Both the position numbers and the translations under genes were made by a program. From Halobium salinum (GTDB taxonomy: Archaea > Halobacteriota > Halobacteria > Halobacteriales > Haloferacaceae): a stretch of DNA of 64,000 nucleotides. A model generated the notes under the pieces. That model saw only the letters and a program-made list of their open reading frames with translations, had not been told where the DNA came from and did not search any database. The stretch is taken from the NCBI RefSeq assembly GCF_026586625.1, contig NZ_JAODIW010000006.1, forward strand, positions 630,927 through 694,926. The letters run 5' to 3'. Each line of letters opens with the position of its first letter. Within the stretch, counting starts at the first letter, position 1. Below, in pieces: positions 1-64,000 of this stretch.

Positions 1-473
1 GACGGGAAGTCCGAGGGCGCGTACTTCTCGCCCTGAATCCAGATGTCGACGTCTGGGTCGCCGGCGACGACGGTGAACGAGGTCATCTCTCCCTCGAAGG
101 AGTAGTTGTCGGACATGTACTCAACGGTTCCCGTCGCTCGGCTGTCGGAGCTGCTATCGTCGGCTTCGACGTTGTCGCCAGGGGTGATGCTGCCGGAGGT
201 CGTGAACTCGTACGCCGTCCAGTTACCGCTCCCGACGACGGACATCCCCTTCTCGGTCGGGTCGCGACCGGAACCGTCGTCGCTTCCGGAGTCGTCGTCT
301 CCCGACCCCCCGTCGCCCGGGTACGTCCCCTCGCCGAACCCGCCCGCACCGAACGCCGGGCTGTCCGGACTCGCCGGTGTCGCGGGCTCGGCGACGACCG
401 CCGCTCCCGCCGCCGCAACTGCCATACTCTTGAGAACGCTTCGCCGCCCGATCGGAGTTCGCTCGCGTGCCAT
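1..473 (-). CDS. Tat-exported protein, C-terminus cut by window edge
   Basis: The N-terminal 157 residues are visible and the gene continues past the left edge. Residues 9-15 (GRRSVLK) followed by an Ala/Val-rich stretch to about residue 28 form a twin-arginine export signal, so the protein is folded in the cytoplasm and then exported. A Gly/Asp/Ser-rich linker (roughly residues 50-70) follows, typical of haloarchaeal surface proteins. The remainder contains no domain I recognise. The ATG at 473 is supported by a TATA-like box 27 nt upstream, implying a leaderless mRNA. Function unknown. Confidence 0.75.
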   Translation of the reverse strand, partial: MARERTPIGRRSVLKSMAVAAAGAAVVAEPATPASPDSPAFGAGGFGEGTYPGDGGSGDDDSGSDDGSGRDPTEKGMSVVGSGNWTAYEFTTSGSITPGDNVEADDSSSDSRATGTVEYMSDNYSFEGEMTSFTVVAGDPDVDIWIQGEKYAPSDFP

Positions 474-493
474 CGACAGACCGACTAATCACG

Positions 494-505
494 ATTCATA
501 AATAT
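494..505 (-). promoter_or_regulatory. TATA box of the Tat-exported protein
   Basis: On the minus strand the AT-rich box read from 505 to 494 (ATATTTATGAAT) is centred about 27 nt before the ATG at 473, the normal archaeal TATA-to-start distance for a leaderless transcript. The flanking 510-575 stretch is also very AT-rich. Confidence 0.5.
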
Positions 506-722
506 CTTCCTACAGAGAGTATAATATCTCAATCACTTTAATTATTTCTTGTATATATTTCTATATTTTAATAGAAGTCGTCGAGGGCCGGCCGGTCACC
601 GGTCACACGCGTCGCGCCCGTCGCGCCGATGCTCGCTGTGCTCGCCGTACTCGCCGACCTGCCCCGAGAGGCAGTCCCCTCACAACCCCCACACCGGTCC
701 CCGTGACCCGCGACCGAAGTGT

Positions 723-905
723 CTACGCCTCGGCTTCGTCCGCTCCGGGTTCCGGCCCGCGCTGCACGAGCGTGAGGTAGTGGAGCGCCTCGTGGAGGTA
801 GGCCTGGTCTCGCGCCATCAGCTCGTCGTACCCGTCGTTCTCTATTGCCGCTTCCAGTTCCGAAATTGCCTCCGCGATGTCGTCCCCGACTGTCCGGTGG
901 TCCAT
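723..905 (-). CDS. small acidic hypothetical protein (60 aa)
   Basis: A 60-residue, strongly acidic, probably all-helical protein (DDIAEAISELEAAIEND then ALHYLTLVQRG). Its composition is typical of haloarchaeal coding sequence, while the overlapping frame on the other strand is Arg/Pro/Ser-rich in the way non-coding shadows are. A TATA-like CTTATG lies about 28 nt upstream on the minus strand. No family recognised and no function proposed. Confidence 0.6.
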   Translation of the reverse strand: MDHRTVGDDIAEAISELEAAIENDGYDELMARDQAYLHEALHYLTLVQRGPEPGADEAEA

Positions 906-1046
906 GACGATTCGGTGAATCGGGTCACGTCACATAAGTGCGCGGCAACCAGTCGGTAACCGCCCCCGATATTCTCCTTTTCCAAACAGTCGGGGGCGTA
1001 GACTACTGTGGGAGGGTTGAGGGAGTTCGCGTCCGAACCGGGACGG

Positions 1047-1325
1047 ATGGAGCGCTACAGTGCGGCCGAGGGCGACCGCGTTCGTATCCGGTGGGACGGG
1101 GGCGAGTGTGTCGACGACGACTTCGCCCTCACGGTGTGTCGCGAATCGGACGCCTCGACGGTCGACGGCGTGCTGACGACCGCCGCTCACGCCGACACCC
1201 TCCACCGCCTCTTCCGCGACGGGACGACGTTCACCATCGTCCTCGAGTCGGCCAGCGGGGAGCGAACCCGGTTCGAACGTTGTACGTTGCTCAGTTCGAG
1301 CGGGAAGTGGGTGGCACCCGGGTGA
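1047..1325 (+). CDS. small hypothetical protein (92 aa)
   Basis: A small acidic protein starting MERYSAAEGDRVRIRW. The start at 1047 is chosen over an in-frame GTG at 1008 because the extra 13 residues look non-coding. The pattern of alternating hydrophobic strands (DRVRIRW, FALTVC, TTFTIVLES, RFERCTLLS) suggests a small beta-rich fold. No recognised domain. It lies 60 bp before the next gene on the same strand, but that gene has its own promoter. Confidence 0.55.
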   Translation: MERYSAAEGDRVRIRWDGGECVDDDFALTVCRESDASTVDGVLTTAAHADTLHRLFRDGTTFTIVLESASGERTRFERCTLLSSSGKWVAPG

Positions 1326-1353
1326 GTCGAGGGTAACCAGTTCCGTAGAAATA

Positions 1354-1361
1354 CTTATAAT
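1354..1361 (+). promoter_or_regulatory. TATA box for the gene at 1385
   Basis: CTTATAAT centred about 27-28 nt before the ATG at 1385, followed by a T-run. This is the best-looking archaeal promoter in the left part of the window and predicts a leaderless mRNA. Confidence 0.55.
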
Positions 1362-1384
1362 TTTTCAGTACGTTCTAGCGTGGT

Positions 1385-1834
1385 ATGGACGAATCTTCGG
1401 GGCCGGAAGGCCCGCCGTCGACCGACCGATGTGGCGTCCTCGAGTTCGCCGTGCTCGAGGTGCTCGACCGTGGTCCCGAGCCAGCGCGCACCGTCGCCGA
1501 CATCGGTGACCAGCTCCGCCGCCGGACCGAACTCCTCCCCGAGTTCGAAGGTGGGGTCGAACCCGACTCCGGCGCGTCGGTCCGGTTGCGAGTCGCACTC
1601 GACAGGCTCCGTGCCGCCGAGTACGTCACTGCGCGGGAGGTGGAAGACGACTCCGGGACGACCCGTCTCGTGTTCAGTTCGACGGGGACCGCCACGCCCG
1701 AGGACCGCGCCGTCGCCGAACTCCGGAACGACGTGAGCGACCTTCGGTACCAACTCGACGGACGCGAGGAACGAGCCGAGGGAGCGGAGACGGAGACGTC
1801 CCGACGGACCGCAGACACGTCGCTGGACTCCTGA
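1385..1834 (+). CDS. hypothetical protein, possible winged-helix plus coiled coil
   Basis: 149 residues. Residues about 15-85 (LEFAVLEVLDRG, VADIGDQL, RLRVALDRLRAAEYV) have the look of a winged-helix DNA-binding module followed by a basic/acidic hairpin (TAREVEDDSGTTRLVF). Residues about 108-130 (AVAELRNDVSDLRYQLDGRE) could form a short coiled coil, and the tail is low-complexity. This would fit a small transcriptional regulator, but the assignment rests on pattern only. A strong TATA box supports the start. Confidence 0.55.
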   Translation: MDESSGPEGPPSTDRCGVLEFAVLEVLDRGPEPARTVADIGDQLRRRTELLPEFEGGVEPDSGASVRLRVALDRLRAAEYVTAREVEDDSGTTRLVFSSTGTATPEDRAVAELRNDVSDLRYQLDGREERAEGAETETSRRTADTSLDS

Positions 1835-1953
1835 GAGCCGTATCGACTGCCGCCGAGGCGGTCGATGGGACCAGAGCGTTGACGGAGGTCCGTGGGGCCA
1901 GAACCGCAGACGAAGCAGCAACACCGATAAGCGTGCGATTCGTTGGCACGCGT

Positions 1954-2328
1954 ATGGACCCGAACAGCCGTGTTCGCGCGGAGGAGGTAATGTCGACGCC
2001 ACTCGAGACCATCCCGGAGGACGCGACCGTCACGGAGGCAGTCCGGGTGATGCGAGAGCACGACATCAAGGCGCTCCTGGTGACGAGCGGGCCGCCCGGC
2101 ATCGTCACCGCTACCGACGTCCTCGACGCCATCGCCGACGGGCGGGAGCTGGCGACGCTGACCGTCGCCGACCTCATGACGACGCCGGTCGAGACCGTGC
2201 CGCCGGACCTGTTACTGGAGGAGGTCGCCGCGATGATGACCAGCCTCGGCATCAACCACCTGCCGGTCGTCGACGGCGACCCGGTCGGGATGGTTTCCTC
2301 GACGGACGTGACCGCACAGTTGTCCTGA
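1954..2328 (+). CDS. two-CBS-domain protein
   Basis: 124 residues made of a CBS (Bateman) pair: first repeat about residues 8-62 (EEVMSTPLETIPEDATVTEA, HDIKALLVT, GIVTATDVLDAIADG) and second about 67-123 (VADLMTTPVETVPPDLLLEE, MTSLGINHLPVVDGDPVGMV, SSTDV). CBS pairs bind adenine nucleotides or SAM and act as energy or ligand sensors. There is no attached catalytic domain, so its partner is unknown. The ATG at 1954 was chosen because upstream in-frame sequence back to 1879 does not resemble the family. Confidence 0.85.
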   Translation: MDPNSRVRAEEVMSTPLETIPEDATVTEAVRVMREHDIKALLVTSGPPGIVTATDVLDAIADGRELATLTVADLMTTPVETVPPDLLLEEVAAMMTSLGINHLPVVDGDPVGMVSSTDVTAQLS

Positions 2329-2366
2329 CCGGGAGCGGTCGCGTCGCCTCGCCGGTTACCCGTCGG

Positions 2367-2759
2367 TCACGGGGGTGACGAAGCGGTGTGTCCGGGTATC
2401 GGTTCGATTCGGAACACGTACTCCTCGTAGGCGTGGTCGAGGTTCGTCGGACACTCCTCGCCGGTGTGGTCGGCACAGAGGTACGCTCTCGCCTCGACCG
2501 GCCCCTGCCCGGTCTCCTCCAAGTATCGTTCGAGGACGAGGAACGCGGCCGGCTCGTCACAGCCGCGACGGTGACACGACCGCGGCGATTCGGGGTCGTC
2601 CACCTCGGCTCCGACTTCGCCCCGCTGGACCGGGTTCGAGCCGTCGGGCGCCGGCGCCGCCTCGTCGGCACGCTCGCGCTCCTCCTCGATTTCCCGCTCT
2701 CGTTGGCGGCGCTCCGCGTCACGGGCCTGCTTCTCTCGGCCTTGCTTGGTGTCCGCCAT
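2367..2759 (-). CDS. small protein with charged helix and Cys/His cluster
   Basis: 130 residues starting MADTKQGREKQARDAERRQR. The N-terminal 40 residues form a highly charged helix or coiled coil; the second half carries a likely zinc site (CHRRGCDEPAAF, then YLCADHTGEEC). The combination suggests a small zinc-binding protein of unknown role. The frame is open well upstream (to 3071 and beyond), but the residues there are Arg/Pro/Ser-rich and look like antisense shadow, so the ATG at 2759 is preferred. Confidence 0.65.
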   Translation of the reverse strand: MADTKQGREKQARDAERRQREREIEEERERADEAAPAPDGSNPVQRGEVGAEVDDPESPRSCHRRGCDEPAAFLVLERYLEETGQGPVEARAYLCADHTGEECPTNLDHAYEEYVFRIEPIPGHTASSPP

Positions 2760-2841
2760 ACGCCTTCCAGGGGAGTGAGCCGGATAACCCTGTGGTCGGT
2801 CTCCCTGCTTGCCGGGGGACCGCCGAGCGACGCGAGGACCC

Positions 2842-3084
2842 TTACTCCCGTCGCTCGGTGAATGGGGTGAGCGCTCCGCCGCAGTCCTCCCGGGTTCGCC
2901 CGCAGGCGGTGGCCGCGTCGCCGGCGCGCTCGACGCCGGGGTCGAGTCGGCCGAGCCGCCACGTCGGGTCGTGACCCGTCTCGCGCTGGTGTCGGTCGAC
3001 GGCGAGGCGGGCGTCCCGGAGCTTCGTGAAGGTCTCTTCGAGGTCGCAGTCGGGACACGTGACGGTGGCACGAGGGGCGGTCAT
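2842..3084 (-). CDS. small CxxC protein (80 aa)
   Basis: 80 residues starting MTAPRATVTCPDCDLEE, with a CPDC knuckle near the N-terminus, an ARLAVDRHQRETGH helix and one more Cys pair-like site further on (CGRTREDC). Similar to the many one-knuckle zinc-ribbon-like small proteins of haloarchaea; function unknown. The ATG at 3084 gives the compact form; the longer frame adds Arg-rich sequence unlike the rest. Confidence 0.65.
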   Translation of the reverse strand: MTAPRATVTCPDCDLEETFTKLRDARLAVDRHQRETGHDPTWRLGRLDPGVERAGDAATACGRTREDCGGALTPFTERRE

Positions 3085-3349
3085 CGTCCGGTGGAAGGAC
3101 GACGGCGCGGAAAGACCTCCCGCTTCGGACGGTCGGGTTCGACCGTGAGTTGCCCAGTCGATTCGAACACGAACACCGGCATCCCGTCGTCGGCCGGACG
3201 CAACGACTAATCGGACGCCCTGTGAACACCAGGACACCCACGGCTCCCGACCCGCTCACGACCGCGTATTGTGACGGTGGTCGGTCACCTTCGCTTCCGT
3301 CGGTGACGACCACGAGACAGCGTCGAGTCGGGAATGGGGGCGGAGAACG

Positions 3350-4561
3350 ATGACACACGTCAACACAGAGGCGGCAGTCGTCCCGGCGTCCCGGTACCCG
3401 CACGGGTACGCCTCGGTCAGGTCGCTCGCGACCCGCGGGATTCGAGCGGTCGCCGCCGTCGCGAACCCGACCCTGCCGGTCACAACGTCGCGGTTCTGCG
3501 ACGAAGTCGTGACGGTGCCGCCGTCGTACGACCTCGTCCCCTATCGGGACGCGCTGCTCGACCTCGCCGCACGGCCCGACGTTCGGACGATACTCCCGCA
3601 TCGGCCCCAGGACCCGTACGTCCTCTCGAAGCACGCTGACGCGTTCGACCCGCACGTCGACCTCGTCGTCCCGCCGTTCGAGACCCTGCGGACCGTCCAC
3701 GACCGCAAGCGACTGATGGAGGTCGTGAGCGACGCGGGTGTGTCGGTCCCCGAGACCCGCCTCCTCGACGAGGCCGCCGGGTGGGAGACGGACCGTATCG
3801 TCAAGTCCAGATACAACCTCCTCGCCGCCGAGTACGTCGACTCGTTCACCCCCACCGACTCCCGCATCGTCAAGACGGTGAAGCACCTCCCGGCCGGGGA
3901 GTCCGTCGACGTCGACGCGTTGTGTGAGAAGATGGGTCACGTCCCCATCGTCCAGGAGTACGTCGCCGGCGCCGACGAGTACGTCTTCGGGGCGCTGTAC
4001 GACCGCGGCGAGGCCCTGGCGACGTTCGGTCACCGACAGCTCCGCGAAGACTCCTACGCCGGCGGGGGTGGCGTCTACCGCGAGAGCGTCCGAAGTCCCG
4101 AACTCGACGCCGCCGGCCGGCGCGCACTGGACGCGCTCGACTGGCACGGCCTCGCCTGTCTGGAGTTCGTCGAGGACGCCGAAACGGGCGAGTTCACGCT
4201 CGTCGAAATCAACCCCCGGATGTGGCAGTCGCTGGCCACGGCGGTCAGGGCGGGCGCCGACTTCCCCTACTGGTACTGGTTGCTCGCGACCGGACGGTCG
4301 GACCGCATCGACCCCGACTACCGGGTCGGCGTCGGTACCCACTACCTCTACGGCGAACTGGAACATCTCGTGAGCGTGCTACGCGAGGACTCCGCGTTCG
4401 TCGCGCGACCCTCCGTCCTCGGGACGGTAGCGTCGATCGCCCGGTCGTGGGTCGAACGACCGCAGTTCGACGACTTCCATCTCGACGACCCGTCGCCCGC
4501 GCTCCGACAGGTGCGAAACGAGTTCGTACGGGTCGTCGGCAGGCGACTCGGTCGGGAGTGA
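3350..4561 (+). CDS. ATP-grasp ligase
   Basis: 403 residues with the ATP-grasp layout: N-terminal Rossmann-like part (about 1-115), then KRLMEVVSDAGVSVPETR at about 123-141, the strand-loop PIVQEYVAGADEYVFG at about 200-215 and the metal-binding strand CLEFVEDAETGEFTLVEINP ending near 288 (Glu and Asn ligands). ATP-grasp enzymes join a carboxylate to an amine or thiol through an acyl phosphate. Substrate unknown; as it sits at the edge of the glycan locus and faces an asparagine-synthase-like gene, a modifying ligase for a sugar or small carboxylate is possible. GGAG lies 5 nt before the ATG. Confidence 0.85.
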   Translation: MTHVNTEAAVVPASRYPHGYASVRSLATRGIRAVAAVANPTLPVTTSRFCDEVVTVPPSYDLVPYRDALLDLAARPDVRTILPHRPQDPYVLSKHADAFDPHVDLVVPPFETLRTVHDRKRLMEVVSDAGVSVPETRLLDEAAGWETDRIVKSRYNLLAAEYVDSFTPTDSRIVKTVKHLPAGESVDVDALCEKMGHVPIVQEYVAGADEYVFGALYDRGEALATFGHRQLREDSYAGGGGVYRESVRSPELDAAGRRALDALDWHGLACLEFVEDAETGEFTLVEINPRMWQSLATAVRAGADFPYWYWLLATGRSDRIDPDYRVGVGTHYLYGELEHLVSVLREDSAFVARPSVLGTVASIARSWVERPQFDDFHLDDPSPALRQVRNEFVRVVGRRLGRE

Positions 4562-4673
4562 AGAACCGAGAACCGCGAGTCGAACGTGGAGTCGAGAGTC
4601 GCGAGTCGAACGCCTGGGCGACGCGCCACCTGACCGTCTGCCGAGGGACGGCTCCGGCGACTCGCCGGGGAGC

Positions 4674-6683
4674 TCAGTTCGGTCCGTCGCGCGGCGGCGA
4701 CCCGGCCGGGCGTAGGGTCCGGCCGCTTCCGTCGCCGTCGACGCCTCCGCTTCCGTCGCCGTCGACGTCTCCACTTCCATCGGCGCCGCCCCCACCTCCA
4801 CTCCCGTCGCTACCGCCGTGGCCGTCGATAGAGCCCTGTCTCGTAGCCATTTCGAGGTGCGGCATCCACAGGAGCGTGAGCAACGAGTAGAGTGCGACCG
4901 TGTTGTCTTCGCCCTCGCGGTGCGTCCGGAGGGTCCGTTCGACGGCGTCGTAGTCGAGAAACGGGAGCCGTCGGACGACCGGCTCCGCCCCGGCGACCGT
5001 GTCGGCTGCGAACGGCCTGGTTCGAAGCAGCTCGCGTCGGTTCGGCCACGGCCCGTGGTCGAGGTGTGGCGCCGGCGTCGGGTCGTCACCGATATGCTTC
5101 CGGTAGAAGGCGACGAGGTTCGTGCCGACGTACTCGAGGGGGTACGAGTAGGTGAGGGGGACGCCCGTGCCGGCGTGGGGAATTTTGGCCAACTCCGGGG
5201 CGACCCTGCTCACCCCGGCGTTGATGAGGTTGCGACGGAGGAAGTATCGCCGTGGAATCCGTTGCTGGAGGTCCAGCAGTCGATTGTCGAGGAACGGGCT
5301 CCGCGTCGGTCTAATCTGTGCGAGGCTCCGCGGGAAGAGCGCCTCGGTGTCCGCGCCCAGCGGGTAGTAGTCCCCGTACATCGCAAGGTCGGTCAACGAG
5401 TCGTATCCGACGCCGTGACTGACGACGCCGCCGTCGGGGGTTCGGTGCAGGTTGGCCGAGAGGACCTCCCGCATCGACCGTTCCGGCGTGAAGTAGGGGA
5501 GCGGCGGGCTCTCGAGTAGCTTCGTGTCGACGTAGTCCTCGAGGTCGTGAATAGGCCGTTCGAACGGGAGCGTCAGCTTCCCGAGCGGCCCGAGCGACAC
5601 CCGCCGCCGCGGGAGCGACGCGGCGCTAAACAGGGTGTCCGCGAACAGCCCCGAGACGAGCACGTCGACCTCGTCGCGAATCCGGTCTTCGAACGGTGTG
5701 AAGTACGCCTGGTCGAACCAGCCGCTGTACTCCGTGAGTCCGGCCGTCGCCTCCAACGCCCGAGCCTCGTGGTCCTCGTTCCGTATCAGGAGCCGAAAGT
5801 CGTCGCCGGCGGCCTCTGCGACGCGCCGGGCGACCCGTGTCTCCCTGCTCGTCCAGTCGGTGGTGTGAAGCGCGACGACCGACTGGTCGATGCAGGCCTC
5901 GACGAACCGCGAGTCGCTGCCGCCGCTCAACAGCAGCCCGTAGGTCAGGTCGTCGTCGGTCCACTCCGCGAGCACCCGCTTGAGCGTCTCCGTGAGGTCG
6001 TCGACCACGGCGGAGAACGACTGCTCGACGGGGTCGTACCGGGGACGCCAGTAGGTCGTCGTCTCGGTCGTCAAGTCGTCGACGTCGACGGTCGTGACCG
6101 ACGCCGGCGGTCGCTCCCGGACGCCGGCCAGCGGCGTCTCGACCCCGAACACGCGCCGGAGGGCGAGATACTCCTGCAGGTAGTCGAGGTCGTACTCGAC
6201 GTCGACCGCGGGGTGGTGCGGGAGGGCGTTGAGATTCGAGGCGAACACGACCGTCTCCGACTCGGGGCGGATCCAGTAGACGGGCTTCGTGGCGAGGCGG
6301 TCGGTGACGAACGAGATGGTGTCGTCGACGCGGTCGTACAGCACGAGCGCGAACTCGCCGTTGAGGCCGCTGACGAAGTCGGGGCCGTCCTCCTCGTACC
6401 GGCGGGCGCAGAACTCGGCACTCCCACCGGACGGTCCGGGACGGGGAGCGTAAGCGTCTCCGCTCCCGTACCCGTAGACGTCCCCCCATACCCAGACGAG
6501 GACGTCGCCGCCGTCGGCGGTCGCGGGTTGGTCGCCCGCGAGAAGCGGGTGTGAGGAAACCCGTAGTTCCACCCGCTCGTCGTCGTAGGCGACCGTCACC
6601 TCGTCGTCGTGTCGACGGACCGTCCCGACCACCTCGTCGGTGAGTTCGGCGTCGGAGCCGAGGACGCCACAGAGACCGACCAC
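4674..6683 (-). CDS. asparagine-synthase-like amidotransferase
   Basis: 669 residues from a GTG at 6683, preceded by GGGAGG in good Shine-Dalgarno register; an ATG at 6731 would add 16 residues. Residues 1-200 resemble a class II glutamine amidotransferase (VVGLCGVLG start, LNGEFALVLYDR, FVTDRLATKPVYW). Residues about 230-600 are the ATP-pyrophosphatase synthase domain with the PP-loop LLLSGGSDSR. The nucleophilic Cys is at residue 5 rather than residue 2, so glutamine use is doubtful. The last 50 residues are an imperfect Gly/Asp/Ser repeat. In polysaccharide loci such proteins can amidate uronic acids; that role is inferred. Confidence 0.85.
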   Translation of the reverse strand: MVGLCGVLGSDAELTDEVVGTVRRHDDEVTVAYDDERVELRVSSHPLLAGDQPATADGGDVLVWVWGDVYGYGSGDAYAPRPGPSGGSAEFCARRYEEDGPDFVSGLNGEFALVLYDRVDDTISFVTDRLATKPVYWIRPESETVVFASNLNALPHHPAVDVEYDLDYLQEYLALRRVFGVETPLAGVRERPPASVTTVDVDDLTTETTTYWRPRYDPVEQSFSAVVDDLTETLKRVLAEWTDDDLTYGLLLSGGSDSRFVEACIDQSVVALHTTDWTSRETRVARRVAEAAGDDFRLLIRNEDHEARALEATAGLTEYSGWFDQAYFTPFEDRIRDEVDVLVSGLFADTLFSAASLPRRRVSLGPLGKLTLPFERPIHDLEDYVDTKLLESPPLPYFTPERSMREVLSANLHRTPDGGVVSHGVGYDSLTDLAMYGDYYPLGADTEALFPRSLAQIRPTRSPFLDNRLLDLQQRIPRRYFLRRNLINAGVSRVAPELAKIPHAGTGVPLTYSYPLEYVGTNLVAFYRKHIGDDPTPAPHLDHGPWPNRRELLRTRPFAADTVAGAEPVVRRLPFLDYDAVERTLRTHREGEDNTVALYSLLTLLWMPHLEMATRQGSIDGHGGSDGSGGGGGADGSGDVDGDGSGGVDGDGSGRTLRPAGSPPRDGPN

Positions 6684-7993
6684 GCTATCACGACCTCCCG
6701 ACCCGCTCCGAGCGGGTCGTTCCCACGACACCGGTTACTGATTCACCCGGACTCATCTGTTCCCAACGGTACCCTCTTCACTCCTGCCGGGTTTTTAGTT
6801 TCTCGTTTTACAGGTTGTTCGGGGGCAAAAATCAGCGCTCCCTATCTCGGAGCAAAGGGCTCGGCAGGTGATTCGCGCCTCGTCGAAGTGAGAGACGGAG
6901 TGCTCGCTTTCGCGACCTTCCTCGCACGTCTTCACGGAGGGGCTCCGCTACTAGTCCGACCTCGGCACACGTTGCCTTCGCTCCTGACGCTGAACGGGCG
7001 AGGAGCGCGGCTCTGCAATGGCACGTCGACTGGAGGGATATGCTGGATTCTGACAGGTGTGGGTCCTACGCATAAGGGCAGCCTAGTGTGTTCACGTTGG
7101 CAGTATTCTCGGAATCGATCGACACATCCCGTTTCTGAGGGATTGCAGCGGCAATCTGGTGTGTCGGGTCACCGCTGATGCGCGTATTGGGCGCTGTACC
7201 ACTAGTTCTGTGGGTATACAACGGCAACGCGGTGTGGCGCCGCAGCGGGCGACCACCAAGATTCAGTCAACTACGCTGGCGTTCGACGTCCGGTCCCCGA
7301 CTCTCGACTCTTGATGAGCACATACACACGCAAGGTTGGTCAGCACGCGGCAAGCTGTTCGGTCTGCCCTCGTCCTCAACCTTGGACGGGTATCACACAC
7401 AGAATCGCACGTCCACATCGGCGGAGAAGGGATACCGACTGGCGTGAGACGTCCAATCAGGTTCCACACTCGAAATCCGGCCCGGAAGAACGCTTTTCAG
7501 CAGGTCGGTAGAGGAGTGTGAGGATAATCGGAGGGCCAGGTATAATGCGCTCAAGCCACGGTGCTCTTGTGTCTCTTGCCTCGAGAGGAGCTGTAAACGG
7601 GCAGTACTGGCTTGAAAAGAATTGCCTTCGTACAATATGTTTCATCGAACAGGCCTTCTACGCGGATCCAATGATTCTCACACACGGCTTCCGTCTCCCG
7701 GTTTCGTGCCGCGCTACTCGGCGGTGGCCACCGTGGGAGTGACTTGGCAGTCAACACGCGATAGCCACAAAACGCCCCTTACAACGTTCGCTCCATCCCT
7801 ATCGACGTCAGCGTCGGTCTCTCGCTGTCGCTGCTGTCTCCACAATTGGACCCCTCTATTCGCCTATACTCCCTCTATCGGGCGCTGTGTCCATGTGTGA
7901 ACGGCCTGTGAGCGCCGTAGCGACGTTCTCCGTTCCGCTGCTGTACGAACTGTTGCGTATCGGTGTGTGTGTTTAATCATCCTTGCCTCCGGT
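6684..7993. other. gene-poor scar
   Basis: About 1.3 kb with no frame that looks coding: the short open frames on both strands are rich in Arg, Ser, Thr, His and Cys and lack the acidic haloarchaeal signature. Base composition is more even than in neighbouring genes. It abuts a dead IS6 element and is probably a graveyard of decayed mobile DNA or a lost gene; I could not identify any remnant in it. Confidence 0.5.
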
Positions 7994-8690
7994 CGGTCGT
8001 GTTTAGTTTGGAGCACCGAGCCAGGCAGCGAACGCTTGGAGCCAGTTCTCAGCGGTTTCGGGGAGAACGTGGCTGAAGCAGTTCGAGAACGACGACGTTC
8101 GACGTTTCAGTTCGCGGAAGATGCCCTCGATGCTATTCCGATTTTCGTGTCGTTCTGGATGAAATCGGAGCCGAGGTCGGGAGAGTGCGGTCTAGGGGTA
8201 CTGAGCACCGTCGACCAGAAACACGGTAGATTCGACGGAGTGTTTCTTACGGAGTTCAGCGAGGAATATCTGCCTTGTTGCGGTTGTCGTGGTTGCAGAG
8301 AGCCAGACATGGAGTTACTGGGTTTTTTTGGGTCACAGGCAGCGTACAGCCAGTATTGCTGAGAATTGATCCGAATCACTGTCTCGTCGAGCGCGACGTG
8401 ATTCGGGCTTTTTCGATCTATTGGTTATAGATCGACCTTCTGAACCTAGTTATGAACCGCTTTCCGAGAACGCTCGACACCCAAGCTTTCGAGCAACGAG
8501 ACGATATTCGACACCGAGAGACCCGCTACATGCGATTGAGTACCGAGCTTCATCGCCCACTCGGGTGTCCGCTCTCGCTCCACAAACTCCATGTCTATCC
8601 AGCCACTACGATCGACGAGGCGGCTGATTTCTGGCATAGGCACCAAGAAATCACGTCGCCTCACTTTTCACGCTTAACTAAACACGACCG
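7994..8690 (-). mobile_element. defective IS6-family insertion sequence (697 bp)
   Basis: Bounded by perfect 15-bp terminal inverted repeats: cggtcgtgtttagtt at 7994-8008 and its complement at 8676-8690. It contains one transposase reading on the minus strand, now inactivated. The flanking 8-10 bp (cctccggt and tctctgtt) do not match, so no target duplication remains, consistent with age or rearrangement. A near-identical 19-nt end recurs at 49441-49459. Confidence 0.8.
8003..8637 (-). pseudogene. IS6-family transposase, inactivated
   Basis: Reading begins MPEISRLVDRSG, continues RERTPEWAMKL and SNIVSLLESLGVERSRKAVHN, then meets TAG where a Trp codon is expected and a TAA 7 codons later. It goes on through NHVALDETVIRINSQQYWLY (first catalytic Asp), shifts frame near 8335, then reads LAELRKKHSVESTVFLVDGA (second Asp) and IFRELKRRTSSFSNCFSH (Glu), ending ENWLQAFAAWLGAPN. 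So the DDE transposase is nearly full length but carries at least two nonsense changes, a further stop and a frameshift. It cannot move itself. Confidence 0.8.
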
Positions 8691-8763
8691 TCTCTGTTGG
8701 GCAAATATACAAGTAGCCTCCTAATAGAGTCGGCCGCCGAAGGTATGCGAATCTCTTGCGGGG

Positions 8764-9702
8764 TTACCTCGGTCTCTGCTCGGAGACGTAGTACTCAATT
8801 GTACGTTCGAGGCCCTGCTCAAACGAGTACCGCGGCTCCCACCCGAGTCGCCTGATTTTCGAGGCGTTTAGTGCATACCGTCGATCGTGACCCGGACGGT
8901 CCTCAACGAACTCGATCAAATCTTGTGACGCGCCGACCCTCCTCAATATCGCCTCGGTAACCTCCGAGTTCGATCGCTCCGCTCCGCTACCAACGTTGTA
9001 TATCTCTCCCGGTTGACCCTCCTTCAGTACGAGATCTATCGCACGACAGTTGTCTTCGACGTAGGTCCACTCACGAACGTTCGAGCCATCGCCATAGAGC
9101 GGGAGCGAGTCCCCACACGCGGAGTTCGTGATGAACTTCGGGATGAGCTTTTCTTTGTGCTGACGGGGCCCGAAGTTGTTCGAGGAACGTGTGACAATCA
9201 CAGGTAGGTCGTGAGTGGTGTAGTAGCTTCGAGCCAAGAGATCTGCACTCGCTTTCGTCGCAGCGTACGGGTTTCTCGGCTGCAGCGGATCCTCTTCATC
9301 GAACTCCCCTTCGGCGATCTCCCCATACACCTCGTCTGTGGATATCTGGACGAAGCGGTCGACTCCGGTTTCGAGGGCCGCATCTAAAAGCGTCTGTACG
9401 CCGCCGACGTTCGTCGAGACGAACGGCTCGGAACTCACGATGGACCGGTCGACGTGCGACTCGGCGGCGAAGTTAACGACAGCGTCAGTTCGTGAGAGCA
9501 GGTCCGAGACGAGTTCACTATCTCTGATGTCCCCTTCGACGAACTCGTGGCGTGGGTCGTTGAGTACACCTTCGAGGTTCGACTTCGAACCCGCGTAAGT
9601 CAGGGCGTCCAGCGTGACGACCTCGTCTTCTGTCTCCTCGATGAGGTGGTGTACGTAGTTGGAGCCGATGAACCCGGCCCCTCCGGTGACGAGAACGCGC
9701 AT
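8764..9702 (-). CDS. rmlB: dTDP-glucose 4,6-dehydratase
   Basis: 312 residues; extended SDR of the RmlB type. N-terminal NAD site VTGGAGFIGSNYVHHL, the dehydratase signature FAAESHVDRSI at about 78, STDEVYGE at about 118-125 and the catalytic YAATKAS at about 145. It converts dTDP-glucose to dTDP-4-keto-6-deoxyglucose in the cytoplasm. RmlA and a DegT aminotransferase lie 4-7 kb away, but no RmlC or RmlD is in the window, so an amino-dideoxy sugar is more likely than rhamnose. A TATA-like box 26-27 nt upstream supports the ATG. Confidence 0.92.
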   Translation of the reverse strand: MRVLVTGGAGFIGSNYVHHLIEETEDEVVTLDALTYAGSKSNLEGVLNDPRHEFVEGDIRDSELVSDLLSRTDAVVNFAAESHVDRSIVSSEPFVSTNVGGVQTLLDAALETGVDRFVQISTDEVYGEIAEGEFDEEDPLQPRNPYAATKASADLLARSYYTTHDLPVIVTRSSNNFGPRQHKEKLIPKFITNSACGDSLPLYGDGSNVREWTYVEDNCRAIDLVLKEGQPGEIYNVGSGAERSNSEVTEAILRRVGASQDLIEFVEDRPGHDRRYALNASKIRRLGWEPRYSFEQGLERTIEYYVSEQRPR

Positions 9703-9723
9703 GGACCCCTTTGTAGTGGTCCT

Positions 9724-9733
9724 GAAGTAAACC
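9724..9733 (-). promoter_or_regulatory. TATA box of rmlB
   Basis: Minus-strand GGTTTACTTC centred 26-27 nt before the rmlB ATG, predicting a leaderless transcript. Confidence 0.45.
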
Positions 9734-9889
9734 TGTTGGACACTCTAGGAACTCACTCACAGACGAACTTTAGGTTATGTCGCTCTTCATCGAAGAGGTC
9801 CCTGAGCGAAAACTGCACAAATGCATGCGTTCGATTGCTAACGAAAATCTCGAATATGCTGGTTGCGATGTACGCATCCATGGACCAGC

Positions 9890-11392
9890 ATGGGAATACT
9901 TGAGCTGCTCAAGAAATCGTACGTGAGGTTGACCGCAGAAGGGTCGACCACACAGAAAGCAGTCCAGAGTGGCCTCTGGATGGTCGGCATTAACATGTCC
10001 GACCGGCTCCTACAGATGGTGAAGCTCGTCATCTTGGCGTCTGTCCTGTCCCCGGAAGCTTTCGGCCTATTAGGGATTGCTCTCCTGTCCCTCGCTGCTC
10101 TAAGGCGTATTCTACAACTGGGCTTTGATCAGGCACTAATACAAAATAAGCGGACCGATATTGACGATTACCTCAATACTGCCTGGATTCTGAAGATACT
10201 CAGAGGTCTTGTCATCGCGTTCTTGGCCTACGCGAGTGCCCCGTACCTCGCGGCACTATTCAATGAGCCGAAGGCCGAATCCCTCATACGTATCATCGGT
10301 TTGTCTCCAGTCATTCTCAGCATACAGAATCCCGCAGTAGTCTACTTCCAGAAAAACCTCAACTTCGAAAAAGAATTTATTTATCAGGTCGGTGGAAAGC
10401 TTGTCGATCTTGTCGTTGCGACGGTGATTGCCTTCATCTATCAAAACGTCTGGGCCCTTGTGTACGGCCTCATCGCTGGCAACTTAGCTAAGGTGTTCCT
10501 TTCTTATGCAGTTCACCAATACCGACCTCGAATTTCGTTCAACCGAGCACATGCCCGGGAGATGATTGGATTCGGAAAATGGCTGATGGTTTCGGGTATA
10601 TTGGTGTTCGTCTACGGGCAGGGCGACGACGCATTCGTTGGGTGGTTCTTTGGAGCGACAGCCTTAGGATTCTACCAGCTCGCATACCGGTTCTCAAACG
10701 CCCCCGCAACCGAGGTAACTCACGTTATCTCCAGAGTCGCGTTCCCAGCGTTCTCCAAGTTGCAAGAAGATGTTGAACGGCTCCGTGAGGGATACTTTAG
10801 AACTGTTCAACTATCAACATTAATCGGTTTTCCGATGGCAACCGGCATCATCATCGTTGCTCCCGAATTCGTACGAGTATTCTTCGGTGTCAAATGGCTA
10901 CAAATGGTGCCTCTCATGCAGGTACTCGGAATTTGGGGAGCGCTACGAGCACTCGGTGCAAATGTCGGAGCGGTGTTCAAGAGTGTTGGAAGACCGGATA
11001 TTGAGACGAAGCTTCAAGTCATTCGTGTACTTTTATCGGTGGTACTTCTGATACCGCTCAGCAATCGGTTCGGAGTAGTTGGTGTCGCGTATACAATCAT
11101 CGTAACAACGGTATTTATTCAGCCTCTGACCGTCCGTTTTGTGCTGAACATCATTGACGGGAGTGCGATCAGATTGATACGGCTTATTTTGTTTCCCCTT
11201 TCTGCTAGTATAGTGATGGGTGGACTGTTAGTAGTAGTAAAAGACCTAGCCAATTTCGCCTCCGATATCGTGTTACTGACTCTTTTGGTTGGTCTCGGTG
11301 CTATCTTCTATATCTTTATTATATTCGTCTTTGCATCGATAACTGACTACGACGCAGTAAGTTTGGCAAGGAATATCGCAGGGTCAATATAG
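9890..11392 (+). CDS. MOP-family polysaccharide flippase (1 of 3)
   Basis: About 500 residues with 12-14 predicted membrane helices, beginning MGILELLKKSY, with the family-typical segment ASVLSPEAFGLLGIALLSLA at about 40-60 and FGKWLMVSGILVFVYGQGDD at about 225-245. These proteins translocate lipid-linked oligosaccharides across the cytoplasmic membrane. Start at 9890 gives a normal N-terminal amphipathic helix; an upstream start at 9863 would add nine non-homologous-looking residues. The gene and the next two are AT-richer than the rest of the locus, suggesting transfer. Confidence 0.9.
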   Translation: MGILELLKKSYVRLTAEGSTTQKAVQSGLWMVGINMSDRLLQMVKLVILASVLSPEAFGLLGIALLSLAALRRILQLGFDQALIQNKRTDIDDYLNTAWILKILRGLVIAFLAYASAPYLAALFNEPKAESLIRIIGLSPVILSIQNPAVVYFQKNLNFEKEFIYQVGGKLVDLVVATVIAFIYQNVWALVYGLIAGNLAKVFLSYAVHQYRPRISFNRAHAREMIGFGKWLMVSGILVFVYGQGDDAFVGWFFGATALGFYQLAYRFSNAPATEVTHVISRVAFPAFSKLQEDVERLREGYFRTVQLSTLIGFPMATGIIIVAPEFVRVFFGVKWLQMVPLMQVLGIWGALRALGANVGAVFKSVGRPDIETKLQVIRVLLSVVLLIPLSNRFGVVGVAYTIIVTTVFIQPLTVRFVLNIIDGSAIRLIRLILFPLSASIVMGGLLVVVKDLANFASDIVLLTLLVGLGAIFYIFIIFVFASITDYDAVSLARNIAGSI

Positions 11393-11415
11393 GTCACGGA
11401 AAACTTCTTACGATC

Positions 11416-12225
11416 TTACCTGACTAGTTCGCGTAAGTCGTCTTGTTGAGTCAGGTCCGTTTCGAAGAATTCTCTGTTTGCTCGTATTTTCTCGTCGCCC
11501 CATTCCCACCACGCTATGTCCAACAATTGTTTTCGAGTTGAATGATCGAACCTCCACTTTTTATGTTCCGCTGGGGACCCGGCGACGATAGCGTACGGTT
11601 CTACATCTCGGGTCACAATTGACCCTGCTCCGATAACAGCACCACTTCCGACGCTAACACCGGGAAGAAGGACCGCGTTCGTTCCAATCCATACATCATT
11701 CCCTACAGTAATTGGCCCTTCTATTTCATGCTCAAGGGGCACATCAAAGAAATGATCGTAAAATGTCATTTGCATGCTGGCTTTCTCCATCGGATGATTC
11801 TCCGCCTGAAAGACCGTGTGAGGTGCAATCGCGCTGAACTTCCCGATTATCGTATCTCCATATATCTCGTTTTCTCTGACGAGATTGGTATGAGATCCTA
11901 TTTTCACCTTACCCCGTTGAATGTACGAATTACGGCCAATTCGAACGTTGTCTTCAACCTCTGTATCTGTGTGAATCTTCGCGTTCTTTTGTACAACACT
12001 ATTCTTTCCAATATTTATTTTCCCAATTAGCTCGCTCCCGGAATGGACCCTCACATTTTGTTCCAAACATATGTGACCCCGCATAGTGACTCGCAAACCA
12101 ATGTTAGCCGACGAGGATATACTCAAATTCGTATTGAACGAACTTGAGTTAATTAATCTGACAAGAGTTTTCGGGTACATAGATAGACTGACTAACAGAG
12201 AAGCAATGCGTTTTGGATATTGCAT
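11416..12225 (-). CDS. hexapeptide-repeat O/N-acyltransferase
   Basis: 269 residues with a left-handed beta-helix: imperfect hexapeptides (IGLRVTMRG, IGKINIGKNSVV, VRIGRNSYIQRG) through residues 40-130, then the catalytic-type segment FQAENHPMEK with its His, and the CatB/LacA-type end ITVGNDVWIGTNAVLLPGVS and AGSPAEHKKWRF. Such enzymes acetylate sugars from acetyl-CoA as trimers. Beside the dTDP-sugar genes it could acetylate the amino group or a hydroxyl of the deoxysugar (inference). Its 3' end faces the flippase, 23 bp apart. Confidence 0.85.
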   Translation of the reverse strand: MQYPKRIASLLVSLSMYPKTLVRLINSSSFNTNLSISSSANIGLRVTMRGHICLEQNVRVHSGSELIGKINIGKNSVVQKNAKIHTDTEVEDNVRIGRNSYIQRGKVKIGSHTNLVRENEIYGDTIIGKFSAIAPHTVFQAENHPMEKASMQMTFYDHFFDVPLEHEIEGPITVGNDVWIGTNAVLLPGVSVGSGAVIGAGSIVTRDVEPYAIVAGSPAEHKKWRFDHSTRKQLLDIAWWEWGDEKIRANREFFETDLTQQDDLRELVR

Positions 12226-12319
12226 CTTTGAACAATATCATTCGTCCAAATAGATAGGTCATACGCTACTAAATCACCCACTCGGAGAACTACTACACCC
12301 ACTACTAAGTAACAAAACC

Positions 12320-12327
12320 GTTTTTAT
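12320..12327 (+). promoter_or_regulatory. TATA-like box before the phosphodiesterase-family gene
   Basis: Gtttttat in an AT-rich context, about 40 nt before the proposed start at 12364. Expected transcription start is near 12350, giving a short leader that would just contain the Shine-Dalgarno motif. Confidence 0.35.
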
Positions 12328-12349
12328 CGCTCACCGGAGAGCAAAGATA

Positions 12350-12356
12350 GGAGGGG
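12350..12356 (+). promoter_or_regulatory. Shine-Dalgarno motif deciding an ATC start
   Basis: GGAGGGG at 12350-12356 is a strong ribosome-binding site. The only codon in register downstream is ATC at 12364, at the place where an ATG would give the family-typical start M-T-T-I-V-L-G-I-D-G. Confidence 0.55.
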
Positions 12357-12363
12357 AGAAACT

Positions 12364-13905
12364 ATCACAACTATCGTTCTCGGAATTGATGGTGCGAATC
12401 TTGAGCTAATAAACAGATGGAAGGACAGCCTTCCCAACTTTGCTTCGCTCATTGAGGACAACGGCATCACCGAACTTGAGAGTACCACCCCTCCAGTAAC
12501 GAGCCCGGCATGGCGCTGCTACGCTACAGGAAAGGACCCGAATTCGATTGGTGTCTATTGGTGGCGACAGTTAGTCCGTGACGAGCGGACTTTCGTCGGT
12601 GCTGATGAGATACCGCTGGACAGCAAGTGTTATTGGGAATACCTCTCAGAGAGGGGTGATGATGTAGCTATCATCGGTGTTCCGCTCAACGCACCGCCGC
12701 GCCCAGTGAACGGTCAGTTAATTGCAGGAGGGCCTTTCGCAAACCCGGACGATTACACCTATCCAGAGTCACTTTCAGAAATAATTGAGGAGAAATTCGA
12801 CTATCAACTTCACCCTGAAACCTATCCTTCCGTAGAAAACGCAACAAAAGACGAGATAGTAGCTGATTTCGACTCAATGATAAACCAAAGGTTCGACGTC
12901 GCGGAGTGGCTACTGGAGACCGAATCTCCGTCCCTGCTGAATCTAACGCTATTCTACATCAATGTTATGCAACATAAAGCGTGGGACGCCACCGAAGTCA
13001 GGGGGCTATGGGAAACGATTGATGAACGATTAGGTAACCTACTAGAGGATAACATGGATATTATTATTCATTCAGACCATGGTCTTCACGAGGTAAAACG
13101 CGTATTCTACATAAACGGCTGGCTGATGGAGAAGGGGTATCTTGTTCTCGCTGAAGAGGACAACCAAGGCGCGTCATCCATCGCAGTAGATGAAATAAAA
13201 AACGCACTTGGCTTGTTAGGAGTCAAGTCATTAGTGAAGCGAGCGCTTCCCGGTCGGTTGATTGATGCAGTTACCTCGGGACGTCGGCTGATTGACCCGA
13301 AAGAATATGAATCGCGTATCGACTTCGAGAGAAGCAAGGCTGTTGCTCTCCCACAAGGACCCGTATACGACCTCTCTGCCGACGACTCGTTCGTGAATGT
13401 GCTAAAATCCGAGCTTGAGAGCGTAGTCGACCCGAAGACCGGAAACGAAGTTCTCTCTGGTGTCGAGTTCGCGGACGATGTATATGATGGCGACCTCAGA
13501 CCGGACTCGCCCGACTTGCTAGTGAGATGGAATGATGGGTTCGAAGTCAAAGACCGCCATTCCGATGCTGAAGAGAAGGTTTTTGGTTCGCAGCACGGGG
13601 TAATTGCAGATAACGCTCAGAAAGGAATTCTGCTCGGAGCAGGGCCGAACCTCTCAAATGAACATCCCGATAAGCTTGACGCGTACCTCTATGATCTCGC
13701 CCCGACTCTTCTTCATCTCCATGGTCATCCAATTCCTGACGACCTCTCTGGCGACGTACTCAAGTCGTTCTATACGACTGCTTCTGAAGCGGCGGAGCGA
13801 AGCGTGGAAGTGATGAATGTGGAAGAGGTGAATACTCAAACAGAACACAAAACTGCCGCTCAGGACGTAGACGACCGTCTGCGGGACTTAGGATATCTTG
13901 AGTAG
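12364..13905 (+). CDS. alkaline-phosphatase-superfamily phosphodiesterase with ATC start
   Basis: 513 residues if read from ATC at 12364. The first in-frame ATG is at 12706, but codons 12364-12705 clearly encode the catalytic front of the family: metal-binding TIVLGIDGANLELI, nucleophile region ESTTPPVTSPAWRCYATGKD. Later come the metal-ligand motifs IIIHSDHGLHEV at about 235 and VFGSQHGV near 410, and YLYDLAPTLLHLHG near 440-455. Type I phosphodiesterase/nucleotide pyrophosphatase or sulfatase-like enzymes cleave or transfer phosphodiesters; haloarchaeal glycan loci often carry one, exact substrate unknown. No ATG/GTG/TTG occurs in frame between the stop at 12310 and 12706. Confidence 0.8.
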   Translation: MTTIVLGIDGANLELINRWKDSLPNFASLIEDNGITELESTTPPVTSPAWRCYATGKDPNSIGVYWWRQLVRDERTFVGADEIPLDSKCYWEYLSERGDDVAIIGVPLNAPPRPVNGQLIAGGPFANPDDYTYPESLSEIIEEKFDYQLHPETYPSVENATKDEIVADFDSMINQRFDVAEWLLETESPSLLNLTLFYINVMQHKAWDATEVRGLWETIDERLGNLLEDNMDIIIHSDHGLHEVKRVFYINGWLMEKGYLVLAEEDNQGASSIAVDEIKNALGLLGVKSLVKRALPGRLIDAVTSGRRLIDPKEYESRIDFERSKAVALPQGPVYDLSADDSFVNVLKSELESVVDPKTGNEVLSGVEFADDVYDGDLRPDSPDLLVRWNDGFEVKDRHSDAEEKVFGSQHGVIADNAQKGILLGAGPNLSNEHPDKLDAYLYDLAPTLLHLHGHPIPDDLSGDVLKSFYTTASEAAERSVEVMNVEEVNTQTEHKTAAQDVDDRLRDLGYLE

Positions 13906-13956
13906 GCAAGTGTTTCTGACTAATGCAATACAACCACCAGCTGAACTGTTCGCAAG

Positions 13957-13964
13957 CATTAAAC
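13957..13964 (+). promoter_or_regulatory. TATA box of the DegT aminotransferase gene
   Basis: CATTAAAC centred about 26-27 nt before the ATG at 13987; leaderless transcript predicted. Confidence 0.45.
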
Positions 13965-13986
13965 ACATTCATTCGATTGACGAAAT

Positions 13987-15117
13987 ATGACTGACGAAGT
14001 TCCTCTATACAAACCCGAGAACGTGATTGGTGAGGAGGTTCTCGATGGCATCCGCGAGGTCCTCGCCTCGGGATGGCTGACCCTCGGCCCGAAAACGCGG
14101 GCGTTCGAGGAGTCCTTCGCCGAGGCCCATGCGAGCGACCATGGCATCGCGATGAACTCCTGTACGTCGTCTCTGTACGCGACGCTGCGGGCGCTCGGAG
14201 TTGGAGAGGGCGATAGCGTCGTTGTCCCGGCGATGACGTTCTCCGCGACGGCGAACACTGTCCGACTGCTAGGGGGAGAGGTCGTCCTTGCCGACGTGGA
14301 CGCACACGGGAACATGGACCCTGAGAGCCTCCGACGGCTGCTTGATACACACGATGTCTCCGCCGTCGTCCCAGTTCATCTCTACGGACTTCCTGCGGAT
14401 ATGCACGAAATCGTTGACCTCGCGCGCGCTCACGATGCAGCTGTGGTTGAGGACTGTGCACATGCCCCGGGTGCGACGCTTGACGGACAACCTGTGGGCT
14501 CGTTCGGTGACGCGGGCTGCTACAGCTTCTACGCGACGAAGAACATGACGACTGGTGAGGGGGGGATGGTAGTGACGAGTGATGCGGAGCTCGCAGAGCG
14601 CGTCAGAAAGCTGCGGAACCACCACCAGACCAAATCCCCCGACGAGAAGAAACATAACTGGGGCTACGATGTCGACGGCCTCGGGTTTAACTTCCGAATG
14701 AGTGAGTTCGAAGCGGTCTTCGGCCTGAGCCAGCTCGATCGCCTCCCCGAGATGAACGAGAGCCGTCGACGAGTAGCGAATCGGTACGTCGAGCGAATCG
14801 AGTCGATTCCGGGGCTCGAGTGGGTCGGCGGTAACCCGGAGAAAGAACACGTGTTCCACCTGTTCGTCGTCCGCATCGGTGACGACTACCCGCTGAGCCG
14901 GCAGGAACTGTACGACCACCTCGACGACGCGGGAATCATCACCGGTGTACACTATCCGCCGATTTCGGACCTCTCGTACTACGAGGGCGTGCCCGGTGAA
15001 CACAGGACGGCGGACGTCCTGTTCGAGGAGATACTCTCGCTTCCGATGTACCCCGGAATGACTGACACCGAGCAGGAACAAGTGATGGAAGCGTTGGAGG
15101 CCCCGACAGATGGGTGA
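13987..15117 (+). CDS. DegT/DnrJ/EryC1-family sugar aminotransferase
   Basis: 376 residues. PLP-dependent fold: LASGWLTLGPKTRAFEESFA near the N-terminus, CTSSLYATLRALGVG at about 59-73, VVEDCAHAPGATLDG at about 153-167 and the PLP lysine in FYATKNMTTGEGGM at about 180-193. These enzymes transaminate 4-keto (or 3-keto) sugar nucleotides from glutamate. With rmlB and rmlA nearby the likely substrate is dTDP-4-keto-6-deoxyglucose, giving a 4-amino-4,6-dideoxyhexose; a role in the distant nonulosonate pathway (LegC-type) cannot be excluded. It overlaps the next gene by 8 bp, indicating translational coupling. Confidence 0.9.
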   Translation: MTDEVPLYKPENVIGEEVLDGIREVLASGWLTLGPKTRAFEESFAEAHASDHGIAMNSCTSSLYATLRALGVGEGDSVVVPAMTFSATANTVRLLGGEVVLADVDAHGNMDPESLRRLLDTHDVSAVVPVHLYGLPADMHEIVDLARAHDAAVVEDCAHAPGATLDGQPVGSFGDAGCYSFYATKNMTTGEGGMVVTSDAELAERVRKLRNHHQTKSPDEKKHNWGYDVDGLGFNFRMSEFEAVFGLSQLDRLPEMNESRRRVANRYVERIESIPGLEWVGGNPEKEHVFHLFVVRIGDDYPLSRQELYDHLDDAGIITGVHYPPISDLSYYEGVPGEHRTADVLFEEILSLPMYPGMTDTEQEQVMEALEAPTDG

Positions 15118-16246
15118 AACGGTCGGTCATTTCAGAACGTCGTTTCTCCCGCTGACGCAGACGTTCATTTACCAGTATCTAACCCATCACGAGCGGTACG
15201 AACCCTTCGTCTGTGCCCTGTCCAGCGAAAATCGCGATGTGTTCGACTTCGAGCCACGAGAGGTGTTTTTAGACCTTCCCCGATGGAGTCCTCGGTTTTG
15301 GGTGTACGGTAGCCTGGCGAAACTCGGAATCAGAGGCATCGAAAACACGTACTACCAGAGAATTCTCGACCGACGCGACCCCGACATCGTACACGCGCAC
15401 TTTGGACCGATGGGTGTGAAATTGGTACCACACCGTACTAACGACCGGCAGCTCGTCACCTCCTTCTACGGATACGACGCGTCACAACTGGTCGACAGTA
15501 ATCCGGAGTACCGAACGAAGTACGAAGAACTGTTCGACCATGGAGACCTGTTCCTCGTCGAGGGCCCCGCGATGAGGGAGAAAGTGGTCGCACTCGGCTG
15601 TCCAAAGTCGAAACTGGCGATTCAACGCATCGCCATTGACACGACGCGAATCGAGCCACGGTTTCCCCAAGACGACGGCCCGATGCAGGTGCTGATGGTC
15701 GGGAGGTTCGTAGAAAAGAAGGGAATGCCGGACGGAATCAAAGCCTTCGCTTCAGTCTTCGAGGGTAAGGCGGCCGAACTGCGAATCGTCGGAGGGGAAG
15801 CCGACGAGTACACACGTGAAGACCTCGGGCGGGTAGCGGCTGACTGTAATGTGGAGAATCAAGTCACCTTCACCGGGTTTCTAGAGTATGACCAATATCT
15901 CCGAGAGGTCCGCACGTGTGATGTCCTGTTGGCGCCAAGCAAGCGTGCCGAATCAGGCGACTCGGAAGGAGGGGCGCCGACGGTTCTCCTCGAAGCACAG
16001 GCGTCGGGAAAACCGGTCGTGGCGACCACCCATGCTGACATCCCGTACGTTATCGAGGACGGAAAGACGGGGGTATTGGCCGCACCGGGAGACATCTCTG
16101 GGTTGGCAGCCGCGCTCGAACGGTGCGTCAACGACAGAGAGCGGATGGCCCGGATGGGGCAGGTCGGCGTCGAGCGAATGGAACAGCGTCACGACGTACG
16201 AGTTCTCGCGGAGCAATTAGAGGAGAGGTACGACGGGATTCGGTAA
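15110..16246 (+). CDS. GT4-family glycosyltransferase
   Basis: 378 residues, GT-B fold. The N-terminal acceptor half includes FLPLTQTFIYQYL and HAHFGPMGVKL; the C-terminal donor half includes VGRFVEKKGMPDGIKAFASV at about 198-217, VTFTGFLEYDQYLREV at about 250 and the sugar-nucleotide E-x7-E site SEGGAPTVLLEAQASGKPVV at about 286-305. A retaining transferase that adds one sugar to the lipid-linked glycan at the membrane's inner face. Coupled to the aminotransferase, so it may transfer the amino-deoxysugar. Confidence 0.9.
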   Translation: MGETVGHFRTSFLPLTQTFIYQYLTHHERYEPFVCALSSENRDVFDFEPREVFLDLPRWSPRFWVYGSLAKLGIRGIENTYYQRILDRRDPDIVHAHFGPMGVKLVPHRTNDRQLVTSFYGYDASQLVDSNPEYRTKYEELFDHGDLFLVEGPAMREKVVALGCPKSKLAIQRIAIDTTRIEPRFPQDDGPMQVLMVGRFVEKKGMPDGIKAFASVFEGKAAELRIVGGEADEYTREDLGRVAADCNVENQVTFTGFLEYDQYLREVRTCDVLLAPSKRAESGDSEGGAPTVLLEAQASGKPVVATTHADIPYVIEDGKTGVLAAPGDISGLAAALERCVNDRERMARMGQVGVERMEQRHDVRVLAEQLEERYDGIR

Positions 16247-16286
16247 CCCCTTGAGGTTGAACGAGACACCGTTGTGTGAGTGAACG

Positions 16287-17360
16287 ATGAAAGGCGTGAT
16301 CCTCTCGGGTGGGAAGGGAACAAGACTCCGTCCGATAACGCACACTGGTCCGAAACAACTGGTCCCCGTGGCGAACAAACCGGTGATACAGTATGCTATC
16401 GAGGACCTCGCTGAGGCGGGAATCACCGAAATCGGAATCGTCCTCGGAAATAAAGGCGCGGCGCGTATCCAGGAGTTCCTCGGCGACGGGAGCGCGTTCG
16501 ATGTCGATATCACGTACATCTTTCAGGGGGAACCGCTCGGTCTGTCTCATGCGGTGGGGTGCGCACGCGACTTCGTCGGTGAAGATGATTTCGTCGTCTA
16601 CCTCGGGGATAACATCCTGAAACAGGGCGTCGTCGAACTCGTCGAAAGCTTTCGACAAGGGGACTTTGTCGCAGGAATCGCACTTCAGGAGGTCGACCAC
16701 CCGGAACGGTTCGGCGTCGCGGATCTAAATGAAGACGGGAGTGTCGAACGGTTGATTGAGAAGCCGGATTCTCCACCGAGTAATCTAGCCCTCATTGGAG
16801 TGTATGTGTTTTCCTCAGAAGTGTTCGATGTGATAGACGAACTGGAACCCTCCTGGCGCGGCGAGTTAGAGATTACTGACGCTATCCAGCAGCTACTGGA
16901 GGAACACGGACGGGTTGACTCCCACGTGGTTCACGGCTGGTGGAAAGACACTGGAAAGCCCACCGACATTCTCGACGCGAACCGGCTCGTACTCGACGAA
17001 CAGATTGGCATTGTGAGTGGTGAAATCGAAGACGGTGCGGAGGTCACTGGTCAGGTGGACCTGCAAGAGGGAGCGGTGGTCGAGGCCGGGGCAGTCGTCC
17101 GCGGTCCGGTCTCTATCGGAGCGGACACCCACATCAAGTCTGGAACTTACATCGGTCCTTACACCTCCATCGGCCGAGACTCTGTAGTGGCAGGTGCACA
17201 AATCGAGAATAGCGTCATTGTAGGGGAGTCCACGATCACCGCCTCCGAACGAATCGTTGATAGTCTCTTGGGCCGAGGAACAACAGTAGAGAGCGCAGAT
17301 GAGTTGCTGCCTACCGGGCGCCGGTTCGTCGTCGGTGAGAACTCGAACCTGAAGCTTTAG
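16287..17360 (+). CDS. rmlA: glucose-1-phosphate thymidylyltransferase, long form
   Basis: 357 residues. Nucleotidyltransferase signature MKGVILSGGKGTRLRPITHT, KPVIQYAIEDL, GDNIL at about 113 (Asp metal ligand) and EKPDSPPSNLALIGVYVF at about 156-175, then a C-terminal left-handed beta-helix (EAGAVVRGPVSIGADTHI, GTYIGPYTSIG) of the archaeal/actinobacterial long RmlA type. It makes dTDP-glucose from glucose-1-phosphate and dTTP, the substrate for RmlB. Only 40 bp follows the GT4 gene, so the three genes from 13987 are probably one transcript. Confidence 0.9.
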   Translation: MKGVILSGGKGTRLRPITHTGPKQLVPVANKPVIQYAIEDLAEAGITEIGIVLGNKGAARIQEFLGDGSAFDVDITYIFQGEPLGLSHAVGCARDFVGEDDFVVYLGDNILKQGVVELVESFRQGDFVAGIALQEVDHPERFGVADLNEDGSVERLIEKPDSPPSNLALIGVYVFSSEVFDVIDELEPSWRGELEITDAIQQLLEEHGRVDSHVVHGWWKDTGKPTDILDANRLVLDEQIGIVSGEIEDGAEVTGQVDLQEGAVVEAGAVVRGPVSIGADTHIKSGTYIGPYTSIGRDSVVAGAQIENSVIVGESTITASERIVDSLLGRGTTVESADELLPTGRRFVVGENSNLKL

Positions 17361-17362
17361 AT

Positions 17363-17524
17363 ATGAAAATATTCACACAAACGTGTTCGGACTGTGGGAC
17401 GATCGTAGCAGCGAACATCCTCGACCGAGAACGGGTACTGAAGTGCCCACGACTGGGATGTTCAAACGTCTTCTCGTTCGACGACTTCCCGGAGGATCAA
17501 AGACAGCACGTCCAGCAGGATTAG
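17363..17524 (+). CDS. tiny zinc-ribbon protein (53 aa)
   Basis: Starts two bases after the rmlA stop (MKIFTQTCSDCGTIVAANIL) and ends EDQRQHVQQD at 17522-17524. Two cysteine pairs, CSDC and CPRLGC, spaced about 17 residues apart, form a plausible one-zinc ribbon. Haloarchaea encode many such mini zinc proteins; the position immediately behind rmlA suggests co-transcription. No function assigned. Confidence 0.6.
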   Translation: MKIFTQTCSDCGTIVAANILDRERVLKCPRLGCSNVFSFDDFPEDQRQHVQQD

Positions 17525-17714
17525 GACCGACTTCGGCTCGAATTCTCGGTTCGGGCTTCCCGCGTTACGTCGGCTCCGGACGGCAGTGGGGCGCGTAGCT
17601 ATCCGCGAAAAGAGACACGTACAAGACGGGCTCTTTGCTCCCAGCGAACACTCTGTTTTCACCGGCTTCGGTGGACAGCGGGTCCGAGGCTCTCTTCCGG
17701 TAGGCCACCGACCG

Positions 17715-18593
17715 TCAGTCAGTTCTCTCTTCAACTCTGCCCACGAAACTGGCTATCTTCAGGACGCACTCTATCATGTAGAACGTCGCCATCTTTTGAG
17801 GGGTCTGATGACTATTCACACGTTCGACGAATTGGGCTGGATTCGGCGGCAGGAAGTTGAACAGGTGGTACCAGGGACGACCACCCAGCGTATCTCGGTG
17901 GTTCCGATAACGCTGTTCAGCCCCCCGACCGAGCCGGCGAGCCTTTTTCAGGTGCTGGCCGAACGTGGCTCGCGCTGGGTGATAGTACGTGACGTCCCCG
18001 GCGAATCGTTGGCTGTACCCCGCCCGAAAGACGCGCTGTCCGAACTCGAAGTCCCCGCCCGACTCCAGATCTTCTGCGAACAAGCCAACATCGTCGAACA
18101 CTGAATGGCGGACGGTCAGACAGCAAGTCGGCGAGAAGTGTAATTCGGAGACGTAGTGACGGACGGGAAATCCTGTCGCGAGGCTGTACTCGCTCCAAAC
18201 TGAATCCTGCCCGTCGGGGACGTACAGTTCGACGTCACCGGCGACGTAGCTGTAGTCAGTTGCTTGAAACACCGCGTCAAGATCCCTCAGCCAGGACGCA
18301 TCGACGGTCATGTCCGAGTCAACGAACGCTACCAACTCACCCGTACTCCTCCTAACCCCGGTGTTACGGGCCGCGTATGAACTTTGAATGTCCGTCTCTT
18401 CAAGTGCGACGACATGAGCGTACTCGGCGGCAAAGCTTTCGACCACGGCTTTCGTGTCGTCCGTTGAGCCGTTATCGACGACGAGTATCTCGTGGCGATC
18501 ACGAGGGTAACGAACCTCAAGGAGAGATTCCAATGTGTCTCGGATTCCGGTGCCGTCGTTGTATACCGGGACGATGACCGAGAACCGCTTCAT
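17715..18593 (-). CDS. GT2-family glycosyltransferase
   Basis: 292 residues from MKRFSVIVPVYNDGTGIRDT. GT-A fold: VDNGSTDDTKAVVES at about 35-50, FVDSDMTVDASWL (DxD metal site) at about 88-100 and the acceptor-side GGDFEFGQRVFRAGYSQRF near 190-208. Inverting transferase acting on cytoplasmic lipid-linked glycan. Starts at 18677 or 18695 would add 28-34 residues (MSNKPEDALTAV...); the family normally begins right before the first strand, so 18593 is preferred with moderate confidence. Confidence 0.85.
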   Translation of the reverse strand: MKRFSVIVPVYNDGTGIRDTLESLLEVRYPRDRHEILVVDNGSTDDTKAVVESFAAEYAHVVALEETDIQSSYAARNTGVRRSTGELVAFVDSDMTVDASWLRDLDAVFQATDYSYVAGDVELYVPDGQDSVWSEYSLATGFPVRHYVSELHFSPTCCLTVRHSVFDDVGLFAEDLESGGDFEFGQRVFRAGYSQRFAGDVTYYHPARATFGQHLKKARRLGRGAEQRYRNHRDTLGGRPWYHLFNFLPPNPAQFVERVNSHQTPQKMATFYMIECVLKIASFVGRVEERTD

Positions 18594-18707
18594 CTGTAAG
18601 GGGAAGGTCTCGGATCGCTCGGTCTCTGGTGTCGATGTGAGTACTGCAGTGAGTGCATCTTCAGGTTTATTGCTCATCCCCGACTTGAACTCCATACTTA
18701 TTAGAAT

Positions 18708-19592
18708 ATGGTGAAGATCAGCGTAGTCATCCCCACGCACAATCGAGAGGACGTCGTCGGTCACGCAATCGATAGCGCGTTGAATCAGACGATGACGGAT
18801 ATCGAAGTTGTCGTGGTGGACGACGCTTCGACCGACGATACGCGAGCAGTGGTCGAAGCGTACGACGACGACCGACTCACATACGTCAGACACGATGTCA
18901 ATCGAGGTGGAAGTGCTGCGAGGAACTCGGGAATCGAACGCTCCACCGGCGAGTACGTCGCATTTCTCGACTCGGATGATGAGTGGCGTGCTGACAAGCT
19001 CAGCAGGCAGATCGGCCGTCTGGAGACCCGTTCCGAGGAGTGGCGTGCTGCGTACTGCGGCTTCCGGAGCGAGCGCCAGAGCGCTGTCGTCTCCCTGGTG
19101 GACAATCTTCTCGAACGAGAAACGGGAATCGAGGGGGACACCGAGCTGCTCTACGCCATTCTCCTGCTCCGGTTCTCGCACGGGGGGTCCTCGACACTCG
19201 TTGTCGAGCGGAGTCTCGTCGACGAACTGGAAGGGTTCGACCCGACGTTCTCACGCCATCAGGACTGGGAGTTCCTCGTTCGGTTGCTTCAGCGGAGCCG
19301 GTTGGCATACGTCGATGCTCCGCTCGTGACAAAACACGACACGGGAGTTCCGGATTTCGAAACCTGTCTCGAGGCCCGGAAACGGTACTTACGGAAGTTC
19401 TCGGATATCGTCGTCGACCTCTCGTTGGCTGGATATCCGGTTATCGAGCGCCATCGCTTCTCGCTGGCGAAGGTCGCGTTTGCAAACGGCCGGCATCGGG
19501 AGGGAATCGCGCTCCTCCGGGGGTCGGCAGCACCGCACGTCCGCGACTACTTCGGACTCGGCCTCGCGGTCTACAACGGCTTGAACGGCTGA
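18708..19592 (+). CDS. GT2-family glycosyltransferase
   Basis: 294 residues beginning MVKISVVIPTHNREDVVGHA, with VDDASTDDTRAVVEAYDD at about 37-54 and the metal site FLDSDDEWRADKL at about 86-98, followed by a WEFLVRLLQRS segment near 188. Classic GT-A inverting transferase. It is divergent from the other GT2 gene with little space between them, so the two probably share a control region. Confidence 0.88.
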   Translation: MVKISVVIPTHNREDVVGHAIDSALNQTMTDIEVVVVDDASTDDTRAVVEAYDDDRLTYVRHDVNRGGSAARNSGIERSTGEYVAFLDSDDEWRADKLSRQIGRLETRSEEWRAAYCGFRSERQSAVVSLVDNLLERETGIEGDTELLYAILLLRFSHGGSSTLVVERSLVDELEGFDPTFSRHQDWEFLVRLLQRSRLAYVDAPLVTKHDTGVPDFETCLEARKRYLRKFSDIVVDLSLAGYPVIERHRFSLAKVAFANGRHREGIALLRGSAAPHVRDYFGLGLAVYNGLNG

Positions 19593-19649
19593 CCAGGTCG
19601 ACGATGCACCGCGAGGGTACTGCCGCCGTACCTATCGTCTTCCGGGCTG

Positions 19650-20749
19650 ACGGCAAGTATGGGGAGATGACAGTCGCTCGAACGGTGACTGCCCTGAGAC
19701 CGAGCGGTGTCTTGCTCCCTGTCTGAAGAGACGTCCCTCGAACGTCGCTCTGGAGACGGTTCCAGGGACAGAGAGGTTGGTAGAAGATATGATATCCGTA
19801 TCTCACCGGGCGGTCAGTTCGTAGATGTAGTCGCCTCGGCTCGTGACGACGGTGGCGCTCTCGGCTTCGATGGCAGTATACGTGCGACAGTACCGTCGCT
19901 CGCGAAGTCCATCGTTCATTCCCAGTCGAATCGCGCCTGCGAGAGACAAAGAGACGTCTCGAAATCCGAACGCGACCGCCCGTGTTCTATGTTCCTTCGA
20001 GGCTCGGTTGTCCCGACACGACGGACCTGTCCAGTGAACTCATACTCGTCGGTTCGGAACAGGACGCTCGCATTCCTGCGGATCACGCGACCCCCAAAGT
20101 GTGCGGTGCCGTTGTCCAGCCACGTCGATAGCGAAAGTCCAACGAGGATGTGACTGTGTCCGGTGTCGTTGGTAGCGGACGTGGTGATCGACTCGACAGT
20201 GGCCACCGTTCGGCCCCCGAGTATGTATTTGTCGCCTGCTTGGATGCTCTCAGCGGTTCCAGTCGAAACACGGTCCGCGACGAGAACTTTCGTGGTCGTG
20301 GGCTGACTCGGGTCGTCGACTCCCCGAATTTCCCCAGAGACTTGGTAAGCAATCGTCTGGATATCGAGGCTCCGCCCGACTCGAGGCGGCGCACCGGCGT
20401 AATCGAGTACCCCGCCGGATTCCGGCCCGCTGAGATTCACATCGAGGATTACTCGTACCGCCTCGTCTTGTGGCGTGACGTAAATCTCAGAGATGGTGAG
20501 TTCACTGTTCTCGGCGGGCGAGTACGAGTCCCCAACTTCGATCTCTTCTACGAGGTAGCTCGGCTGCGTTCCGAGGTCGAGTGTGGCGCTCGTAGCGACG
20601 AGGTCCGGCTCTGTCGGTTCCGGTTCCGGTTCGGGCTGTAGGAGGAAGGCGAGGCTCGCGACGACCAGTGCGACCGCGAGGATGACGACGGCCGCGTCGA
20701 CGACGTTTACCAGTCCGAAGAGATTGCCCCGCTCGTCGATGGGACTCAT
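19650..20749 (-). pseudogene. DUF4330-type membrane-anchored protein, decayed
   Basis: The intact N-terminal part (about 250 residues from 20749) has one membrane anchor (VNVVDAAVVILAVALVVASL, residues 15-34) and an outside beta-rich domain with IEVGDSYSP, GGRTVATVESI and LVGLSLSTW, as in haloarchaeal DUF4330 proteins. Near 20000 the homologous reading jumps frame (RAVAFGFRDVSLSLAGAIRL), hits an in-frame TGA at 19803, continues as TVSRATFEGRLFRQG and shifts again near 19725 to GLRAVTVRATVISP. At least three lesions, so the C-terminal third is lost. Role of the family unknown; often near glycan genes. Confidence 0.65.
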
Positions 20750-21001
20750 CGGGGGTCACCTGGCGGTTGCATTTGGATAGACAAATTCGAGTCGCGGCAA
20801 AACGATTCTGGGTTCGTGACCCGAGGGGATGTGGCTGTACTGGCTCGAGTCGGGAACTCGTTTCGGGCTGTTGACCCGACTGATCCGGTACGACGGCGAC
20901 TGCGGGTCACGGTCGTGTAGAACGTGCCTCTTCGGTACGCTTACGTCTGCCGAATTCTGTAGACCCACTACTGCTTAGTACCTGGATTGGTCTTACTTCC
21001 C

Positions 21002-22252
21002 ATGGCACTGTATGCGTTTGCAGTTTCTCTGCTGTCACTGCTGTTCGTCCTCACCAAGGTAGCGGACCGCACCTATCGCGTCCTCGCTCCGGTAGCTTTC
21101 GCCGTTCACACCCTCGTCGCGGTCGTCGTCTTGCCGCTCCTCCCCTACCGCTGGGATACCGCGACCTTCGACCGAGAGGCCCGTGCGATATTGAACGGAG
21201 GCCTACCGTCGTTCTCATCGACGGTTGATTCGTTCGCCGCGTTCCACGCGCTAGTCTACGCGTTTCTGGGGGCCGATCCGATCGTTCTCTCCCTGGTCAA
21301 CGGCCTCCTGGCGGTCCTGACCCCGCTCCCACTCTACCGGGTCTTGAAATCACTCTACCCCTCGCTGTCGGTACCACGTCTCTACACGTTGGCCGTCCTC
21401 TTTCTCCCATTGCCGCTTCTGTTCACCACCCTCCCGATGCGGGACGCGCTCTCCATCCTCGTTTTCGTGACGGCGCTGGCTCTTCTGTGCATGGTTCCGG
21501 ACAACCGAGACTGGCGTCCACTGGTCGTCGCCTCCCCGCTCCTTGCCCTTCTCTCTCTCCTCCGACCGGAGCTCGCCGCGGTACTGGCTCTCGGAGCTTC
21601 GGCCGGAGCCTCCCTGTGGGTTTTGGACGCCGTCTCCGAGAAACCGGTCTCCCTTCGGCTCGTTGCCGCATCCGCTACGACCTTCGGCTTCGTCGGTTTT
21701 CTCGCTCTCACCCGGCTGGTTCCGCTCTCTGCCCTCAACCGCCGAATTGCGTTCCGCGCCTCTGGCGGCGCCGCCTATCTCGAGGGACTACAATACGAAT
21801 CCTGGTTCGATGTCCTCCTATTAGCACCAATTCGCGGCCTGTACTTTCAGTTCGCCCCCTTCCCACTCCACGTGAACTCGGCGTTCGACCTCTTGGCGCT
21901 CGGTTCGCTGCCGCTGCTCGTCTTCTTCTTCACTGGTGCCCTCCGTTCGCTCTACAGGACCGAGAGTGACAGAGTAATCGGCACCGGTCTAATCGTCGTC
22001 TACGTTGGCGGTGTAATCGGGTACGGATTGATCGACTCGAATTTCGGAACGAGCGTGAGGCATCGTATCCCCTTCGTCTTGCTCCTGATTACCTTCGCTG
22101 CACCTACGTTATTCGGACTCGAACAATCACTCGAAGACTGGCTTCGTGTACGGCCAGAAGAGCGCCGTGAAGGCGACGAACAGGACGGCGAACGAGAGGA
22201 ACTTGATAGCGTCGTTCATGTCGGTGAGCAGTATCCGAACCATTCCGATTAG
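21002..22252 (+). CDS. multi-pass membrane protein, glycosyltransferase- or polymerase-like
   Basis: 416 residues with about 10-11 hydrophobic helices, starting MALYAFAVSLLSLLFVLTK. A loop after helix 2-3 contains YRWDTATFDREARAILNGG, an acidic loop in the position used by GT-C-type transferases or EpsG/Wzy-like polymerases. No decisive motif. The C-terminal 42 residues are charged and run antisense to the next gene (126 bp overlap), so they may be an extension added by loss of an earlier stop. Could elongate or polymerise the lipid-linked glycan. Confidence 0.75.
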   Translation: MALYAFAVSLLSLLFVLTKVADRTYRVLAPVAFAVHTLVAVVVLPLLPYRWDTATFDREARAILNGGLPSFSSTVDSFAAFHALVYAFLGADPIVLSLVNGLLAVLTPLPLYRVLKSLYPSLSVPRLYTLAVLFLPLPLLFTTLPMRDALSILVFVTALALLCMVPDNRDWRPLVVASPLLALLSLLRPELAAVLALGASAGASLWVLDAVSEKPVSLRLVAASATTFGFVGFLALTRLVPLSALNRRIAFRASGGAAYLEGLQYESWFDVLLLAPIRGLYFQFAPFPLHVNSAFDLLALGSLPLLVFFFTGALRSLYRTESDRVIGTGLIVVYVGGVIGYGLIDSNFGTSVRHRIPFVLLLITFAAPTLFGLEQSLEDWLRVRPEERREGDEQDGEREELDSVVHVGEQYPNHSD

Positions 22253-22390
22253 GACGGCTACGAGTAGCGCCCCGCCGAGGATACGGGGGTTCGTTGCTAG
22301 ACGATACGTGTAACTCTGTGCCCCGTACTGGCGCAAGCGTTCGACAGCTTGGTAGACGCTCGCCTCGCGTATCCTCTCCTTCGGCTTCAC
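22127..22390 (-). CDS. small two-helix membrane protein (87 aa)
   Basis: 87 residues: a basic amphipathic N-terminus (KPKERIREASVYQAVERLRQ) and two membrane helices (LGGALLVAVLIGMVRILL and FLSFAVLFVAFTALFWPY). It overlaps the 3' end of the preceding plus-strand gene tail-to-tail by 126 bp. Unknown function; the hydropathy pattern is far more protein-like than the antisense tail of its neighbour. Confidence 0.65.
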   Translation of the reverse strand: MKPKERIREASVYQAVERLRQYGAQSYTYRLATNPRILGGALLVAVLIGMVRILLTDMNDAIKFLSFAVLFVAFTALFWPYTKPVFE

Positions 22391-22484
22391 AATCCATTGT
22401 ACGGGACATCGGTTATGTACCTTCGGACACCCGTCGTCGGAATCACAAAATAGATACCACTGCTGACTCAGCGTACAGTAGTCG

Positions 22485-23606
22485 ATGTCCGCTGAGTATT
22501 GCGTTCTTCACGTCGTCACTCGCTCAACGTGGGGGGGTGCCCAGAAAGTCGTTCACCTCCTCGCCACCAGGGGGCACGCGAACGCGTCTGTGGCCTGCGG
22601 GGGCGGGGGCAGGCTCATCAGCGAACTCCGGACCAGCCGGATACCGGTTTTTCGACTGCCTGCGTTCAGGAGTTCGCCAGCGCCGCTGAGCGATACGAGG
22701 ACGCTCCTGCGGCTCCTCGAAATTCTCCGGGAGCATTCGTTCGACCTGGTCCACTGTCACAGCACGAAGGCCGGCCTGGTCGGTCGACTCGCGTCGCTCT
22801 TCTCCGGTGTTCCGACCGTCTTCACGGTCCACGGGTGGGGGTTCTACAACACGTCGTACGGGTCGCTTCGACCGCTGCTTGTACACGGTGAACGAGCGTT
22901 GGCACGCGGTACGACTGCTCTCGTCTGCGTCTCGGAAAACGACAGACGGGAGGGGTGTGAACGGGGTATCCTACAGAACGCCCGCACCGAGGTGATTCAC
23001 AACGGTGTTCCCCCGTATACCCCGGCTCCGAACAGTTCACCTCTCTGGAACGAACTCGACATCGACGACGACGTACCCGTCATCGGCGCGGTTCTGCGTC
23101 TCGCTCCGCAGAAAGACCCACTGGCCATTCTCCGGGTAGCGAAACGGCTCCGGGGCCGGGGGCACCCCGTCTCGACGGTGCTGATAGGGGATGGACCGCT
23201 CGCTGAAGACTGCAAGCGGTTCGTTCGGAACAACGGAATGGAGGACGTCCACCTGCTCGGCTTCCGTCAGGACGCCCTCCCGCTCCTCGCGGACCTCGAC
23301 GCGTTCCTCCTTCCGTCCCGCTTCGAGGGGTTCCCGCTGACGGTCCTCGAGACGATGCACCTTGGCGTCCCGATCGTCGCGTACGATGTCGGCGGGGTCT
23401 CCGAAGCGCTCTCCGACCGAGAGACCGGACGAGTAGTTCTCCCCGGCGACGAGGCGGCGTTCACCGATGCCGTTGAGGAACTCGTCGTAAATAAGACCCG
23501 TCGTCGGGAGATGGGCGACGCCGCTCGACGACGGGCGCGAAATCGGTTTACCGCGGAGCGCATGGTCGCAGACTACGACCGATTGTACGATTCGATTCTC
23601 TCCTGA
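22485..23606 (+). CDS. GT4-family glycosyltransferase
   Basis: 373 residues. Begins with the GT4 acceptor motif HVVTRSTWGGAQKVVHLLAT (residues 10-29), HCHSTKAGLVGRLASLF near 87-103 and FTVHGWGFYN; donor half has VIGAVLRLAPQKDPLAILRV near 197-216, VHLLGFRQDALPLLADLDAF near 255 and the E-x7-E site RFEGFPLTVLETMHLGVPIV near 279-298. Similar in layout to GT4 enzymes that add HexNAc or Gal early in capsule assembly. Stands alone between two minus-strand genes. Confidence 0.9.
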   Translation: MSAEYCVLHVVTRSTWGGAQKVVHLLATRGHANASVACGGGGRLISELRTSRIPVFRLPAFRSSPAPLSDTRTLLRLLEILREHSFDLVHCHSTKAGLVGRLASLFSGVPTVFTVHGWGFYNTSYGSLRPLLVHGERALARGTTALVCVSENDRREGCERGILQNARTEVIHNGVPPYTPAPNSSPLWNELDIDDDVPVIGAVLRLAPQKDPLAILRVAKRLRGRGHPVSTVLIGDGPLAEDCKRFVRNNGMEDVHLLGFRQDALPLLADLDAFLLPSRFEGFPLTVLETMHLGVPIVAYDVGGVSEALSDRETGRVVLPGDEAAFTDAVEELVVNKTRRREMGDAARRRARNRFTAERMVADYDRLYDSILS

Positions 23607-23644
23607 TGGCACCGAACGCCCGGCCGTCGGTGTCCGACACGGGT

Positions 23645-26644
23645 TCAGTCGTCGACGGCGGACTCGCGGTAGAGCGAAACGATACGTTCGTCCGGTAGCG
23701 CCTCCCCGAATAGACGGAGCTCGTCCATCGACCCGTCGTAGCGGCTGAAGTCCCCGTAACTGGTCGCTTCGCGACCGATTCGAACCCGGCTCGCGTCGCC
23801 GAAGTCGACCGCCGATACCGGGATCGACCCACGGCCGATTTGCCGTCCATCTAGGAACCAGGTCACTGCCCCACGTTCGAAGACCACCGCGACGTGGTGG
23901 AAACGGTTCGTCGGATACGAGAGGTCGAGGGACGGTGACCGAGCCCCCGCTGACCGGTCTCCGTCACCGACGAACAGTCCCAATCTGTCGTCCACCCAGC
24001 CGGAGAGACCGTGGTCGAAGAGGAATCCGCTCGTCGAGTCGGCGCCACCGTCTTTCCCGACCGAGAGAATGGCTCCGCTCGACTGCGTTCGTGGCTCGAT
24101 CCAAGAACTCACGGTGAATGCACTGAAACTTCCCGACTCGGTACCGGCGATAGCCTGTGACCCCTCTTCGGAGTCGAACGACAGCGCCGACTCACGGACG
24201 CCCGAAGTCCACGAAGCGTCCTCGACGGCTGCGTGGTTGCCTCCCACTCGGTCGTAGGCAGTACTCCCCTCGCCGGCGTCGAACGACCAGTAGGAGATAC
24301 CGTCCCCCTCGAAGAAGCTTCGGCGGGTACCGGATCTGATCTCCGAGTCGGATACGTCCACCGTCCGTCCACCGACCGTGTACTCCCCAGGATACGCAAC
24401 CCGAACGGCGTACACCCCGTGTCGACTGCTCACCCGGCGGTCGTATTCGAAACCTCGGTCCGGAAGGTCGACGCTTGCCATCGTCCGTACGGAACTGCCG
24501 TCGCTGGCCGGACCCGTGAGGAGCACTCCCGGGACCAGTTCGTATGCGAGCTTCGATTCGGTGACTCCCACCGCACGGTAGTGTCCCACCCCCGAAACCG
24601 AGGGGTCGCCGTTCGCGAATGACTGTAGCTGAGAGTAGAGCGGACCACCCTCCTCGGGGTTCTCCCGGTCAACGACGACGAATCCGGTCCGGTCTTCCAG
24701 CTTCCGGTACCACCGTTCGCCGTCGGTGGCGCCGACGAACCCGCTGTAGTTGCTCCGTGCGTACGCGTACGACCGCGACTCACCGTTCACAAAGTAGTTG
24801 TAGAACCGATTGCTCCCCCACTCGCTCAGCACGTAGCTCTCCGGATACTCCAACCCGTGCTCGTCGGCGTACTCCCGCATCGCCATCGCGAGCTCGTACG
24901 CCTCCTCGCCGTGTGTCAACTGGCTCGTCTTGATGGGGGTCTGGACGAGACTCAGACTCCCGACCATCGCCCCGAGACCGAGGGTCGTCATCGCCTCCCG
25001 CCGCTCGGGCATCGCAAGCTCCGTCCGCTCGCCGCCGTCGGCCCTGCGACCGCGGTTGGAGCCGCCTTGAACCACATCGGGCACGGCGGCCACGTCGAGC
25101 TTCGAAGCCAGGTGGACGAACCCGACCCCGGCGAAGACCGCAACGAACACCGACAGCTCACCCGCGAAGCGGAGCTGGACGACCGACAGGACGAGCAGGA
25201 ACCACCCGTACACCGCCATCGCGGCCCACTCGGGGGCGTGGTCGGTCCACGCCCGCCACGTAGCCCACAGAAGGTACGGCAGGCCGAGGACGAACACCAG
25301 TCCGAACAGGAACAGCGGGCCGATGAGCGTGCCTAGTTCCTGCCCGAACATCGACCCGGCCTCCACCGCGCCCGCGGTCCCGAACAACTCGTCGACGCCC
25401 GAGTCGAACGCGAAGCCGGAGGAGGGAACGACGAGGAAGTAGGCACCGACCAGTCCGAGGACGGCCACCCCTTCGATTCCCACCGCGCTACGGTAGCCGA
25501 GTCCGCGCCGTGAGGCCACCTCGCCGGCGGCGACACAGATGACAGCCCCTCCGAACAGCACCGCCGATACTGACGCCAGCGTCGTCGACTGCCAGCCGAG
25601 TCCCAGATGGGTGAGGAAGGTGAGCACCGCCCCGAGGCCGGCTCCGGCGGCGACCGGCCACAGCGTCTCGAGCGGTGACTCGTCTGCTCGGACGGCCGAC
25701 ACGGACGCGAGCGCCACCGCCCCACCGACCGGAAGCACGAGTAATGCGCCCGCGTCCCACGCGAGCAGTTGTGCCGAGATACCCACGCCGAGTGCGACCG
25801 TCGCGAGGAGTCCGACTCGGCGCCCCTTCGAACCCCCGACCTCGCGAGTCAACGCGTAGACGAGCGCCACGACCGTCAGCGCCAGCCAGACGTAGTCGAA
25901 TGCGTGGTGGTCGGCGAAGCCCAGACTCGTCCGGTAGGCGTGCACTGGCGTAATCGCCAGCATCGCGACTGACGCCAGCCCGATACGTCGGTCCCCGGTC
26001 AGGCGGGTCGCGAGCAGGTAGACGAGGACGCCGGTGACGACCGCCGCGAGGAGGGGGTACAGCGCGAGGACGAGGCCGACTGCGCCGGTACTCCCGCCCA
26101 GCAGCATCGATACCGCAGCGAGCGTCGCCACGAGGAGGGGTTCGCCCACACGCGCCGTCTCGGGGATGAACCCCCCGTCGACGCCGCGGAGCGTCTTTTC
26201 GACGAGGTAGCGGTAGTAGTAGGGGTCGTTCGCGGTGAGCACGACGTCGCCGCCGCGGAACACCGCCGGGAGCGAGAACGAGCGAAAGAGGACGAGCAGG
26301 AGGAGCGTCCCGGCGAGGGCCGCCGCGGCGCGACGGTCGACGCTCGGGAGCGACAGGTTGGGCGAGCGGAACGCGCCGACGGTCGAGGCACCGGTCTCGG
26401 ACGTGTCGCCGGACTCACTGTCGAGCGCTCGCCGCACGGCCACGCGATCGGTGAAGCGGTACCCCTCGCCGGCGCTCTCGACGAACTCCCTAGAGACGAG
26501 TTCGCCGAACGCGCCGGAGTCGAGGGCGGTGTCGTCGAACGTCCACGGGCCGTCGGCGTCGCGTTCGACGAGCGCTCGGAGGGCGGGTTCCAGGTCGGGG
26601 CGGTCCGCGAGGAGCTCCGCGGCCGCCGTCCGCTCGTCGGTCAT
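23645..26644 (-). CDS. STT3/AglB-like membrane protein with C-terminal LamG domain
   Basis: 999 residues. N-terminal ~85-residue cytoplasmic winged-helix-like region, then 11-13 membrane helices (about 90-570). STT3-type loop motifs are visible: VLTANDPYYYRYLVEKTLRG near 135 and SLGFADHHAFDYVW near 240. The extracytoplasmic domain begins near 600, but where WWDYG is expected the sequence is VLSEWGSNRFYNYF. Residues about 790-990 are a LamG/concanavalin-type fold (YWSFDAGEGSTAYDRVGGNH, FTVSSWIEPR, HHVAVVFERGAVTWFLDG, MDELRLFGEALPDERI). Probably transfers or ligates glycan at the cell surface; the missing motif makes classical N-glycosylation uncertain. TATA box 26 nt upstream fixes the start. 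Confidence 0.82.
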   Translation of the reverse strand: MTDERTAAAELLADRPDLEPALRALVERDADGPWTFDDTALDSGAFGELVSREFVESAGEGYRFTDRVAVRRALDSESGDTSETGASTVGAFRSPNLSLPSVDRRAAAALAGTLLLLVLFRSFSLPAVFRGGDVVLTANDPYYYRYLVEKTLRGVDGGFIPETARVGEPLLVATLAAVSMLLGGSTGAVGLVLALYPLLAAVVTGVLVYLLATRLTGDRRIGLASVAMLAITPVHAYRTSLGFADHHAFDYVWLALTVVALVYALTREVGGSKGRRVGLLATVALGVGISAQLLAWDAGALLVLPVGGAVALASVSAVRADESPLETLWPVAAGAGLGAVLTFLTHLGLGWQSTTLASVSAVLFGGAVICVAAGEVASRRGLGYRSAVGIEGVAVLGLVGAYFLVVPSSGFAFDSGVDELFGTAGAVEAGSMFGQELGTLIGPLFLFGLVFVLGLPYLLWATWRAWTDHAPEWAAMAVYGWFLLVLSVVQLRFAGELSVFVAVFAGVGFVHLASKLDVAAVPDVVQGGSNRGRRADGGERTELAMPERREAMTTLGLGAMVGSLSLVQTPIKTSQLTHGEEAYELAMAMREYADEHGLEYPESYVLSEWGSNRFYNYFVNGESRSYAYARSNYSGFVGATDGERWYRKLEDRTGFVVVDRENPEEGGPLYSQLQSFANGDPSVSGVGHYRAVGVTESKLAYELVPGVLLTGPASDGSSVRTMASVDLPDRGFEYDRRVSSRHGVYAVRVAYPGEYTVGGRTVDVSDSEIRSGTRRSFFEGDGISYWSFDAGEGSTAYDRVGGNHAAVEDASWTSGVRESALSFDSEEGSQAIAGTESGSFSAFTVSSWIEPRTQSSGAILSVGKDGGADSTSGFLFDHGLSGWVDDRLGLFVGDGDRSAGARSPSLDLSYPTNRFHHVAVVFERGAVTWFLDGRQIGRGSIPVSAVDFGDASRVRIGREATSYGDFSRYDGSMDELRLFGEALPDERIVSLYRESAVDD

Positions 26645-26665
26645 GGAACCCCGTTGCCGGCACGT

Positions 26666-26674
26666 GCATAAAAC
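26666..26674 (-). promoter_or_regulatory. TATA box of the STT3-like gene
   Basis: Minus-strand GTTTTATGC centred 26 nt before the ATG at 26644; supports this start over longer in-frame options and predicts a leaderless mRNA. Confidence 0.5.
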
Positions 26675-26744
26675 GGTTTCACGTCTCATCTGCTGGACAG
26701 TACGTCTAATAATGGGACCCGAGCGGGACGTCTCCGAGCGCCCC

Positions 26745-28232
26745 TCAGCGCCCCGACCGGACCGTCTCCACAACGTCCTCGCCGACCTTCCACAACTGCC
26801 GGACCACGAGTTTCACGTCGTAGGTGAACGACTGCTGACGGACGTAGAGGATGTCGTGCTCGAGTTTCGCCGCCGGGTCGTGACCGGTCACACCGTTGAC
26901 CTGTGCGAGGCCGGTCAACCCCGGTTTGACGAACCACCGACGCTGCCACGTCTCGACCGTTTCGCCGATCTCCCCGTCGAGCTCCGGGCGTTCGGGACGG
27001 GGGCCGACGACGCTCATGTCGCCCACCAAAATCGACCAGAGCTGGGGAATCTCGTCGAGGTGGGTCTTTCGGATGAACCGGCCGACCCGCGTGACGCGGG
27101 GGTCGACGTCGCCCTCGTCCTCGGCGCTGATGACCGCACCCGAGTCCGACTCGGCGTCGGTCACCATGCTCCGGAACTTCGCGACGGTGAACGTCTCGCC
27201 GAACTCCGAGGTGCGCCGTTGCTGGTAGAACACGGGCCCCTCGCTGTCGAGTTTCACCGCCAGCGCGGTGAGGACGATGACCGGCGAGAGCACCGCCAGC
27301 CCGACTCCCGCGAACGCCACGTCGAACAGCCGTTTGAGCAGCCGGTCCTGTGCGTCCCACGGCTCCAGGTCGACGTCGACGACCTCCTCGCCGGCCGCCG
27401 CGTCGGCGACGAGTACGCTCTCGGCGTTCCGGCGGTGAATCTTCGTCCGGACGCCGTTCGCTTCGCAGGTTGCGAGCGCGCCGAAGAACGCCTCCCGGTC
27501 GGGTTCTGCGAACGCGAACAGCGCGGTGTCGACGTCGTGCTCGACCAGCAGCGACTCGAGTTGGGTCACGTCGCCGAGACACTCGAGCGCCTCGGCGTCG
27601 GCCGCCGCCACCTGCGACAGTCGCCCGCCGTCGGGTAGCGAGACGTTCGGTCTCCGGTCCCCGCCGTCGGTCGCTGCGAGGTACTGACGGTCGCCGTTGA
27701 CGTAGGCCGTGACGGGTGGGACAACGTAGCCGACGACGTCCTGCTCCGTTGCCTCCAGCACGCGGTCGATTTCGGTCGGGTCGTCACCCACGATAATCGC
27801 CCGGTCGCCGCTCCTGACGGGCCGTCGGCGGATGACGACGAACCACGCCGGGAGGACGACCAACAGGACCGTCGTCAACAGCGCGAGCGTGATGCGCGGC
27901 AGGCGGTACGTGTAGTCGTAGTACCCCACCGCGGCGAGCACGGCGCTGGCGACGAACACCCGCTGGACCGTCAGTCCGACCGTCTCGAGGATACGTCGGG
28001 AGTTCGGCTTGTACAGCGGCGCGAGCGCGAGCATGACGACCGGGAGGGTCGTCATCAGCGCGATGTCGAGGGCGGTACCCGACAGCGACTCGGCCGGGAA
28101 CTGTCCCACGACGGGAACCAGGGTCGTCACGACGCGCTGGACGCCCGTGTGGTTGGCAGCAAGGAGGGCGAGGTCGGTCAGCCCGACCGTGCCGAGAATC
28201 GCGAGGAGGCGGTGTCGCTGCCGGGGACTCAT
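26745..28232 (-). CDS. polyprenyl-phosphate sugar-1-phosphate transferase
   Basis: 495 residues. Four N-terminal membrane helices (to about residue 140), a Rossmann-like middle (VIVGDDPTEIDRVLEATEQD), a fifth hydrophobic segment (RLFDVAFAGVGLAVLSPVIV near 305) and the bacterial sugar transferase domain: GPVFYQQRRTSEFGETF, KFRSMV, THLDEIPQLWSILVGDMSVV and GPRPERPE, ending WFVKPGLTGLAQVNG. WbaP/WcaJ-type enzymes load the first sugar phosphate onto the lipid carrier, so this gene probably initiates one of the glycans. A TATA box 27 nt before 28232 fixes the start. Confidence 0.92.
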   Translation of the reverse strand: MSPRQRHRLLAILGTVGLTDLALLAANHTGVQRVVTTLVPVVGQFPAESLSGTALDIALMTTLPVVMLALAPLYKPNSRRILETVGLTVQRVFVASAVLAAVGYYDYTYRLPRITLALLTTVLLVVLPAWFVVIRRRPVRSGDRAIIVGDDPTEIDRVLEATEQDVVGYVVPPVTAYVNGDRQYLAATDGGDRRPNVSLPDGGRLSQVAAADAEALECLGDVTQLESLLVEHDVDTALFAFAEPDREAFFGALATCEANGVRTKIHRRNAESVLVADAAAGEEVVDVDLEPWDAQDRLLKRLFDVAFAGVGLAVLSPVIVLTALAVKLDSEGPVFYQQRRTSEFGETFTVAKFRSMVTDAESDSGAVISAEDEGDVDPRVTRVGRFIRKTHLDEIPQLWSILVGDMSVVGPRPERPELDGEIGETVETWQRRWFVKPGLTGLAQVNGVTGHDPAAKLEHDILYVRQQSFTYDVKLVVRQLWKVGEDVVETVRSGR

Positions 28233-28254
28233 CGGCTGGTGATGGCTCGCTGAT

Positions 28255-28263
28255 GGATAAATG
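28255..28263 (-). promoter_or_regulatory. TATA box of the sugar transferase gene
   Basis: Minus-strand CATTTATCC centred 27 nt before the ATG at 28232; leaderless transcript expected. Confidence 0.5.
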
Positions 28264-28531
28264 TCTTTCTCTACACTGTCGGCGAGCTTAGTTGTTCGAC
28301 GGTGAGGCGGAACTTCTGTCGGTGCACACACGACGGATTCGCCCCCCTACGCTCCGCGGCCCCTACGCGCCACACCTACCACTCGCCCAGGGTTCTTCGG
28401 TCGGTCTTGGCTCCCGCCGGTCGGTCTTGATTTCCGCCGGTCGGCCCTGATTCTCGTCCTTTCGCGGGTCGGTCCAGCCGCGGGAACGGAACGCGAAAGA
28501 GCAAAGAGGTGATGGACTGTCGGTCGGTCGT

Positions 28532-29701
28532 ATGTCGGTCAACGATGACGTGGCGGGAGAAGCGAAACGGGTGTCGGCCATGCTCGTCGTCGGAACCCGG
28601 CCGGAGATCGTCAAGGCCGCCCCGGTCGTCCGCGCCGCCGAGGCGAACGAGCGGGTCGACCTCACGCTGGTCCACACGAACCAGCACTACGACGCCGAGC
28701 TGAGCGACGTGTTCTTCGAGACGCTGGAGTTGGACCCGCCGAGCGTCGACCTGGAGGTCGGGAGCGGCAGCCACGGCGAGCAAACCGCAGACGCGCTCGT
28801 CGGCGTCGAACGCCTCCTCCAAGAACGCGACCCCGACGTCGTCCTCGCGGTGGGTGATACGAACACCGTGCTCTCGACGGCACTCGCGGCGAGCAAGCTC
28901 CCCGTCGCGTTCGGACACGTCGAGGCGGGCATCAGGAGCGGCGACCTGTCGATGCCCGAGGAGGTGAACCGCATTCTCGCCGACCACGTCGGCGACCTCC
29001 TGTTCGCGCCGACCGAGGAGGCGGCCACGAACCTGACTCATGAGGGAATCGACCGGAACGTCCGCATGACGGGCAACACCGTCGTCGACGCCTGTCGGAC
29101 CCACGCCCGAATCGCGGAGTCGCGCTCCGACGTCCTCGACCGATTCGGTCTGGAACCGGAGGGGTACGCGGTCGCGACGGTTCACCGACCGCGGAACACC
29201 GACGACCCCGACCGGCTCGCCTCGACCTTGGAAGCGCTCGACGATGCCCCGCTCCCGGTCGTGTTCCCCGTTCATCCGCGCACCCGGTCGGCCATCGACG
29301 CCCTTGACTTCGAGTCGACGGGTGCGCTCCGCACGGTCGAGCCGCTCGACTACCTCGACTTCCTCGCGCTCCTCTCGGAGGCCCAGCTGGTGGTCACCGA
29401 CTCCGGTGGGGTACAGGAGGAGGCGTCGATACTCGAACGACCCTGTCTGACCGTCCGACCGAACACGGAGCGGCCGGAGACGGTCGACGCCGGCGTGAAC
29501 GAGCTGGTCGAACCGGCCGACCTCGCGGCACGGATACGGACGCTCCACGGCGACGAAGCGGTCCGGACGGCGATGACCGGTCACCCTGACCTCTACGGCG
29601 ACGGCCGGGCGGGCGAACGTATCGTGGACACCCTCGTCGAGCGATTCGAACCCGAAGGGGGACCGGCGGACCGTGAGCCCGGTGTCGACTCACAGTCGTA
29701 G
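28532..29701 (+). CDS. wecB: UDP-N-acetylglucosamine 2-epimerase, non-hydrolysing
   Basis: 389 residues. VVGTRPEIVKAAPVVRAAE near residue 18, VEAGIRSGDLSMPEEVNRIL near 130-149, HPRTRSAID near 248 and VVTDSGGVQEEASIL near 288-302 are the UDP-binding and catalytic signatures. It interconverts UDP-GlcNAc and UDP-ManNAc. No UDP-ManNAc dehydrogenase (WecC) is in the window, so UDP-ManNAc may be used directly. An in-frame ATG at 28580 would give a shorter N-terminus; the upstream one is kept. Confidence 0.92.
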   Translation: MSVNDDVAGEAKRVSAMLVVGTRPEIVKAAPVVRAAEANERVDLTLVHTNQHYDAELSDVFFETLELDPPSVDLEVGSGSHGEQTADALVGVERLLQERDPDVVLAVGDTNTVLSTALAASKLPVAFGHVEAGIRSGDLSMPEEVNRILADHVGDLLFAPTEEAATNLTHEGIDRNVRMTGNTVVDACRTHARIAESRSDVLDRFGLEPEGYAVATVHRPRNTDDPDRLASTLEALDDAPLPVVFPVHPRTRSAIDALDFESTGALRTVEPLDYLDFLALLSEAQLVVTDSGGVQEEASILERPCLTVRPNTERPETVDAGVNELVEPADLAARIRTLHGDEAVRTAMTGHPDLYGDGRAGERIVDTLVERFEPEGGPADREPGVDSQS

Positions 29702-29843
29702 ACGACTGACACTGCGTCGGCGACGGTCGGTCCGACCGTTTTCAGGATTCGGTGAGGGGCAACCCGTCTCCTCGAAGTCGTCGAGGTCGAAGTACACGTC
29801 CGGCGGCGAGCCTCGTCGACCGTCTACAGATAAACAAGGCGAG

Positions 29844-29868
29844 TGCCTCGGGGCTTGACCCCGAGGCA
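29844..29868. terminator. perfect hairpin between convergent genes
   Basis: TGCCTCGGGG, a 5-nt loop (CTTGA) and CCCCGAGGCA form a 10-bp perfect stem 3 bp from the stop codon of the epimerase gene and 142 bp past the wecB stop. It may slow polymerase from both sides. The sequence also resembles hairpins seen at haloarchaeal IS200/IS605 right ends, so it may be an orphan transposon end. Confidence 0.4.
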
Positions 29869-29870
29869 GT

Positions 29871-30800
29871 TCACGCTCGCGTACTCTCGACCAGTCGGCT
29901 GATTCCTTCCTCCAGCTCGACCGTCGCCTCGAAGTCCAGCGTCTCCTTTGCCCTCGAAACGTCCGCCCGGCTGTGGCGGATGTCGCCGACTCGTGGGTCG
30001 ACGTGGGTTATCTCGGCGTCGCTCCCGGTCGCCCCGACGATGGCGTCGGCGATGTCGAGAATCGTGGTTTGCTCCCCGGTAGCGACGTTGAATGGCTCAC
30101 CGACGGCGTCGGTCGTCGCCGCGAGCAGGTTCGCCCGAACCACGTCCTCGACGAAGACGAAGTCGCGAGTCTGTTCTCCGTCGCCCTCTATCGTGATGGG
30201 GCCACCCTCCCGGGCTTGCTGCAGGAAGACGCTGATGACGGCCGCGTAGTCGCTCCCGCCCTGTCGCGGCCCGTACACGTTGAAGTATCGGAGCGGAACC
30301 GTCTCTAGCCCGTACAGGTCGTGGTACACCTGCGCGTAGTGGTCGAGCGTCAGTTTCTGCACGCCGTAGGGTGACGAGGGGGTCTTCGGGTCGTCCTCGT
30401 GGACCGGGACCGACTCGGGGTCGCCGTAGATGGCCGCCGACGACGCGAGCACGATGCGGGCGTCCTCGTCCCGGGCCCGTTCGAGCAGCGAGAGGGTGGC
30501 GTCGACGTTTACCGCGTTCGAGCGCGTCGGGTCCTCGACGGTGTCCGAGACGGCGACGACCGCGCCCTGATGGTAGATGACGTCGACATCTTCCGTCGCC
30601 CGGTCGAGCGCGTCCTCGTCGCGGAGGTCACCCTCGACGAGTTCGGCGTCGTCGTGGACGTTCGCCCGGTCACCGGAGGCGAGACTGTCGAGGACGACCA
30701 CGTCGTTGTCGGGAACGAGCGCGTCGACGAGGTGGCTCCCGATGAAGCCGGCGCCGCCGGTGACGAGCACCCGCTTTCCGACAGGACCTATCGAGTTCAT
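29871..30800 (-). CDS. NAD-dependent sugar-nucleotide epimerase/dehydratase (GalE-like)
   Basis: 309 residues; extended SDR with RVLVTGGAGFIGSHLVDAL at about 10-28, YHQGAVVAVSDTVEDP at about 75-90, LASSAAIYGDPESVP near 120 and the catalytic SPYGVQKLTLDHYAQ near 146-160, then YFNVYGPRQ. Most similar in pattern to archaeal UDP-glucose/UDP-GlcNAc 4-epimerases. It likely supplies UDP-Gal/GalNAc or a uronic derivative to the locus. The ATG at 30800 is preferred over 30884 because the glycine-rich NAD site normally lies within about 10 residues of the start. Confidence 0.88.
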   Translation of the reverse strand: MNSIGPVGKRVLVTGGAGFIGSHLVDALVPDNDVVVLDSLASGDRANVHDDAELVEGDLRDEDALDRATEDVDVIYHQGAVVAVSDTVEDPTRSNAVNVDATLSLLERARDEDARIVLASSAAIYGDPESVPVHEDDPKTPSSPYGVQKLTLDHYAQVYHDLYGLETVPLRYFNVYGPRQGGSDYAAVISVFLQQAREGGPITIEGDGEQTRDFVFVEDVVRANLLAATTDAVGEPFNVATGEQTTILDIADAIVGATGSDAEITHVDPRVGDIRHSRADVSRAKETLDFEATVELEEGISRLVESTRA

Positions 30801-30884
30801 TGACAGTCCAATTCTCGGAGCAGGCGGAAAAAGGTGGGTGCTCGCCGTCGGCAGCGGTTCGAACGCCCGCCCGGCGACCGACAA

Positions 30885-31433
30885 CTACTCGGGAATGAAG
30901 CGTGTCCGGACCCACCGGAGGAGAGCAGTCCCCGGCGTCCCGTCGGCTATCCAGAGGAGGGCCGCGGGAACAGCTAACACCAATATGCGAACGACGAACA
31001 GGGGAGTGAGTTCAAGTTCTGCGAAGTGTGCGAGGAACCCGCCGTCTCCGTAATCGATGGCTGGAACAAGCGGCCAAAGCAGGAAGCCCAGTTCGTACAG
31101 CGACCCACCGAGGAGCGGATTCAACGCGTCACCAATCAGATGGCTGTAGTATCCCGTCCCAAACGCGGTCGCATACGACAATCGACTGCTGCGGTGCGCT
31201 ACGTAGAGGACGGTGACGACGATAATCGTCGTCGTAATCGCCGAGTGTGTGAGCGACCGTCCGTTCGGGATGACGCCGAACGTCCACGCGAGCGGCTTGT
31301 CGACAAGGTCTGGGAACTGTGTCCCGAACGCCAGGAGAAGAGCAGTAGTGTCCGTCGGAGGTGGATTCCCAGACAACCGGCGCCAAAGCGAATATACGAC
31401 ATATCCGAACACAAGGTGCCCCCAAGGCCACAT
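30885..31433 (-). CDS. YdjM-like membrane-bound hydrolase family protein
   Basis: 182 residues beginning MWPWGHLVFGYVVYSL. His/Asp motifs characteristic of the LexA-regulated membrane hydrolase (YdjM, DUF457) family are visible: WGH at 4-6, FGTQFPDLVDKPLAW near 36-50, SLTHS near 59, YYSHLIGDALNP near 92-103. Four to five membrane helices. A putative metal-dependent hydrolase of unknown substrate, common in haloarchaea. A TATA-like box 28 nt upstream supports the start. Confidence 0.8.
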   Translation of the reverse strand: MWPWGHLVFGYVVYSLWRRLSGNPPPTDTTALLLAFGTQFPDLVDKPLAWTFGVIPNGRSLTHSAITTTIIVVTVLYVAHRSSRLSYATAFGTGYYSHLIGDALNPLLGGSLYELGFLLWPLVPAIDYGDGGFLAHFAELELTPLFVVRILVLAVPAALLWIADGTPGTALLRWVRTRFIPE

Positions 31434-31457
31434 TGATTGCGGGTTGGCGGTCAAGCC

Positions 31458-31465
31458 GTTTAACC
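31458..31465 (-). promoter_or_regulatory. TATA-like box of the YdjM-like gene
   Basis: Minus-strand GGTTAAAC centred about 28 nt before the ATG at 31433, which argues against the longer upstream starts at 31553. Confidence 0.4.
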
Positions 31466-31663
31466 CTTCATTCACGACGATACGTCTCATCCCCACTCGC
31501 GACGAGATGGCCATCCGACACGTCCTTTTCTCCCACAACAGTAACCACTTCACCGTGGTGTGAAAATATCTAGATTACTGCGTTTGAGAGACTAATACAG
31601 TCGAAATCGTTATCTGGGTGGTCACTCAGAAAGCAATCGCTGTGCGGTCTCGCTGGCACCACT

Positions 31664-33259
31664 ATGACGGAAAATCACAACTATCGGACACCGACCCAAG
31701 GCGAAGAGGACTGGCACGTTCCACTAAACGAGAACTTCAGGAAAATCGACACAGGTGTCGAGATTCGTGGAGCAGAGTCCACACTCCAGGAGTACGAGCC
31801 CAAGACCGGTGCGAAGTACCTCGCAACAGATACCGAACGCGAGTTTATCGGCGACGGATCCGATTGGCAGCAGATTCGGTCTTCGGGTCGGTCACCGACG
31901 TTCGACTCCATCAGCGTCGGACCGAACGCGAAACAGGCTCTCGTCGGCGCCGTCGAGGATCAAATCGTCGCCGCCGGCCCAGGGCTGAGTGAGGCTGTTC
32001 AGTACTACGACCCAACAGATGACTTCGGTCGAGCGGTCAATAACGCGTGGGCTGCACTCGATAGTGGGGGGTGGATACTTCTCCCCGCAGGCACATACTC
32101 CGGGTCGACGACCATCGAACCGAAGAACTCGGGCGTCCATATCCTGGGTCAGGGAGGGAACGCGCGTCAGAACACACAGTTCAACTCACACATCGGAACG
32201 GAGTACCACTACCAGGGCAGCGGCGCTGGTTTCTCGATTGCCAACATCTCGACGGGATACGCCCACATCGTCGTGGAGAATCTCGTGCTCAGAAACGACG
32301 GGTCGGGCACGTACGGCGTCGACCTCGGTCACACAGGCGATCATGGCGGCGACATTGCCAAGGTCGAGTTCTCACGGTTCATCAACGTCTCTGCGAACGA
32401 CTGGAACCGCGACGGATGGTACATCGAGGGATCGTTCTTCAATAGCCAACTCGAATGGATCGGCGGGTTCGACAACGGAAAACGGGGGCTCGTCACCGCC
32501 GGTCCACCGTCGTATCTCGAAATCAGTGGCAACTTCGCGGGGAACCAGAGCTGGGGAGTCGAGTTCGGTGCCGGCGGCGAGTTCGACGCGTTCATCAGGA
32601 GCGACAATAACGGCCGCGCGGACACCGGCGATGGTGGCGTTTACGTCGGGTCCTGTCGAGGACACTTCGTCCTCTCGGCCGAGCGCAACCGTGGCAAAGG
32701 AATCCATCTCACTTCCGACGCTGCCGGGGAGTACATGGTCGGATGCCTCCGGAACGACCGTCGTTTGGCCGGCGACGCAGAGCTTCGTATCGACAGCGCC
32801 GATGGGGCGTTCATCAACGGGTCGATCGAAGTCGACGACAAGTCGACCGATGCGATTCGGTCACGCGACAAGGGCTGCGTATCGTTCGGCGGTCTCCGTG
32901 TGTACAACGCCCAGAGCCGGGACCCCACGTACGACATCGGCAACGGTGTCGACTGGACATTCTCCGGTGAGCGCCCACGCGGTCTCAGCCACAATGAGGC
33001 CCAGAACGCTGCCTGTGATGGCCAGGGGCGCATCACCGTTCGCCTCGACACCGCGTACAGTCGCCCCCCTGCCGTCGACGTCAACGTGACCGACGTCCCA
33101 GGCAAGCCATCCGGTGCGACGCTCGGTCACCCGAGGATCTCGTACGAACGAGACGATGACAGTCACATCGACCGTGTCGTAATCCAGTTCGAGTGGTCGA
33201 ACGGAAGCACCCCAGACTCGGGCGATGTGGTCGCCGACGTGTCCTGTCAGACGAGTTAA
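31664..33259 (+). CDS. right-handed beta-helix protein without export signal
   Basis: 531 residues. The N-terminus (NYRTPTQGEEDWHVPLNENF) is soluble and resembles the leading part of tail-fibre or adhesin-like proteins; no Sec, Tat or lipobox signal is seen. Residues about 100-430 are a pectate-lyase-like parallel beta-helix (FGRAVNNAWAALDSGGWILL, PAGTYSGSTTIEPKNSGVHI). Residues 430-531 are a beta-sandwich-like tail ending SGDVVADVSC. It is a clear paralogue of the lipoprotein at 43322. May bind, shape or cleave the surface polysaccharide; export route unknown. Confidence 0.75.
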   Translation: MTENHNYRTPTQGEEDWHVPLNENFRKIDTGVEIRGAESTLQEYEPKTGAKYLATDTEREFIGDGSDWQQIRSSGRSPTFDSISVGPNAKQALVGAVEDQIVAAGPGLSEAVQYYDPTDDFGRAVNNAWAALDSGGWILLPAGTYSGSTTIEPKNSGVHILGQGGNARQNTQFNSHIGTEYHYQGSGAGFSIANISTGYAHIVVENLVLRNDGSGTYGVDLGHTGDHGGDIAKVEFSRFINVSANDWNRDGWYIEGSFFNSQLEWIGGFDNGKRGLVTAGPPSYLEISGNFAGNQSWGVEFGAGGEFDAFIRSDNNGRADTGDGGVYVGSCRGHFVLSAERNRGKGIHLTSDAAGEYMVGCLRNDRRLAGDAELRIDSADGAFINGSIEVDDKSTDAIRSRDKGCVSFGGLRVYNAQSRDPTYDIGNGVDWTFSGERPRGLSHNEAQNAACDGQGRITVRLDTAYSRPPAVDVNVTDVPGKPSGATLGHPRISYERDDDSHIDRVVIQFEWSNGSTPDSGDVVADVSCQTS

Positions 33260-33272
33260 CTCTCGCACCCGG

Positions 33273-33297
33273 CGGGAGCGGACAACGACCGTTCCCG
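33273..33297. terminator. hairpin between convergent genes
   Basis: CGGGAGCGG, loop ACAACGA, CCGTTCCCG: a 9-bp stem with one G-T wobble, lying between the stop of the beta-helix gene (33259) and the stop of the facing gene (33315). Suitable as a two-sided terminator. Confidence 0.4.
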
Positions 33298-33314
33298 TTA
33301 TTCGGTATTGCGAC

Positions 33315-34133
33315 TCACAGGTGATCGTGAATCGTGTGACAGCAACGGGTCTCGATATCTCGGTCGGCAAGCCATTGACAGAGACCTTCGAACACTTCGA
33401 ACCCGTCGGCTGCGTACATGTAGATCGGATGGGCCTGAATCGTGGCAACTCCCCCTAGCTCAACGATACTTTCGGTCTGCTCGCACACCTTCGAGAGCCA
33501 CTCATCGGGATCGTACATCCGGTCATCGAACCAGTCTCCATTCACGAGGTCGTCACTACGGGTGGACACTCGAAGGTATCCGTCGTCACGAAGGGTGTTT
33601 ACAGGAAGTTCAACGAGTCCTGCGTTTCGAACGGGGCCGATATCCGTAGGTGGCGTCACTCGATCCGAGATTACCTCAACGGATGTTCGATTCAACGCTT
33701 TTCGTGTTGCACAGTTCGAGTCGTACGCGTGGGTCCGCCAACTTAGAACCTGAGTGCCAGTCGTGGACTCGAGCACGTCGAGCGTTCGATCGATATCGTG
33801 CCGTTGATATCGAGCAGGCCCGTACTCGGTCCCGAACATGAGTCTGAAGGGTCGGTGTACCCAGCGGGGCATGAACGAACTGTAAGTGTGGCCGCCGATT
33901 TCAACCCCTGGCGTCGCGGCGAGGTCGGCGACGCGCTGTGGTCGGCGCACACAGACTCTTCCCTCAACGAACAGCGTCAGTTCGATATCGTATCCTCGTG
34001 CAATCTCCGCAAGTCGCTCCGAGAGGCTGATCTCGGACTCGGGCACGGCCGCAACGTCGTCGCGACGAACGTCGTCCTCGTGGACGTCACCCGTCAGACA
34101 GACGACCCCGTCCTGTTCGCGTTCTGTCGACAT
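33315..34133 (-). CDS. polysaccharide-deacetylase-like (NodB-type) protein
   Basis: 272 residues. VVCLTGDVHEDD near 10-21 occupies the place of the NodB TFDD motif, VEIGGHTYSSFMPRWV near 75-90 the place of H-x3-H, and GVATIQAHPIYMY near 230-242 the final His motif. The first His of the metal site is present but the second (normally H-S/T-x-x-H) is Ser/Phe here. The fold is likely a TIM-barrel carbohydrate esterase; activity uncertain. Divergent from the Gfo/Idh gene, sharing a palindromic TATA box. Confidence 0.65.
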   Translation of the reverse strand: MSTEREQDGVVCLTGDVHEDDVRRDDVAAVPESEISLSERLAEIARGYDIELTLFVEGRVCVRRPQRVADLAATPGVEIGGHTYSSFMPRWVHRPFRLMFGTEYGPARYQRHDIDRTLDVLESTTGTQVLSWRTHAYDSNCATRKALNRTSVEVISDRVTPPTDIGPVRNAGLVELPVNTLRDDGYLRVSTRSDDLVNGDWFDDRMYDPDEWLSKVCEQTESIVELGGVATIQAHPIYMYAADGFEVFEGLCQWLADRDIETRCCHTIHDHL

Positions 34134-34160
34134 TAGCTACTGGATGGATGTCGCCGCCAA

Positions 34161-34172
34161 AGTATTAATACT
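34161..34172. promoter_or_regulatory. palindromic TATA box shared by divergent genes
   Basis: AGTATTAATACT is a perfect 12-bp palindrome centred at 34166.5, 27 nt before the ATG at 34193 (plus) and 33 nt before the ATG at 34133 (minus). Because it reads identically on both strands, it could seat TBP in both directions. Confidence 0.5.
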
Positions 34173-34192
34173 GAGTCATGAATCCTTTACGC

Positions 34193-35203
34193 ATGACCGA
34201 ACCGTTACGGGTAGGCATTGTCGGCACGGGCGATATCGCTGAGTCCGTCCACCTCCCTGCATACGACGCCAATCCCGCGACTCGAGTGGTCGGGCTCGCC
34301 GAGATTGACCCCGACCGCCGGCGTCGTGTCGCGGAACAGTATGACGTTCGGGGCCAGTACGAGAATCACGGGTCGCTGTTCGAGGAGGCGAACCTCGATG
34401 TGGTGAGTATCTGTTCCCCTCCGTTCACCCATGAGGAGATCTTCACCGATGCTGCGGAACGTGGCATCCACATTCTCTGTGAGAAACCGGTTTCGACTTC
34501 GCTTGCCAGCGCCCGCCGAATGCAGGCTGCCGCGGAAAGCGCGGGTATCGTCACACAGATGGGACACGCGTTGCGGTATATGGGAAACTATCGACGTTCG
34601 AGACAGATGCTCCAAAACGGGCTACTAGGTGATGTCTCTCAGGCGACGACGGTGTATCACTCTTCACCGCCGCCAGCCGGGTGGTACTACGATGCCGATC
34701 TGTCGGGCGGTGGAGTCGTCGTCGACAAGTTCCCGCACGTACTCGATTTCTACATCGGACTGTTCGGTAAGGGCTCGGTCTCGGTCGAGTCGGCGGAACT
34801 GCGTTACGCACGGACCAACGCTGTCGAGGACATCGCCGAAGTGACACTCGACGTCGGTGGCACCGATGTCGACATCTCTGCTGGGTGGACGCATCAACGA
34901 TGGAACGTTCGGACGACTGTCGTCGGAGTGGAAGGTATGTTAGAGTTCAACGACGAGACCCTCGAAGGAACCGTCCAGGGCGAGTGGGTGTATTTCAAGC
35001 GCGGACAGCGGCCGCTGATTCAGCTGGGTCCGTTATTCCAGACCTGGCTACGGCCGTCTGAAACCCCCCACACCGACCGAATCGATGACTTCGTCGCACA
35101 CGTTCGTCGCGGCGACTATGAAACGCTGTCCCCGATAGAGCGGGGCGTCGAAGTGACCAGGATCATCGACGACATTTATCAGACGGGGGGGGTTTCACGA
35201 TGA
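34193..35203 (+). CDS. Gfo/Idh/MocA-family oxidoreductase
   Basis: 336 residues. Dinucleotide-binding VGIVGTGDIAESVHLPAYDA at 6-25, then ICSPPFTHEEIF and the catalytic-region LCEKPVSTSLASARRMQAAA near 95-114. Family members oxidise or epimerise sugars and sugar nucleotides, often at C3. The ATG at 34193 sits 27 nt after a TATA box, so it is preferred to the one at 34178. It overlaps the next gene by 4 bp (ATGA), so the two act together. Confidence 0.88.
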   Translation: MTEPLRVGIVGTGDIAESVHLPAYDANPATRVVGLAEIDPDRRRRVAEQYDVRGQYENHGSLFEEANLDVVSICSPPFTHEEIFTDAAERGIHILCEKPVSTSLASARRMQAAAESAGIVTQMGHALRYMGNYRRSRQMLQNGLLGDVSQATTVYHSSPPPAGWYYDADLSGGGVVVDKFPHVLDFYIGLFGKGSVSVESAELRYARTNAVEDIAEVTLDVGGTDVDISAGWTHQRWNVRTTVVGVEGMLEFNDETLEGTVQGEWVYFKRGQRPLIQLGPLFQTWLRPSETPHTDRIDDFVAHVRRGDYETLSPIERGVEVTRIIDDIYQTGGVSR

Positions 35204-36168
35204 AGTGTTTCGTTACTGGAGGTACGGGGTTCATCGGAGTGAACCTGCTCGAAACGCTGGCAGCGGATCCGTCATACGAGCCGGTCGTGCTCGTCCGTCA
35301 GTCCTCGAACACCGACCACCTCCCCCAATCGATCGAAACTGTCACCGGTGACCTCTCTTCGCCTGATTTCCTTGACGAAGTGATGGCCGACGTCGATGTG
35401 GTCGTTCACCTCGCAGCGATATACGGAGGGTATACGGGGACGCTGCGGGACCAGTTGGGAGTCGACTGGGAGCGCATCAAGCACATCAACGTCGATGGAA
35501 CTTCAGCGCTGGTCGACGCGGCCGACAGGCATGGTGTCGACCGATTCGTCTTCTTCAGCACGATCCTCGCGCACCCGGAGTTCGGGCGCAACTTGCACGA
35601 AGACTATCAGCGTTCAAAGCTCAAAGCAGAACGACTGTTCACCGAGACGAATCACGAGTTCGAGTATTCGATTCTGTACCCGACGTTCGTCATCGGACCG
35701 CGGGATTACCGCCTCAACCGATTCTCTCACTTCCAGCGTGTCGCCACGAACGTCGTGTTCGCCCCGCCGCTGTACGCACCCGGTGCGTACAACGTCGTCC
35801 ACGTCCAAGACGTCGTAGACTCGGTCGTCTACTGTCTGGACCCGGAAGTGAACCTCGACGACCGATACGTTCTCTCGGGAGAGAATGTTAGCACAGGAAA
35901 ACTCTACCGACATATCGGGCAGTTGACTGACAATCGGGGTCTCGTCGTCCCGATGCCGTTCGCCGTCAGTAAACACGTGCTCCCACCGGTCGTGAACTTC
36001 CTTCACGAGAAGGACCTGTTCCCGGCACCGGGAGACCAGTTCCAAACGCCGACCGACGGCGGCACGGTTCCGAAGCGACAGACTTTCCGGGCGCCAGTCG
36101 AACAACGCTCGACCCTCGAAACGCTCGCCGATGCGATCGAATGGTATGAATCCGTGGGATTACTCTGA
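35200..36168 (+). CDS. NAD-dependent epimerase/dehydratase
   Basis: 322 residues. VTGGTGFIGVNLLETLA at 5-21, HLAAIYGGYTGTLRDQLGVD near 68-87, FFSTILAHPEFGRNLHEDYQ near 115-134 with the catalytic-type Y-x3-K (YQRSK) near 134, then YPTFVIGPRDYRLNRFS. The active-site Ser/Thr-Tyr-Lys arrangement is present; substrate unknown. Translationally coupled to the Gfo/Idh gene, together a plausible two-step sugar (keto/epimer) conversion. Its 3' end overlaps the convergent GT4 gene by 9 bp. Confidence 0.85.
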   Translation: MKCFVTGGTGFIGVNLLETLAADPSYEPVVLVRQSSNTDHLPQSIETVTGDLSSPDFLDEVMADVDVVVHLAAIYGGYTGTLRDQLGVDWERIKHINVDGTSALVDAADRHGVDRFVFFSTILAHPEFGRNLHEDYQRSKLKAERLFTETNHEFEYSILYPTFVIGPRDYRLNRFSHFQRVATNVVFAPPLYAPGAYNVVHVQDVVDSVVYCLDPEVNLDDRYVLSGENVSTGKLYRHIGQLTDNRGLVVPMPFAVSKHVLPPVVNFLHEKDLFPAPGDQFQTPTDGGTVPKRQTFRAPVEQRSTLETLADAIEWYESVGLL

Positions 36169-37290
36169 TCGGACCGGCTGACAGGTGACGCGTCTGTCAG
36201 AGACGAGCCCTTGGAATAGCGATTCCAACTGTGTGGCGTGGCGCTCCTTCGAGAAATCTGCCGCCGCGTCCACCGCGTTCCGTCCCATCTCGGTCAGCGT
36301 GCTCACGTCGTCCAGCAAGTCATATAGAGTCTGTCCCAAGGCGTCTGCGTCGCCTGGTGGGACGAGCCGTGCACAGCCGTGACCTGCCACGAGCTCTCGC
36401 TGGCCGCCGAAATCGGTCGTCACGACCGGGACCCCCTGACACATCGCCTCCATGACCGTCAGAGGACAGTTCTCCTCGATGATGGACGGGAGAACGAACA
36501 CGTCCGCATCGCGATATCGCCCCCGAACTGCCTCGTGGTCAAGATGGCCGGTGAATGTCACGTGCTCCTCAATACTGTGTTGCGATACCAGCGAGCGGAG
36601 CACGCTCAATTCCTCTCCCGTTCCAACGATTTCTAACGTCGGGGCGGTGCCGGTACCCATCCGCAAAACGAGGTCCGCAAACGCCGCGACCAGTACATGA
36701 ACTCCCTTCTTCCTGTCCAATCGACCGATGTACAGAACTCGCCCGCTACCGAACGATGGTGGCTCCGACGCCACTTCCCAGAATACTGGGTTCCGAATGA
36801 CGCTCACGTTGTCGACGCCGACTTCTGTCTCGAGTTGATGCCGAGCGATAGATGAGGGGGCGACGAACGCGTCGACGTACCGCTCGATTAGCGGTCGATG
36901 GAGTAGCTTCCGCAGCAGCGATGGAAGCACGAAGGCCGGTGGTAGGTTCGGGTATCGGCGGAAACTGAGTCCGTTGAGCTCGTGGACAGTCAGAACGACT
37001 GGCACCCCTCTTCGGTGGAGGGGTCGCAGGAACGAGGGGGAGATGTTGTAAATGACGCTGTGACAGAACACGAGGTCAGGGTCGAACTGGTCGACCGCAT
37101 CCATGATACGTCGCTGGTACCGGAAACTGTACAGGCTCCGGACGTACCCGGCTACCACGCTGTTTGTCTCTTTGCCCCCGACCACCGCAACTTCGTGACC
37201 GCGTTCACGGAGCAGGTCCTTCACGCGGTGGACGTACACTTCGACGCCCCCCACCTGCTCGAAGTAATCGTTGACGATGAGGATTCGCAT
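36160..37290 (-). CDS. GT4-family glycosyltransferase
   Basis: 376 residues from MRILIVNDYFEQVGGVEVYV. Acceptor half with HSVIYNISPSFLRPLHRRG and LTVHELNGLSF; donor half with VLYIGRLDRKKGVHVLVAAF near 198-217 and the E-x7-E site IIEENCPLTVMEAMCQGVPV near 284-303. The ATG at 37290 is chosen because a TATA box (37322-37331) lies upstream of it but downstream of the longer alternative start at 37350. Confidence 0.9.
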   Translation of the reverse strand: MRILIVNDYFEQVGGVEVYVHRVKDLLRERGHEVAVVGGKETNSVVAGYVRSLYSFRYQRRIMDAVDQFDPDLVFCHSVIYNISPSFLRPLHRRGVPVVLTVHELNGLSFRRYPNLPPAFVLPSLLRKLLHRPLIERYVDAFVAPSSIARHQLETEVGVDNVSVIRNPVFWEVASEPPSFGSGRVLYIGRLDRKKGVHVLVAAFADLVLRMGTGTAPTLEIVGTGEELSVLRSLVSQHSIEEHVTFTGHLDHEAVRGRYRDADVFVLPSIIEENCPLTVMEAMCQGVPVVTTDFGGQRELVAGHGCARLVPPGDADALGQTLYDLLDDVSTLTEMGRNAVDAAADFSKERHATQLESLFQGLVSDRRVTCQPVRSE

Positions 37291-37321
37291 AGTCGGCTCG
37301 ATAGGACGACTGTGTCCTGTG

Positions 37322-37331
37322 AATATATAAC
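37322..37331 (-). promoter_or_regulatory. TATA box of the GT4 gene at 36160
   Basis: Minus-strand TTATATATTC, 36 nt before the ATG at 37290; expected start site leaves a leader of about 10 nt. Confidence 0.5.
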
Positions 37332-37545
37332 TACGTCCGGATCTCAACACATCGGTCGAGGGGTCATACGACGACTCTCTCGCTGCGACCGAATCTACGT
37401 TGACGCCAGCGCGGCCGAGGCTTCGACGTTCGGACCGCGACGGGTCTTCGACTCGAGGCAGTCAAGACGCCGGAGGGGCCTCACGTCCCTCCATCGCTAA
37501 CTGCTATCGTGACGCTAGGTCTCCAACGGGTGGGGTCCCCCCATC

Positions 37546-37553
37546 GATTTATC
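37546..37553 (+). promoter_or_regulatory. TATA box of the second flippase gene
   Basis: GATTTATC centred 34 nt before the ATG at 37584; predicted transcription start near 37577, after the alternative start at 37509, which is therefore rejected. Confidence 0.45.
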
Positions 37554-37583
37554 TGCTCACGTACAGTAAGCGGGTACGCCGTC

Positions 37584-39011
37584 ATGAACCTCGCCCGAGC
37601 CAGTCTGAAAATCGTTGTAGCTAATGGCATCAGCGCCATTGCAGTCTTCGTTGGACTGGCCGTTTTGGCTCGACATCTGTCGCCCGCTCAGATGGGTGCT
37701 TTCTTCCTCTTTCAGACGCTCGTCGGCGTGTTCTCGCTTCTCGCTGATGTGGGGATTCGAGGAGCAGTAGAGAAGCGCCTTAGTGAAGGGAGGGACTCCG
37801 GAACCGTCCTCACAACCGCCCTGCTCCTCAAGACCGCCGTAACCGGAATCGTTCTCATCGGCATCTACGCTTTTCGTGACACTTTGAACGCGTACATGGG
37901 TGCCGAACTCGCCCTCTGGGTCGCCCTCGGCGTCGTTCTCAACGAGGCCTCGGAACTCGTAATCCACGTGTTGCGTGGAGAGTTGCGGGTCGGTGACACG
38001 GCTCCGATTGAGGCGGCCAGACACCTCGTCTGGTTCGGTGTCGCTGTTCCCCTCGCTATCGTCGGATTCGGGACCTTGGGCGTCGTATTCGGGTTTTTAG
38101 GGGGGTTCGTTGTCGCTGTGAGTTGGGGGGTAGTTAGTTGGACAACGACGTTTGGACGCCCCTCAATCGCGCAGGCTCGGTCGCTGCTTCAATACTCTCG
38201 ATACAACTTCGTCTCCGCCGCCGGTGGGTACATTTACAACTGGATGGACGTCGCTGTGCTGGGGCTGTTCGTCTCGAACTCCCTGATTGGTGCCTACGAG
38301 TACGCGTGGCAGATCACGCTCGTTGCGTCTCTCGTCGCGAGGTCGGTCGCCACGACAGCGTTCCCCCAGCTCAGTAAATGGAACGAGAGTGACCAACGGT
38401 CCTCGGTTGAGTCGACTCTGACATCGGCGATGAGTGTCGGTCTGTTCGTTTCGGTGCCTGCGTTCTTTGGTGTGGTCGTTCTTGCAGATCCAATGCTTAG
38501 ATATCTGTTCGGTGCCGACTATGCGGTCGCTGCCCTCGTTCTCGTCATTCTGATGGGGGAGAAAGTGCTCCTGTCGGTGAAGGAGATTCTCGACCGGGCA
38601 CTTCTCGCCGTGGACAAACCTGACCTCGTTGCGCGGGCGGTTATCATCACGGTCGTGCTGAACCTCGTCCTGAACGTCGCACTCGTCGCACAGTACGGTA
38701 TCGTCGGAGCAGCGATTGCGACTGCGGTGGCGTTCGGAGTTGAGACGTTCTTGGCTGGCCGATACGTTTCCAGGTTCGTTACCGTTCGTGTCCCGTACCG
38801 GCACCTGTTCTGGTACTCCCTCGGGTCGCTCGTGATGGTTCTCGGTCTCGTCGGTTACCAGTGGCTCGTCGGCGTGAACGGACTCGTCGACCTCCTTCTC
38901 GCCATTCTGATTGGTTTCGTCCTGTACGCCGGGACGACCATCGCATTCCCGGAGGTAAGAGAGCAAGTCGTCCTTACTGGCTTGCGCACCCTGTCTAGTG
39001 GTAACGAGTGA
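37584..39011 (+). CDS. MOP-family polysaccharide flippase (2 of 3)
   Basis: 475 residues with 12-14 hydrophobic helices, starting MNLARASLKIVVANGISAIA, with ARHLSPAQMGAFFLFQTLVG and LLADVGIRGAVEKRLSEGRD typical of the Wzx/RfbX branch. Moves a lipid-linked glycan across the membrane. It overlaps the region before the next gene closely (possible start of the next at 39050), so it is likely the first gene of a three-gene transcript with a membrane GT-like protein and a GT4. Confidence 0.9.
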   Translation: MNLARASLKIVVANGISAIAVFVGLAVLARHLSPAQMGAFFLFQTLVGVFSLLADVGIRGAVEKRLSEGRDSGTVLTTALLLKTAVTGIVLIGIYAFRDTLNAYMGAELALWVALGVVLNEASELVIHVLRGELRVGDTAPIEAARHLVWFGVAVPLAIVGFGTLGVVFGFLGGFVVAVSWGVVSWTTTFGRPSIAQARSLLQYSRYNFVSAAGGYIYNWMDVAVLGLFVSNSLIGAYEYAWQITLVASLVARSVATTAFPQLSKWNESDQRSSVESTLTSAMSVGLFVSVPAFFGVVVLADPMLRYLFGADYAVAALVLVILMGEKVLLSVKEILDRALLAVDKPDLVARAVIITVVLNLVLNVALVAQYGIVGAAIATAVAFGVETFLAGRYVSRFVTVRVPYRHLFWYSLGSLVMVLGLVGYQWLVGVNGLVDLLLAILIGFVLYAGTTIAFPEVREQVVLTGLRTLSSGNE

Positions 39012-39049
39012 TACGACAATGCACCGCAACTTTATATTGCTCACCGACC

Positions 39050-40783
39050 ATGACTCAGACGAAATCACGGACACCGGTAGATATGACGAGTCAAACCACC
39101 AAACTGACTGTCGGAGCGTTCGGGCTCCTGTTCGGCGCCGCCACGTTCGTGTTGACGGAGATCGGAAAACACGGCCACCCGAACGGTCGTGTCATATACA
39201 TCGTGTCCATTCTGGCTCTGTTCGTCCCGGCGCTCATCTGGTTCGCGAAGGGTAGATACACCCTGTCGGTGCTCGCTATCGTCGCTGCGAACTTCGTGCG
39301 GTGGTACTTCGAACTAATCAGGTTCGGTATGTTTAGTGGCGTAGACAACTACGGCCGGTTCCATCAGTTCAAACTGCTCCTCCAGTATGGACACATCGGC
39401 TTCCCAGAGAGCAACGGGTACCCCGGTCCGAACCTGTTTATTGCCGCACTGCAAATCCCGTTCGACTCGTTCGTCGTTCCGTGGAACGCTGCGTTGCTTT
39501 GCACCGCAGTACTAATCCCACTGGTGGTGTATCTCCCGATTTCGTCGTTTTTCGGTCAGAAACTCGGAGCCCTCGCGACCATCGTTGTCTCGACGGATTT
39601 CGTCTATCTCCTGAACTCGACGTCTCTTCTTAAGGAGAATCTCGTGCTGTTGCTGTTCTTCGTTCTCCTCGGGCTGATGGCTCTTCGAAGCACCCGCTCG
39701 TGGAGCGACCACCGATACCTCCGACAGCTGGCGCTGATCGCGCCGATTGCGGCCGTTATCGCGCTCACCCACTACACGAGCAGCTACCTGCTTCTCTCAA
39801 TCCTCGTACTTCTTATCGTGGCGTACGCGCTGCTCCGTCGTCGAAATGCGTCCTTCGACCCACAATTCGACCGTTTCCGCTATCTCGTCGGGGCGACCGG
39901 TGTCCTGTTCGGGGCTATCGTCCTCTGGGCAAACGTCGGAGCGGACCCGTCGTTCATTGAGTGGCAACTCGACGCCTTACGCTCGTTCGGTAACGTCGCT
40001 CTCGGCGGAGAATCCCTAATTGGGAGCGCCAATACCGTCGGTGGAAGCGACGAGAAAACCCAGTTCCTGTTCGGAAGCGACCGTTTCCTCTTCATCTACA
40101 ATTGGCTGTACAGGGTGGCGATGCTAGCCGGCGCCCCGCTTCTCCTCTGGTCGCTGTTCCGGAAGCGGTCGAAGAACACCGGCATCGCACTCGCGGGAGT
40201 CGCAATCACTGGACTCCCAATCGTCTGGCTCGTTCTTCCCATCCTGTCGAAGTTGCTCCACGCAACCCGTGTCGCACGGTTCTCGCTGGTCTTCTACGCG
40301 CCGTTCATTGCTGCATTCCTCCTCGCCGCACTCGCGGTCGCGAAACGCGGGGGACCATCGAACAGCCGTACGCTCCACGTCGGTCTCACCGTATTGGTGC
40401 TCACTACGGCGCTTGTCGGTCCAAGTGCCTACAAATCGTCGACCGACTACGACTTCAGAGACCAACCCGACGATTCGTTGGTTCCGACCACGGGACACAC
40501 CGAACTTCAGCGCCATTCCTGGGCGCTCGTTACGGCACACACCAGTCAGCGAGTCGGCGGCTCTGCACCATTCAACGAGATGGCATTGATGACTGGCACC
40601 GTGTCACAGTATACGGCGTTGCCGGACTCGAACGTATCTCTGGTCGTAGTGAAGGACGAGTCGATCGAAAGGGGCGTCATAATCGGGTTCGATGGGCCGC
40701 TGCGGAAACCGATACCGTTCACTCCCCCGGGGCGAAGCACGGTCTACACCAATGGAGAGTACGTCGCGAGGTACGGAACGTGA
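39050..40783 (+). CDS. multi-pass membrane glycosyltransferase-like protein
   Basis: 577 residues with about 12 hydrophobic helices and a C-terminal soluble tail of about 100 residues. The first outside loop (RFGMFSGVDNYGRFHQFKLL near 95-114) carries an Asp-Asn pair where GT-C enzymes have their acidic motif. This suggests a transferase using lipid-phosphate sugars at the outer face or a glycan polymerase. A TATA-like TTTATAT lies at 39031-39037; a start at 39083 (MTSQTTKL) is equally possible. GTGA overlap couples it to the following GT4. Confidence 0.78.
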   Translation: MTQTKSRTPVDMTSQTTKLTVGAFGLLFGAATFVLTEIGKHGHPNGRVIYIVSILALFVPALIWFAKGRYTLSVLAIVAANFVRWYFELIRFGMFSGVDNYGRFHQFKLLLQYGHIGFPESNGYPGPNLFIAALQIPFDSFVVPWNAALLCTAVLIPLVVYLPISSFFGQKLGALATIVVSTDFVYLLNSTSLLKENLVLLLFFVLLGLMALRSTRSWSDHRYLRQLALIAPIAAVIALTHYTSSYLLLSILVLLIVAYALLRRRNASFDPQFDRFRYLVGATGVLFGAIVLWANVGADPSFIEWQLDALRSFGNVALGGESLIGSANTVGGSDEKTQFLFGSDRFLFIYNWLYRVAMLAGAPLLLWSLFRKRSKNTGIALAGVAITGLPIVWLVLPILSKLLHATRVARFSLVFYAPFIAAFLLAALAVAKRGGPSNSRTLHVGLTVLVLTTALVGPSAYKSSTDYDFRDQPDDSLVPTTGHTELQRHSWALVTAHTSQRVGGSAPFNEMALMTGTVSQYTALPDSNVSLVVVKDESIERGVIIGFDGPLRKPIPFTPPGRSTVYTNGEYVARYGT

Positions 40784-41946
40784 ACATTCTTCAACTCCAC
40801 ATCGACCCGGTCTATCCACCGACCAACGGGGGTGAAACGCGTGTGTGGAAGACTGCTGAGCATCTCTCCTCGTTCGGCGAGGTGTGGCTGGCGTGTCCTT
40901 GGCAGCACGACCTCGAGCTCCCGGGAGGGGTTCGCGCGGTCCCTCTCGACACCGTTCTCCTCCGCCGGAAGGCCCTACGCATCTACGCGTGGAACGCCCT
41001 GCAGGCCTTCGATGGGAATCACCCTCTCAATCGTCTACTCACTCGCGCAGTCCTCCGCGACCTCCACCGACAAGTTCCGAAGGTCGATGTCGTCGTCTGC
41101 GAGACGCTGCAGATGTGGGGCGCGGCGCAGCAGTTCGCCGAGCGATTCGATGCGAAACTCCTGCTGACCGAACACAACGCCGACTTCGACAACCTCCGTC
41201 AGAACCTCGCTGGGACCCCGGTTCCGGCGCCCATCGCCGACCGGGCGGTCAGAAACCTTCGCGAGTACGAGCGTCAGGCCGTCAGTCGGGCGGACGCTGT
41301 GGTGTTCCAGTCAGAGTCCGATCGGGAACTTTTCGCTGGAAGCTGGATGTGTGCTCGCGTCATCCCAAACGGCTGTGATGTAGACGAGATTCGCTCGGCA
41401 GGAGACCCAAAACAGCTCCGAGAGGATCTCGGAATCCCATCTGACACTCCAGTATGTCTCTACGTCGGTTCGTTCGACTACGGGCCGAACCGGGATGCAG
41501 CCCATTTCATCGCACGGGAACTCGCTCCCGCCTTCCCGGAGGTGACGTTCCTGCTCGTCGGGCGCGACCCACCGCAACTCGACCGTGAGAACGTACTGTC
41601 GCCCGGGTTTGTCGACGACCTTCCGAGCGCACTAGCGCTGTCGGACATCGCCCTCTGTCCGCTCTCCACAGGCTCTGGAACGAAGCTCAAGATGATGGAC
41701 TACCTCGCAGCCGGTCTCCCCATCGTCACAACGACTGTGGGTGCGGCGGGTATCTCAATCGAAGACGGTGAGTCGGCACTCGTCCGCGACGACGCCGACG
41801 GGATGCGCGAGGCTATCGCGACACTCCTCAGTTCGGAGGCCACACGCGACCGCCTCTCGAGCAACGCCGCTGCGCTGGGAACCCAGTACGATTGGGAACA
41901 GTTACTCTCCGGGTACGACTCGCTTCTCCCCTCCGATGACGATTAA
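40780..41946 (+). CDS. GT4-family glycosyltransferase
   Basis: 388 residues from a GTG that overlaps the previous stop (GTGA). N-terminal ILQLHIDPVYPPTNGGETRV, acceptor-half LLLTEHNADFDNLRQNLAGT, donor half VCLYVGSFDYGPNRDAAHFI near 225-244 and STGSGTKLKMMDYLAAGLPI near 293-312. The Lys-Leu-Lys/Tyr-Leu-Ala-Ala-Gly form in place of E-x7-E is typical of one GT4 subgroup. The frame stays open far upstream but that sequence is antisense-like. Four-base overlap at its end with a convergent GT4. Confidence 0.9.
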   Translation: MNILQLHIDPVYPPTNGGETRVWKTAEHLSSFGEVWLACPWQHDLELPGGVRAVPLDTVLLRRKALRIYAWNALQAFDGNHPLNRLLTRAVLRDLHRQVPKVDVVVCETLQMWGAAQQFAERFDAKLLLTEHNADFDNLRQNLAGTPVPAPIADRAVRNLREYERQAVSRADAVVFQSESDRELFAGSWMCARVIPNGCDVDEIRSAGDPKQLREDLGIPSDTPVCLYVGSFDYGPNRDAAHFIARELAPAFPEVTFLLVGRDPPQLDRENVLSPGFVDDLPSALALSDIALCPLSTGSGTKLKMMDYLAAGLPIVTTTVGAAGISIEDGESALVRDDADGMREAIATLLSSEATRDRLSSNAAALGTQYDWEQLLSGYDSLLPSDDD

Positions 41947-43163
41947 CCGGCCCGCTCAACAGCCTCGGCCACCGTCTCGTAAATCGAGATGTACCGGGAC
42001 GCGATCCTGTCCCACGCGAACTCTTCGGCCCGCCTTCGTGCGCCTACCGACATCCGTTCTCGGCGCTCCTCGTCGCCAAGAACAGTCTTCAATGCGTCTA
42101 TCAACTCAGCAGAATTTTTTGGCTCGACGAGACATCCCTGCACCCCATCTTCGACCTGCCGCGGGATACCCCCGACGTTCGACGCGATAATAGGGGTCCC
42201 CGCCGCCATCGCTTCGGTGACGACTAGGGGGAACCCATCGTCATGAGACGGGAGAGCAAAGAGGTCGGCTCGTTCGTAGAGTCCCTGAATCTCCTCTTCG
42301 GAAGTGTACCCCGTGAACACGACTCGTTCGTCGAGTCCGGCCTCGTCGGCAACCGACCGTATCCGAGCGACGTACTCGGGGCTGAGGTCCGTCGTTCCGG
42401 CAAACACCAGTTTCGCGTCCGGGAACTCGGTGTGAACGTTGATGAATGCATTGAGCAGTTCCGCAGCACCCTTCCGCGGTGTGACGCTGCCGACGAAGAG
42501 GACGACCGTGCGGTCTGACAACCCGTATTTCCGCTCAACCTCCCCACGCCGGCTGGCGTCGGATTGGCTAAATCGTTCGACGTCGACTCCGTTCGGGACG
42601 AATGACAACCGCTTAGGGTTCACCCCCCGATTTTTGAACGAGTTCAACGCGTCATCATTTAAGATAGCCGAGAGCGCGACCCGCTTTGCGAGGTAGACGT
42701 CTGGTGAGAATGGAGGATCGTCGACGCGCTTCTCGGTTTCGCCGATATGAGCAGTATAGATCATTCGTTTCCGGAGCGTCGGGGCGACCGTGACCAACAC
42801 GTTCGCCGCGAACGGGAGATGGACGTGTATGACGTCGAATTCGAGGTTCCGGAGCACTCCGTACGCTTTCAGCGCGAAGTTCGTTCGGTCGACGATGAGA
42901 CGCGCTGCGCCTGTTGGAGTCGATACCATCCTATAGGGCACCTCGGCCCACGGGTCGTCGGACCCGGTTGCCAGCGACACTCTACGGAACGTCACGCTAT
43001 CCCGTTTTTCGACTCGCGGGAGACCATCCCACTGGCGCTCAACGATAGTGACTTCACAGCCCTGTCTCGCCGTCTCGAGTGCGATGTTCCAAACCACCGT
43101 CGGGACGGACCCTTCACCAGGACCGACGCACTCGTGACCGTCGTATACATGAACCACCCGCAT
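41943..43163 (-). CDS. GT4-family glycosyltransferase
   Basis: 406 residues beginning MRVVHVYDGHECVGPGEGSV. HVHLPFAANVLVTVAPTLRK near 114-133 belongs to the acceptor half; VVLFVGSVTPRKGAAELLNA near 216-235, VVFTGYTSEEEIQGLYERAD near 280 and the E-x7-E site HDDGFPLVVTEAMAAGTPII near 307-326 to the donor half. A TATA-like AAATAAG lies about 30 nt upstream of the ATG. Convergent with the preceding GT4 by 4 bp. Confidence 0.9.
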   Translation of the reverse strand: MRVVHVYDGHECVGPGEGSVPTVVWNIALETARQGCEVTIVERQWDGLPRVEKRDSVTFRRVSLATGSDDPWAEVPYRMVSTPTGAARLIVDRTNFALKAYGVLRNLEFDVIHVHLPFAANVLVTVAPTLRKRMIYTAHIGETEKRVDDPPFSPDVYLAKRVALSAILNDDALNSFKNRGVNPKRLSFVPNGVDVERFSQSDASRRGEVERKYGLSDRTVVLFVGSVTPRKGAAELLNAFINVHTEFPDAKLVFAGTTDLSPEYVARIRSVADEAGLDERVVFTGYTSEEEIQGLYERADLFALPSHDDGFPLVVTEAMAAGTPIIASNVGGIPRQVEDGVQGCLVEPKNSAELIDALKTVLGDEERRERMSVGARRRAEEFAWDRIASRYISIYETVAEAVERAG

Positions 43164-43321
43164 GACAGTTCAGTCATATGCGCGAAGCCGACTTATTTGT
43201 GTTCTTCCTACGATGGTTTCCACATGACCGCACTACACGAAGTCCTACCGTCACCGCAGACGCATTCCTTCCCGGGGCGTATCACAACCCAGGGTCGACC
43301 CCCTTCCCCCCCGATCGTCCA

Positions 43322-44782
43322 ATGAGGCCCATCGACCGGAGAACTGCTCTCTGTGCAGGGGGTGTCGTAGTATCGACGAGTCTTGCGGGCTGCTCCTGGC
43401 TCGGGGGGGACCACGAATCGAGGGAGGGTGACGTGGACCCGGACCGAGGATTCGACGATTTCCCGAACAATGCACGACTCGTTCCGCAGGCTCTCGAACG
43501 ATACATCGTCGCAGCGGGGCCCGACCTCTCTACAGGTGTTCGGTACTTCGAAATCGGCTCGGATTTCGGTCAAGCGCTCAACGATGCGTGGGCCTATCTC
43601 GAGAACGGTGGCTGGATATTTCTCCCCGCAGGTCGGTACGGGGGGCGAACGTCAATCGTCCCACAGAACTCCGGTGTACAGATTCGTGGCGCGGGATGGG
43701 GTTCGAACAATCAGGATGGGAGCGTTATGAGCGCAATCGGCACCGAGTACGCTTATCGTGGAGGCAGTCACGCGTTTGATATTTCTGGTCTTGAGCGTGG
43801 AGTGATGGGATGCAGTCTCAAGTACCTCAAACTCACCGATGCTGGTGGGAACGGAACACACGGAATGATGCTATCGAACACCAGTCCGGGAAACGGGAAA
43901 ATTCAGGGATGGCACTTCGAGGAGGTGTTCGTCTCGGGTTTCGGTGGTGACTGTTGGCACATCAATACTGCGGCCTTCAACTCGATTTTAGATGGAATCT
44001 ATGGCTACGGTGCCGGAAACAACGGCTTTACGACTAACGGGTCGGCCTCCGTTCTCTACGTTGTCGGACAGTTCGTAAACAATCGAGGGTGGGGCGCGGA
44101 GATGGGAGCCGGTGCTTCGCTTGACGTGTCGCTCCGTTGTGATTCAAACGGTGACGGGAACAGCGGGGGCGGAGCGTACGTCGGTGCAGCAAACGGCCAT
44201 TTCAACCTCTGGTGCGAACGAAACCGAGGAAGTGGGGTCATCGGTGACAGCACCGTCTCCGGGACGATGACGGTTGACCTCATCGAGAACAATCAAGCCG
44301 GCGAAGGTGCGTTCGAACTCACCATCGCCGATGCGAACGACCTCAATGTCTTCGGCACTATCGAACTCAGAGATCACAGAAACGCGATCTACCTCCGGAA
44401 CAAGGCGACGGTCCACTTCGGCGGCATCTCGGTGTTCGGGAACCCCGATGCGTTCTACGACGTCGCCGGACGGGATGTGAGCTTTGCAGGTCACCCACCG
44501 AACGGGCTCTCGTATAACCAAGTTACTGAGGCAGAGTGTAACGATGAGGGGCGCGTCGGTTTCGAACTTGACGGCGTTTACTCTCACACCCCGGTCGTCG
44601 ATGTGGCCGTAGTCAGCACCGAGAACGTCCCCTCGAACGCGAGTCTCGGCTATCCGCAGGTAGAGACGGGACGCGACCAAGAGGGCGATGTCAACCGTGT
44701 CTCTGTCCAGTTCGTCTGGAGCGACGGATCGACTCCCGAAACAGGTGACGTTGTCGCAACCATCAGTTGTACCCCTCGATGA
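43322..44782 (+). CDS. Tat-type lipoprotein with right-handed beta-helix
   Basis: 486 residues. Signal: two Arg (DRRTALCAGG) followed by a hydrophobic run and lipobox SLAGC (Cys at about 22), so a Tat-exported, lipid-anchored protein. After an acidic linker, residues about 75-390 form a parallel beta-helix (FGQALNDAWAYLENGGWIFL, PAGRYGGRTSIVPQNSGVQI) and the last 100 a beta-rich tail ending SGSTPETGDVVATISC-like. Paralogue of the signal-less protein at 31664. Likely a surface polysaccharide-binding or -cleaving protein. Confidence 0.82.
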   Translation: MRPIDRRTALCAGGVVVSTSLAGCSWLGGDHESREGDVDPDRGFDDFPNNARLVPQALERYIVAAGPDLSTGVRYFEIGSDFGQALNDAWAYLENGGWIFLPAGRYGGRTSIVPQNSGVQIRGAGWGSNNQDGSVMSAIGTEYAYRGGSHAFDISGLERGVMGCSLKYLKLTDAGGNGTHGMMLSNTSPGNGKIQGWHFEEVFVSGFGGDCWHINTAAFNSILDGIYGYGAGNNGFTTNGSASVLYVVGQFVNNRGWGAEMGAGASLDVSLRCDSNGDGNSGGGAYVGAANGHFNLWCERNRGSGVIGDSTVSGTMTVDLIENNQAGEGAFELTIADANDLNVFGTIELRDHRNAIYLRNKATVHFGGISVFGNPDAFYDVAGRDVSFAGHPPNGLSYNQVTEAECNDEGRVGFELDGVYSHTPVVDVAVVSTENVPSNASLGYPQVETGRDQEGDVNRVSVQFVWSDGSTPETGDVVATISCTPR

Positions 44783-44820
44783 GCGGTAGTCTGCCGAAGC
44801 ACGGGATTGCATCCGACAGC

Positions 44821-45876
44821 TCACCGTACGGTGTCCAACAACGCTGTCTCGTTTGAAGCGGTGACCGAGACGTGGAGATCGAGCGTGCGATACGCGTTCT
44901 GGCGTGTCGGGTTCTCCGGTGCTTCACCCCGGTAGAGCAGGTAGACTACTCGCACGTCGTCCCCGGTTGAGGTGGGAACGATATTGTGTGTTCCCTGCCA
45001 CGTTCCATTGGCAGGAACGACCGCCTCAGTCCGCCAAAACTCCTCTTCAGCGACCACCCTCTCCTCGCCGTTCACTTGCTGGAGTTCGCCGACCACGGTG
45101 TACGTCGTTCGTCCCCCCTCGTGATTTCCGATGGCGACGGCGAGTCGTGTCGGCTCACCTTCGACAAACTCCGTGGGGTACTCGTCCATCGTGAACTCCC
45201 CGCTTCCATTAGGACTCAACAGATAAAAGTCAGTAAACGGCTCCGGTTCTCGGACGTTCTCTATAGCGTAGCCAACGGAGGCGACACTCGTGAGGAGGCA
45301 AACGACGACGACCACGTTCACCGCGAGTTCGCGTCGTGAGCCCGGGTGCATGAAATCTGACACGACAGGAACGACACGGTCTGTCGTGAGTGTAAACCGC
45401 TCCTCGGGTGGGTACTGGAGGCGACGGCCAACCGCGACGAGCGACGCAACGAGCACCAGGGCCGTAATTGCCTCCGCCAGTGGGGCGACGCGGACACCGA
45501 CTCCAAGGAAACTCAGTACGACGCCTGTGAGAATTGCCGTCGTTATTGACAGGACGATTGCGACGATAACCCGACCGAGCACACCGAACGTTCTATCGGA
45601 TACTGTTGAGGGGAGAAACCCAAAGACCCAGGATTCCTCGTACTCTGCCGGTTGCGGGTCGAACATCTTTCGAGGGAAGGCTGCGGCTACAATGGCGTAT
45701 CCGGGGAGGAACAGGACCAGAAGTGACCCGAGCAGCGCCCGCACGATAGTTCCCTCGAAGACGGGGAGGAGAACGGTGAAACACCCACTCAAAGCCAGGA
45801 CACTAGTGCCGACCAGGTCTAGCGGGACGGTATCCGCAGAGAACCCCAAATCGGCGTTGTGCTCCGACTCACTCAT
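44821..45876 (-). CDS. DUF1616-type membrane protein
   Basis: 351 residues. Four hydrophobic helices in the first half (LSGCFTVLLPVFEGTIVRAL, LVLFLPGYAIVAAAFPRKMF, VIVAIVLSITTAILTGVVLS, EAITALVLVASLVAVGRRLQ), a further one near 200, then an outside domain with EGEPTRLAVAIGNHEGGRTT and YTVVGELQQVNGEERVVAEE. This matches the haloarchaeal DUF1616 layout; such genes recur in archaeal glycosylation islands but their role is unknown. Confidence 0.8.
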   Translation of the reverse strand: MSESEHNADLGFSADTVPLDLVGTSVLALSGCFTVLLPVFEGTIVRALLGSLLVLFLPGYAIVAAAFPRKMFDPQPAEYEESWVFGFLPSTVSDRTFGVLGRVIVAIVLSITTAILTGVVLSFLGVGVRVAPLAEAITALVLVASLVAVGRRLQYPPEERFTLTTDRVVPVVSDFMHPGSRRELAVNVVVVVCLLTSVASVGYAIENVREPEPFTDFYLLSPNGSGEFTMDEYPTEFVEGEPTRLAVAIGNHEGGRTTYTVVGELQQVNGEERVVAEEEFWRTEAVVPANGTWQGTHNIVPTSTGDDVRVVYLLYRGEAPENPTRQNAYRTLDLHVSVTASNETALLDTVR

Positions 45877-46019
45877 ACCCTGGCATTGATGGGACGCCGC
45901 AAAACCATTTCGCCACCGTCAGATCGGAGCCGCTTCGAAATGGTGAGGGCTGTCCTGTCCCATGAGTGGAGTCGAACGCCGAAACCGGTTACCGAACGTC
46001 AGTACGGACTGCGGACCTG

Positions 46020-47492
46020 TCACGAAGGGATAAAACTCTTCAGTCCGGACCTTGCTTCGGTCGGATCTACGGCTCGTGTCGACACCGCTGCGATGGAGAA
46101 GACGACAGCTCCGACGGGAGGGACCACCACCAAGGAGAGGGAATCCGACGCGATGATCGCCTCCAGCGGCAGGATTACCATTGCGGAAACCGCAAAAGTC
46201 ACTCCAATACGGGTGATTCGGAGGTTGGTAAGCGGATCGAACCCAATCGACCTTGCTGCGACACCATTGAAAAGGAGCATTGATCCGTATCCAACCGTCG
46301 TCCCGATTGCTGCACCCCCGATACCTAATCGAGGGATGAGCAGCGCATCGAGGACGAGGTTGAGAGCCGCCGCAGCACCGGTTGCGTACATGATGGGTCT
46401 GAGTTCGCCGCTCGCCTGACCGACGGCCATGATGGGCCTCGCGACAGCAAAGCCAAGTGCACCGGGAACGAGCACGACGAGCGCCGGCACAGCGGCGACG
46501 AACTCCGGACCGAAGTACCACCCGAGAAATGGGTCTGCAAGTGCTACAAGTCCGATACCCACGAGCCCAGTAAAGAGGATCGTGTATCGGGTTGTTGAAG
46601 AGATGAGCTCCGAAATCTCCTCGTGACGACCCTGTGACCACATCTCGGATGTCGACTGAAGGAAGACTATCTCCACGGCTTTCGGTACGAACCACAGGAA
46701 CTCGGCGACGAGAAGAGCCGCTTTGTAGTACCCTGTCTGTTCACTCCCGAGGAACGTTTGAACCAGAATCACGTCGGCTTCATACAGTAGGACGACCATG
46801 AAGCCGGTAACCGTCGAGAGGTTGTTGTACGTGTGCACGGAACTTGCGGGGAACCACGAGGGGGATTGTCGCAGCACAGTCCGGGTGCGTAGTCGACGGG
46901 ACACGAGCACGCCGCCGATTACGAACCCTATAGTTGCGGCAACGATCTCGCCGACAATCGCCCCAACGGCACCGAATCCGGACCAGATGAGCGAGAGCGC
47001 AACGGCACCCATACAAATTTTCCGAAGAACGAGGAGTGGCTCGGACCAGACGTCCATCCCCAGACCGAGTAGCGTCCCTCGGTTCAAGAGGAAGAACTGT
47101 TCGGCAATCAAATACAGCGGAACCAAGTACAGGTATCGCGTGTTTTTGCCGCCGACGAGCGCCGAGACCAGACCGAAGTGCATCGAGAGAAGTAGTGGCA
47201 GTAGGACGATGAGAAGCAGGAGAACCGATAGACGGACGTGGAACGCGAAGACCCAATCCTCCCACCCCGGTTCTGCACGGTCTTCGGCGAGGAACTTGCG
47301 AACGCTGTCGAAGATTCCTGCATTGACGAACACCATCAGGATTCCACAGAGAGACATCACGAACACGTAGTCTCCGAAGCGCTCGGCACCGAGGAACCGA
47401 ACGAGAAGTGGTCCCAAGATTAATCCAATCAGTAACTGGAGAACGCTCGTGCCGAGCACCGATGCGATTCCCCGTTTCACACTGAAACCCAT
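46020..47492 (-). CDS. MOP-family polysaccharide flippase (3 of 3)
   Basis: 490 residues, 12-14 membrane helices; MGFSVKRGIASVLGTSVLQL start, GPLLVRFLGAERFGDYVFVM near 28-47 and NNLSTVTGFMVVLLYEADVI near 220-239. Third Wzx-like exporter of the window. It follows the GT-B-like gene on the same strand with 31 bp between them, so both may be on one transcript. Its divergence from the other two flippases implies a different glycan substrate. Confidence 0.9.
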   Translation of the reverse strand: MGFSVKRGIASVLGTSVLQLLIGLILGPLLVRFLGAERFGDYVFVMSLCGILMVFVNAGIFDSVRKFLAEDRAEPGWEDWVFAFHVRLSVLLLLIVLLPLLLSMHFGLVSALVGGKNTRYLYLVPLYLIAEQFFLLNRGTLLGLGMDVWSEPLLVLRKICMGAVALSLIWSGFGAVGAIVGEIVAATIGFVIGGVLVSRRLRTRTVLRQSPSWFPASSVHTYNNLSTVTGFMVVLLYEADVILVQTFLGSEQTGYYKAALLVAEFLWFVPKAVEIVFLQSTSEMWSQGRHEEISELISSTTRYTILFTGLVGIGLVALADPFLGWYFGPEFVAAVPALVVLVPGALGFAVARPIMAVGQASGELRPIMYATGAAAALNLVLDALLIPRLGIGGAAIGTTVGYGSMLLFNGVAARSIGFDPLTNLRITRIGVTFAVSAMVILPLEAIIASDSLSLVVVPPVGAVVFSIAAVSTRAVDPTEARSGLKSFIPS

Positions 47493-47523
47493 GATATATG
47501 TGACCTGACTCCGGATCTATGAC

Positions 47524-48960
47524 CTAAATGCGGCCCTCACGAATCCCTTTGAGGACGCGCGAGATATTTTCGATGGCGTCTGGACTGAAATATCTGTCCA
47601 CTCTGACCGGCACCGAGGACCTGTCCTTCAGATTGGACACGAGCTCTTCAGTACCGTCGACCACTACCATTTCGCCACGTTCAATGAACGACGACATCCA
47701 CTCGATTCCGGGCGACTGGAGGAGGTACGTGTCGAGTCCGAACGCGATGCCCTCACAGAGTGCCATCGAGTGGCTTCCGACCTGCGCCCACGACTCTGCA
47801 AACACCCGATGTAGTGGTTGGTCGTCGTCAGTTACGACCTCGACGTCGGAGTCAAGAAGCCACGGATAAGCCTCAGACCATCGGTCGCTCTCACCCGGAT
47901 GGGGTTTGAAGACGACGTTCACCTCGGCCCCGAGCCGTTCACTTGCCTCTGTCGCCACCTTCGAGAGTCGCTCTCCGATGACACCCTGTGAGACAAACAC
48001 CACTTGATTTCGCCGTGGGACGTCTTCGTACTTCTCGACCGACCGCTCCAGAAACGGATACCCCACGTCGATGACCTTCTCATGATCGATGGGATAATCC
48101 GCGACGGTGTTCCAGTGTGGGCCGAACGTGAGGTAGTAATCCGGAGCGGTTTCCTTCGTTCGGAATCCCGGGTACGAGTATTCCAGAGAGTACTCGTGTG
48201 TCATCCCTAACTGGAGTTCCACCACGGGAACATCATTGTTCTTGCAGACCTCTATGAACGTCTCTTTGGTGGTTCCCGCCGTGATTACGGCTACATCCGG
48301 GTCGAGGCGCCGGAGCAGGCGCTGGTACAGAGAGAGTGTGGAGCGACGCTCTTCGAGATGGTAGCGGATGATGCTCGTGACGTCCAACTCGACCCCGAAC
48401 GTCTCCTGAATTGTGGATTCGATTCGGCCAAGCTTGCCCCGTTCTTCCGACGAGAGGCTCGGGTCCGCTATCCCAAGCTTCCGTTTCGCGAAGCCGACGT
48501 ACTCGATGACATCAAGATATTTGAGGTCCTTCGTCCGTGCGGGTTTCAGGTGGTCGTTCTGATACGGCTCCTCAACGTGTATCCGATCGAGCTGCGTCTC
48601 TTGATAGATCGGATCGAAGTAGATATCCCACCAGGTTCCGTCAGGCAGTCGTTTTCGTCTCGGTAACCCCCAACAGAGAAATTCAGGAGTTGACGAGAAA
48701 AACGGGTTCCGGCGGCCAAGGGACTTGAAGAGATGGTACCCTCCTTTTAGATAGCTTCCAATGGAGTAGTCGAGTTCCGTGTACGCCTGCCCCCAATACC
48801 CGAGTTCGGTGAGCAGTCCCCACCATACATCCACGCGTGCACGTTCCCAGACCGGCACGTCGTCGATAGTCAAGCCGAACGTGTCGAGTTCAGTCTCCAT
48901 GCGGAGGAACTGCCCGTGATAGTTTTCGAAATTGGTCGACTCACGCGCAGACATCATCAT
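47524..48960 (-). CDS. GT-B-like capsule/polysaccharide synthesis protein
   Basis: 478 residues, soluble. The second half has a GT-B donor-domain look: VAVITAGTTKETFIEVCKNN near 225-244, QLGMTHEYSLEY near 255, NVVFKPHPGESDRWSEAYPW near 375-394 and VGSHSMALCEGIAFGLDTYL near 420-439, the pattern seen in capsular Kdo/sialyl/glycerol-phosphate transferases. The N-terminal 200 residues match nothing I recognise. A candidate transferase for the nonulosonic acid made downstream (inference). Three consecutive ATG codons at 48952-48960; TATA box 25 nt upstream. Confidence 0.6.
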   Translation of the reverse strand: MMMSARESTNFENYHGQFLRMETELDTFGLTIDDVPVWERARVDVWWGLLTELGYWGQAYTELDYSIGSYLKGGYHLFKSLGRRNPFFSSTPEFLCWGLPRRKRLPDGTWWDIYFDPIYQETQLDRIHVEEPYQNDHLKPARTKDLKYLDVIEYVGFAKRKLGIADPSLSSEERGKLGRIESTIQETFGVELDVTSIIRYHLEERRSTLSLYQRLLRRLDPDVAVITAGTTKETFIEVCKNNDVPVVELQLGMTHEYSLEYSYPGFRTKETAPDYYLTFGPHWNTVADYPIDHEKVIDVGYPFLERSVEKYEDVPRRNQVVFVSQGVIGERLSKVATEASERLGAEVNVVFKPHPGESDRWSEAYPWLLDSDVEVVTDDDQPLHRVFAESWAQVGSHSMALCEGIAFGLDTYLLQSPGIEWMSSFIERGEMVVVDGTEELVSNLKDRSSVPVRVDRYFSPDAIENISRVLKGIREGRI

Positions 48961-48980
48961 TACAGTAACTACTGGATGCG

Positions 48981-48990
48981 GTTTAAGTGC
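48981..48990 (-). promoter_or_regulatory. TATA box of the GT-B-like gene
   Basis: Minus-strand GCACTTAAAC centred 25 nt before the first ATG at 48960. Confidence 0.45.
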
Positions 48991-49955
48991 TCGGATTACC
49001 GATACGTAGTGCGGAGTTCGTGAAGTCGCCTGTGGTTAATCTCGGTAGCGAACCGGCAAACAGAATCCCTGGCACCGCGTGATATTCACCGCGATTGGAG
49101 TTCTCGGAGCGAATATCTCAAGTAGACCTCGACATCGATACTACGTGAAGCGGGACTCGGAGGAGTGGATACACCCATTGGGACCTTCCTTTCGCGAGAC
49201 GGGGTCAAGGCGCCTGTCTTTCGAGGAACGGCGATGTGTAGTTAAGAGGGGTTGAGTCGGTAGAAGTGCTGTGTCGGTAGTTCACGGAAGCCCCCGCGCT
49301 CGCGACTCGAGCGGCTCGCTCACTGCGTTCGCTCGCCTGCGGTGCTTCGTCGCCGGCCTTCGCCGCGAGTGCGGCCCCTTCCGAAATCCCTCCCAACACC
49401 GGCTGTTCGGCCGGTTGTTGCCCATCTCTGCTCGGTGGGTCGCTTAACTAAACACGACCCGAGGAACTCGGTCGAGATTTAACCGTTCTCGGTCCCTAAC
49501 TAACGGCTCGCCCCCGGAGAAAGTGTGGGAAATATCACATTTATCTCCTCTACGTCTCATATATTCTCACCTCGATTGGAATCATCCGCCACGGAGCGGT
49601 CTGCTCGATTAGTCCACTGAGTGGAAATCTCCGAAAGATATCATATTTTGTTCATGAGATGCACTGATATTTACAGCCATAGGTGTGTAAAGCTATCATT
49701 TTTCTGTTCAGAAATCTCAGCCGAGCATATCATTCGATAGTGAAATTTTCGGTTGGAAAAACAACGAGTATTGATTGCTGTTCATTAAACCAGGCGTTAT
49801 TGCCAAAGCGCCGCCTGTAGGATGTGAGCGCCGACGGTGGAGGAGCAATCAACCCACAGAGTACGGTGTGAGAGTCGACGGCAGGGGTCCAACGAACAGA
49901 ATCACACCAGGGCAATCGAGCGAACGGCAACCCGGCGAATCGTTCGGCGACGGAT
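48991..49955. other. gene-poor intergenic scar
   Basis: Almost 1 kb without a convincing gene. It holds a MITE-like unit (49230-49459), then an AT-rich stretch (about 49540-49790) with no clear promoter spacing to any gene, then a GC-rich tail leading to the GT4 stop codon. Small frames here have non-haloarchaeal composition and were rejected. Confidence 0.5.
49230..49459. mobile_element. MITE-like unit with IS6-type ends (about 230 bp)
   Basis: Right end cgcttaactaaacacgacc (49441-49459) is identical over 19 nt to the right end of the dead IS6 element at 8671-8689. Left end ggcgatgtgtagttaagag (49230-49248) matches its complement at 14 of 19 positions. The interior is GC-rich with short self-complementary runs (for example ACCGGC/GCCGGT near 49395-49415) and lacks a transposase. 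It looks like a non-autonomous derivative mobilised by an IS6-type enzyme. Confidence 0.5.
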
Positions 49956-51095
49956 TCAGGTAGACCCGTAGGACGCGACAGCATGCGCGTACACCCGCTC
50001 GGACTGCTCCGCGATACGGTCCCAATCGTACCGTTTCGCTGCAACCGTTGGTTGAGTCTGGGGGCGTTCGCCCTGTAACGCGCTGCGCAGGCCCCCGACC
50101 AAAGCAGTGACAGTCGGCTCAGTGAGGAATCCGGCGTCACCTACCACTTCCTCGGCTGCCGATTGAGGGTGCCGTACGGCGACGACCGTACAATCCGCAG
50201 CCATCGCCTCCACAAGCGTGATTCCGAACCCCTCTCGTCGGGAGGGCGACGCGAACACCGTCGCTGCGCGCATCTGGGCGAGCACTTCGTCGTAGTCATC
50301 GAGGAACCCCAGAAATGACACTCGGTCCCGGTGATGTAGGTCCTCTGCAGTGCGCTCTAGGGTCTCGCGAGCGGGCCCATCACCGACGATTCCGAGCCTG
50401 CAGTCGAATTCGGCTGCCACCACGTCGAACGCCTGCAGAAGCGCATCCACGTTCTTCTCCTCGATGAGACGTCCCACGAAGAGCACGTCGAACCCGGTCG
50501 ACACGGGTTCGACCGCACCGATTCGATCCGCGTCTATCCCATTTGGGACCACCGCTATGCTTTCTCGAGCCGGGCCGATGCCCGCAAGCCTGTCGGCTGT
50601 CACGCCGGACACGGCGACCGGATACTGCGGGACACGAGTCACGCACAACTCAACCGCTCGTCCTGCAGGCCCCATCGCTCCGAGATACTCGTTCCAGTAC
50701 GGTCCCCACACCTCGTGCCATATCGTCACCAGCGGCGTCCGTGCGATACCCGTGACGAGACCCGCGGTGAGTACTGGGAGATACGGGAAGACCGACGCAA
50801 CGACGACATCGTGTTCGCGACGATGCCGCTGTAGTGGCCGAAGAAGGTCCTTGGAGAACTCGACTGCCTCGCCGATCGATCGCCTGTCTCCCGCGTACAA
50901 CTCGCGCTCCGGACTGACTGCCCGTAGTGTCAGACCATCGAACTCTTGCTCTTTCGGTCCATCCCAGAAGTGACGACCGTACACCGTAACAGAGTGCCCC
51001 CGCTTGACGAGTCGGGTGCCCTCCTCGTAAATTCGCTTCTCCGCTCCCCCTTTCACGAACGGGTATACGACGTTCGAGACGTACGCGATGTTCAT
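49956..51095 (-). CDS. GT4-family glycosyltransferase
   Basis: 379 residues beginning MNIAYVSNVVYPFVKGGAEK. TIWHEVWGPYWNEYLGAMGP near 120-139 in the acceptor half; VLFVGRLIEEKNVDALLQAF near 205-224, VSFLGFLDDYDEVLAQMRAA near 258 and the E-x7-E site REGFGITLVEAMAADCTVVA near 287-306. A TATA-like TTACAAATA lies about 29 nt before the ATG. Its product may act on the same glycan as the neighbouring GT2. Confidence 0.9.
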   Translation of the reverse strand: MNIAYVSNVVYPFVKGGAEKRIYEEGTRLVKRGHSVTVYGRHFWDGPKEQEFDGLTLRAVSPERELYAGDRRSIGEAVEFSKDLLRPLQRHRREHDVVVASVFPYLPVLTAGLVTGIARTPLVTIWHEVWGPYWNEYLGAMGPAGRAVELCVTRVPQYPVAVSGVTADRLAGIGPARESIAVVPNGIDADRIGAVEPVSTGFDVLFVGRLIEEKNVDALLQAFDVVAAEFDCRLGIVGDGPARETLERTAEDLHHRDRVSFLGFLDDYDEVLAQMRAATVFASPSRREGFGITLVEAMAADCTVVAVRHPQSAAEEVVGDAGFLTEPTVTALVGGLRSALQGERPQTQPTVAAKRYDWDRIAEQSERVYAHAVASYGST

Positions 51096-51399
51096 TCGAC
51101 TACGTCGTCAGAAGGAGCGTATTTGTAAGTTGTGCAGCCAACAGTTCGGGTTCAAGCTGTATTCCTGGTTTATTTTCTCATACTAAGTTCGCAATAACAA
51201 TTGGTGTATTGTCACAATTCGATGAACTAAGTTATTTATCGAAGTCTTCCGTGTCTGTTACTGCGACAGCACAGAAGTTAGTCAACAGGTCGACGGCCGA
51301 AAGGGGACAAGTGGGAGAGAGATGATTCCCGTCGGAATATGACCATCCACGAGAGGGGCCGTGATCTGCGTCGATAGCCCGTGGAGCAACGAAGGAGGG
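51096..51399. other. divergent control region
   Basis: About 300 bp between two divergent genes. It contains the TATA-like box of the GT4 gene near 51124 and, on the plus strand, AGTTATTTATCG near 51230-51241, whose expected start site is near 51260, giving the GT2 gene an unusually long leader of about 140 nt. No stable RNA structure was recognised. Confidence 0.4.
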
Positions 51400-52695
51400 A
51401 TGATAAAATTGCACAATCAGAGTCAGACCGAACGGACGGCGGAACCAGTCGAACCGCGCCCGAAGGAGGCCAGTAACACCTACTTGCTCTCCGCAGATAG
51501 CGAGCAAACTCCCGTACTCAGCATCGTAATGCCGACGTTGAACGAGGAACAGGGCGTCGGAGAGTGCATCACGAAAGCCAAGGAGGCACTCGCTGAGATG
51601 GAGGTCTACGGGGAGATCATCCTTAGCGATAGCTCGTCGGATCGGACACCAGAAATCGGCCGCGCGGAGGGCGCCATCGTCGTCAAGCCCGACAGAAGAG
51701 GATACGGATACGCATACGAATACGGCATCGAACGGGCGAGAGGGAAGTTCATCGCGATGGCTGATGCGGATACGACGTACGACTTCACCGAACTACCGAA
51801 GCTGTTCGCTCCAGTAGCCACTGGCGAAGCAGACATCGTGCTCGGCAGCAGGTTCGCTGGCCGCATTGAGCCGGGGGCGATGCCATGGCTGCACAAGCGC
51901 ATCGGAAACCCCTTTCTCACGTGGTTCCTCAACTTCTTCTATAAGGCGGGCGTATCCGACGCTCATAGCGGCTTCCGTGTGTTCACGAAGAGAGCGTACG
52001 ACCGACTGAACCTCCGTTCGAGCGGGATGGAGTTCGCGAGCGAAATGGTGATGGCGGCGGGGGCGATGGGACTGAAGATTGAGGAGGTCCCGATTACCTA
52101 CCACCCCCGGAAAGGAGAGGCAAAGCTCGAGAGCTTTCACGACGGGTGGCGACACGTGAAGTTCATGCTCACAAACGCGCCGAACTACCTGTTCGCAGTT
52201 CCTGCTCTTGGATTCTCGGCGCTGGGGCTCATGATGATGTTCGGCTCCCTGCTCAGCTTCGGCGGTGATGGTGGAACGCTGAGTACCTACACGGCTGTCG
52301 CTGGGAGTATGTTGACAATCCTCGGCTTCCAGACCGGCTCGCTCGCACTATTCAGTTCGGTCGCGCTCGCCCCGATTCGCGAACCGAGAGACCCGGTCTC
52401 GATGTACATTCGGGCCAACTTCAGTCTGGAACGAGGAACTGCCGCCGGACTGGTCCTGTACATCCTCGGGGCGAGCTATCTCTCCCTTGAGCTAATCAAC
52501 TGGCCGTTGACCCGTACCAGCGCACCGGAGCCGGCTGCGGCAGTCCTGCTCGCTGCCACCGCAGTCGTGCTGGGGGGGCAGACGGTGTTCAGTTCGTTCT
52601 TCCTGAGCATGCTGCGAGGGGAACAGAACCGACTGACCGAACCGACGTTCCTGCGGGATCGGGCCGAGACTCCCTACGTGTCCTCGGAGGACTGA
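51400..52695 (+). CDS. dolichyl-phosphate-sugar-synthase-like GT2 with membrane tail
   Basis: About 431 residues. GT2 catalytic part with LSIVMPTLNEEQGVGECITK near 40-59, LSDSSSDRTPEIGRAEGAIV and the metal site AMADADTTYDFTELPKLF near 122-139; FRVFTKRAYDRLNLRSSGME follows. Four hydrophobic helices occupy about 265-425. Enzymes of this kind charge dolichyl phosphate with a hexose for use outside the cell (AglD/DPM type). The ATG at 51400 lies too close to a GGAGG to use it; a GTG at 51361 is an alternative start. Confidence 0.85.
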   Translation: MIKLHNQSQTERTAEPVEPRPKEASNTYLLSADSEQTPVLSIVMPTLNEEQGVGECITKAKEALAEMEVYGEIILSDSSSDRTPEIGRAEGAIVVKPDRRGYGYAYEYGIERARGKFIAMADADTTYDFTELPKLFAPVATGEADIVLGSRFAGRIEPGAMPWLHKRIGNPFLTWFLNFFYKAGVSDAHSGFRVFTKRAYDRLNLRSSGMEFASEMVMAAGAMGLKIEEVPITYHPRKGEAKLESFHDGWRHVKFMLTNAPNYLFAVPALGFSALGLMMMFGSLLSFGGDGGTLSTYTAVAGSMLTILGFQTGSLALFSSVALAPIREPRDPVSMYIRANFSLERGTAAGLVLYILGASYLSLELINWPLTRTSAPEPAAAVLLAATAVVLGGQTVFSSFFLSMLRGEQNRLTEPTFLRDRAETPYVSSED

Positions 52696-52766
52696 TCCTG
52701 GTCGGCGCGCCAGGAACGGCGGGCAGCCGCAGTCACCAACGTATCACCGGCCGATTGTGCACAACA

Positions 52767-52773
52767 ATTATAT
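52767..52773 (+). promoter_or_regulatory. TATA box of neuB
   Basis: ATTATAT centred 28 nt before the GTG start codon at 52798, predicting a leaderless nonulosonate operon transcript that begins at the GTG. Confidence 0.55.
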
Positions 52774-52797
52774 CTCGTTCGGGCTAATGGTGGACGA

Positions 52798-53880
52798 GTG
52801 AATTCGGCACGTTCCCTCGTCGACCCCGACGCCGCCTTGTTCATCGCTGAGGCCGGTGTGAACCACAACGGCGACGTAGAACTGGCCGAGCGGCTCATAG
52901 ACGCCGCGTCCGAAGCCGGTGCCGACGCCGTCAAATTCCAGACGTTCACCGCCGACCGCCTCGCCACCGAGGCCGCACCGAAGGCCGAATACCAGAACGA
53001 GGCTGTTGGTGAGAAATCCCAGCACGAGATGCTTCGCGAACTCGAACTGCCTAGCGAGGCACACATACGCCTCCAGGAGTACTGCCGTGAGCGGAACATC
53101 ACCTTCCTCTCGACGCCCTTCGACGTGGCGAGCGCCACCCTGCTCGACGAACTCGACGTGCCACTCATTAAACTCGGCTCTGGTGAACTCAACCACGCGC
53201 CGCTACTCGAACACGTCGCCGAGCTCGGCCGACCGATAATTCTCAGCACCGGGATGGGAACGATGGATGAGGTCCGTGCCGCCCGGGAACGCATCCGAGC
53301 TGTCGATCCTGACCTCCACCTCACCTTCCTTCACTGTACCTCGGAATATCCGACCGACCTCGCCGACGCCAACGTCCGCGCGATGGGGAGGATGGCCACC
53401 GAGCTACCGGAGCCGGTCGGCTACTCCGACCACACTACGGAGGTGACTACCCCCGCCTTCGCCGTCGCCGCTGGGGCAAGCATCGTTGAGAAGCACTTCA
53501 CGCTCGACCGGACGCTCCCCGGCCCGGATCACCGCGCGTCGCTCGAACCCGACGAGCTCTCGGAGTCCGTCTCCCTCGTCCGACAGGCCTCGACGGCTCT
53601 CGGAAGCCCCGAAAAGGTGCCCACTCCGGCTGAAATCGAGAACCGAAAGGTCATCCGCAAGAGCCTCCATGCCGCCCGTGCGATAGGGGTCGGTGAGACG
53701 CTCTCGGCGGCGGACGTCTCGGTGACGCGACCGGCCGACGGTCTCGCCCCCACGGCGTACGAGTCGGTGCTCGGCCGGACGGTGACGAGCGACCTCGCAC
53801 CCGGCGATCCCCTCACGGCCGAGTCGCTGTCGGCGGAGACGGACGGTGGGGGCGGAAACGGCGCCGGGGACGACCGATGA
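52798..53880 (+). CDS. neuB: nonulosonate (N-acetylneuraminate/legionaminate) synthase
   Basis: 360 residues. TIM-barrel NeuB domain: FIAEAGVNHNGDVELAERLI at 15-34, ADAVKFQTFTADRLATEA, LSTPFDVASATLLDELDVPL near 104-123, KLGSGELNHAPLLEHVA and GYSDHTTEVTTPAFAVAAGA near 206-225. A C-terminal SAF (antifreeze-like) domain follows (RKSLHAARAIGVGETLSAAD near 285-304). It condenses a 6-carbon mannosamine-type sugar with phosphoenolpyruvate. Starts the coupled set neuB, PIG-L, neuC (overlaps of 4 bp). Confidence 0.93.
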   Translation: MNSARSLVDPDAALFIAEAGVNHNGDVELAERLIDAASEAGADAVKFQTFTADRLATEAAPKAEYQNEAVGEKSQHEMLRELELPSEAHIRLQEYCRERNITFLSTPFDVASATLLDELDVPLIKLGSGELNHAPLLEHVAELGRPIILSTGMGTMDEVRAARERIRAVDPDLHLTFLHCTSEYPTDLADANVRAMGRMATELPEPVGYSDHTTEVTTPAFAVAAGASIVEKHFTLDRTLPGPDHRASLEPDELSESVSLVRQASTALGSPEKVPTPAEIENRKVIRKSLHAARAIGVGETLSAADVSVTRPADGLAPTAYESVLGRTVTSDLAPGDPLTAESLSAETDGGGGNGAGDDR

Positions 53881-54551
53881 CCGACGAGCGCACCGTGCTC
53901 GCCGTTGGTGCACACCCGGACGACGAGGTGCTCGGACCGGGGGCGACCCTGGCGAAACACGCCGCCGTTGGCGACGACGTCCACCTCCTCGTCGTCACGG
54001 AGGGGGCTACCCAGCAGTACGACGACCGGTCAATCGTCGAGCGGAAGCGTAAGGAGACGCGGGCCTGCGCCGACCGTCTCGGCGCCCGCTCCGTCCGGTT
54101 CGGCGACCTGCCGGACATGATGCTCGACGACGTGCCCCACGTGGAGGTCAACCAGGTGATTGAGGACGCTGTCGACGACCTCTCGCCCGACGTGGTCTAC
54201 ACCCACGCTGCGACCGACGTGAACCTCGACCATACTGCGGTCCACGAGTCGACGCTGGTCGCCACCCGACCCGGGTCGGGCGTGGAGCGTGTGCTCGCCT
54301 ACGAGGTCCCTTCCTCGACCGACTGGGCCCCGGGAGCGGGCTATTTCGATCCGACGACGTACGTCGACGTGACCGATCGCATCGATACGAAGATCGAAGC
54401 GTTTGCGGCCTACGAAACCGAAACCCGCGAGTTCCCGCACCCTCGCTCTGAGCGAGCCATTCGTGCGTGGGCGACGGCACGGGGCGGCGCCGCCGGGTCC
54501 GAGGCCGCTGAAGCGTTCGAACTGCTGGTTGAGCGGAGGCTGACCCCGTGA
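53877..54551 (+). CDS. PIG-L (LmbE)-family N-deacetylase
   Basis: 224 residues. Zinc-site motif AVGAHPDDEVLGPGATLAKH at 8-27 (His-Pro-Asp-Asp) and the later VYTHAATDVNLDHTAVHEST near 103-122. The family removes N-acetyl groups from GlcNAc-containing substrates. Overlaps neuB by ATGA and neuC by GTGA, so it is made together with both; it probably deacetylates an intermediate of the nonulosonate, freeing an amine for another acyl group. Confidence 0.9.
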   Translation: MTDERTVLAVGAHPDDEVLGPGATLAKHAAVGDDVHLLVVTEGATQQYDDRSIVERKRKETRACADRLGARSVRFGDLPDMMLDDVPHVEVNQVIEDAVDDLSPDVVYTHAATDVNLDHTAVHESTLVATRPGSGVERVLAYEVPSSTDWAPGAGYFDPTTYVDVTDRIDTKIEAFAAYETETREFPHPRSERAIRAWATARGGAAGSEAAEAFELLVERRLTP

Positions 54552-55726
54552 GCGGTTCCGAGAGGACCCGCCGAATCGCCGTCGTCACCGGCACCCGTGC
54601 AGAGTATGGCCTACTGAAACCGGGGATGGACGCGCTCCGGGATGCAAACGACATTGAGTTGCAGGTCGTCGTCACCGGGATGCACCTCTCGCCGGCTCAC
54701 GGCACCACCGTGAACGACCTCGTCGCCGACGGTTTCGAGGTGGACCGTGAGGTGTACATGCAACTCGCGGGCGACACCGGGCGGTCGATGGCGAAGTCCC
54801 TTGGTGTCGGTACCTCCGGGATGGCTGAGGCGCTCGGTGACCTCGACCCCGACCTCGTCCTCGTGCTCGGCGACCGTGACGAGGCACTCGCGGCCGGACT
54901 CGCGGCTGTCCACATGAACGTCCCCGTCGCGCACGTCCACGGCGGCGACTCAATGGGCGGTGCTATCATCGACGACTCCATCCGCCATGCGCTGACGAAG
55001 TTCGCCCACCTCCACTTCCCCGCCTCCGAACGCTCACACGAACGCATCCTGAAGCTCGGCGAGGAGCCGTGGCGTGTCACTACCGTCGGTGCACCTGGAC
55101 TCGACGCCGTTCTGGCCGGGGAGTTCAGCGACCCCAGCGAGGTCCGCGCCAGCCTCAACCTCGACCCAGTACGTCCACTCGCGCTCGTCGTCCAACACCC
55201 GGTGACGACCCGGCCCGACGAGGCGGGCGCACAGATGCGCGAGACGCTCGCCGCCGTCGACTCGTTCGACGTACGGCCCGTCGTGGTCCACCCCAATAGC
55301 GATGCCGGATCGGAGCGTATCGTCGCGGTCATCGAGGAACGGCGGGCATTCGACGAGAGTGAGGGCCTCGTCGCTTTCCGCAGCCTCCCCCGGCGAGACT
55401 ACCTCGGGCTGATGGCCGCTGCGGAAGTCATGGTCGGCAACTCGAGCAGCGCGATCATCGAGGCGCCCTCTCTCGACCTTCCGGTCGTCGACGTAGGGCC
55501 TCGCCAAGCGGGTCGCGAACGAGCGGACCACACCCTCTCGGTCCCCCACGACCGGGAGGCGATCGAGTCGGCGCTGGAACGCTGTCTTCACGACGCGCCC
55601 CACCGTGAGACGGTCGCTGCCGCCTCCAACCCCTACGACTACGGTGGCGCAGGTAACCGTATCGCCGAGCGGCTTCGCACGGTCGAACTGGGCGAGAGAC
55701 TGTTGCGCAAGCGCCTCACGTTCTGA
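54548..55726 (+). CDS. neuC: hydrolysing UDP-HexNAc 2-epimerase
   Basis: 392 residues. VVTGTRAEYGLLKPGMDALR at 12-31, LVLGDRDEALAAGLAAVHMN near 99-118, HVHGGDSMGGAIIDDSIRHA near 124-143 (LegG/NeuC signature) and MVGNSSSAIIEAPSLDLPVV near 295-314. It removes UDP and inverts C2, giving ManNAc or its 2,4-diamino-6-deoxy analogue for NeuB. Which one cannot be read from the sequence; no UDP-GlcNAc 4,6-dehydratase is in the window. Confidence 0.92.
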   Translation: MSGSERTRRIAVVTGTRAEYGLLKPGMDALRDANDIELQVVVTGMHLSPAHGTTVNDLVADGFEVDREVYMQLAGDTGRSMAKSLGVGTSGMAEALGDLDPDLVLVLGDRDEALAAGLAAVHMNVPVAHVHGGDSMGGAIIDDSIRHALTKFAHLHFPASERSHERILKLGEEPWRVTTVGAPGLDAVLAGEFSDPSEVRASLNLDPVRPLALVVQHPVTTRPDEAGAQMRETLAAVDSFDVRPVVVHPNSDAGSERIVAVIEERRAFDESEGLVAFRSLPRRDYLGLMAAAEVMVGNSSSAIIEAPSLDLPVVDVGPRQAGRERADHTLSVPHDREAIESALERCLHDAPHRETVAAASNPYDYGGAGNRIAERLRTVELGERLLRKRLTF

Positions 55727-55844
55727 GTTCCGCGGCTCGCCGGTCGGCTGGGTCACCGTTGGTGCACCCTACGCTTTCGCTGTGGTGCGTCCCCGCCGCT
55801 GAAAGGGCCACTTCTTTGATTCCCCGTCCCGTCGTATCACTCCC

Positions 55845-56816
55845 ATGCGAGTCGTCTTCGTCACCCGCAACGACCTCGGGCTGGCCTGTCTGGAGGAACT
55901 CGTCGACCTCGGCGCCGACGTGCGAGCGGTGTTCACCCGCCCAGAACGAGCGAACATCTCCGACCAGACGGACCTTTCCTCGTTCGCGGAGCGCCACGGC
56001 GTGGGTTATCACGAGACGGAGGAGCTAAACACAGAGGAGGAGTGCGCTCGCCTCGCGAGCTACGACCCGGAATTGCTGTTCGTCGTTGGCTGGTCACGAT
56101 TGGTCGACCGTGAGGTCATCGAGACCGCCTCCGTCGCGACGCTTGGAATGCACCCCGCTCCGCTCCCTCGCGGCCGCGGCCGCGCACCCATCGCATGGAA
56201 TCTCATCAAGGGGCTCGACGAGACTGCGCTGTCGTTCTTCCACCTCGTCGAGGAGGCCGACGCCGGCGACCTCGTCGGGCAGCATCGCATCCCTATCTTC
56301 CCAACAGACGACGCTGCCTCGCTGTACGCGAAGGTCGTCGACGCTGGTCGGGCACTCGTCCGCGAACACTTCCCTCGGTTCGAGTCGGGCGAGGTCCCAC
56401 GGACCCCACAGAACGACGACGAAGCCACGTGGTGGCCGAAGCGCTCCCCACAGCACGGGTTGGTGGACTGGAACCAGTCGCCAGGGAAGATTCACGACTG
56501 GATTCGGGGACAGAGTCGACCGTATCCCGGCGCGTTCTCGCATCTCCCGGCACTCAATCACGACGCGGACGGGGCGGGGACACTAGTGACGTTCTGGAGT
56601 ACCTCGCCGCCGTCGGGGGAACGAGCGTTCGGTCACCCCGGGGAGATCGCGTACCGTGATGGGGGACGCCTCGGCGTGTACTGCTTCGAAGGGGCTCTTG
56701 AACTCACCGAACTGCAGGTCGGAAACGACGAACCGATACCGGCGGGCGAGTTAGTCGAGCGATACGACGTGGGACTCGGCGTTCGCTTCGTAAACGCACG
56801 GGACCAGATCAACTAA
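55845..56816 (+). CDS. formyltransferase-family enzyme with altered active site
   Basis: 323 residues. Folate-type formyltransferase fold: VVFVTRNDLGLACLEELVDL near the start, ATLGMHPAPLPRGRGRAPIA near 100-119, EEADAGDLVGQHRIPI near 143-158 with the conserved Asp, and a C-terminal OB-like part (WWPKRSPQHGLVDWNQSPGK). The usual N-x-H of sugar or Met-tRNA formyltransferases reads G-M-H here, so the catalytic Asn is absent. It may formylate a sugar amine by a modified mechanism or transfer another group. 118 bp after neuC, likely with its own promoter. Confidence 0.82.
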   Translation: MRVVFVTRNDLGLACLEELVDLGADVRAVFTRPERANISDQTDLSSFAERHGVGYHETEELNTEEECARLASYDPELLFVVGWSRLVDREVIETASVATLGMHPAPLPRGRGRAPIAWNLIKGLDETALSFFHLVEEADAGDLVGQHRIPIFPTDDAASLYAKVVDAGRALVREHFPRFESGEVPRTPQNDDEATWWPKRSPQHGLVDWNQSPGKIHDWIRGQSRPYPGAFSHLPALNHDADGAGTLVTFWSTSPPSGERAFGHPGEIAYRDGGRLGVYCFEGALELTELQVGNDEPIPAGELVERYDVGLGVRFVNARDQIN

Positions 56817-56872
56817 CTCGCTCCGTTCAGTCCTGCCGACGGGCCCGAGGGAAAGAGTGGATCGCACGACTC

Positions 56873-57000
56873 TCTTGACGTCCTCCCTCGACTGAAGGTC
56901 GGGAGATTCCCGACCACACCGCGCGTTGGGATGTTACGGTCTACGATAAGGTCAGTCCTTTCGTGGTGAACGATCCGCTCTCGCGGTCGAACTGGGAGAC
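56873..57000 (-). ncRNA. candidate reRNA (omega RNA) at the TnpB right end
   Basis: In TnpB systems the guide RNA overlaps the 3' end of tnpB and the right-end hairpin, with the guide read from flanking DNA. The matching place here is the end of tnpB plus the 56897-56915 hairpin, on the minus strand. Inferred from position and hairpin only; TnpB itself is broken. Confidence 0.3.
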
Positions 57001-58216
57001 CGAGGGCTGCGCCAACCAGCCGTTACTCCTATCGTTCGCAGGATTCGGAGGTACTTGTTTTAACTTCCGGCCGATGTTCTCCGCCCCGTTTACGTCTGCG
57101 TTCGCCACAGTTCCACACGACTCACAGACGTACAACCCGCGCTCCACCTGGTTCGCGCCCCGCTCTTGCTCACAGCATGAACACGATTTCGACGTTCCTC
57201 GCTCATCCTTCTTCTCGACCTCGATGCCCGCCATCTCTGCCTTGTACGTGAGCAGGCCGGTGAATCGGTCGAACGCCCACCCGTGCAGGTCGAGATTCCC
57301 GTGTTTGCCCAGTTCTTCACCTCGCCATCCTCGTCTTCACGAATCCCCGGGAGATTCCCAATTGCGATTTTTCCCACGCCTTCTTGGACGCACCGCTCGA
57401 CGAGGTGTTTCGAGAGTGCGTGGAAGTAGTGTGTTCGACGGTTCGACCACGTTTCATGCAACTGAGTTGCCCGATCTGAAGACGACTCATCGCACTGTGC
57501 GATGTGCTTGCCGAAGTAGTACCCGTCCTCTTTCAGACAGCCAAGTGGGTACAGTTCTGCGTGTTCGTCCTCGTAGGCGAACGTAGCGAACGTACACACC
57601 CCCAGGTCGATACCGACTGTAGACTCGTCGGGCGATTCAGACACTTCGAGTTTGACTCGGCAGACGAAGTGCAGTTCCCATTTATCGCCAGTCCACACCG
57701 CGCGAACTTGTTAAACGTGTTCGACCGTCGAGAGGTTCAGCCCCGGGCGAATCTGGCACTCACAGAGGATGAATTCACTCCAGTAGTCTTTGGTGTTCTG
57801 GCCTTGCGAGAGCCGGACACAGTTATGCGCAGTATCGGGTTTGAACCCGGCGTCTTTGAATGTAGTCGTACTGCGTGGGTGTTTGTTTGTGTGTTTTTGG
57901 TAGCCGGGTGGATTGGCTCGGGTGTCTTCGCTCAAGCGTTTGCCGTACCAGCTGTGGAACGCTTCAGTGAGTTCTTGCAGAAGTCGCTGACTTGACTGCG
58001 AGTACAGGTCATCATAGCGTTCGTGGGTTTTCAGGTACGATATGAGCTCGTCGTGCTCTGGAATGTAGCTGGGTTCGTCCCAGACGCGGTGGATGGTCCA
58101 GAGACCGACGTTCCAGAGTTTTGACCAAGAGAATCCAAGGGCGTCAAGGTCGTCACCGAATTGCGAGCGGTTTCGAATACTCGCTTTAGGATGTGGTTGA
58201 CGGCCTTGTTCGCCAT
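56941..58216 (-). pseudogene. tnpB: TnpB (RNA-guided endonuclease) pseudogene
   Basis: Starts MANKAVNHILKRVFETARNS. It shifts frame near 58165 to QFGDDLDALGFSWSKLWNVG, meets TAA at 57711, continues QVRAVWTGDKWELHFVC and STVGIDLGVCTFATF (RuvC Asp) then IAIGNLPGIREDEDG. A one-base loss in a G-run near 57308 moves the frame to WGKHGNLDLHGWAFDRFTGL, followed by the zinc finger SCSCCEQERGANQ with CESCGTVANADVNGAENI (last Asp). Two frameshifts and one nonsense change, so no active nuclease. Confidence 0.8.
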
Positions 58217-58412
58217 ACGAAACTGTGTAGCCGGTATTACTTGCGAGTACCGGTGAGGAGGCGTGGAATATCCGGCGGGAGTGTCGCCGAGTGTCTGGTT
58301 CGAACCTTGTCGGATTCATCCCCTGACTGAAGTCTGGGGCTTTCTCCTCAAGCTTCTCTAACGGTCCATTATCCGACAGTACGTTTACAGTCGACGGCGT
58401 CGATGACGGTCC

Positions 58413-59462
58413 ATGGCAGACCTCGTTCTCGTCGGCTATGGGTCGGTCGGCCGGACGCATGCGGCGGTCGCGGCCGAGCGAAGGCACGACCTGTTCATCA
58501 TCGACGCGAGTCCGAACGCACGCGATCGAGCGCGGAGGGAGTATCCCGATGCGACCATCGTGTCGACACTCTCCGACCTCGACGGGTTGGTGTCGGCGTG
58601 GGAGAAGATCGCGGCTATCGTCGCGACGTGGGCGCCAACACACCACGAGTACTTCCACGAACTGGTTGACCGCGGCGTCCGGCGCGTTCTCTGCGAAAAG
58701 CCTCTCGCGAACTCGCTCGCAAACGCACACGCGATGTGCGAACGCGCCGACAACGAGGGGGTCAGGCTCCTCGCCGGCCACCTCTTCCGGTACTCCACGT
58801 TAGTCGATGATATCGAGTCGTGGGCGAGCGAGTACGACCTCGGCGACCCCGTCCGATTCGCGTCGACCGGCGGCGCTGTCGGACTCGTCAACAACGGCGT
58901 TCACTTCGCGGACCTAGCGTACAGCCTCTTCGACTCAACACCGTCGTCGGTCGTCAGCACGGCCCGAAGCGACCCGATAAACCCGCGATCCGACGACCTC
59001 AAATACTTCGGGGGAACAAGCATCCTCAGTTTCCCGGACGCGCGTGAGGCTGTACTCTCTTACTCCAACCGCTCTAGTGTGGGTCCGGACACGCGAATCG
59101 ACTACCGTGACGCAGTCATCACGATAGACGACACGTTCCACGTCTCGATTCGACATCGGTCGCCGGAGGATCTCAAGGAGTTTCCGGCCATCACCCGATA
59201 CGGTGGTGCGTCGGAAGAACTATACAGCACACAGAATCCCTTCGGCGACGAACACCTCTACGCTGCCGGTCACGACGTGCTGTTCGCCCGTGCACACGAG
59301 GACCTGCTTGGCGACGGTTGTCCACAGGCACCCGGGCCGATCGGTCTGTCGGTGCTCCATGCGTGTATCGGGAGCCTCGTCTCCGCTGCGGAGGAGGAGT
59401 CGGTAAGCCTCCCCATCTCGCAGGGGAGCGAGTACTGGCAGCGCAAGTGGGCGTACAACTGA
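58413..59462 (+). CDS. Gfo/Idh/MocA-family oxidoreductase
   Basis: 349 residues. Rossmann LVLVGYGSVGRTHAAVAAER at 4-23, WAPTHHEYFHELVDRG near 74 and VLCEKPLANSLANAHAMCER near 92-111 (Lys of EKP). The C-terminal domain includes VRFASTGGAVGLVNNGVHFA near 148-167. It probably dehydrogenates or epimerises a sugar nucleotide or acyl sugar of the nonulosonate cassette. TATA-like GTTTACA lies about 27 nt before the ATG; the next gene follows 12 bp after its stop. Confidence 0.88.
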   Translation: MADLVLVGYGSVGRTHAAVAAERRHDLFIIDASPNARDRARREYPDATIVSTLSDLDGLVSAWEKIAAIVATWAPTHHEYFHELVDRGVRRVLCEKPLANSLANAHAMCERADNEGVRLLAGHLFRYSTLVDDIESWASEYDLGDPVRFASTGGAVGLVNNGVHFADLAYSLFDSTPSSVVSTARSDPINPRSDDLKYFGGTSILSFPDAREAVLSYSNRSSVGPDTRIDYRDAVITIDDTFHVSIRHRSPEDLKEFPAITRYGGASEELYSTQNPFGDEHLYAAGHDVLFARAHEDLLGDGCPQAPGPIGLSVLHACIGSLVSAAEEESVSLPISQGSEYWQRKWAYN

Positions 59463-59474
59463 GGCGCCGTGTCC

Positions 59475-60449
59475 ATGTCAGACCTCTCAATCGCGCTGGT
59501 CGGCAGCGGTCCCATCTCCCGATACCACGTTCCCGCGCTCGAAAGCGTCGGCCTCTCCGTAGACGCGGTAGCCTCGATGAACCCCGAGTCGGACACCGTC
59601 GACGGCCTCGCCGCGATGTTCGGAATCGACCGGACGTACCGAGGGGACGGGTGGGAAAACATATTCGAGGGCCGCGAGTTGGACGGGGTCGTAGTCGCGA
59701 CCCACGTCGAGGGGACACCGGAGGCGCTCCGGCGCTGTCTTGACTTGGACATCCCGGTCCTCGTCGAGAAGCCCGTAGCCTGGACTGCGGCGGCGGTCGG
59801 ATCCCTCCGGCGGGACGCACACGAGCGCGTTCTCGTCGGCTACAACCGCCGGTACTATCGGACCACCTGGGAAGCGGTGCAGTTCCTCTCGGATCACGAC
59901 CCGGTTCTGGCCACGGTTGAACTCCCGGCAGCAACAGATCTCCGTAGCTTCCTCGATATGAGCGTCCACGGTGTCGACCTGCTTCGACACCTCTTCGGCG
60001 ACCTAGAGGTGCTGGATACGCGTGAACATACTGTCGACGACGAACTCCGTGGGTTCACCGCGACTCTCCGTTCGGGTGCGGGGGACCTGGTCACGGTCGT
60101 CGGCAACTGGAACGCACCGTCGAACGTGTCGATCTCACTCGACTGCGGGGACACCCGGTTCCGGATCGAACCGTACGAACAGGCTCGAACGTATCGAGGC
60201 CTCCGAATAGAGGAACCCACGTCGGAGATACCCGTCCGCCGGTATATCCCGAGGGAAGTTGATTCGACGGACTTGGAACCGGTTGACTTCGAGTACAAGC
60301 CCGGCTTCCACCGGCAGGCACGTGCGTTCAGGCGGGTCGTCGAAGGCGACTCGGTGAGCGAACCGACCGCGACGCTCCGAGACGCTGAGCGAGCCTTGCG
60401 GCTCTGTGAGTCGCTCCTCCCCGGCCACCTCCCGTTACGGGGCCCGTGA
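59475..60449 (+). CDS. Gfo/Idh/MocA-family oxidoreductase
   Basis: 324 residues. LSIALVGSGPISRYHVPALE at 4-23 (GxGxxS variant of the NAD loop), VVATHVEGTPEALRRCLDLD and VLVEKPVAWTAAAVGSLRRD near 95-114, then YNRRYYRTTWEAVQFLSDHD. Close tandem partner of the preceding gene but a distinct subfamily, so the two probably catalyse successive steps rather than being copies. Faces the minus-strand operon tail-to-tail, 22 bp apart. Confidence 0.88.
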   Translation: MSDLSIALVGSGPISRYHVPALESVGLSVDAVASMNPESDTVDGLAAMFGIDRTYRGDGWENIFEGRELDGVVVATHVEGTPEALRRCLDLDIPVLVEKPVAWTAAAVGSLRRDAHERVLVGYNRRYYRTTWEAVQFLSDHDPVLATVELPAATDLRSFLDMSVHGVDLLRHLFGDLEVLDTREHTVDDELRGFTATLRSGAGDLVTVVGNWNAPSNVSISLDCGDTRFRIEPYEQARTYRGLRIEEPTSEIPVRRYIPREVDSTDLEPVDFEYKPGFHRQARAFRRVVEGDSVSEPTATLRDAERALRLCESLLPGHLPLRGP

Positions 60450-60471
60450 CGTTCCGTCAGCCGGGTTCGAG

Positions 60472-61266
60472 TTAGTAGGATTCGAGTGCACCGACCGCGG
60501 CGTCGTGGTTGGCCTCATCCTCATGGTGGATGTCGACTTCGACGTAGTACCGTTCGCCGTCGACCGTGACGCTCGCGTTGTCGAACGGCGGGAACGTGAG
60601 CGCTCGGAGGAGGTCGAGCAGTTCTTTAACGTTGTAGCTCGCGTCCGGGTCGAGTTCACAGAGGTCGACGAAGTCCTCCTTTACGTGGTAGCTCACTTCC
60701 GTCCCTCCGGCTTCTGCCTCGCCGTCGTCTGGGAAATCCGGCTGAGGGACGGTGTCTATCTCCCCAGTCGCTATCGCCGGCCACGTGTCCTCGAACAGGT
60801 CGATTGCGGCGGCCTCAATACGCTCGTACACGTCTTTCCCGGTGTCATCGAAGCGCGTCGGAACCTCGCGACGGGCGACGATGGGACCGGCATCGACCCC
60901 CTCGTCCATGAAGTGCAACGTTGCCCCCGCGGGTCGGTCCTCGACGATGCTCCAGACGTTCGGGTTGAACCCACGGGTCTCCGGCAGGAGGCCGGGGTGA
61001 AGGTTCAGACAACCGCGCTCGGGGACTGACAGGATCTCCGGTGGGAGGATATGGCGGAACCCGACGGCGACGACCATGTCGGGGGCGAGGCGCTCGACGA
61101 GCGGCAACTGGTCCCGTTCGGTGAGCATGGCAAGGACACGCACGTCTTTACGGTCACAGAGCCAGTCATATACCCGCTGGCCGATGTTGTTGATACCGAG
61201 AAATACGACGGTGAGCGGATTCTCCGAGGTGGGCGACCGGACGGGGTCTGTGTCTGCCCCCGTCAT
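60472..61266 (-). CDS. formyltransferase-family enzyme (canonical active site)
   Basis: 264 residues. VVFLGINNIGQRVYDWLCDR near 20-39, MVVAVGFRHILPPEILSVPE near 65-84, the catalytic-type CLNLHPGLLPETRGFNPNVW near 87-106 (Asn and His of N-x-H) and HFMDEGVDAGPIVARREVPT near 116-135 (Asp). A C-terminal part of about 60 residues follows. It likely transfers a formyl group from formyl-tetrahydrofolate to an amino sugar. Overlaps the upstream gene by 4 bp (ATGA), last gene of the minus-strand operon. Confidence 0.88.
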   Translation of the reverse strand: MTGADTDPVRSPTSENPLTVVFLGINNIGQRVYDWLCDRKDVRVLAMLTERDQLPLVERLAPDMVVAVGFRHILPPEILSVPERGCLNLHPGLLPETRGFNPNVWSIVEDRPAGATLHFMDEGVDAGPIVARREVPTRFDDTGKDVYERIEAAAIDLFEDTWPAIATGEIDTVPQPDFPDDGEAEAGGTEVSYHVKEDFVDLCELDPDASYNVKELLDLLRALTFPPFDNASVTVDGERYYVEVDIHHEDEANHDAAVGALESY

Positions 61267-62189
61267 CGGAAGTCGTCCACATCGACGGAGTTACCCGTTT
61301 CCCTCGCCCGTTTACCAGCCACTAGCGTCGCCATCACGTCCAGCGTCGCCTGCGGGTCGAGTGGGGGGTCGCCGGTTTTCACCATCCGGACGAAGTGCCA
61401 AAGAGTGCGCCGAAAGGCGGCGAAGTTATCCCGAATCGGATGATCGCTGGCTTTCTCGCTCCCGAGGAAGGACACATCGAAGACGAACGGGGCGTCGCCG
61501 AGGGCGTCTACCTGAACGAGCGTTCCATCGTCGAGAGTGACGCCGAAAGCATCGTGTGGGGCATCGAGCGCACGAACGATTTCCGGGCGGGCGTCGACGA
61601 CGCCGAGAATCGCGTCGAGCATGTGGACGCCGTAGTGGACCCAGTCGTTGATGACCGTCCCGCGGGCGACCTTCAGTTCGCCGTAGTTCGTGAGGTTCGC
61701 CCGCGGAGCGTCGAGCTCGCAGGCAAAGCGCATCCCCGAGCAAGACAACAGGCGACCGGCTTCGAGGTGCGGACGGAACGCGTCGAGATCCTCCGCGTCG
61801 AGCGCGAGGGGTTTGTCGACGAAGACGGGCGTGCCGTCCTCGAGGAAGGGGAGCGCCATCTCTGCGTGGCGCTCCGAGTCGTCCCTGAGGAGCAGGAGCG
61901 CATCGACGGTGCTCCGGAGGTCCTCGAAACTGTCGACGGCCTCTGGCACTCGCGCGGCGGCACAGAGGCGCTCCGTCTCCGCGGGGTCTTGGGTCCAGGC
62001 GTGGGTGACGCTAACACCGGGGAAGCCGAACTCCGAGGGGTCCTTCGCGGCGAGGTAGTCGTAGATAACGCCCCAATCAGAGGCGCGGAAGCCGTCGTCG
62101 GAGTAGCCGTTGACGATAGAGGCGAACGAGTACGGGTGGCCGTTGCCGGGCGTGAGTCCGACCACGCCGAGATCGAGTTGGTCGGCCAC
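61263..62189 (-). CDS. Gfo/Idh/MocA-like oxidoreductase, divergent
   Basis: 308 residues from a GTG immediately after the previous stop. The NAD loop is atypical (LGVVGLTPGNGHPYSFASIV) and the EKP motif reads VFVDKPLALDAEDLDAFRPH near 130-149. C-terminal ARGTVINDWVHYGVHMLDAI near 177-196 resembles the family's substrate domain. Either cofactor preference or activity differs from the other three copies in the window. Translationally coupled on both sides, so a member of the nonulosonate operon. Confidence 0.82.
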   Translation of the reverse strand: MADQLDLGVVGLTPGNGHPYSFASIVNGYSDDGFRASDWGVIYDYLAAKDPSEFGFPGVSVTHAWTQDPAETERLCAAARVPEAVDSFEDLRSTVDALLLLRDDSERHAEMALPFLEDGTPVFVDKPLALDAEDLDAFRPHLEAGRLLSCSGMRFACELDAPRANLTNYGELKVARGTVINDWVHYGVHMLDAILGVVDARPEIVRALDAPHDAFGVTLDDGTLVQVDALGDAPFVFDVSFLGSEKASDHPIRDNFAAFRRTLWHFVRMVKTGDPPLDPQATLDVMATLVAGKRARETGNSVDVDDFR

Positions 62190-62945
62190 TCAGAGCACCT
62201 CCTGTAGTGCGTCCGAGCCCTGGCCCTGCTCCCACCGAATGTCGCCCAAGTCGGGGAAGAGCGGGATCTCGTAGCCGAGCCAGAAGAACCCGCCCGTCGG
62301 CCCGCCCTCAGGGAGCGTGAGGAGGTAGTCTGCGGTCGGGTGGCATTCTGCGGGGTCGAGCGGTCCGTTTGGCGCCATTTCCGTCTCACACGGCCCGGGG
62401 CTCATCAAGTTGATCTTCACGTTCGTGCTGGCGTATTCCTTAGCCGTAATGACCGTCATCGCGTTGAGCGCGGCCTTCGACGAGGTGTACGGGACGGTCC
62501 CCGACGGGCAGTCGATTGGCGCCCCGGAAGTGACGTTGACGACCCGTCCAAAGCCGGTATCGGCCATCCGTGGGACGAGTTCCTGCATCAGCACGAACGG
62601 CGCGAGAGCGTTGACGCGCATTGAGTACAGCACGTCCTCGGGGTCGAGTTCGGTGAGTGGTCCGCCCACGTTCACGCCCGCGTTGTTAACGAGGTAGGGG
62701 ATAGGGCCGAACTCGTCGATCAGGCCGCGAATCGTCTCTCGGGTTCCTTCGAGGTCCGAGAGGTCGAGTTTGCGGGGCGTTACCGAATCGACCTCGGCGA
62801 ACTCTTCTTCCATTCGGTCGATGCGGCGGGCAAGCGCGAGGACGTGATACCCTTCGTCCACAGCGAGATGTTCTACGAGCGAGCGGCCGATTCCGCTGCT
62901 TGCACCCGTTACGACGATCGTCTTCAGTTTGGTGGTTCCTCTCAT
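62190..62945 (-). CDS. short-chain dehydrogenase/reductase
   Basis: 251 residues. TIVVTGASSGIGRSLVEHLA near 9-28, LVNNAGVNVGG near 85, and the catalytic VNVTSGAPIDCPSGTVPYTS-S-K near 137-157 (Ser, Tyr, Lys present). A complete SDR; substrate presumably a keto sugar in the cassette. Adjoins the CMP-sugar synthetase upstream by 3 bp and the GTG of the next gene downstream. Confidence 0.88.
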   Translation of the reverse strand: MRGTTKLKTIVVTGASSGIGRSLVEHLAVDEGYHVLALARRIDRMEEEFAEVDSVTPRKLDLSDLEGTRETIRGLIDEFGPIPYLVNNAGVNVGGPLTELDPEDVLYSMRVNALAPFVLMQELVPRMADTGFGRVVNVTSGAPIDCPSGTVPYTSSKAALNAMTVITAKEYASTNVKINLMSPGPCETEMAPNGPLDPAECHPTADYLLTLPEGGPTGGFFWLGYEIPLFPDLGDIRWEQGQGSDALQEVL

Positions 62946-62948
62946 GAA

Positions 62949-63722
62949 TTACTCCGTCTGCGACGCCAGTACTGTCTCGGCCAGCGCGAAGTCCAGTTCC
63001 GTATCGATGTCGACGGACCGCTCTGGAGGCATGACGACCGCCCCGTACTCCCCGAACAGCAGCGAGCGTCCTTCGTCCGGGAGGGCGTCGAGCCGGAAGA
63101 CGTAGGCGCCTCCGTTCAGCCGGTACGTCTCGGGCAGGGACTGCCGTGGCAGCCACGGGTCTGCGTCCTCGACGAACGTCGTCGGTCGGTCGACCTCGCC
63201 ACCGAGCGTCCACGCTCGGTGAGGGTTTATCTCGCTCTCGACGAAAGTCGCGGCCGAGTCACGACCCACGAAGACGTGGTCGAGACAGCGCGCCACGTCC
63301 TCGGTGGCGCGGAACGGACAGGTCGGCTCCAACATCGCTACGACGGTCGCGTCGTCGCCGTCCTCGACCAACCAGTCCCTGACGTGCCGTAGCGCGTCAA
63401 TGACGAGAGAGTTGTCCTCGGCGAGATGGACGGGGCGTTCCACGACCTCTGCACCGTACTCACGAGCGACGGCGGCTATCTGCTCGTCGTCGGTGCTGAC
63501 GAGGACGCGGTCCACCGCGTCGACCGCGTGGGCGACCTCGATCGACCACGCGAGTAGTGGCTTCCCGCCGAGGTGCTTGAGGTTCTTTCCCGGAACCGAC
63601 TTGCTACCTCCGCGGGCCGGGACGACGGCGACGACCCGCTCATCCGTACCGTCGTCAGACTCAGCGCGGGCACCCTCGTCTCTGGCCTGGGTAGCGTCGT
63701 CCACATCGAGCGCCTCGTTCAT
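62949..63722 (-). CDS. neuA: CMP-nonulosonate (acylneuraminate) cytidylyltransferase
   Basis: 257 residues. An acidic N-terminal extension of about 28 residues precedes VVAVVPARGGSKSVPGKNLK, the nucleotide site; KHLGGKPLLAWSIEVAHAVD, STDDEQIAAVAREYG and LEPTCPFRATEDVARCLDHV follow. It activates the nonulosonic acid with CTP. The ATG at 63722 overlaps the stop of the upstream SDR (ATGA), which fixes the start. The SDR-cytidylyltransferase pair has the order of ptmA-ptmB in Campylobacter flagellin glycosylation. Confidence 0.92.
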   Translation of the reverse strand: MNEALDVDDATQARDEGARAESDDGTDERVVAVVPARGGSKSVPGKNLKHLGGKPLLAWSIEVAHAVDAVDRVLVSTDDEQIAAVAREYGAEVVERPVHLAEDNSLVIDALRHVRDWLVEDGDDATVVAMLEPTCPFRATEDVARCLDHVFVGRDSAATFVESEINPHRAWTLGGEVDRPTTFVEDADPWLPRQSLPETYRLNGGAYVFRLDALPDEGRSLLFGEYGAVVMPPERSVDIDTELDFALAETVLASQTE

Positions 63723-64000
63723 CGGATGGTCCACCCCCCGTCGATGACCAGGTTGTGGCCGGTCACGTAGGTTGAGGCGTTCGAGACGAGGTAGACGACT
63801 GCACCGATGAAGTCTTCGGGTTCGGCCATCCGGCCGACTGCGGTCCGCTCCTCATACCGTTCCACGAACTCCGGGTGCTGATTGTCGAACACGCCGCCAG
63901 GGGAGAGTGAATTGACGCGGACGCCGTCCCGACCGAGGTACGAAGCCATGTAGCGGGTGAGGTTCAAGACGCCGCCCTTGATTGCCGAGTACTCGACGGG
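63719..64000 (-). CDS. short-chain dehydrogenase, N-terminus cut by window edge
   Basis: Only the C-terminal 93 residues are visible: the catalytic YSAIKGGVLNLTRYMASYLG (Tyr, Lys), VRVNSLSPGGVFDNQHPEFV and the C-terminal signature VYLVSNASTYVTGHNLVIDG-GW. A classical SDR of the type associated with nonulosonate loci (PtmA-like). Stop codon overlaps the neuA start. Confidence 0.88.
   Translation of the reverse strand, partial: PVEYSAIKGGVLNLTRYMASYLGRDGVRVNSLSPGGVFDNQHPEFVERYEERTAVGRMAEPEDFIGAVVYLVSNASTYVTGHNLVIDGGWTIR

Follow-up and report, generated by a model that had tools for sequence, protein, structure and literature searches.

Textbook N-glycosylation depends on the sequon N-X-S/T, which is read by the WWDYG motif of the oligosaccharyltransferase. 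What, then, does a relative of this enzyme do that has no WWDYG motif, and how does it choose its acceptor? This question is raised by a gene in a 64,000-nucleotide stretch of Halobium salinum DNA (hereafter the window; Table 1). The original prediction had read its product as an STT3-like multi-pass protein with acidic loops that lacks WWDYG and bears a LamG domain at its C-terminus, and had proposed an oligosaccharyltransferase relative that uses a different acceptor (polysaccharide, lipid or O-linked) held by the LamG domain. The gene is a single intact open reading frame, whose ATG start at position 26644 is supported by the invariance of the first methionine across 30 aligned N-termini. 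The STT3 family PF02516 matches the protein with 40.5 bits (Pfam cut-off 24.5), and TIGR04154, the NCBIfam profile of the archaeal oligosaccharyltransferase archaeo_STT3, yields 110 bits, far below its 450-bit cut-off. The O-antigen ligase family PF04932 (WaaL/Wzy; Pfam) has no match in the protein.

Table 1. Features of the STT3-like gene and of the surrounding glycan genes, in positions of the window.
Feature	Position	Strand	Basis
STT3/AglB-like protein, 999 aa; haloarchaeal family distinct from AglB	23645..26644	-	
N-terminal domain, aa 1-75, winged-helix-like; conserved DSGxFGELV	26420..26644	-	AlphaFold model, alignment
GT-C membrane part, aa about 104-517	25094..26335	-	AlphaFold model, Foldseek
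First DXD motif NDPYYYRY, aa 139-146; D140 = AfAglB Asp47	26207..26230	-	alignment
Second DXD motif GFADHHAFDY, aa 242-251; D245, H247 = AfAglB Asp161, His163	25892..25921	-	
GAVE, aa 425-428, TIXE-motif equivalent; E428 = AfAglB Glu360	25361..25372	-	hhalign
QLRF, aa 490-493, counterpart of AglB QVRF	25166..25177	-	hhalign
SEWGSNRFYNYF, aa 607-618, in place of SWWDYG	24791..24826	-	hhalign, 77-row alignment
LamG/concanavalin-like domain, aa 836-988, accessory	23681..24139	-	PF13385, E 1.5e-17
Polyprenyl-phosphate sugar-1-phosphate transferase (PGT), 495 aa	26745..28232	-	PF02397, 198 bits
UDP-GlcNAc 2-epimerase-like (PF02350)	28532..29701	+	
NAD-dependent nucleotide-sugar epimerase/dehydratase	29871..30770	-	
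GT4 glycosyltransferase	22485..23606	+	
Wzx/MurJ-type flippase (Polysacc_synt)	37584..39011	+	
Second Wzx-type flippase	9863..11392	+	
DegT aminotransferase, GT4, nucleotidyltransferase and GT2 genes of the same glycan region	13987..19592	+	

An AlphaFold model built from 50 relatives (mean pLDDT 85.4, pTM 0.76) displays the architecture of GT66 enzymes, that is a GT-C membrane fold followed by a C-terminal globular part. When the model was compared with solved structures by Foldseek, the top folds were four entries of Archaeoglobus fulgidus AglB (7e9s at E 7e-21), followed by eukaryotic STT3, PglB and DPY19, while the C-terminus retrieved concanavalin-like folds. A sequence-profile search of the PDB likewise led to A. 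fulgidus AglB (3waj, E 7e-34). The STT3-like nature of the protein and its two acidic loops hold up. The first 75 residues, which have no counterpart in AglB, are modelled as helix-helix-helix-strand-strand-helix (pLDDT 89.7) and, by STT3 topology, probably lie in the cytosol. Their winged-helix identity is suggestive only, since the PDB folds matched, MarR/YodB-type domains, are weak hits (best E 0.21).

The protein is no AglB orthologue, as it neither exceeds 450 bits with TIGR04154 nor falls into the AglB clade. The genome does possess one canonical AglB, encoded by its second PF02516 gene (L003:7663-11007), which carries GVMSWWDYGHWIT and scores 914.6 bits with TIGR04154. A strong AglB match was present in 36 of 40 sampled haloarchaeal genomes, and all 31 haloarchaeal AglBs recovered retain WWDYG. 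Members of the STT3-like family were detected in 155 of 293 Halobacteriales genomes at E < 1e-60; a looser threshold of 1e-10 raised this number to 163, the eight additional hits being weak and resembling those of AglB. The two groups separate cleanly: family members score 796–1117 on the family profile and 42–100 on the AglB profile, whereas AglBs score 43–171 and 664–1446, respectively. In a tree, computed by a quick search without bootstrap, the family forms one branch against all AglBs (SH-aLRT 100). A sample across the phylum Halobacteriota contained no protein in the family's score range outside haloarchaea; matches from there reached at most about 138 bits, and inspection of three of them showed WWDYG in two and NWWSYG in the third. 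The non-haloarchaeal AglB L160 of the same phylum has NWWSYG where SWWDYG would be expected.

Which parts of the AglB active site are retained? In A. fulgidus AglB, the metal is bound by Asp47 of Gly-Asn-Asp and by Asp161 and His163 of Asp-His-His, and indirectly by Glu360 of the TIXE motif (PMC8342417). All these positions have equivalents in the STT3-like family, which was evaluated over 77 named members in the alignment. N139 and D140 are kept in 77/77, D245 and H247 in 75/77 each, H246 in 77/77 and E428 in 76/77 sequences, and the arginine R492 is invariant (77/77). Hence, the family has both DXD motifs and the TIXE/SVSE glutamate that GT66 enzymes use for the metal, and the sequences argue for a metal-bound GT-C site like that of AglB. 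In the proposed twisted-amide mechanism, the acceptor amide is twisted by the Asp of the first DXD motif together with the TIXE Glu (PMC8342417); both carboxylates are retained in the family. The divergence from AglB (about 20% identity) might suggest an inactive or purely structural paralogue, but catalytic residues that are 97–100% conserved over 77 members make this hardly credible.

The acceptor side presents a different picture. The Ser/Thr pocket of A. fulgidus AglB is formed by WWDYG together with the DK/MI motif (PMC8342417), and WWDYG occurs in none of the 77 relatives. In a profile-profile comparison of the family with 25 haloarchaeal AglBs (hhalign; probability 100, E 4e-47, 666 columns), residues S607-E608-W609-G610-S611-N612 fall exactly on S-W-W-D-Y-G of AglB, so that of the five WWDYG residues only the second Trp is retained. 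The old +2-reader site instead holds a conserved motif of its own, SxW..NRx[YF]N, with W609 and N616 kept in 77/77, R613 in 76/77 and N612 in 69/77 members. A displaced WWDYG can be ruled out, as there is none in the 77 members and the hhalign site is unambiguous. Of the DK motif in its haloarchaeal-AglB form, the Asp and Lys-Phe positions are missing or variable as well. With the sequon Ser/Thr pocket missing throughout the family, acceptor recognition should therefore differ from that of AglB. One might still imagine a second AglB isozyme that continues to use N-X-S/T with a +2 pocket rebuilt from SxW..NRxYN, since W609 and the nearby Arg and Asn are (nearly) invariant and could restore some Ser/Thr contact. 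However, neither the Asp of WWDYG nor the DK residues remain, the family is a separate clade, and its coupling to a PGT (see below) points to a different class of donor, which renders such an isozyme highly improbable. Alternatively, the enzyme could resemble DPY19 and glycosylate proteins on a residue other than Asn (Ser/Thr or Trp). The Foldseek matches include structures of the C-mannosyltransferase DPY19, and a change of acceptor is possible in OST-like folds (PMC10154233). Yet DPY19 is metal-independent whereas the family keeps its metal ligands, and the match to the AglB fold is much closer; we consider a non-Asn acceptor improbable.

The LamG domain was predicted correctly: Laminin_G_3 (PF13385) matches with 64.5 bits (curated cut-off 27.6) and Foldseek returns jelly-roll folds. 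Its supposed role in holding the acceptor, in contrast, does not survive comparison with the rest of the family. The extension of roughly 200 residues is present in 15 of the 77 members, and all ten other extended members tested match Laminin_G_3; the 62 members lacking it share the altered site, and the tree requires at least nine gains or losses. We therefore reject LamG as a family-wide acceptor holder and regard it as accessory, because only a minority carries it and its presence changes repeatedly along the tree. To judge from this sequence distribution, it cannot define the acceptor of the family, and it may bind a surface glycan or the product. A single origin of the domain, suggested by one tree comparison, was disregarded, as LamG rows were compared there with AglB rows only. 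Thus, of the idea of an oligosaccharyltransferase relative with a different acceptor, the relatedness, the separate AglB and the family-wide loss of the pocket stand, whereas LamG as the acceptor holder is not supported.

A hint at the donor comes from the gene immediately upstream, which encodes the sole PF02397 protein of the genome, a PGT whose best NCBIfam match is EPS_sugtrans (290.3 bits, slightly below its cut-off). Among the 293 genomes, a PGT is encoded in 149 of 155 with the STT3-like family versus 42 of 138 without it, 96 genomes having neither (Fisher test without correction for kinship: odds ratio 57, p 1e-35); the 42 genomes with only the PGT and the six with only the STT3-like gene count against the joint pathway proposed below. 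In ten genera exhibiting both states, 23 species whose state could be read lack the STT3-like gene, and the PGT is also absent from 21 of these, so that the pair comes and goes together. The two genes lie within 10 kb of each other in 57 of 103 cases and within 20 kb in 72 of 103, and tblastn found them linked in 40 of 68 long named loci. The six exceptional genomes (G043, G095, G168, G195, G251, G266) lack both PF02397 and Wzy_C and may start their glycan by another way. Across genomes, sugar epimerases, nucleotidyltransferases, NDP-sugar dehydrogenases and GlmS are frequent neighbours of the STT3-like gene.

Such typical polysaccharide genes are also what one would expect if the protein were a polysaccharide ligase, similar to the bacterial WaaL-type ligases, that takes a polymer begun by the PGT and attaches it to a lipid or to a sugar already present at the surface, or releases it as exopolysaccharide. 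Moreover, Wzy_C proteins are found in 36 of the 42 PGT-only genomes as compared to 89 of the 149 genomes with both genes, as if they replaced the STT3-like protein; none was found in the window genome or in Halobacterium salinarum. This pattern fits a role of the STT3-like protein as final transferase, without proving it. Against a ligase, however, speak the fold and the catalytic site, which are those of a peptide-acceptor enzyme, and the retention of the TIXE Glu and the DXD Asp that act on the Asn amide. We know of no comparable polysaccharide in haloarchaea that is attached to a lipid. We thus rate a polysaccharide ligase as rather unlikely, although some of the clusters may make exopolysaccharide instead of a protein-linked glycan. 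A non-sequon Asn is favoured over a polysaccharide or lipid acceptor on the grounds that both carboxylates are kept and that the species of the H. salinarum orthologue has a known non-sequon N-glycan.

Several further genes of the region deserve mention. A single-span membrane protein with DUF4330 (PF14221; 19919-20749) belongs to a cluster seen in about 11 of 65 STT3-like neighbourhoods, often adjoining the PGT in Haloarcula, and is possibly part of the pathway. A YdjM-type (PF04307) membrane protein (30888-31412) represents a cluster found in eight STT3-like neighbourhoods. The glycan region also encodes a phosphodiesterase/pyrophosphatase-type protein (12706-13905), to which a protein encoded near the canonical aglB (L003:3849-6101) looks similar, only the window copy having been scanned. 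Two multi-pass membrane proteins without Pfam match (21002-22252 and 39083-40783) are polymerase candidates.

An acceptor can be proposed for H. salinarum, in which a sequence-independent, unexplained sugar attachment was reportedly described in 1998. Strain DSM 3754 encodes a homologue (L090) with 40% identity over 773 residues. Its genome has exactly two PF02516 genes, for AglB (C11) and for the STT3-like protein (G293 C1:932692), and exactly one PF02397 gene. The STT3-like gene (L090:10001-12319) lies 3.3 kb from the S-layer gene csg (L090:4145-6682; TIGR04216 at 1181 bits), the order being csg, three genes, STT3-like, GlmS, two nucleotidyltransferases and PGT (L090:16659-18074). Haloarcula loci have a similar set, comprising STT3-like, NDP-sugar dehydrogenase, PGT, GlmS and nucleotidyltransferase genes. 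In the H. salinarum type strain DSM 3754, the mature N-terminus of the S-layer protein reads A-N-A-D, a natural non-sequon, presuming that cleavage occurs at the site known for csg. This strain keeps Asn-2 but has Asp at position 4, where H. halobium was described as carrying the sequon Ser.

Previous work on H. salinarum established that Asn-2 of the S-layer protein carries a repeating-unit glycan, GalNAc-linked and made on dolichol diphosphate (PMC2952790; PMC4335974; PMC8674786). Its attachment is sensitive to bacitracin and continues when Ser4 is replaced by Val, Leu or Asn (PMC2952790; PMC4335974). Multiple transferases were suspected, with only one oligosaccharyltransferase gene recognised (PMC2952790; PMC4335974; PMC8674786), and in later papers the Asn-2 enzyme was still unassigned (PMC6591318; PMC3871713). 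With its lost +2 reader and its tie to a PGT that would make a diphosphate-linked glycan, the STT3-like family would fit both oddities. For the enzyme that transfers from dolichol diphosphate to Asn-2, whatever the +2 residue, we regard the H. salinarum orthologue as the strongest candidate, a hypothesis reached by elimination. One observation counts against this assignment: the Asn-2 glycan contains galactofuranose, but a search for UDP-galactopyranose mutase (PF03275) was negative in DSM 3754, as it was in the window genome. No common Asn-2 was found among S-layer proteins neighbouring STT3-like genes in other species, and hence acceptors probably differ between species. The low-salt enzyme of Haloferax volcanii is unlikely to belong to the family, as AglB is, if the report is correct, the only STT3 homologue of this species (PMC3871713) and no PF02397 gene was found in its genome, which served as control.

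Taken together, we favour, by a modest degree, the view that the STT3-like protein performs the transfer step in a second pathway for surface glycans, which operates alongside the AglB pathway. Judging from its family, the PGT would start a glycan on polyprenyl (dolichyl) diphosphate, which neighbouring glycosyltransferases may extend and a Wzx-type flippase may turn outward. From the conserved residues we infer that the STT3-like enzyme would then transfer the glycan at its metal site. It would select the acceptor without a +2 Ser/Thr, because the WWDYG and DK motifs of the corresponding pocket are missing; one or several Asn residues of a secreted protein, for instance that of the S-layer, seem the likeliest target, in H. 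salinarum conceivably Asn-2, and LamG would be an optional add-on. The more far-reaching proposal, i.e. a widespread second archaeal oligosaccharyltransferase that modifies sequon-free Asn with a PGT-made dolichyl-diphosphate glycan and is the Asn-2 enzyme of H. salinarum, is tentative, its chances being somewhat short of even. If true, nature would have uncoupled the chemistry from sequon reading by keeping the catalytic centre and dropping the Ser/Thr pocket, and an enzyme with relaxed sequon demand could be useful in glycoprotein engineering. A second PF02516 gene is present in a species to which the papers had assigned one oligosaccharyltransferase gene; together with the PGT it provides candidate genes that make a puzzle open since 1998 testable.

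Among the known systems, haloarchaeal AglB (GT66) shares with the STT3-like family the GT-C fold, two DXD motifs, the TIXE Glu, the conserved Arg and a C-terminal globular part, but possesses WWDYG and DK, which the family lacks. Conversely, the STT3-like protein has the additional N-terminal winged-helix-like domain, a shorter C-terminal part and a PGT-linked locus. AglB-L of A. fulgidus (7e9s, 3waj, 5gmy) is the best solved fold match, and its residues Asp47, Asp161, His163 and Glu360 all have equivalents in the STT3-like protein; unlike the latter, it has the WWDYG/DK Ser/Thr pocket and no LamG. The Wzy_C/WaaL proteins (PF04932) resemble the STT3-like protein in their role in PGT-initiated pathways and occur in most PGT-only haloarchaea, but differ in family, the STT3-like protein giving no PF04932 match. 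DPY19 likewise combines an STT3-like fold with a non-sequon acceptor and the lack of an N-X-S/T pocket; this tryptophan C-mannosyltransferase differs in being metal-independent and in using a monosaccharide donor and a Trp acceptor. The Asn-2 transferase of H. salinarum, for which the orthologue is a candidate, offers a parallel on three counts: it acts in the same species, its diphosphate donor would correspond to the linked PGT, and its sequon independence to the lost pocket.
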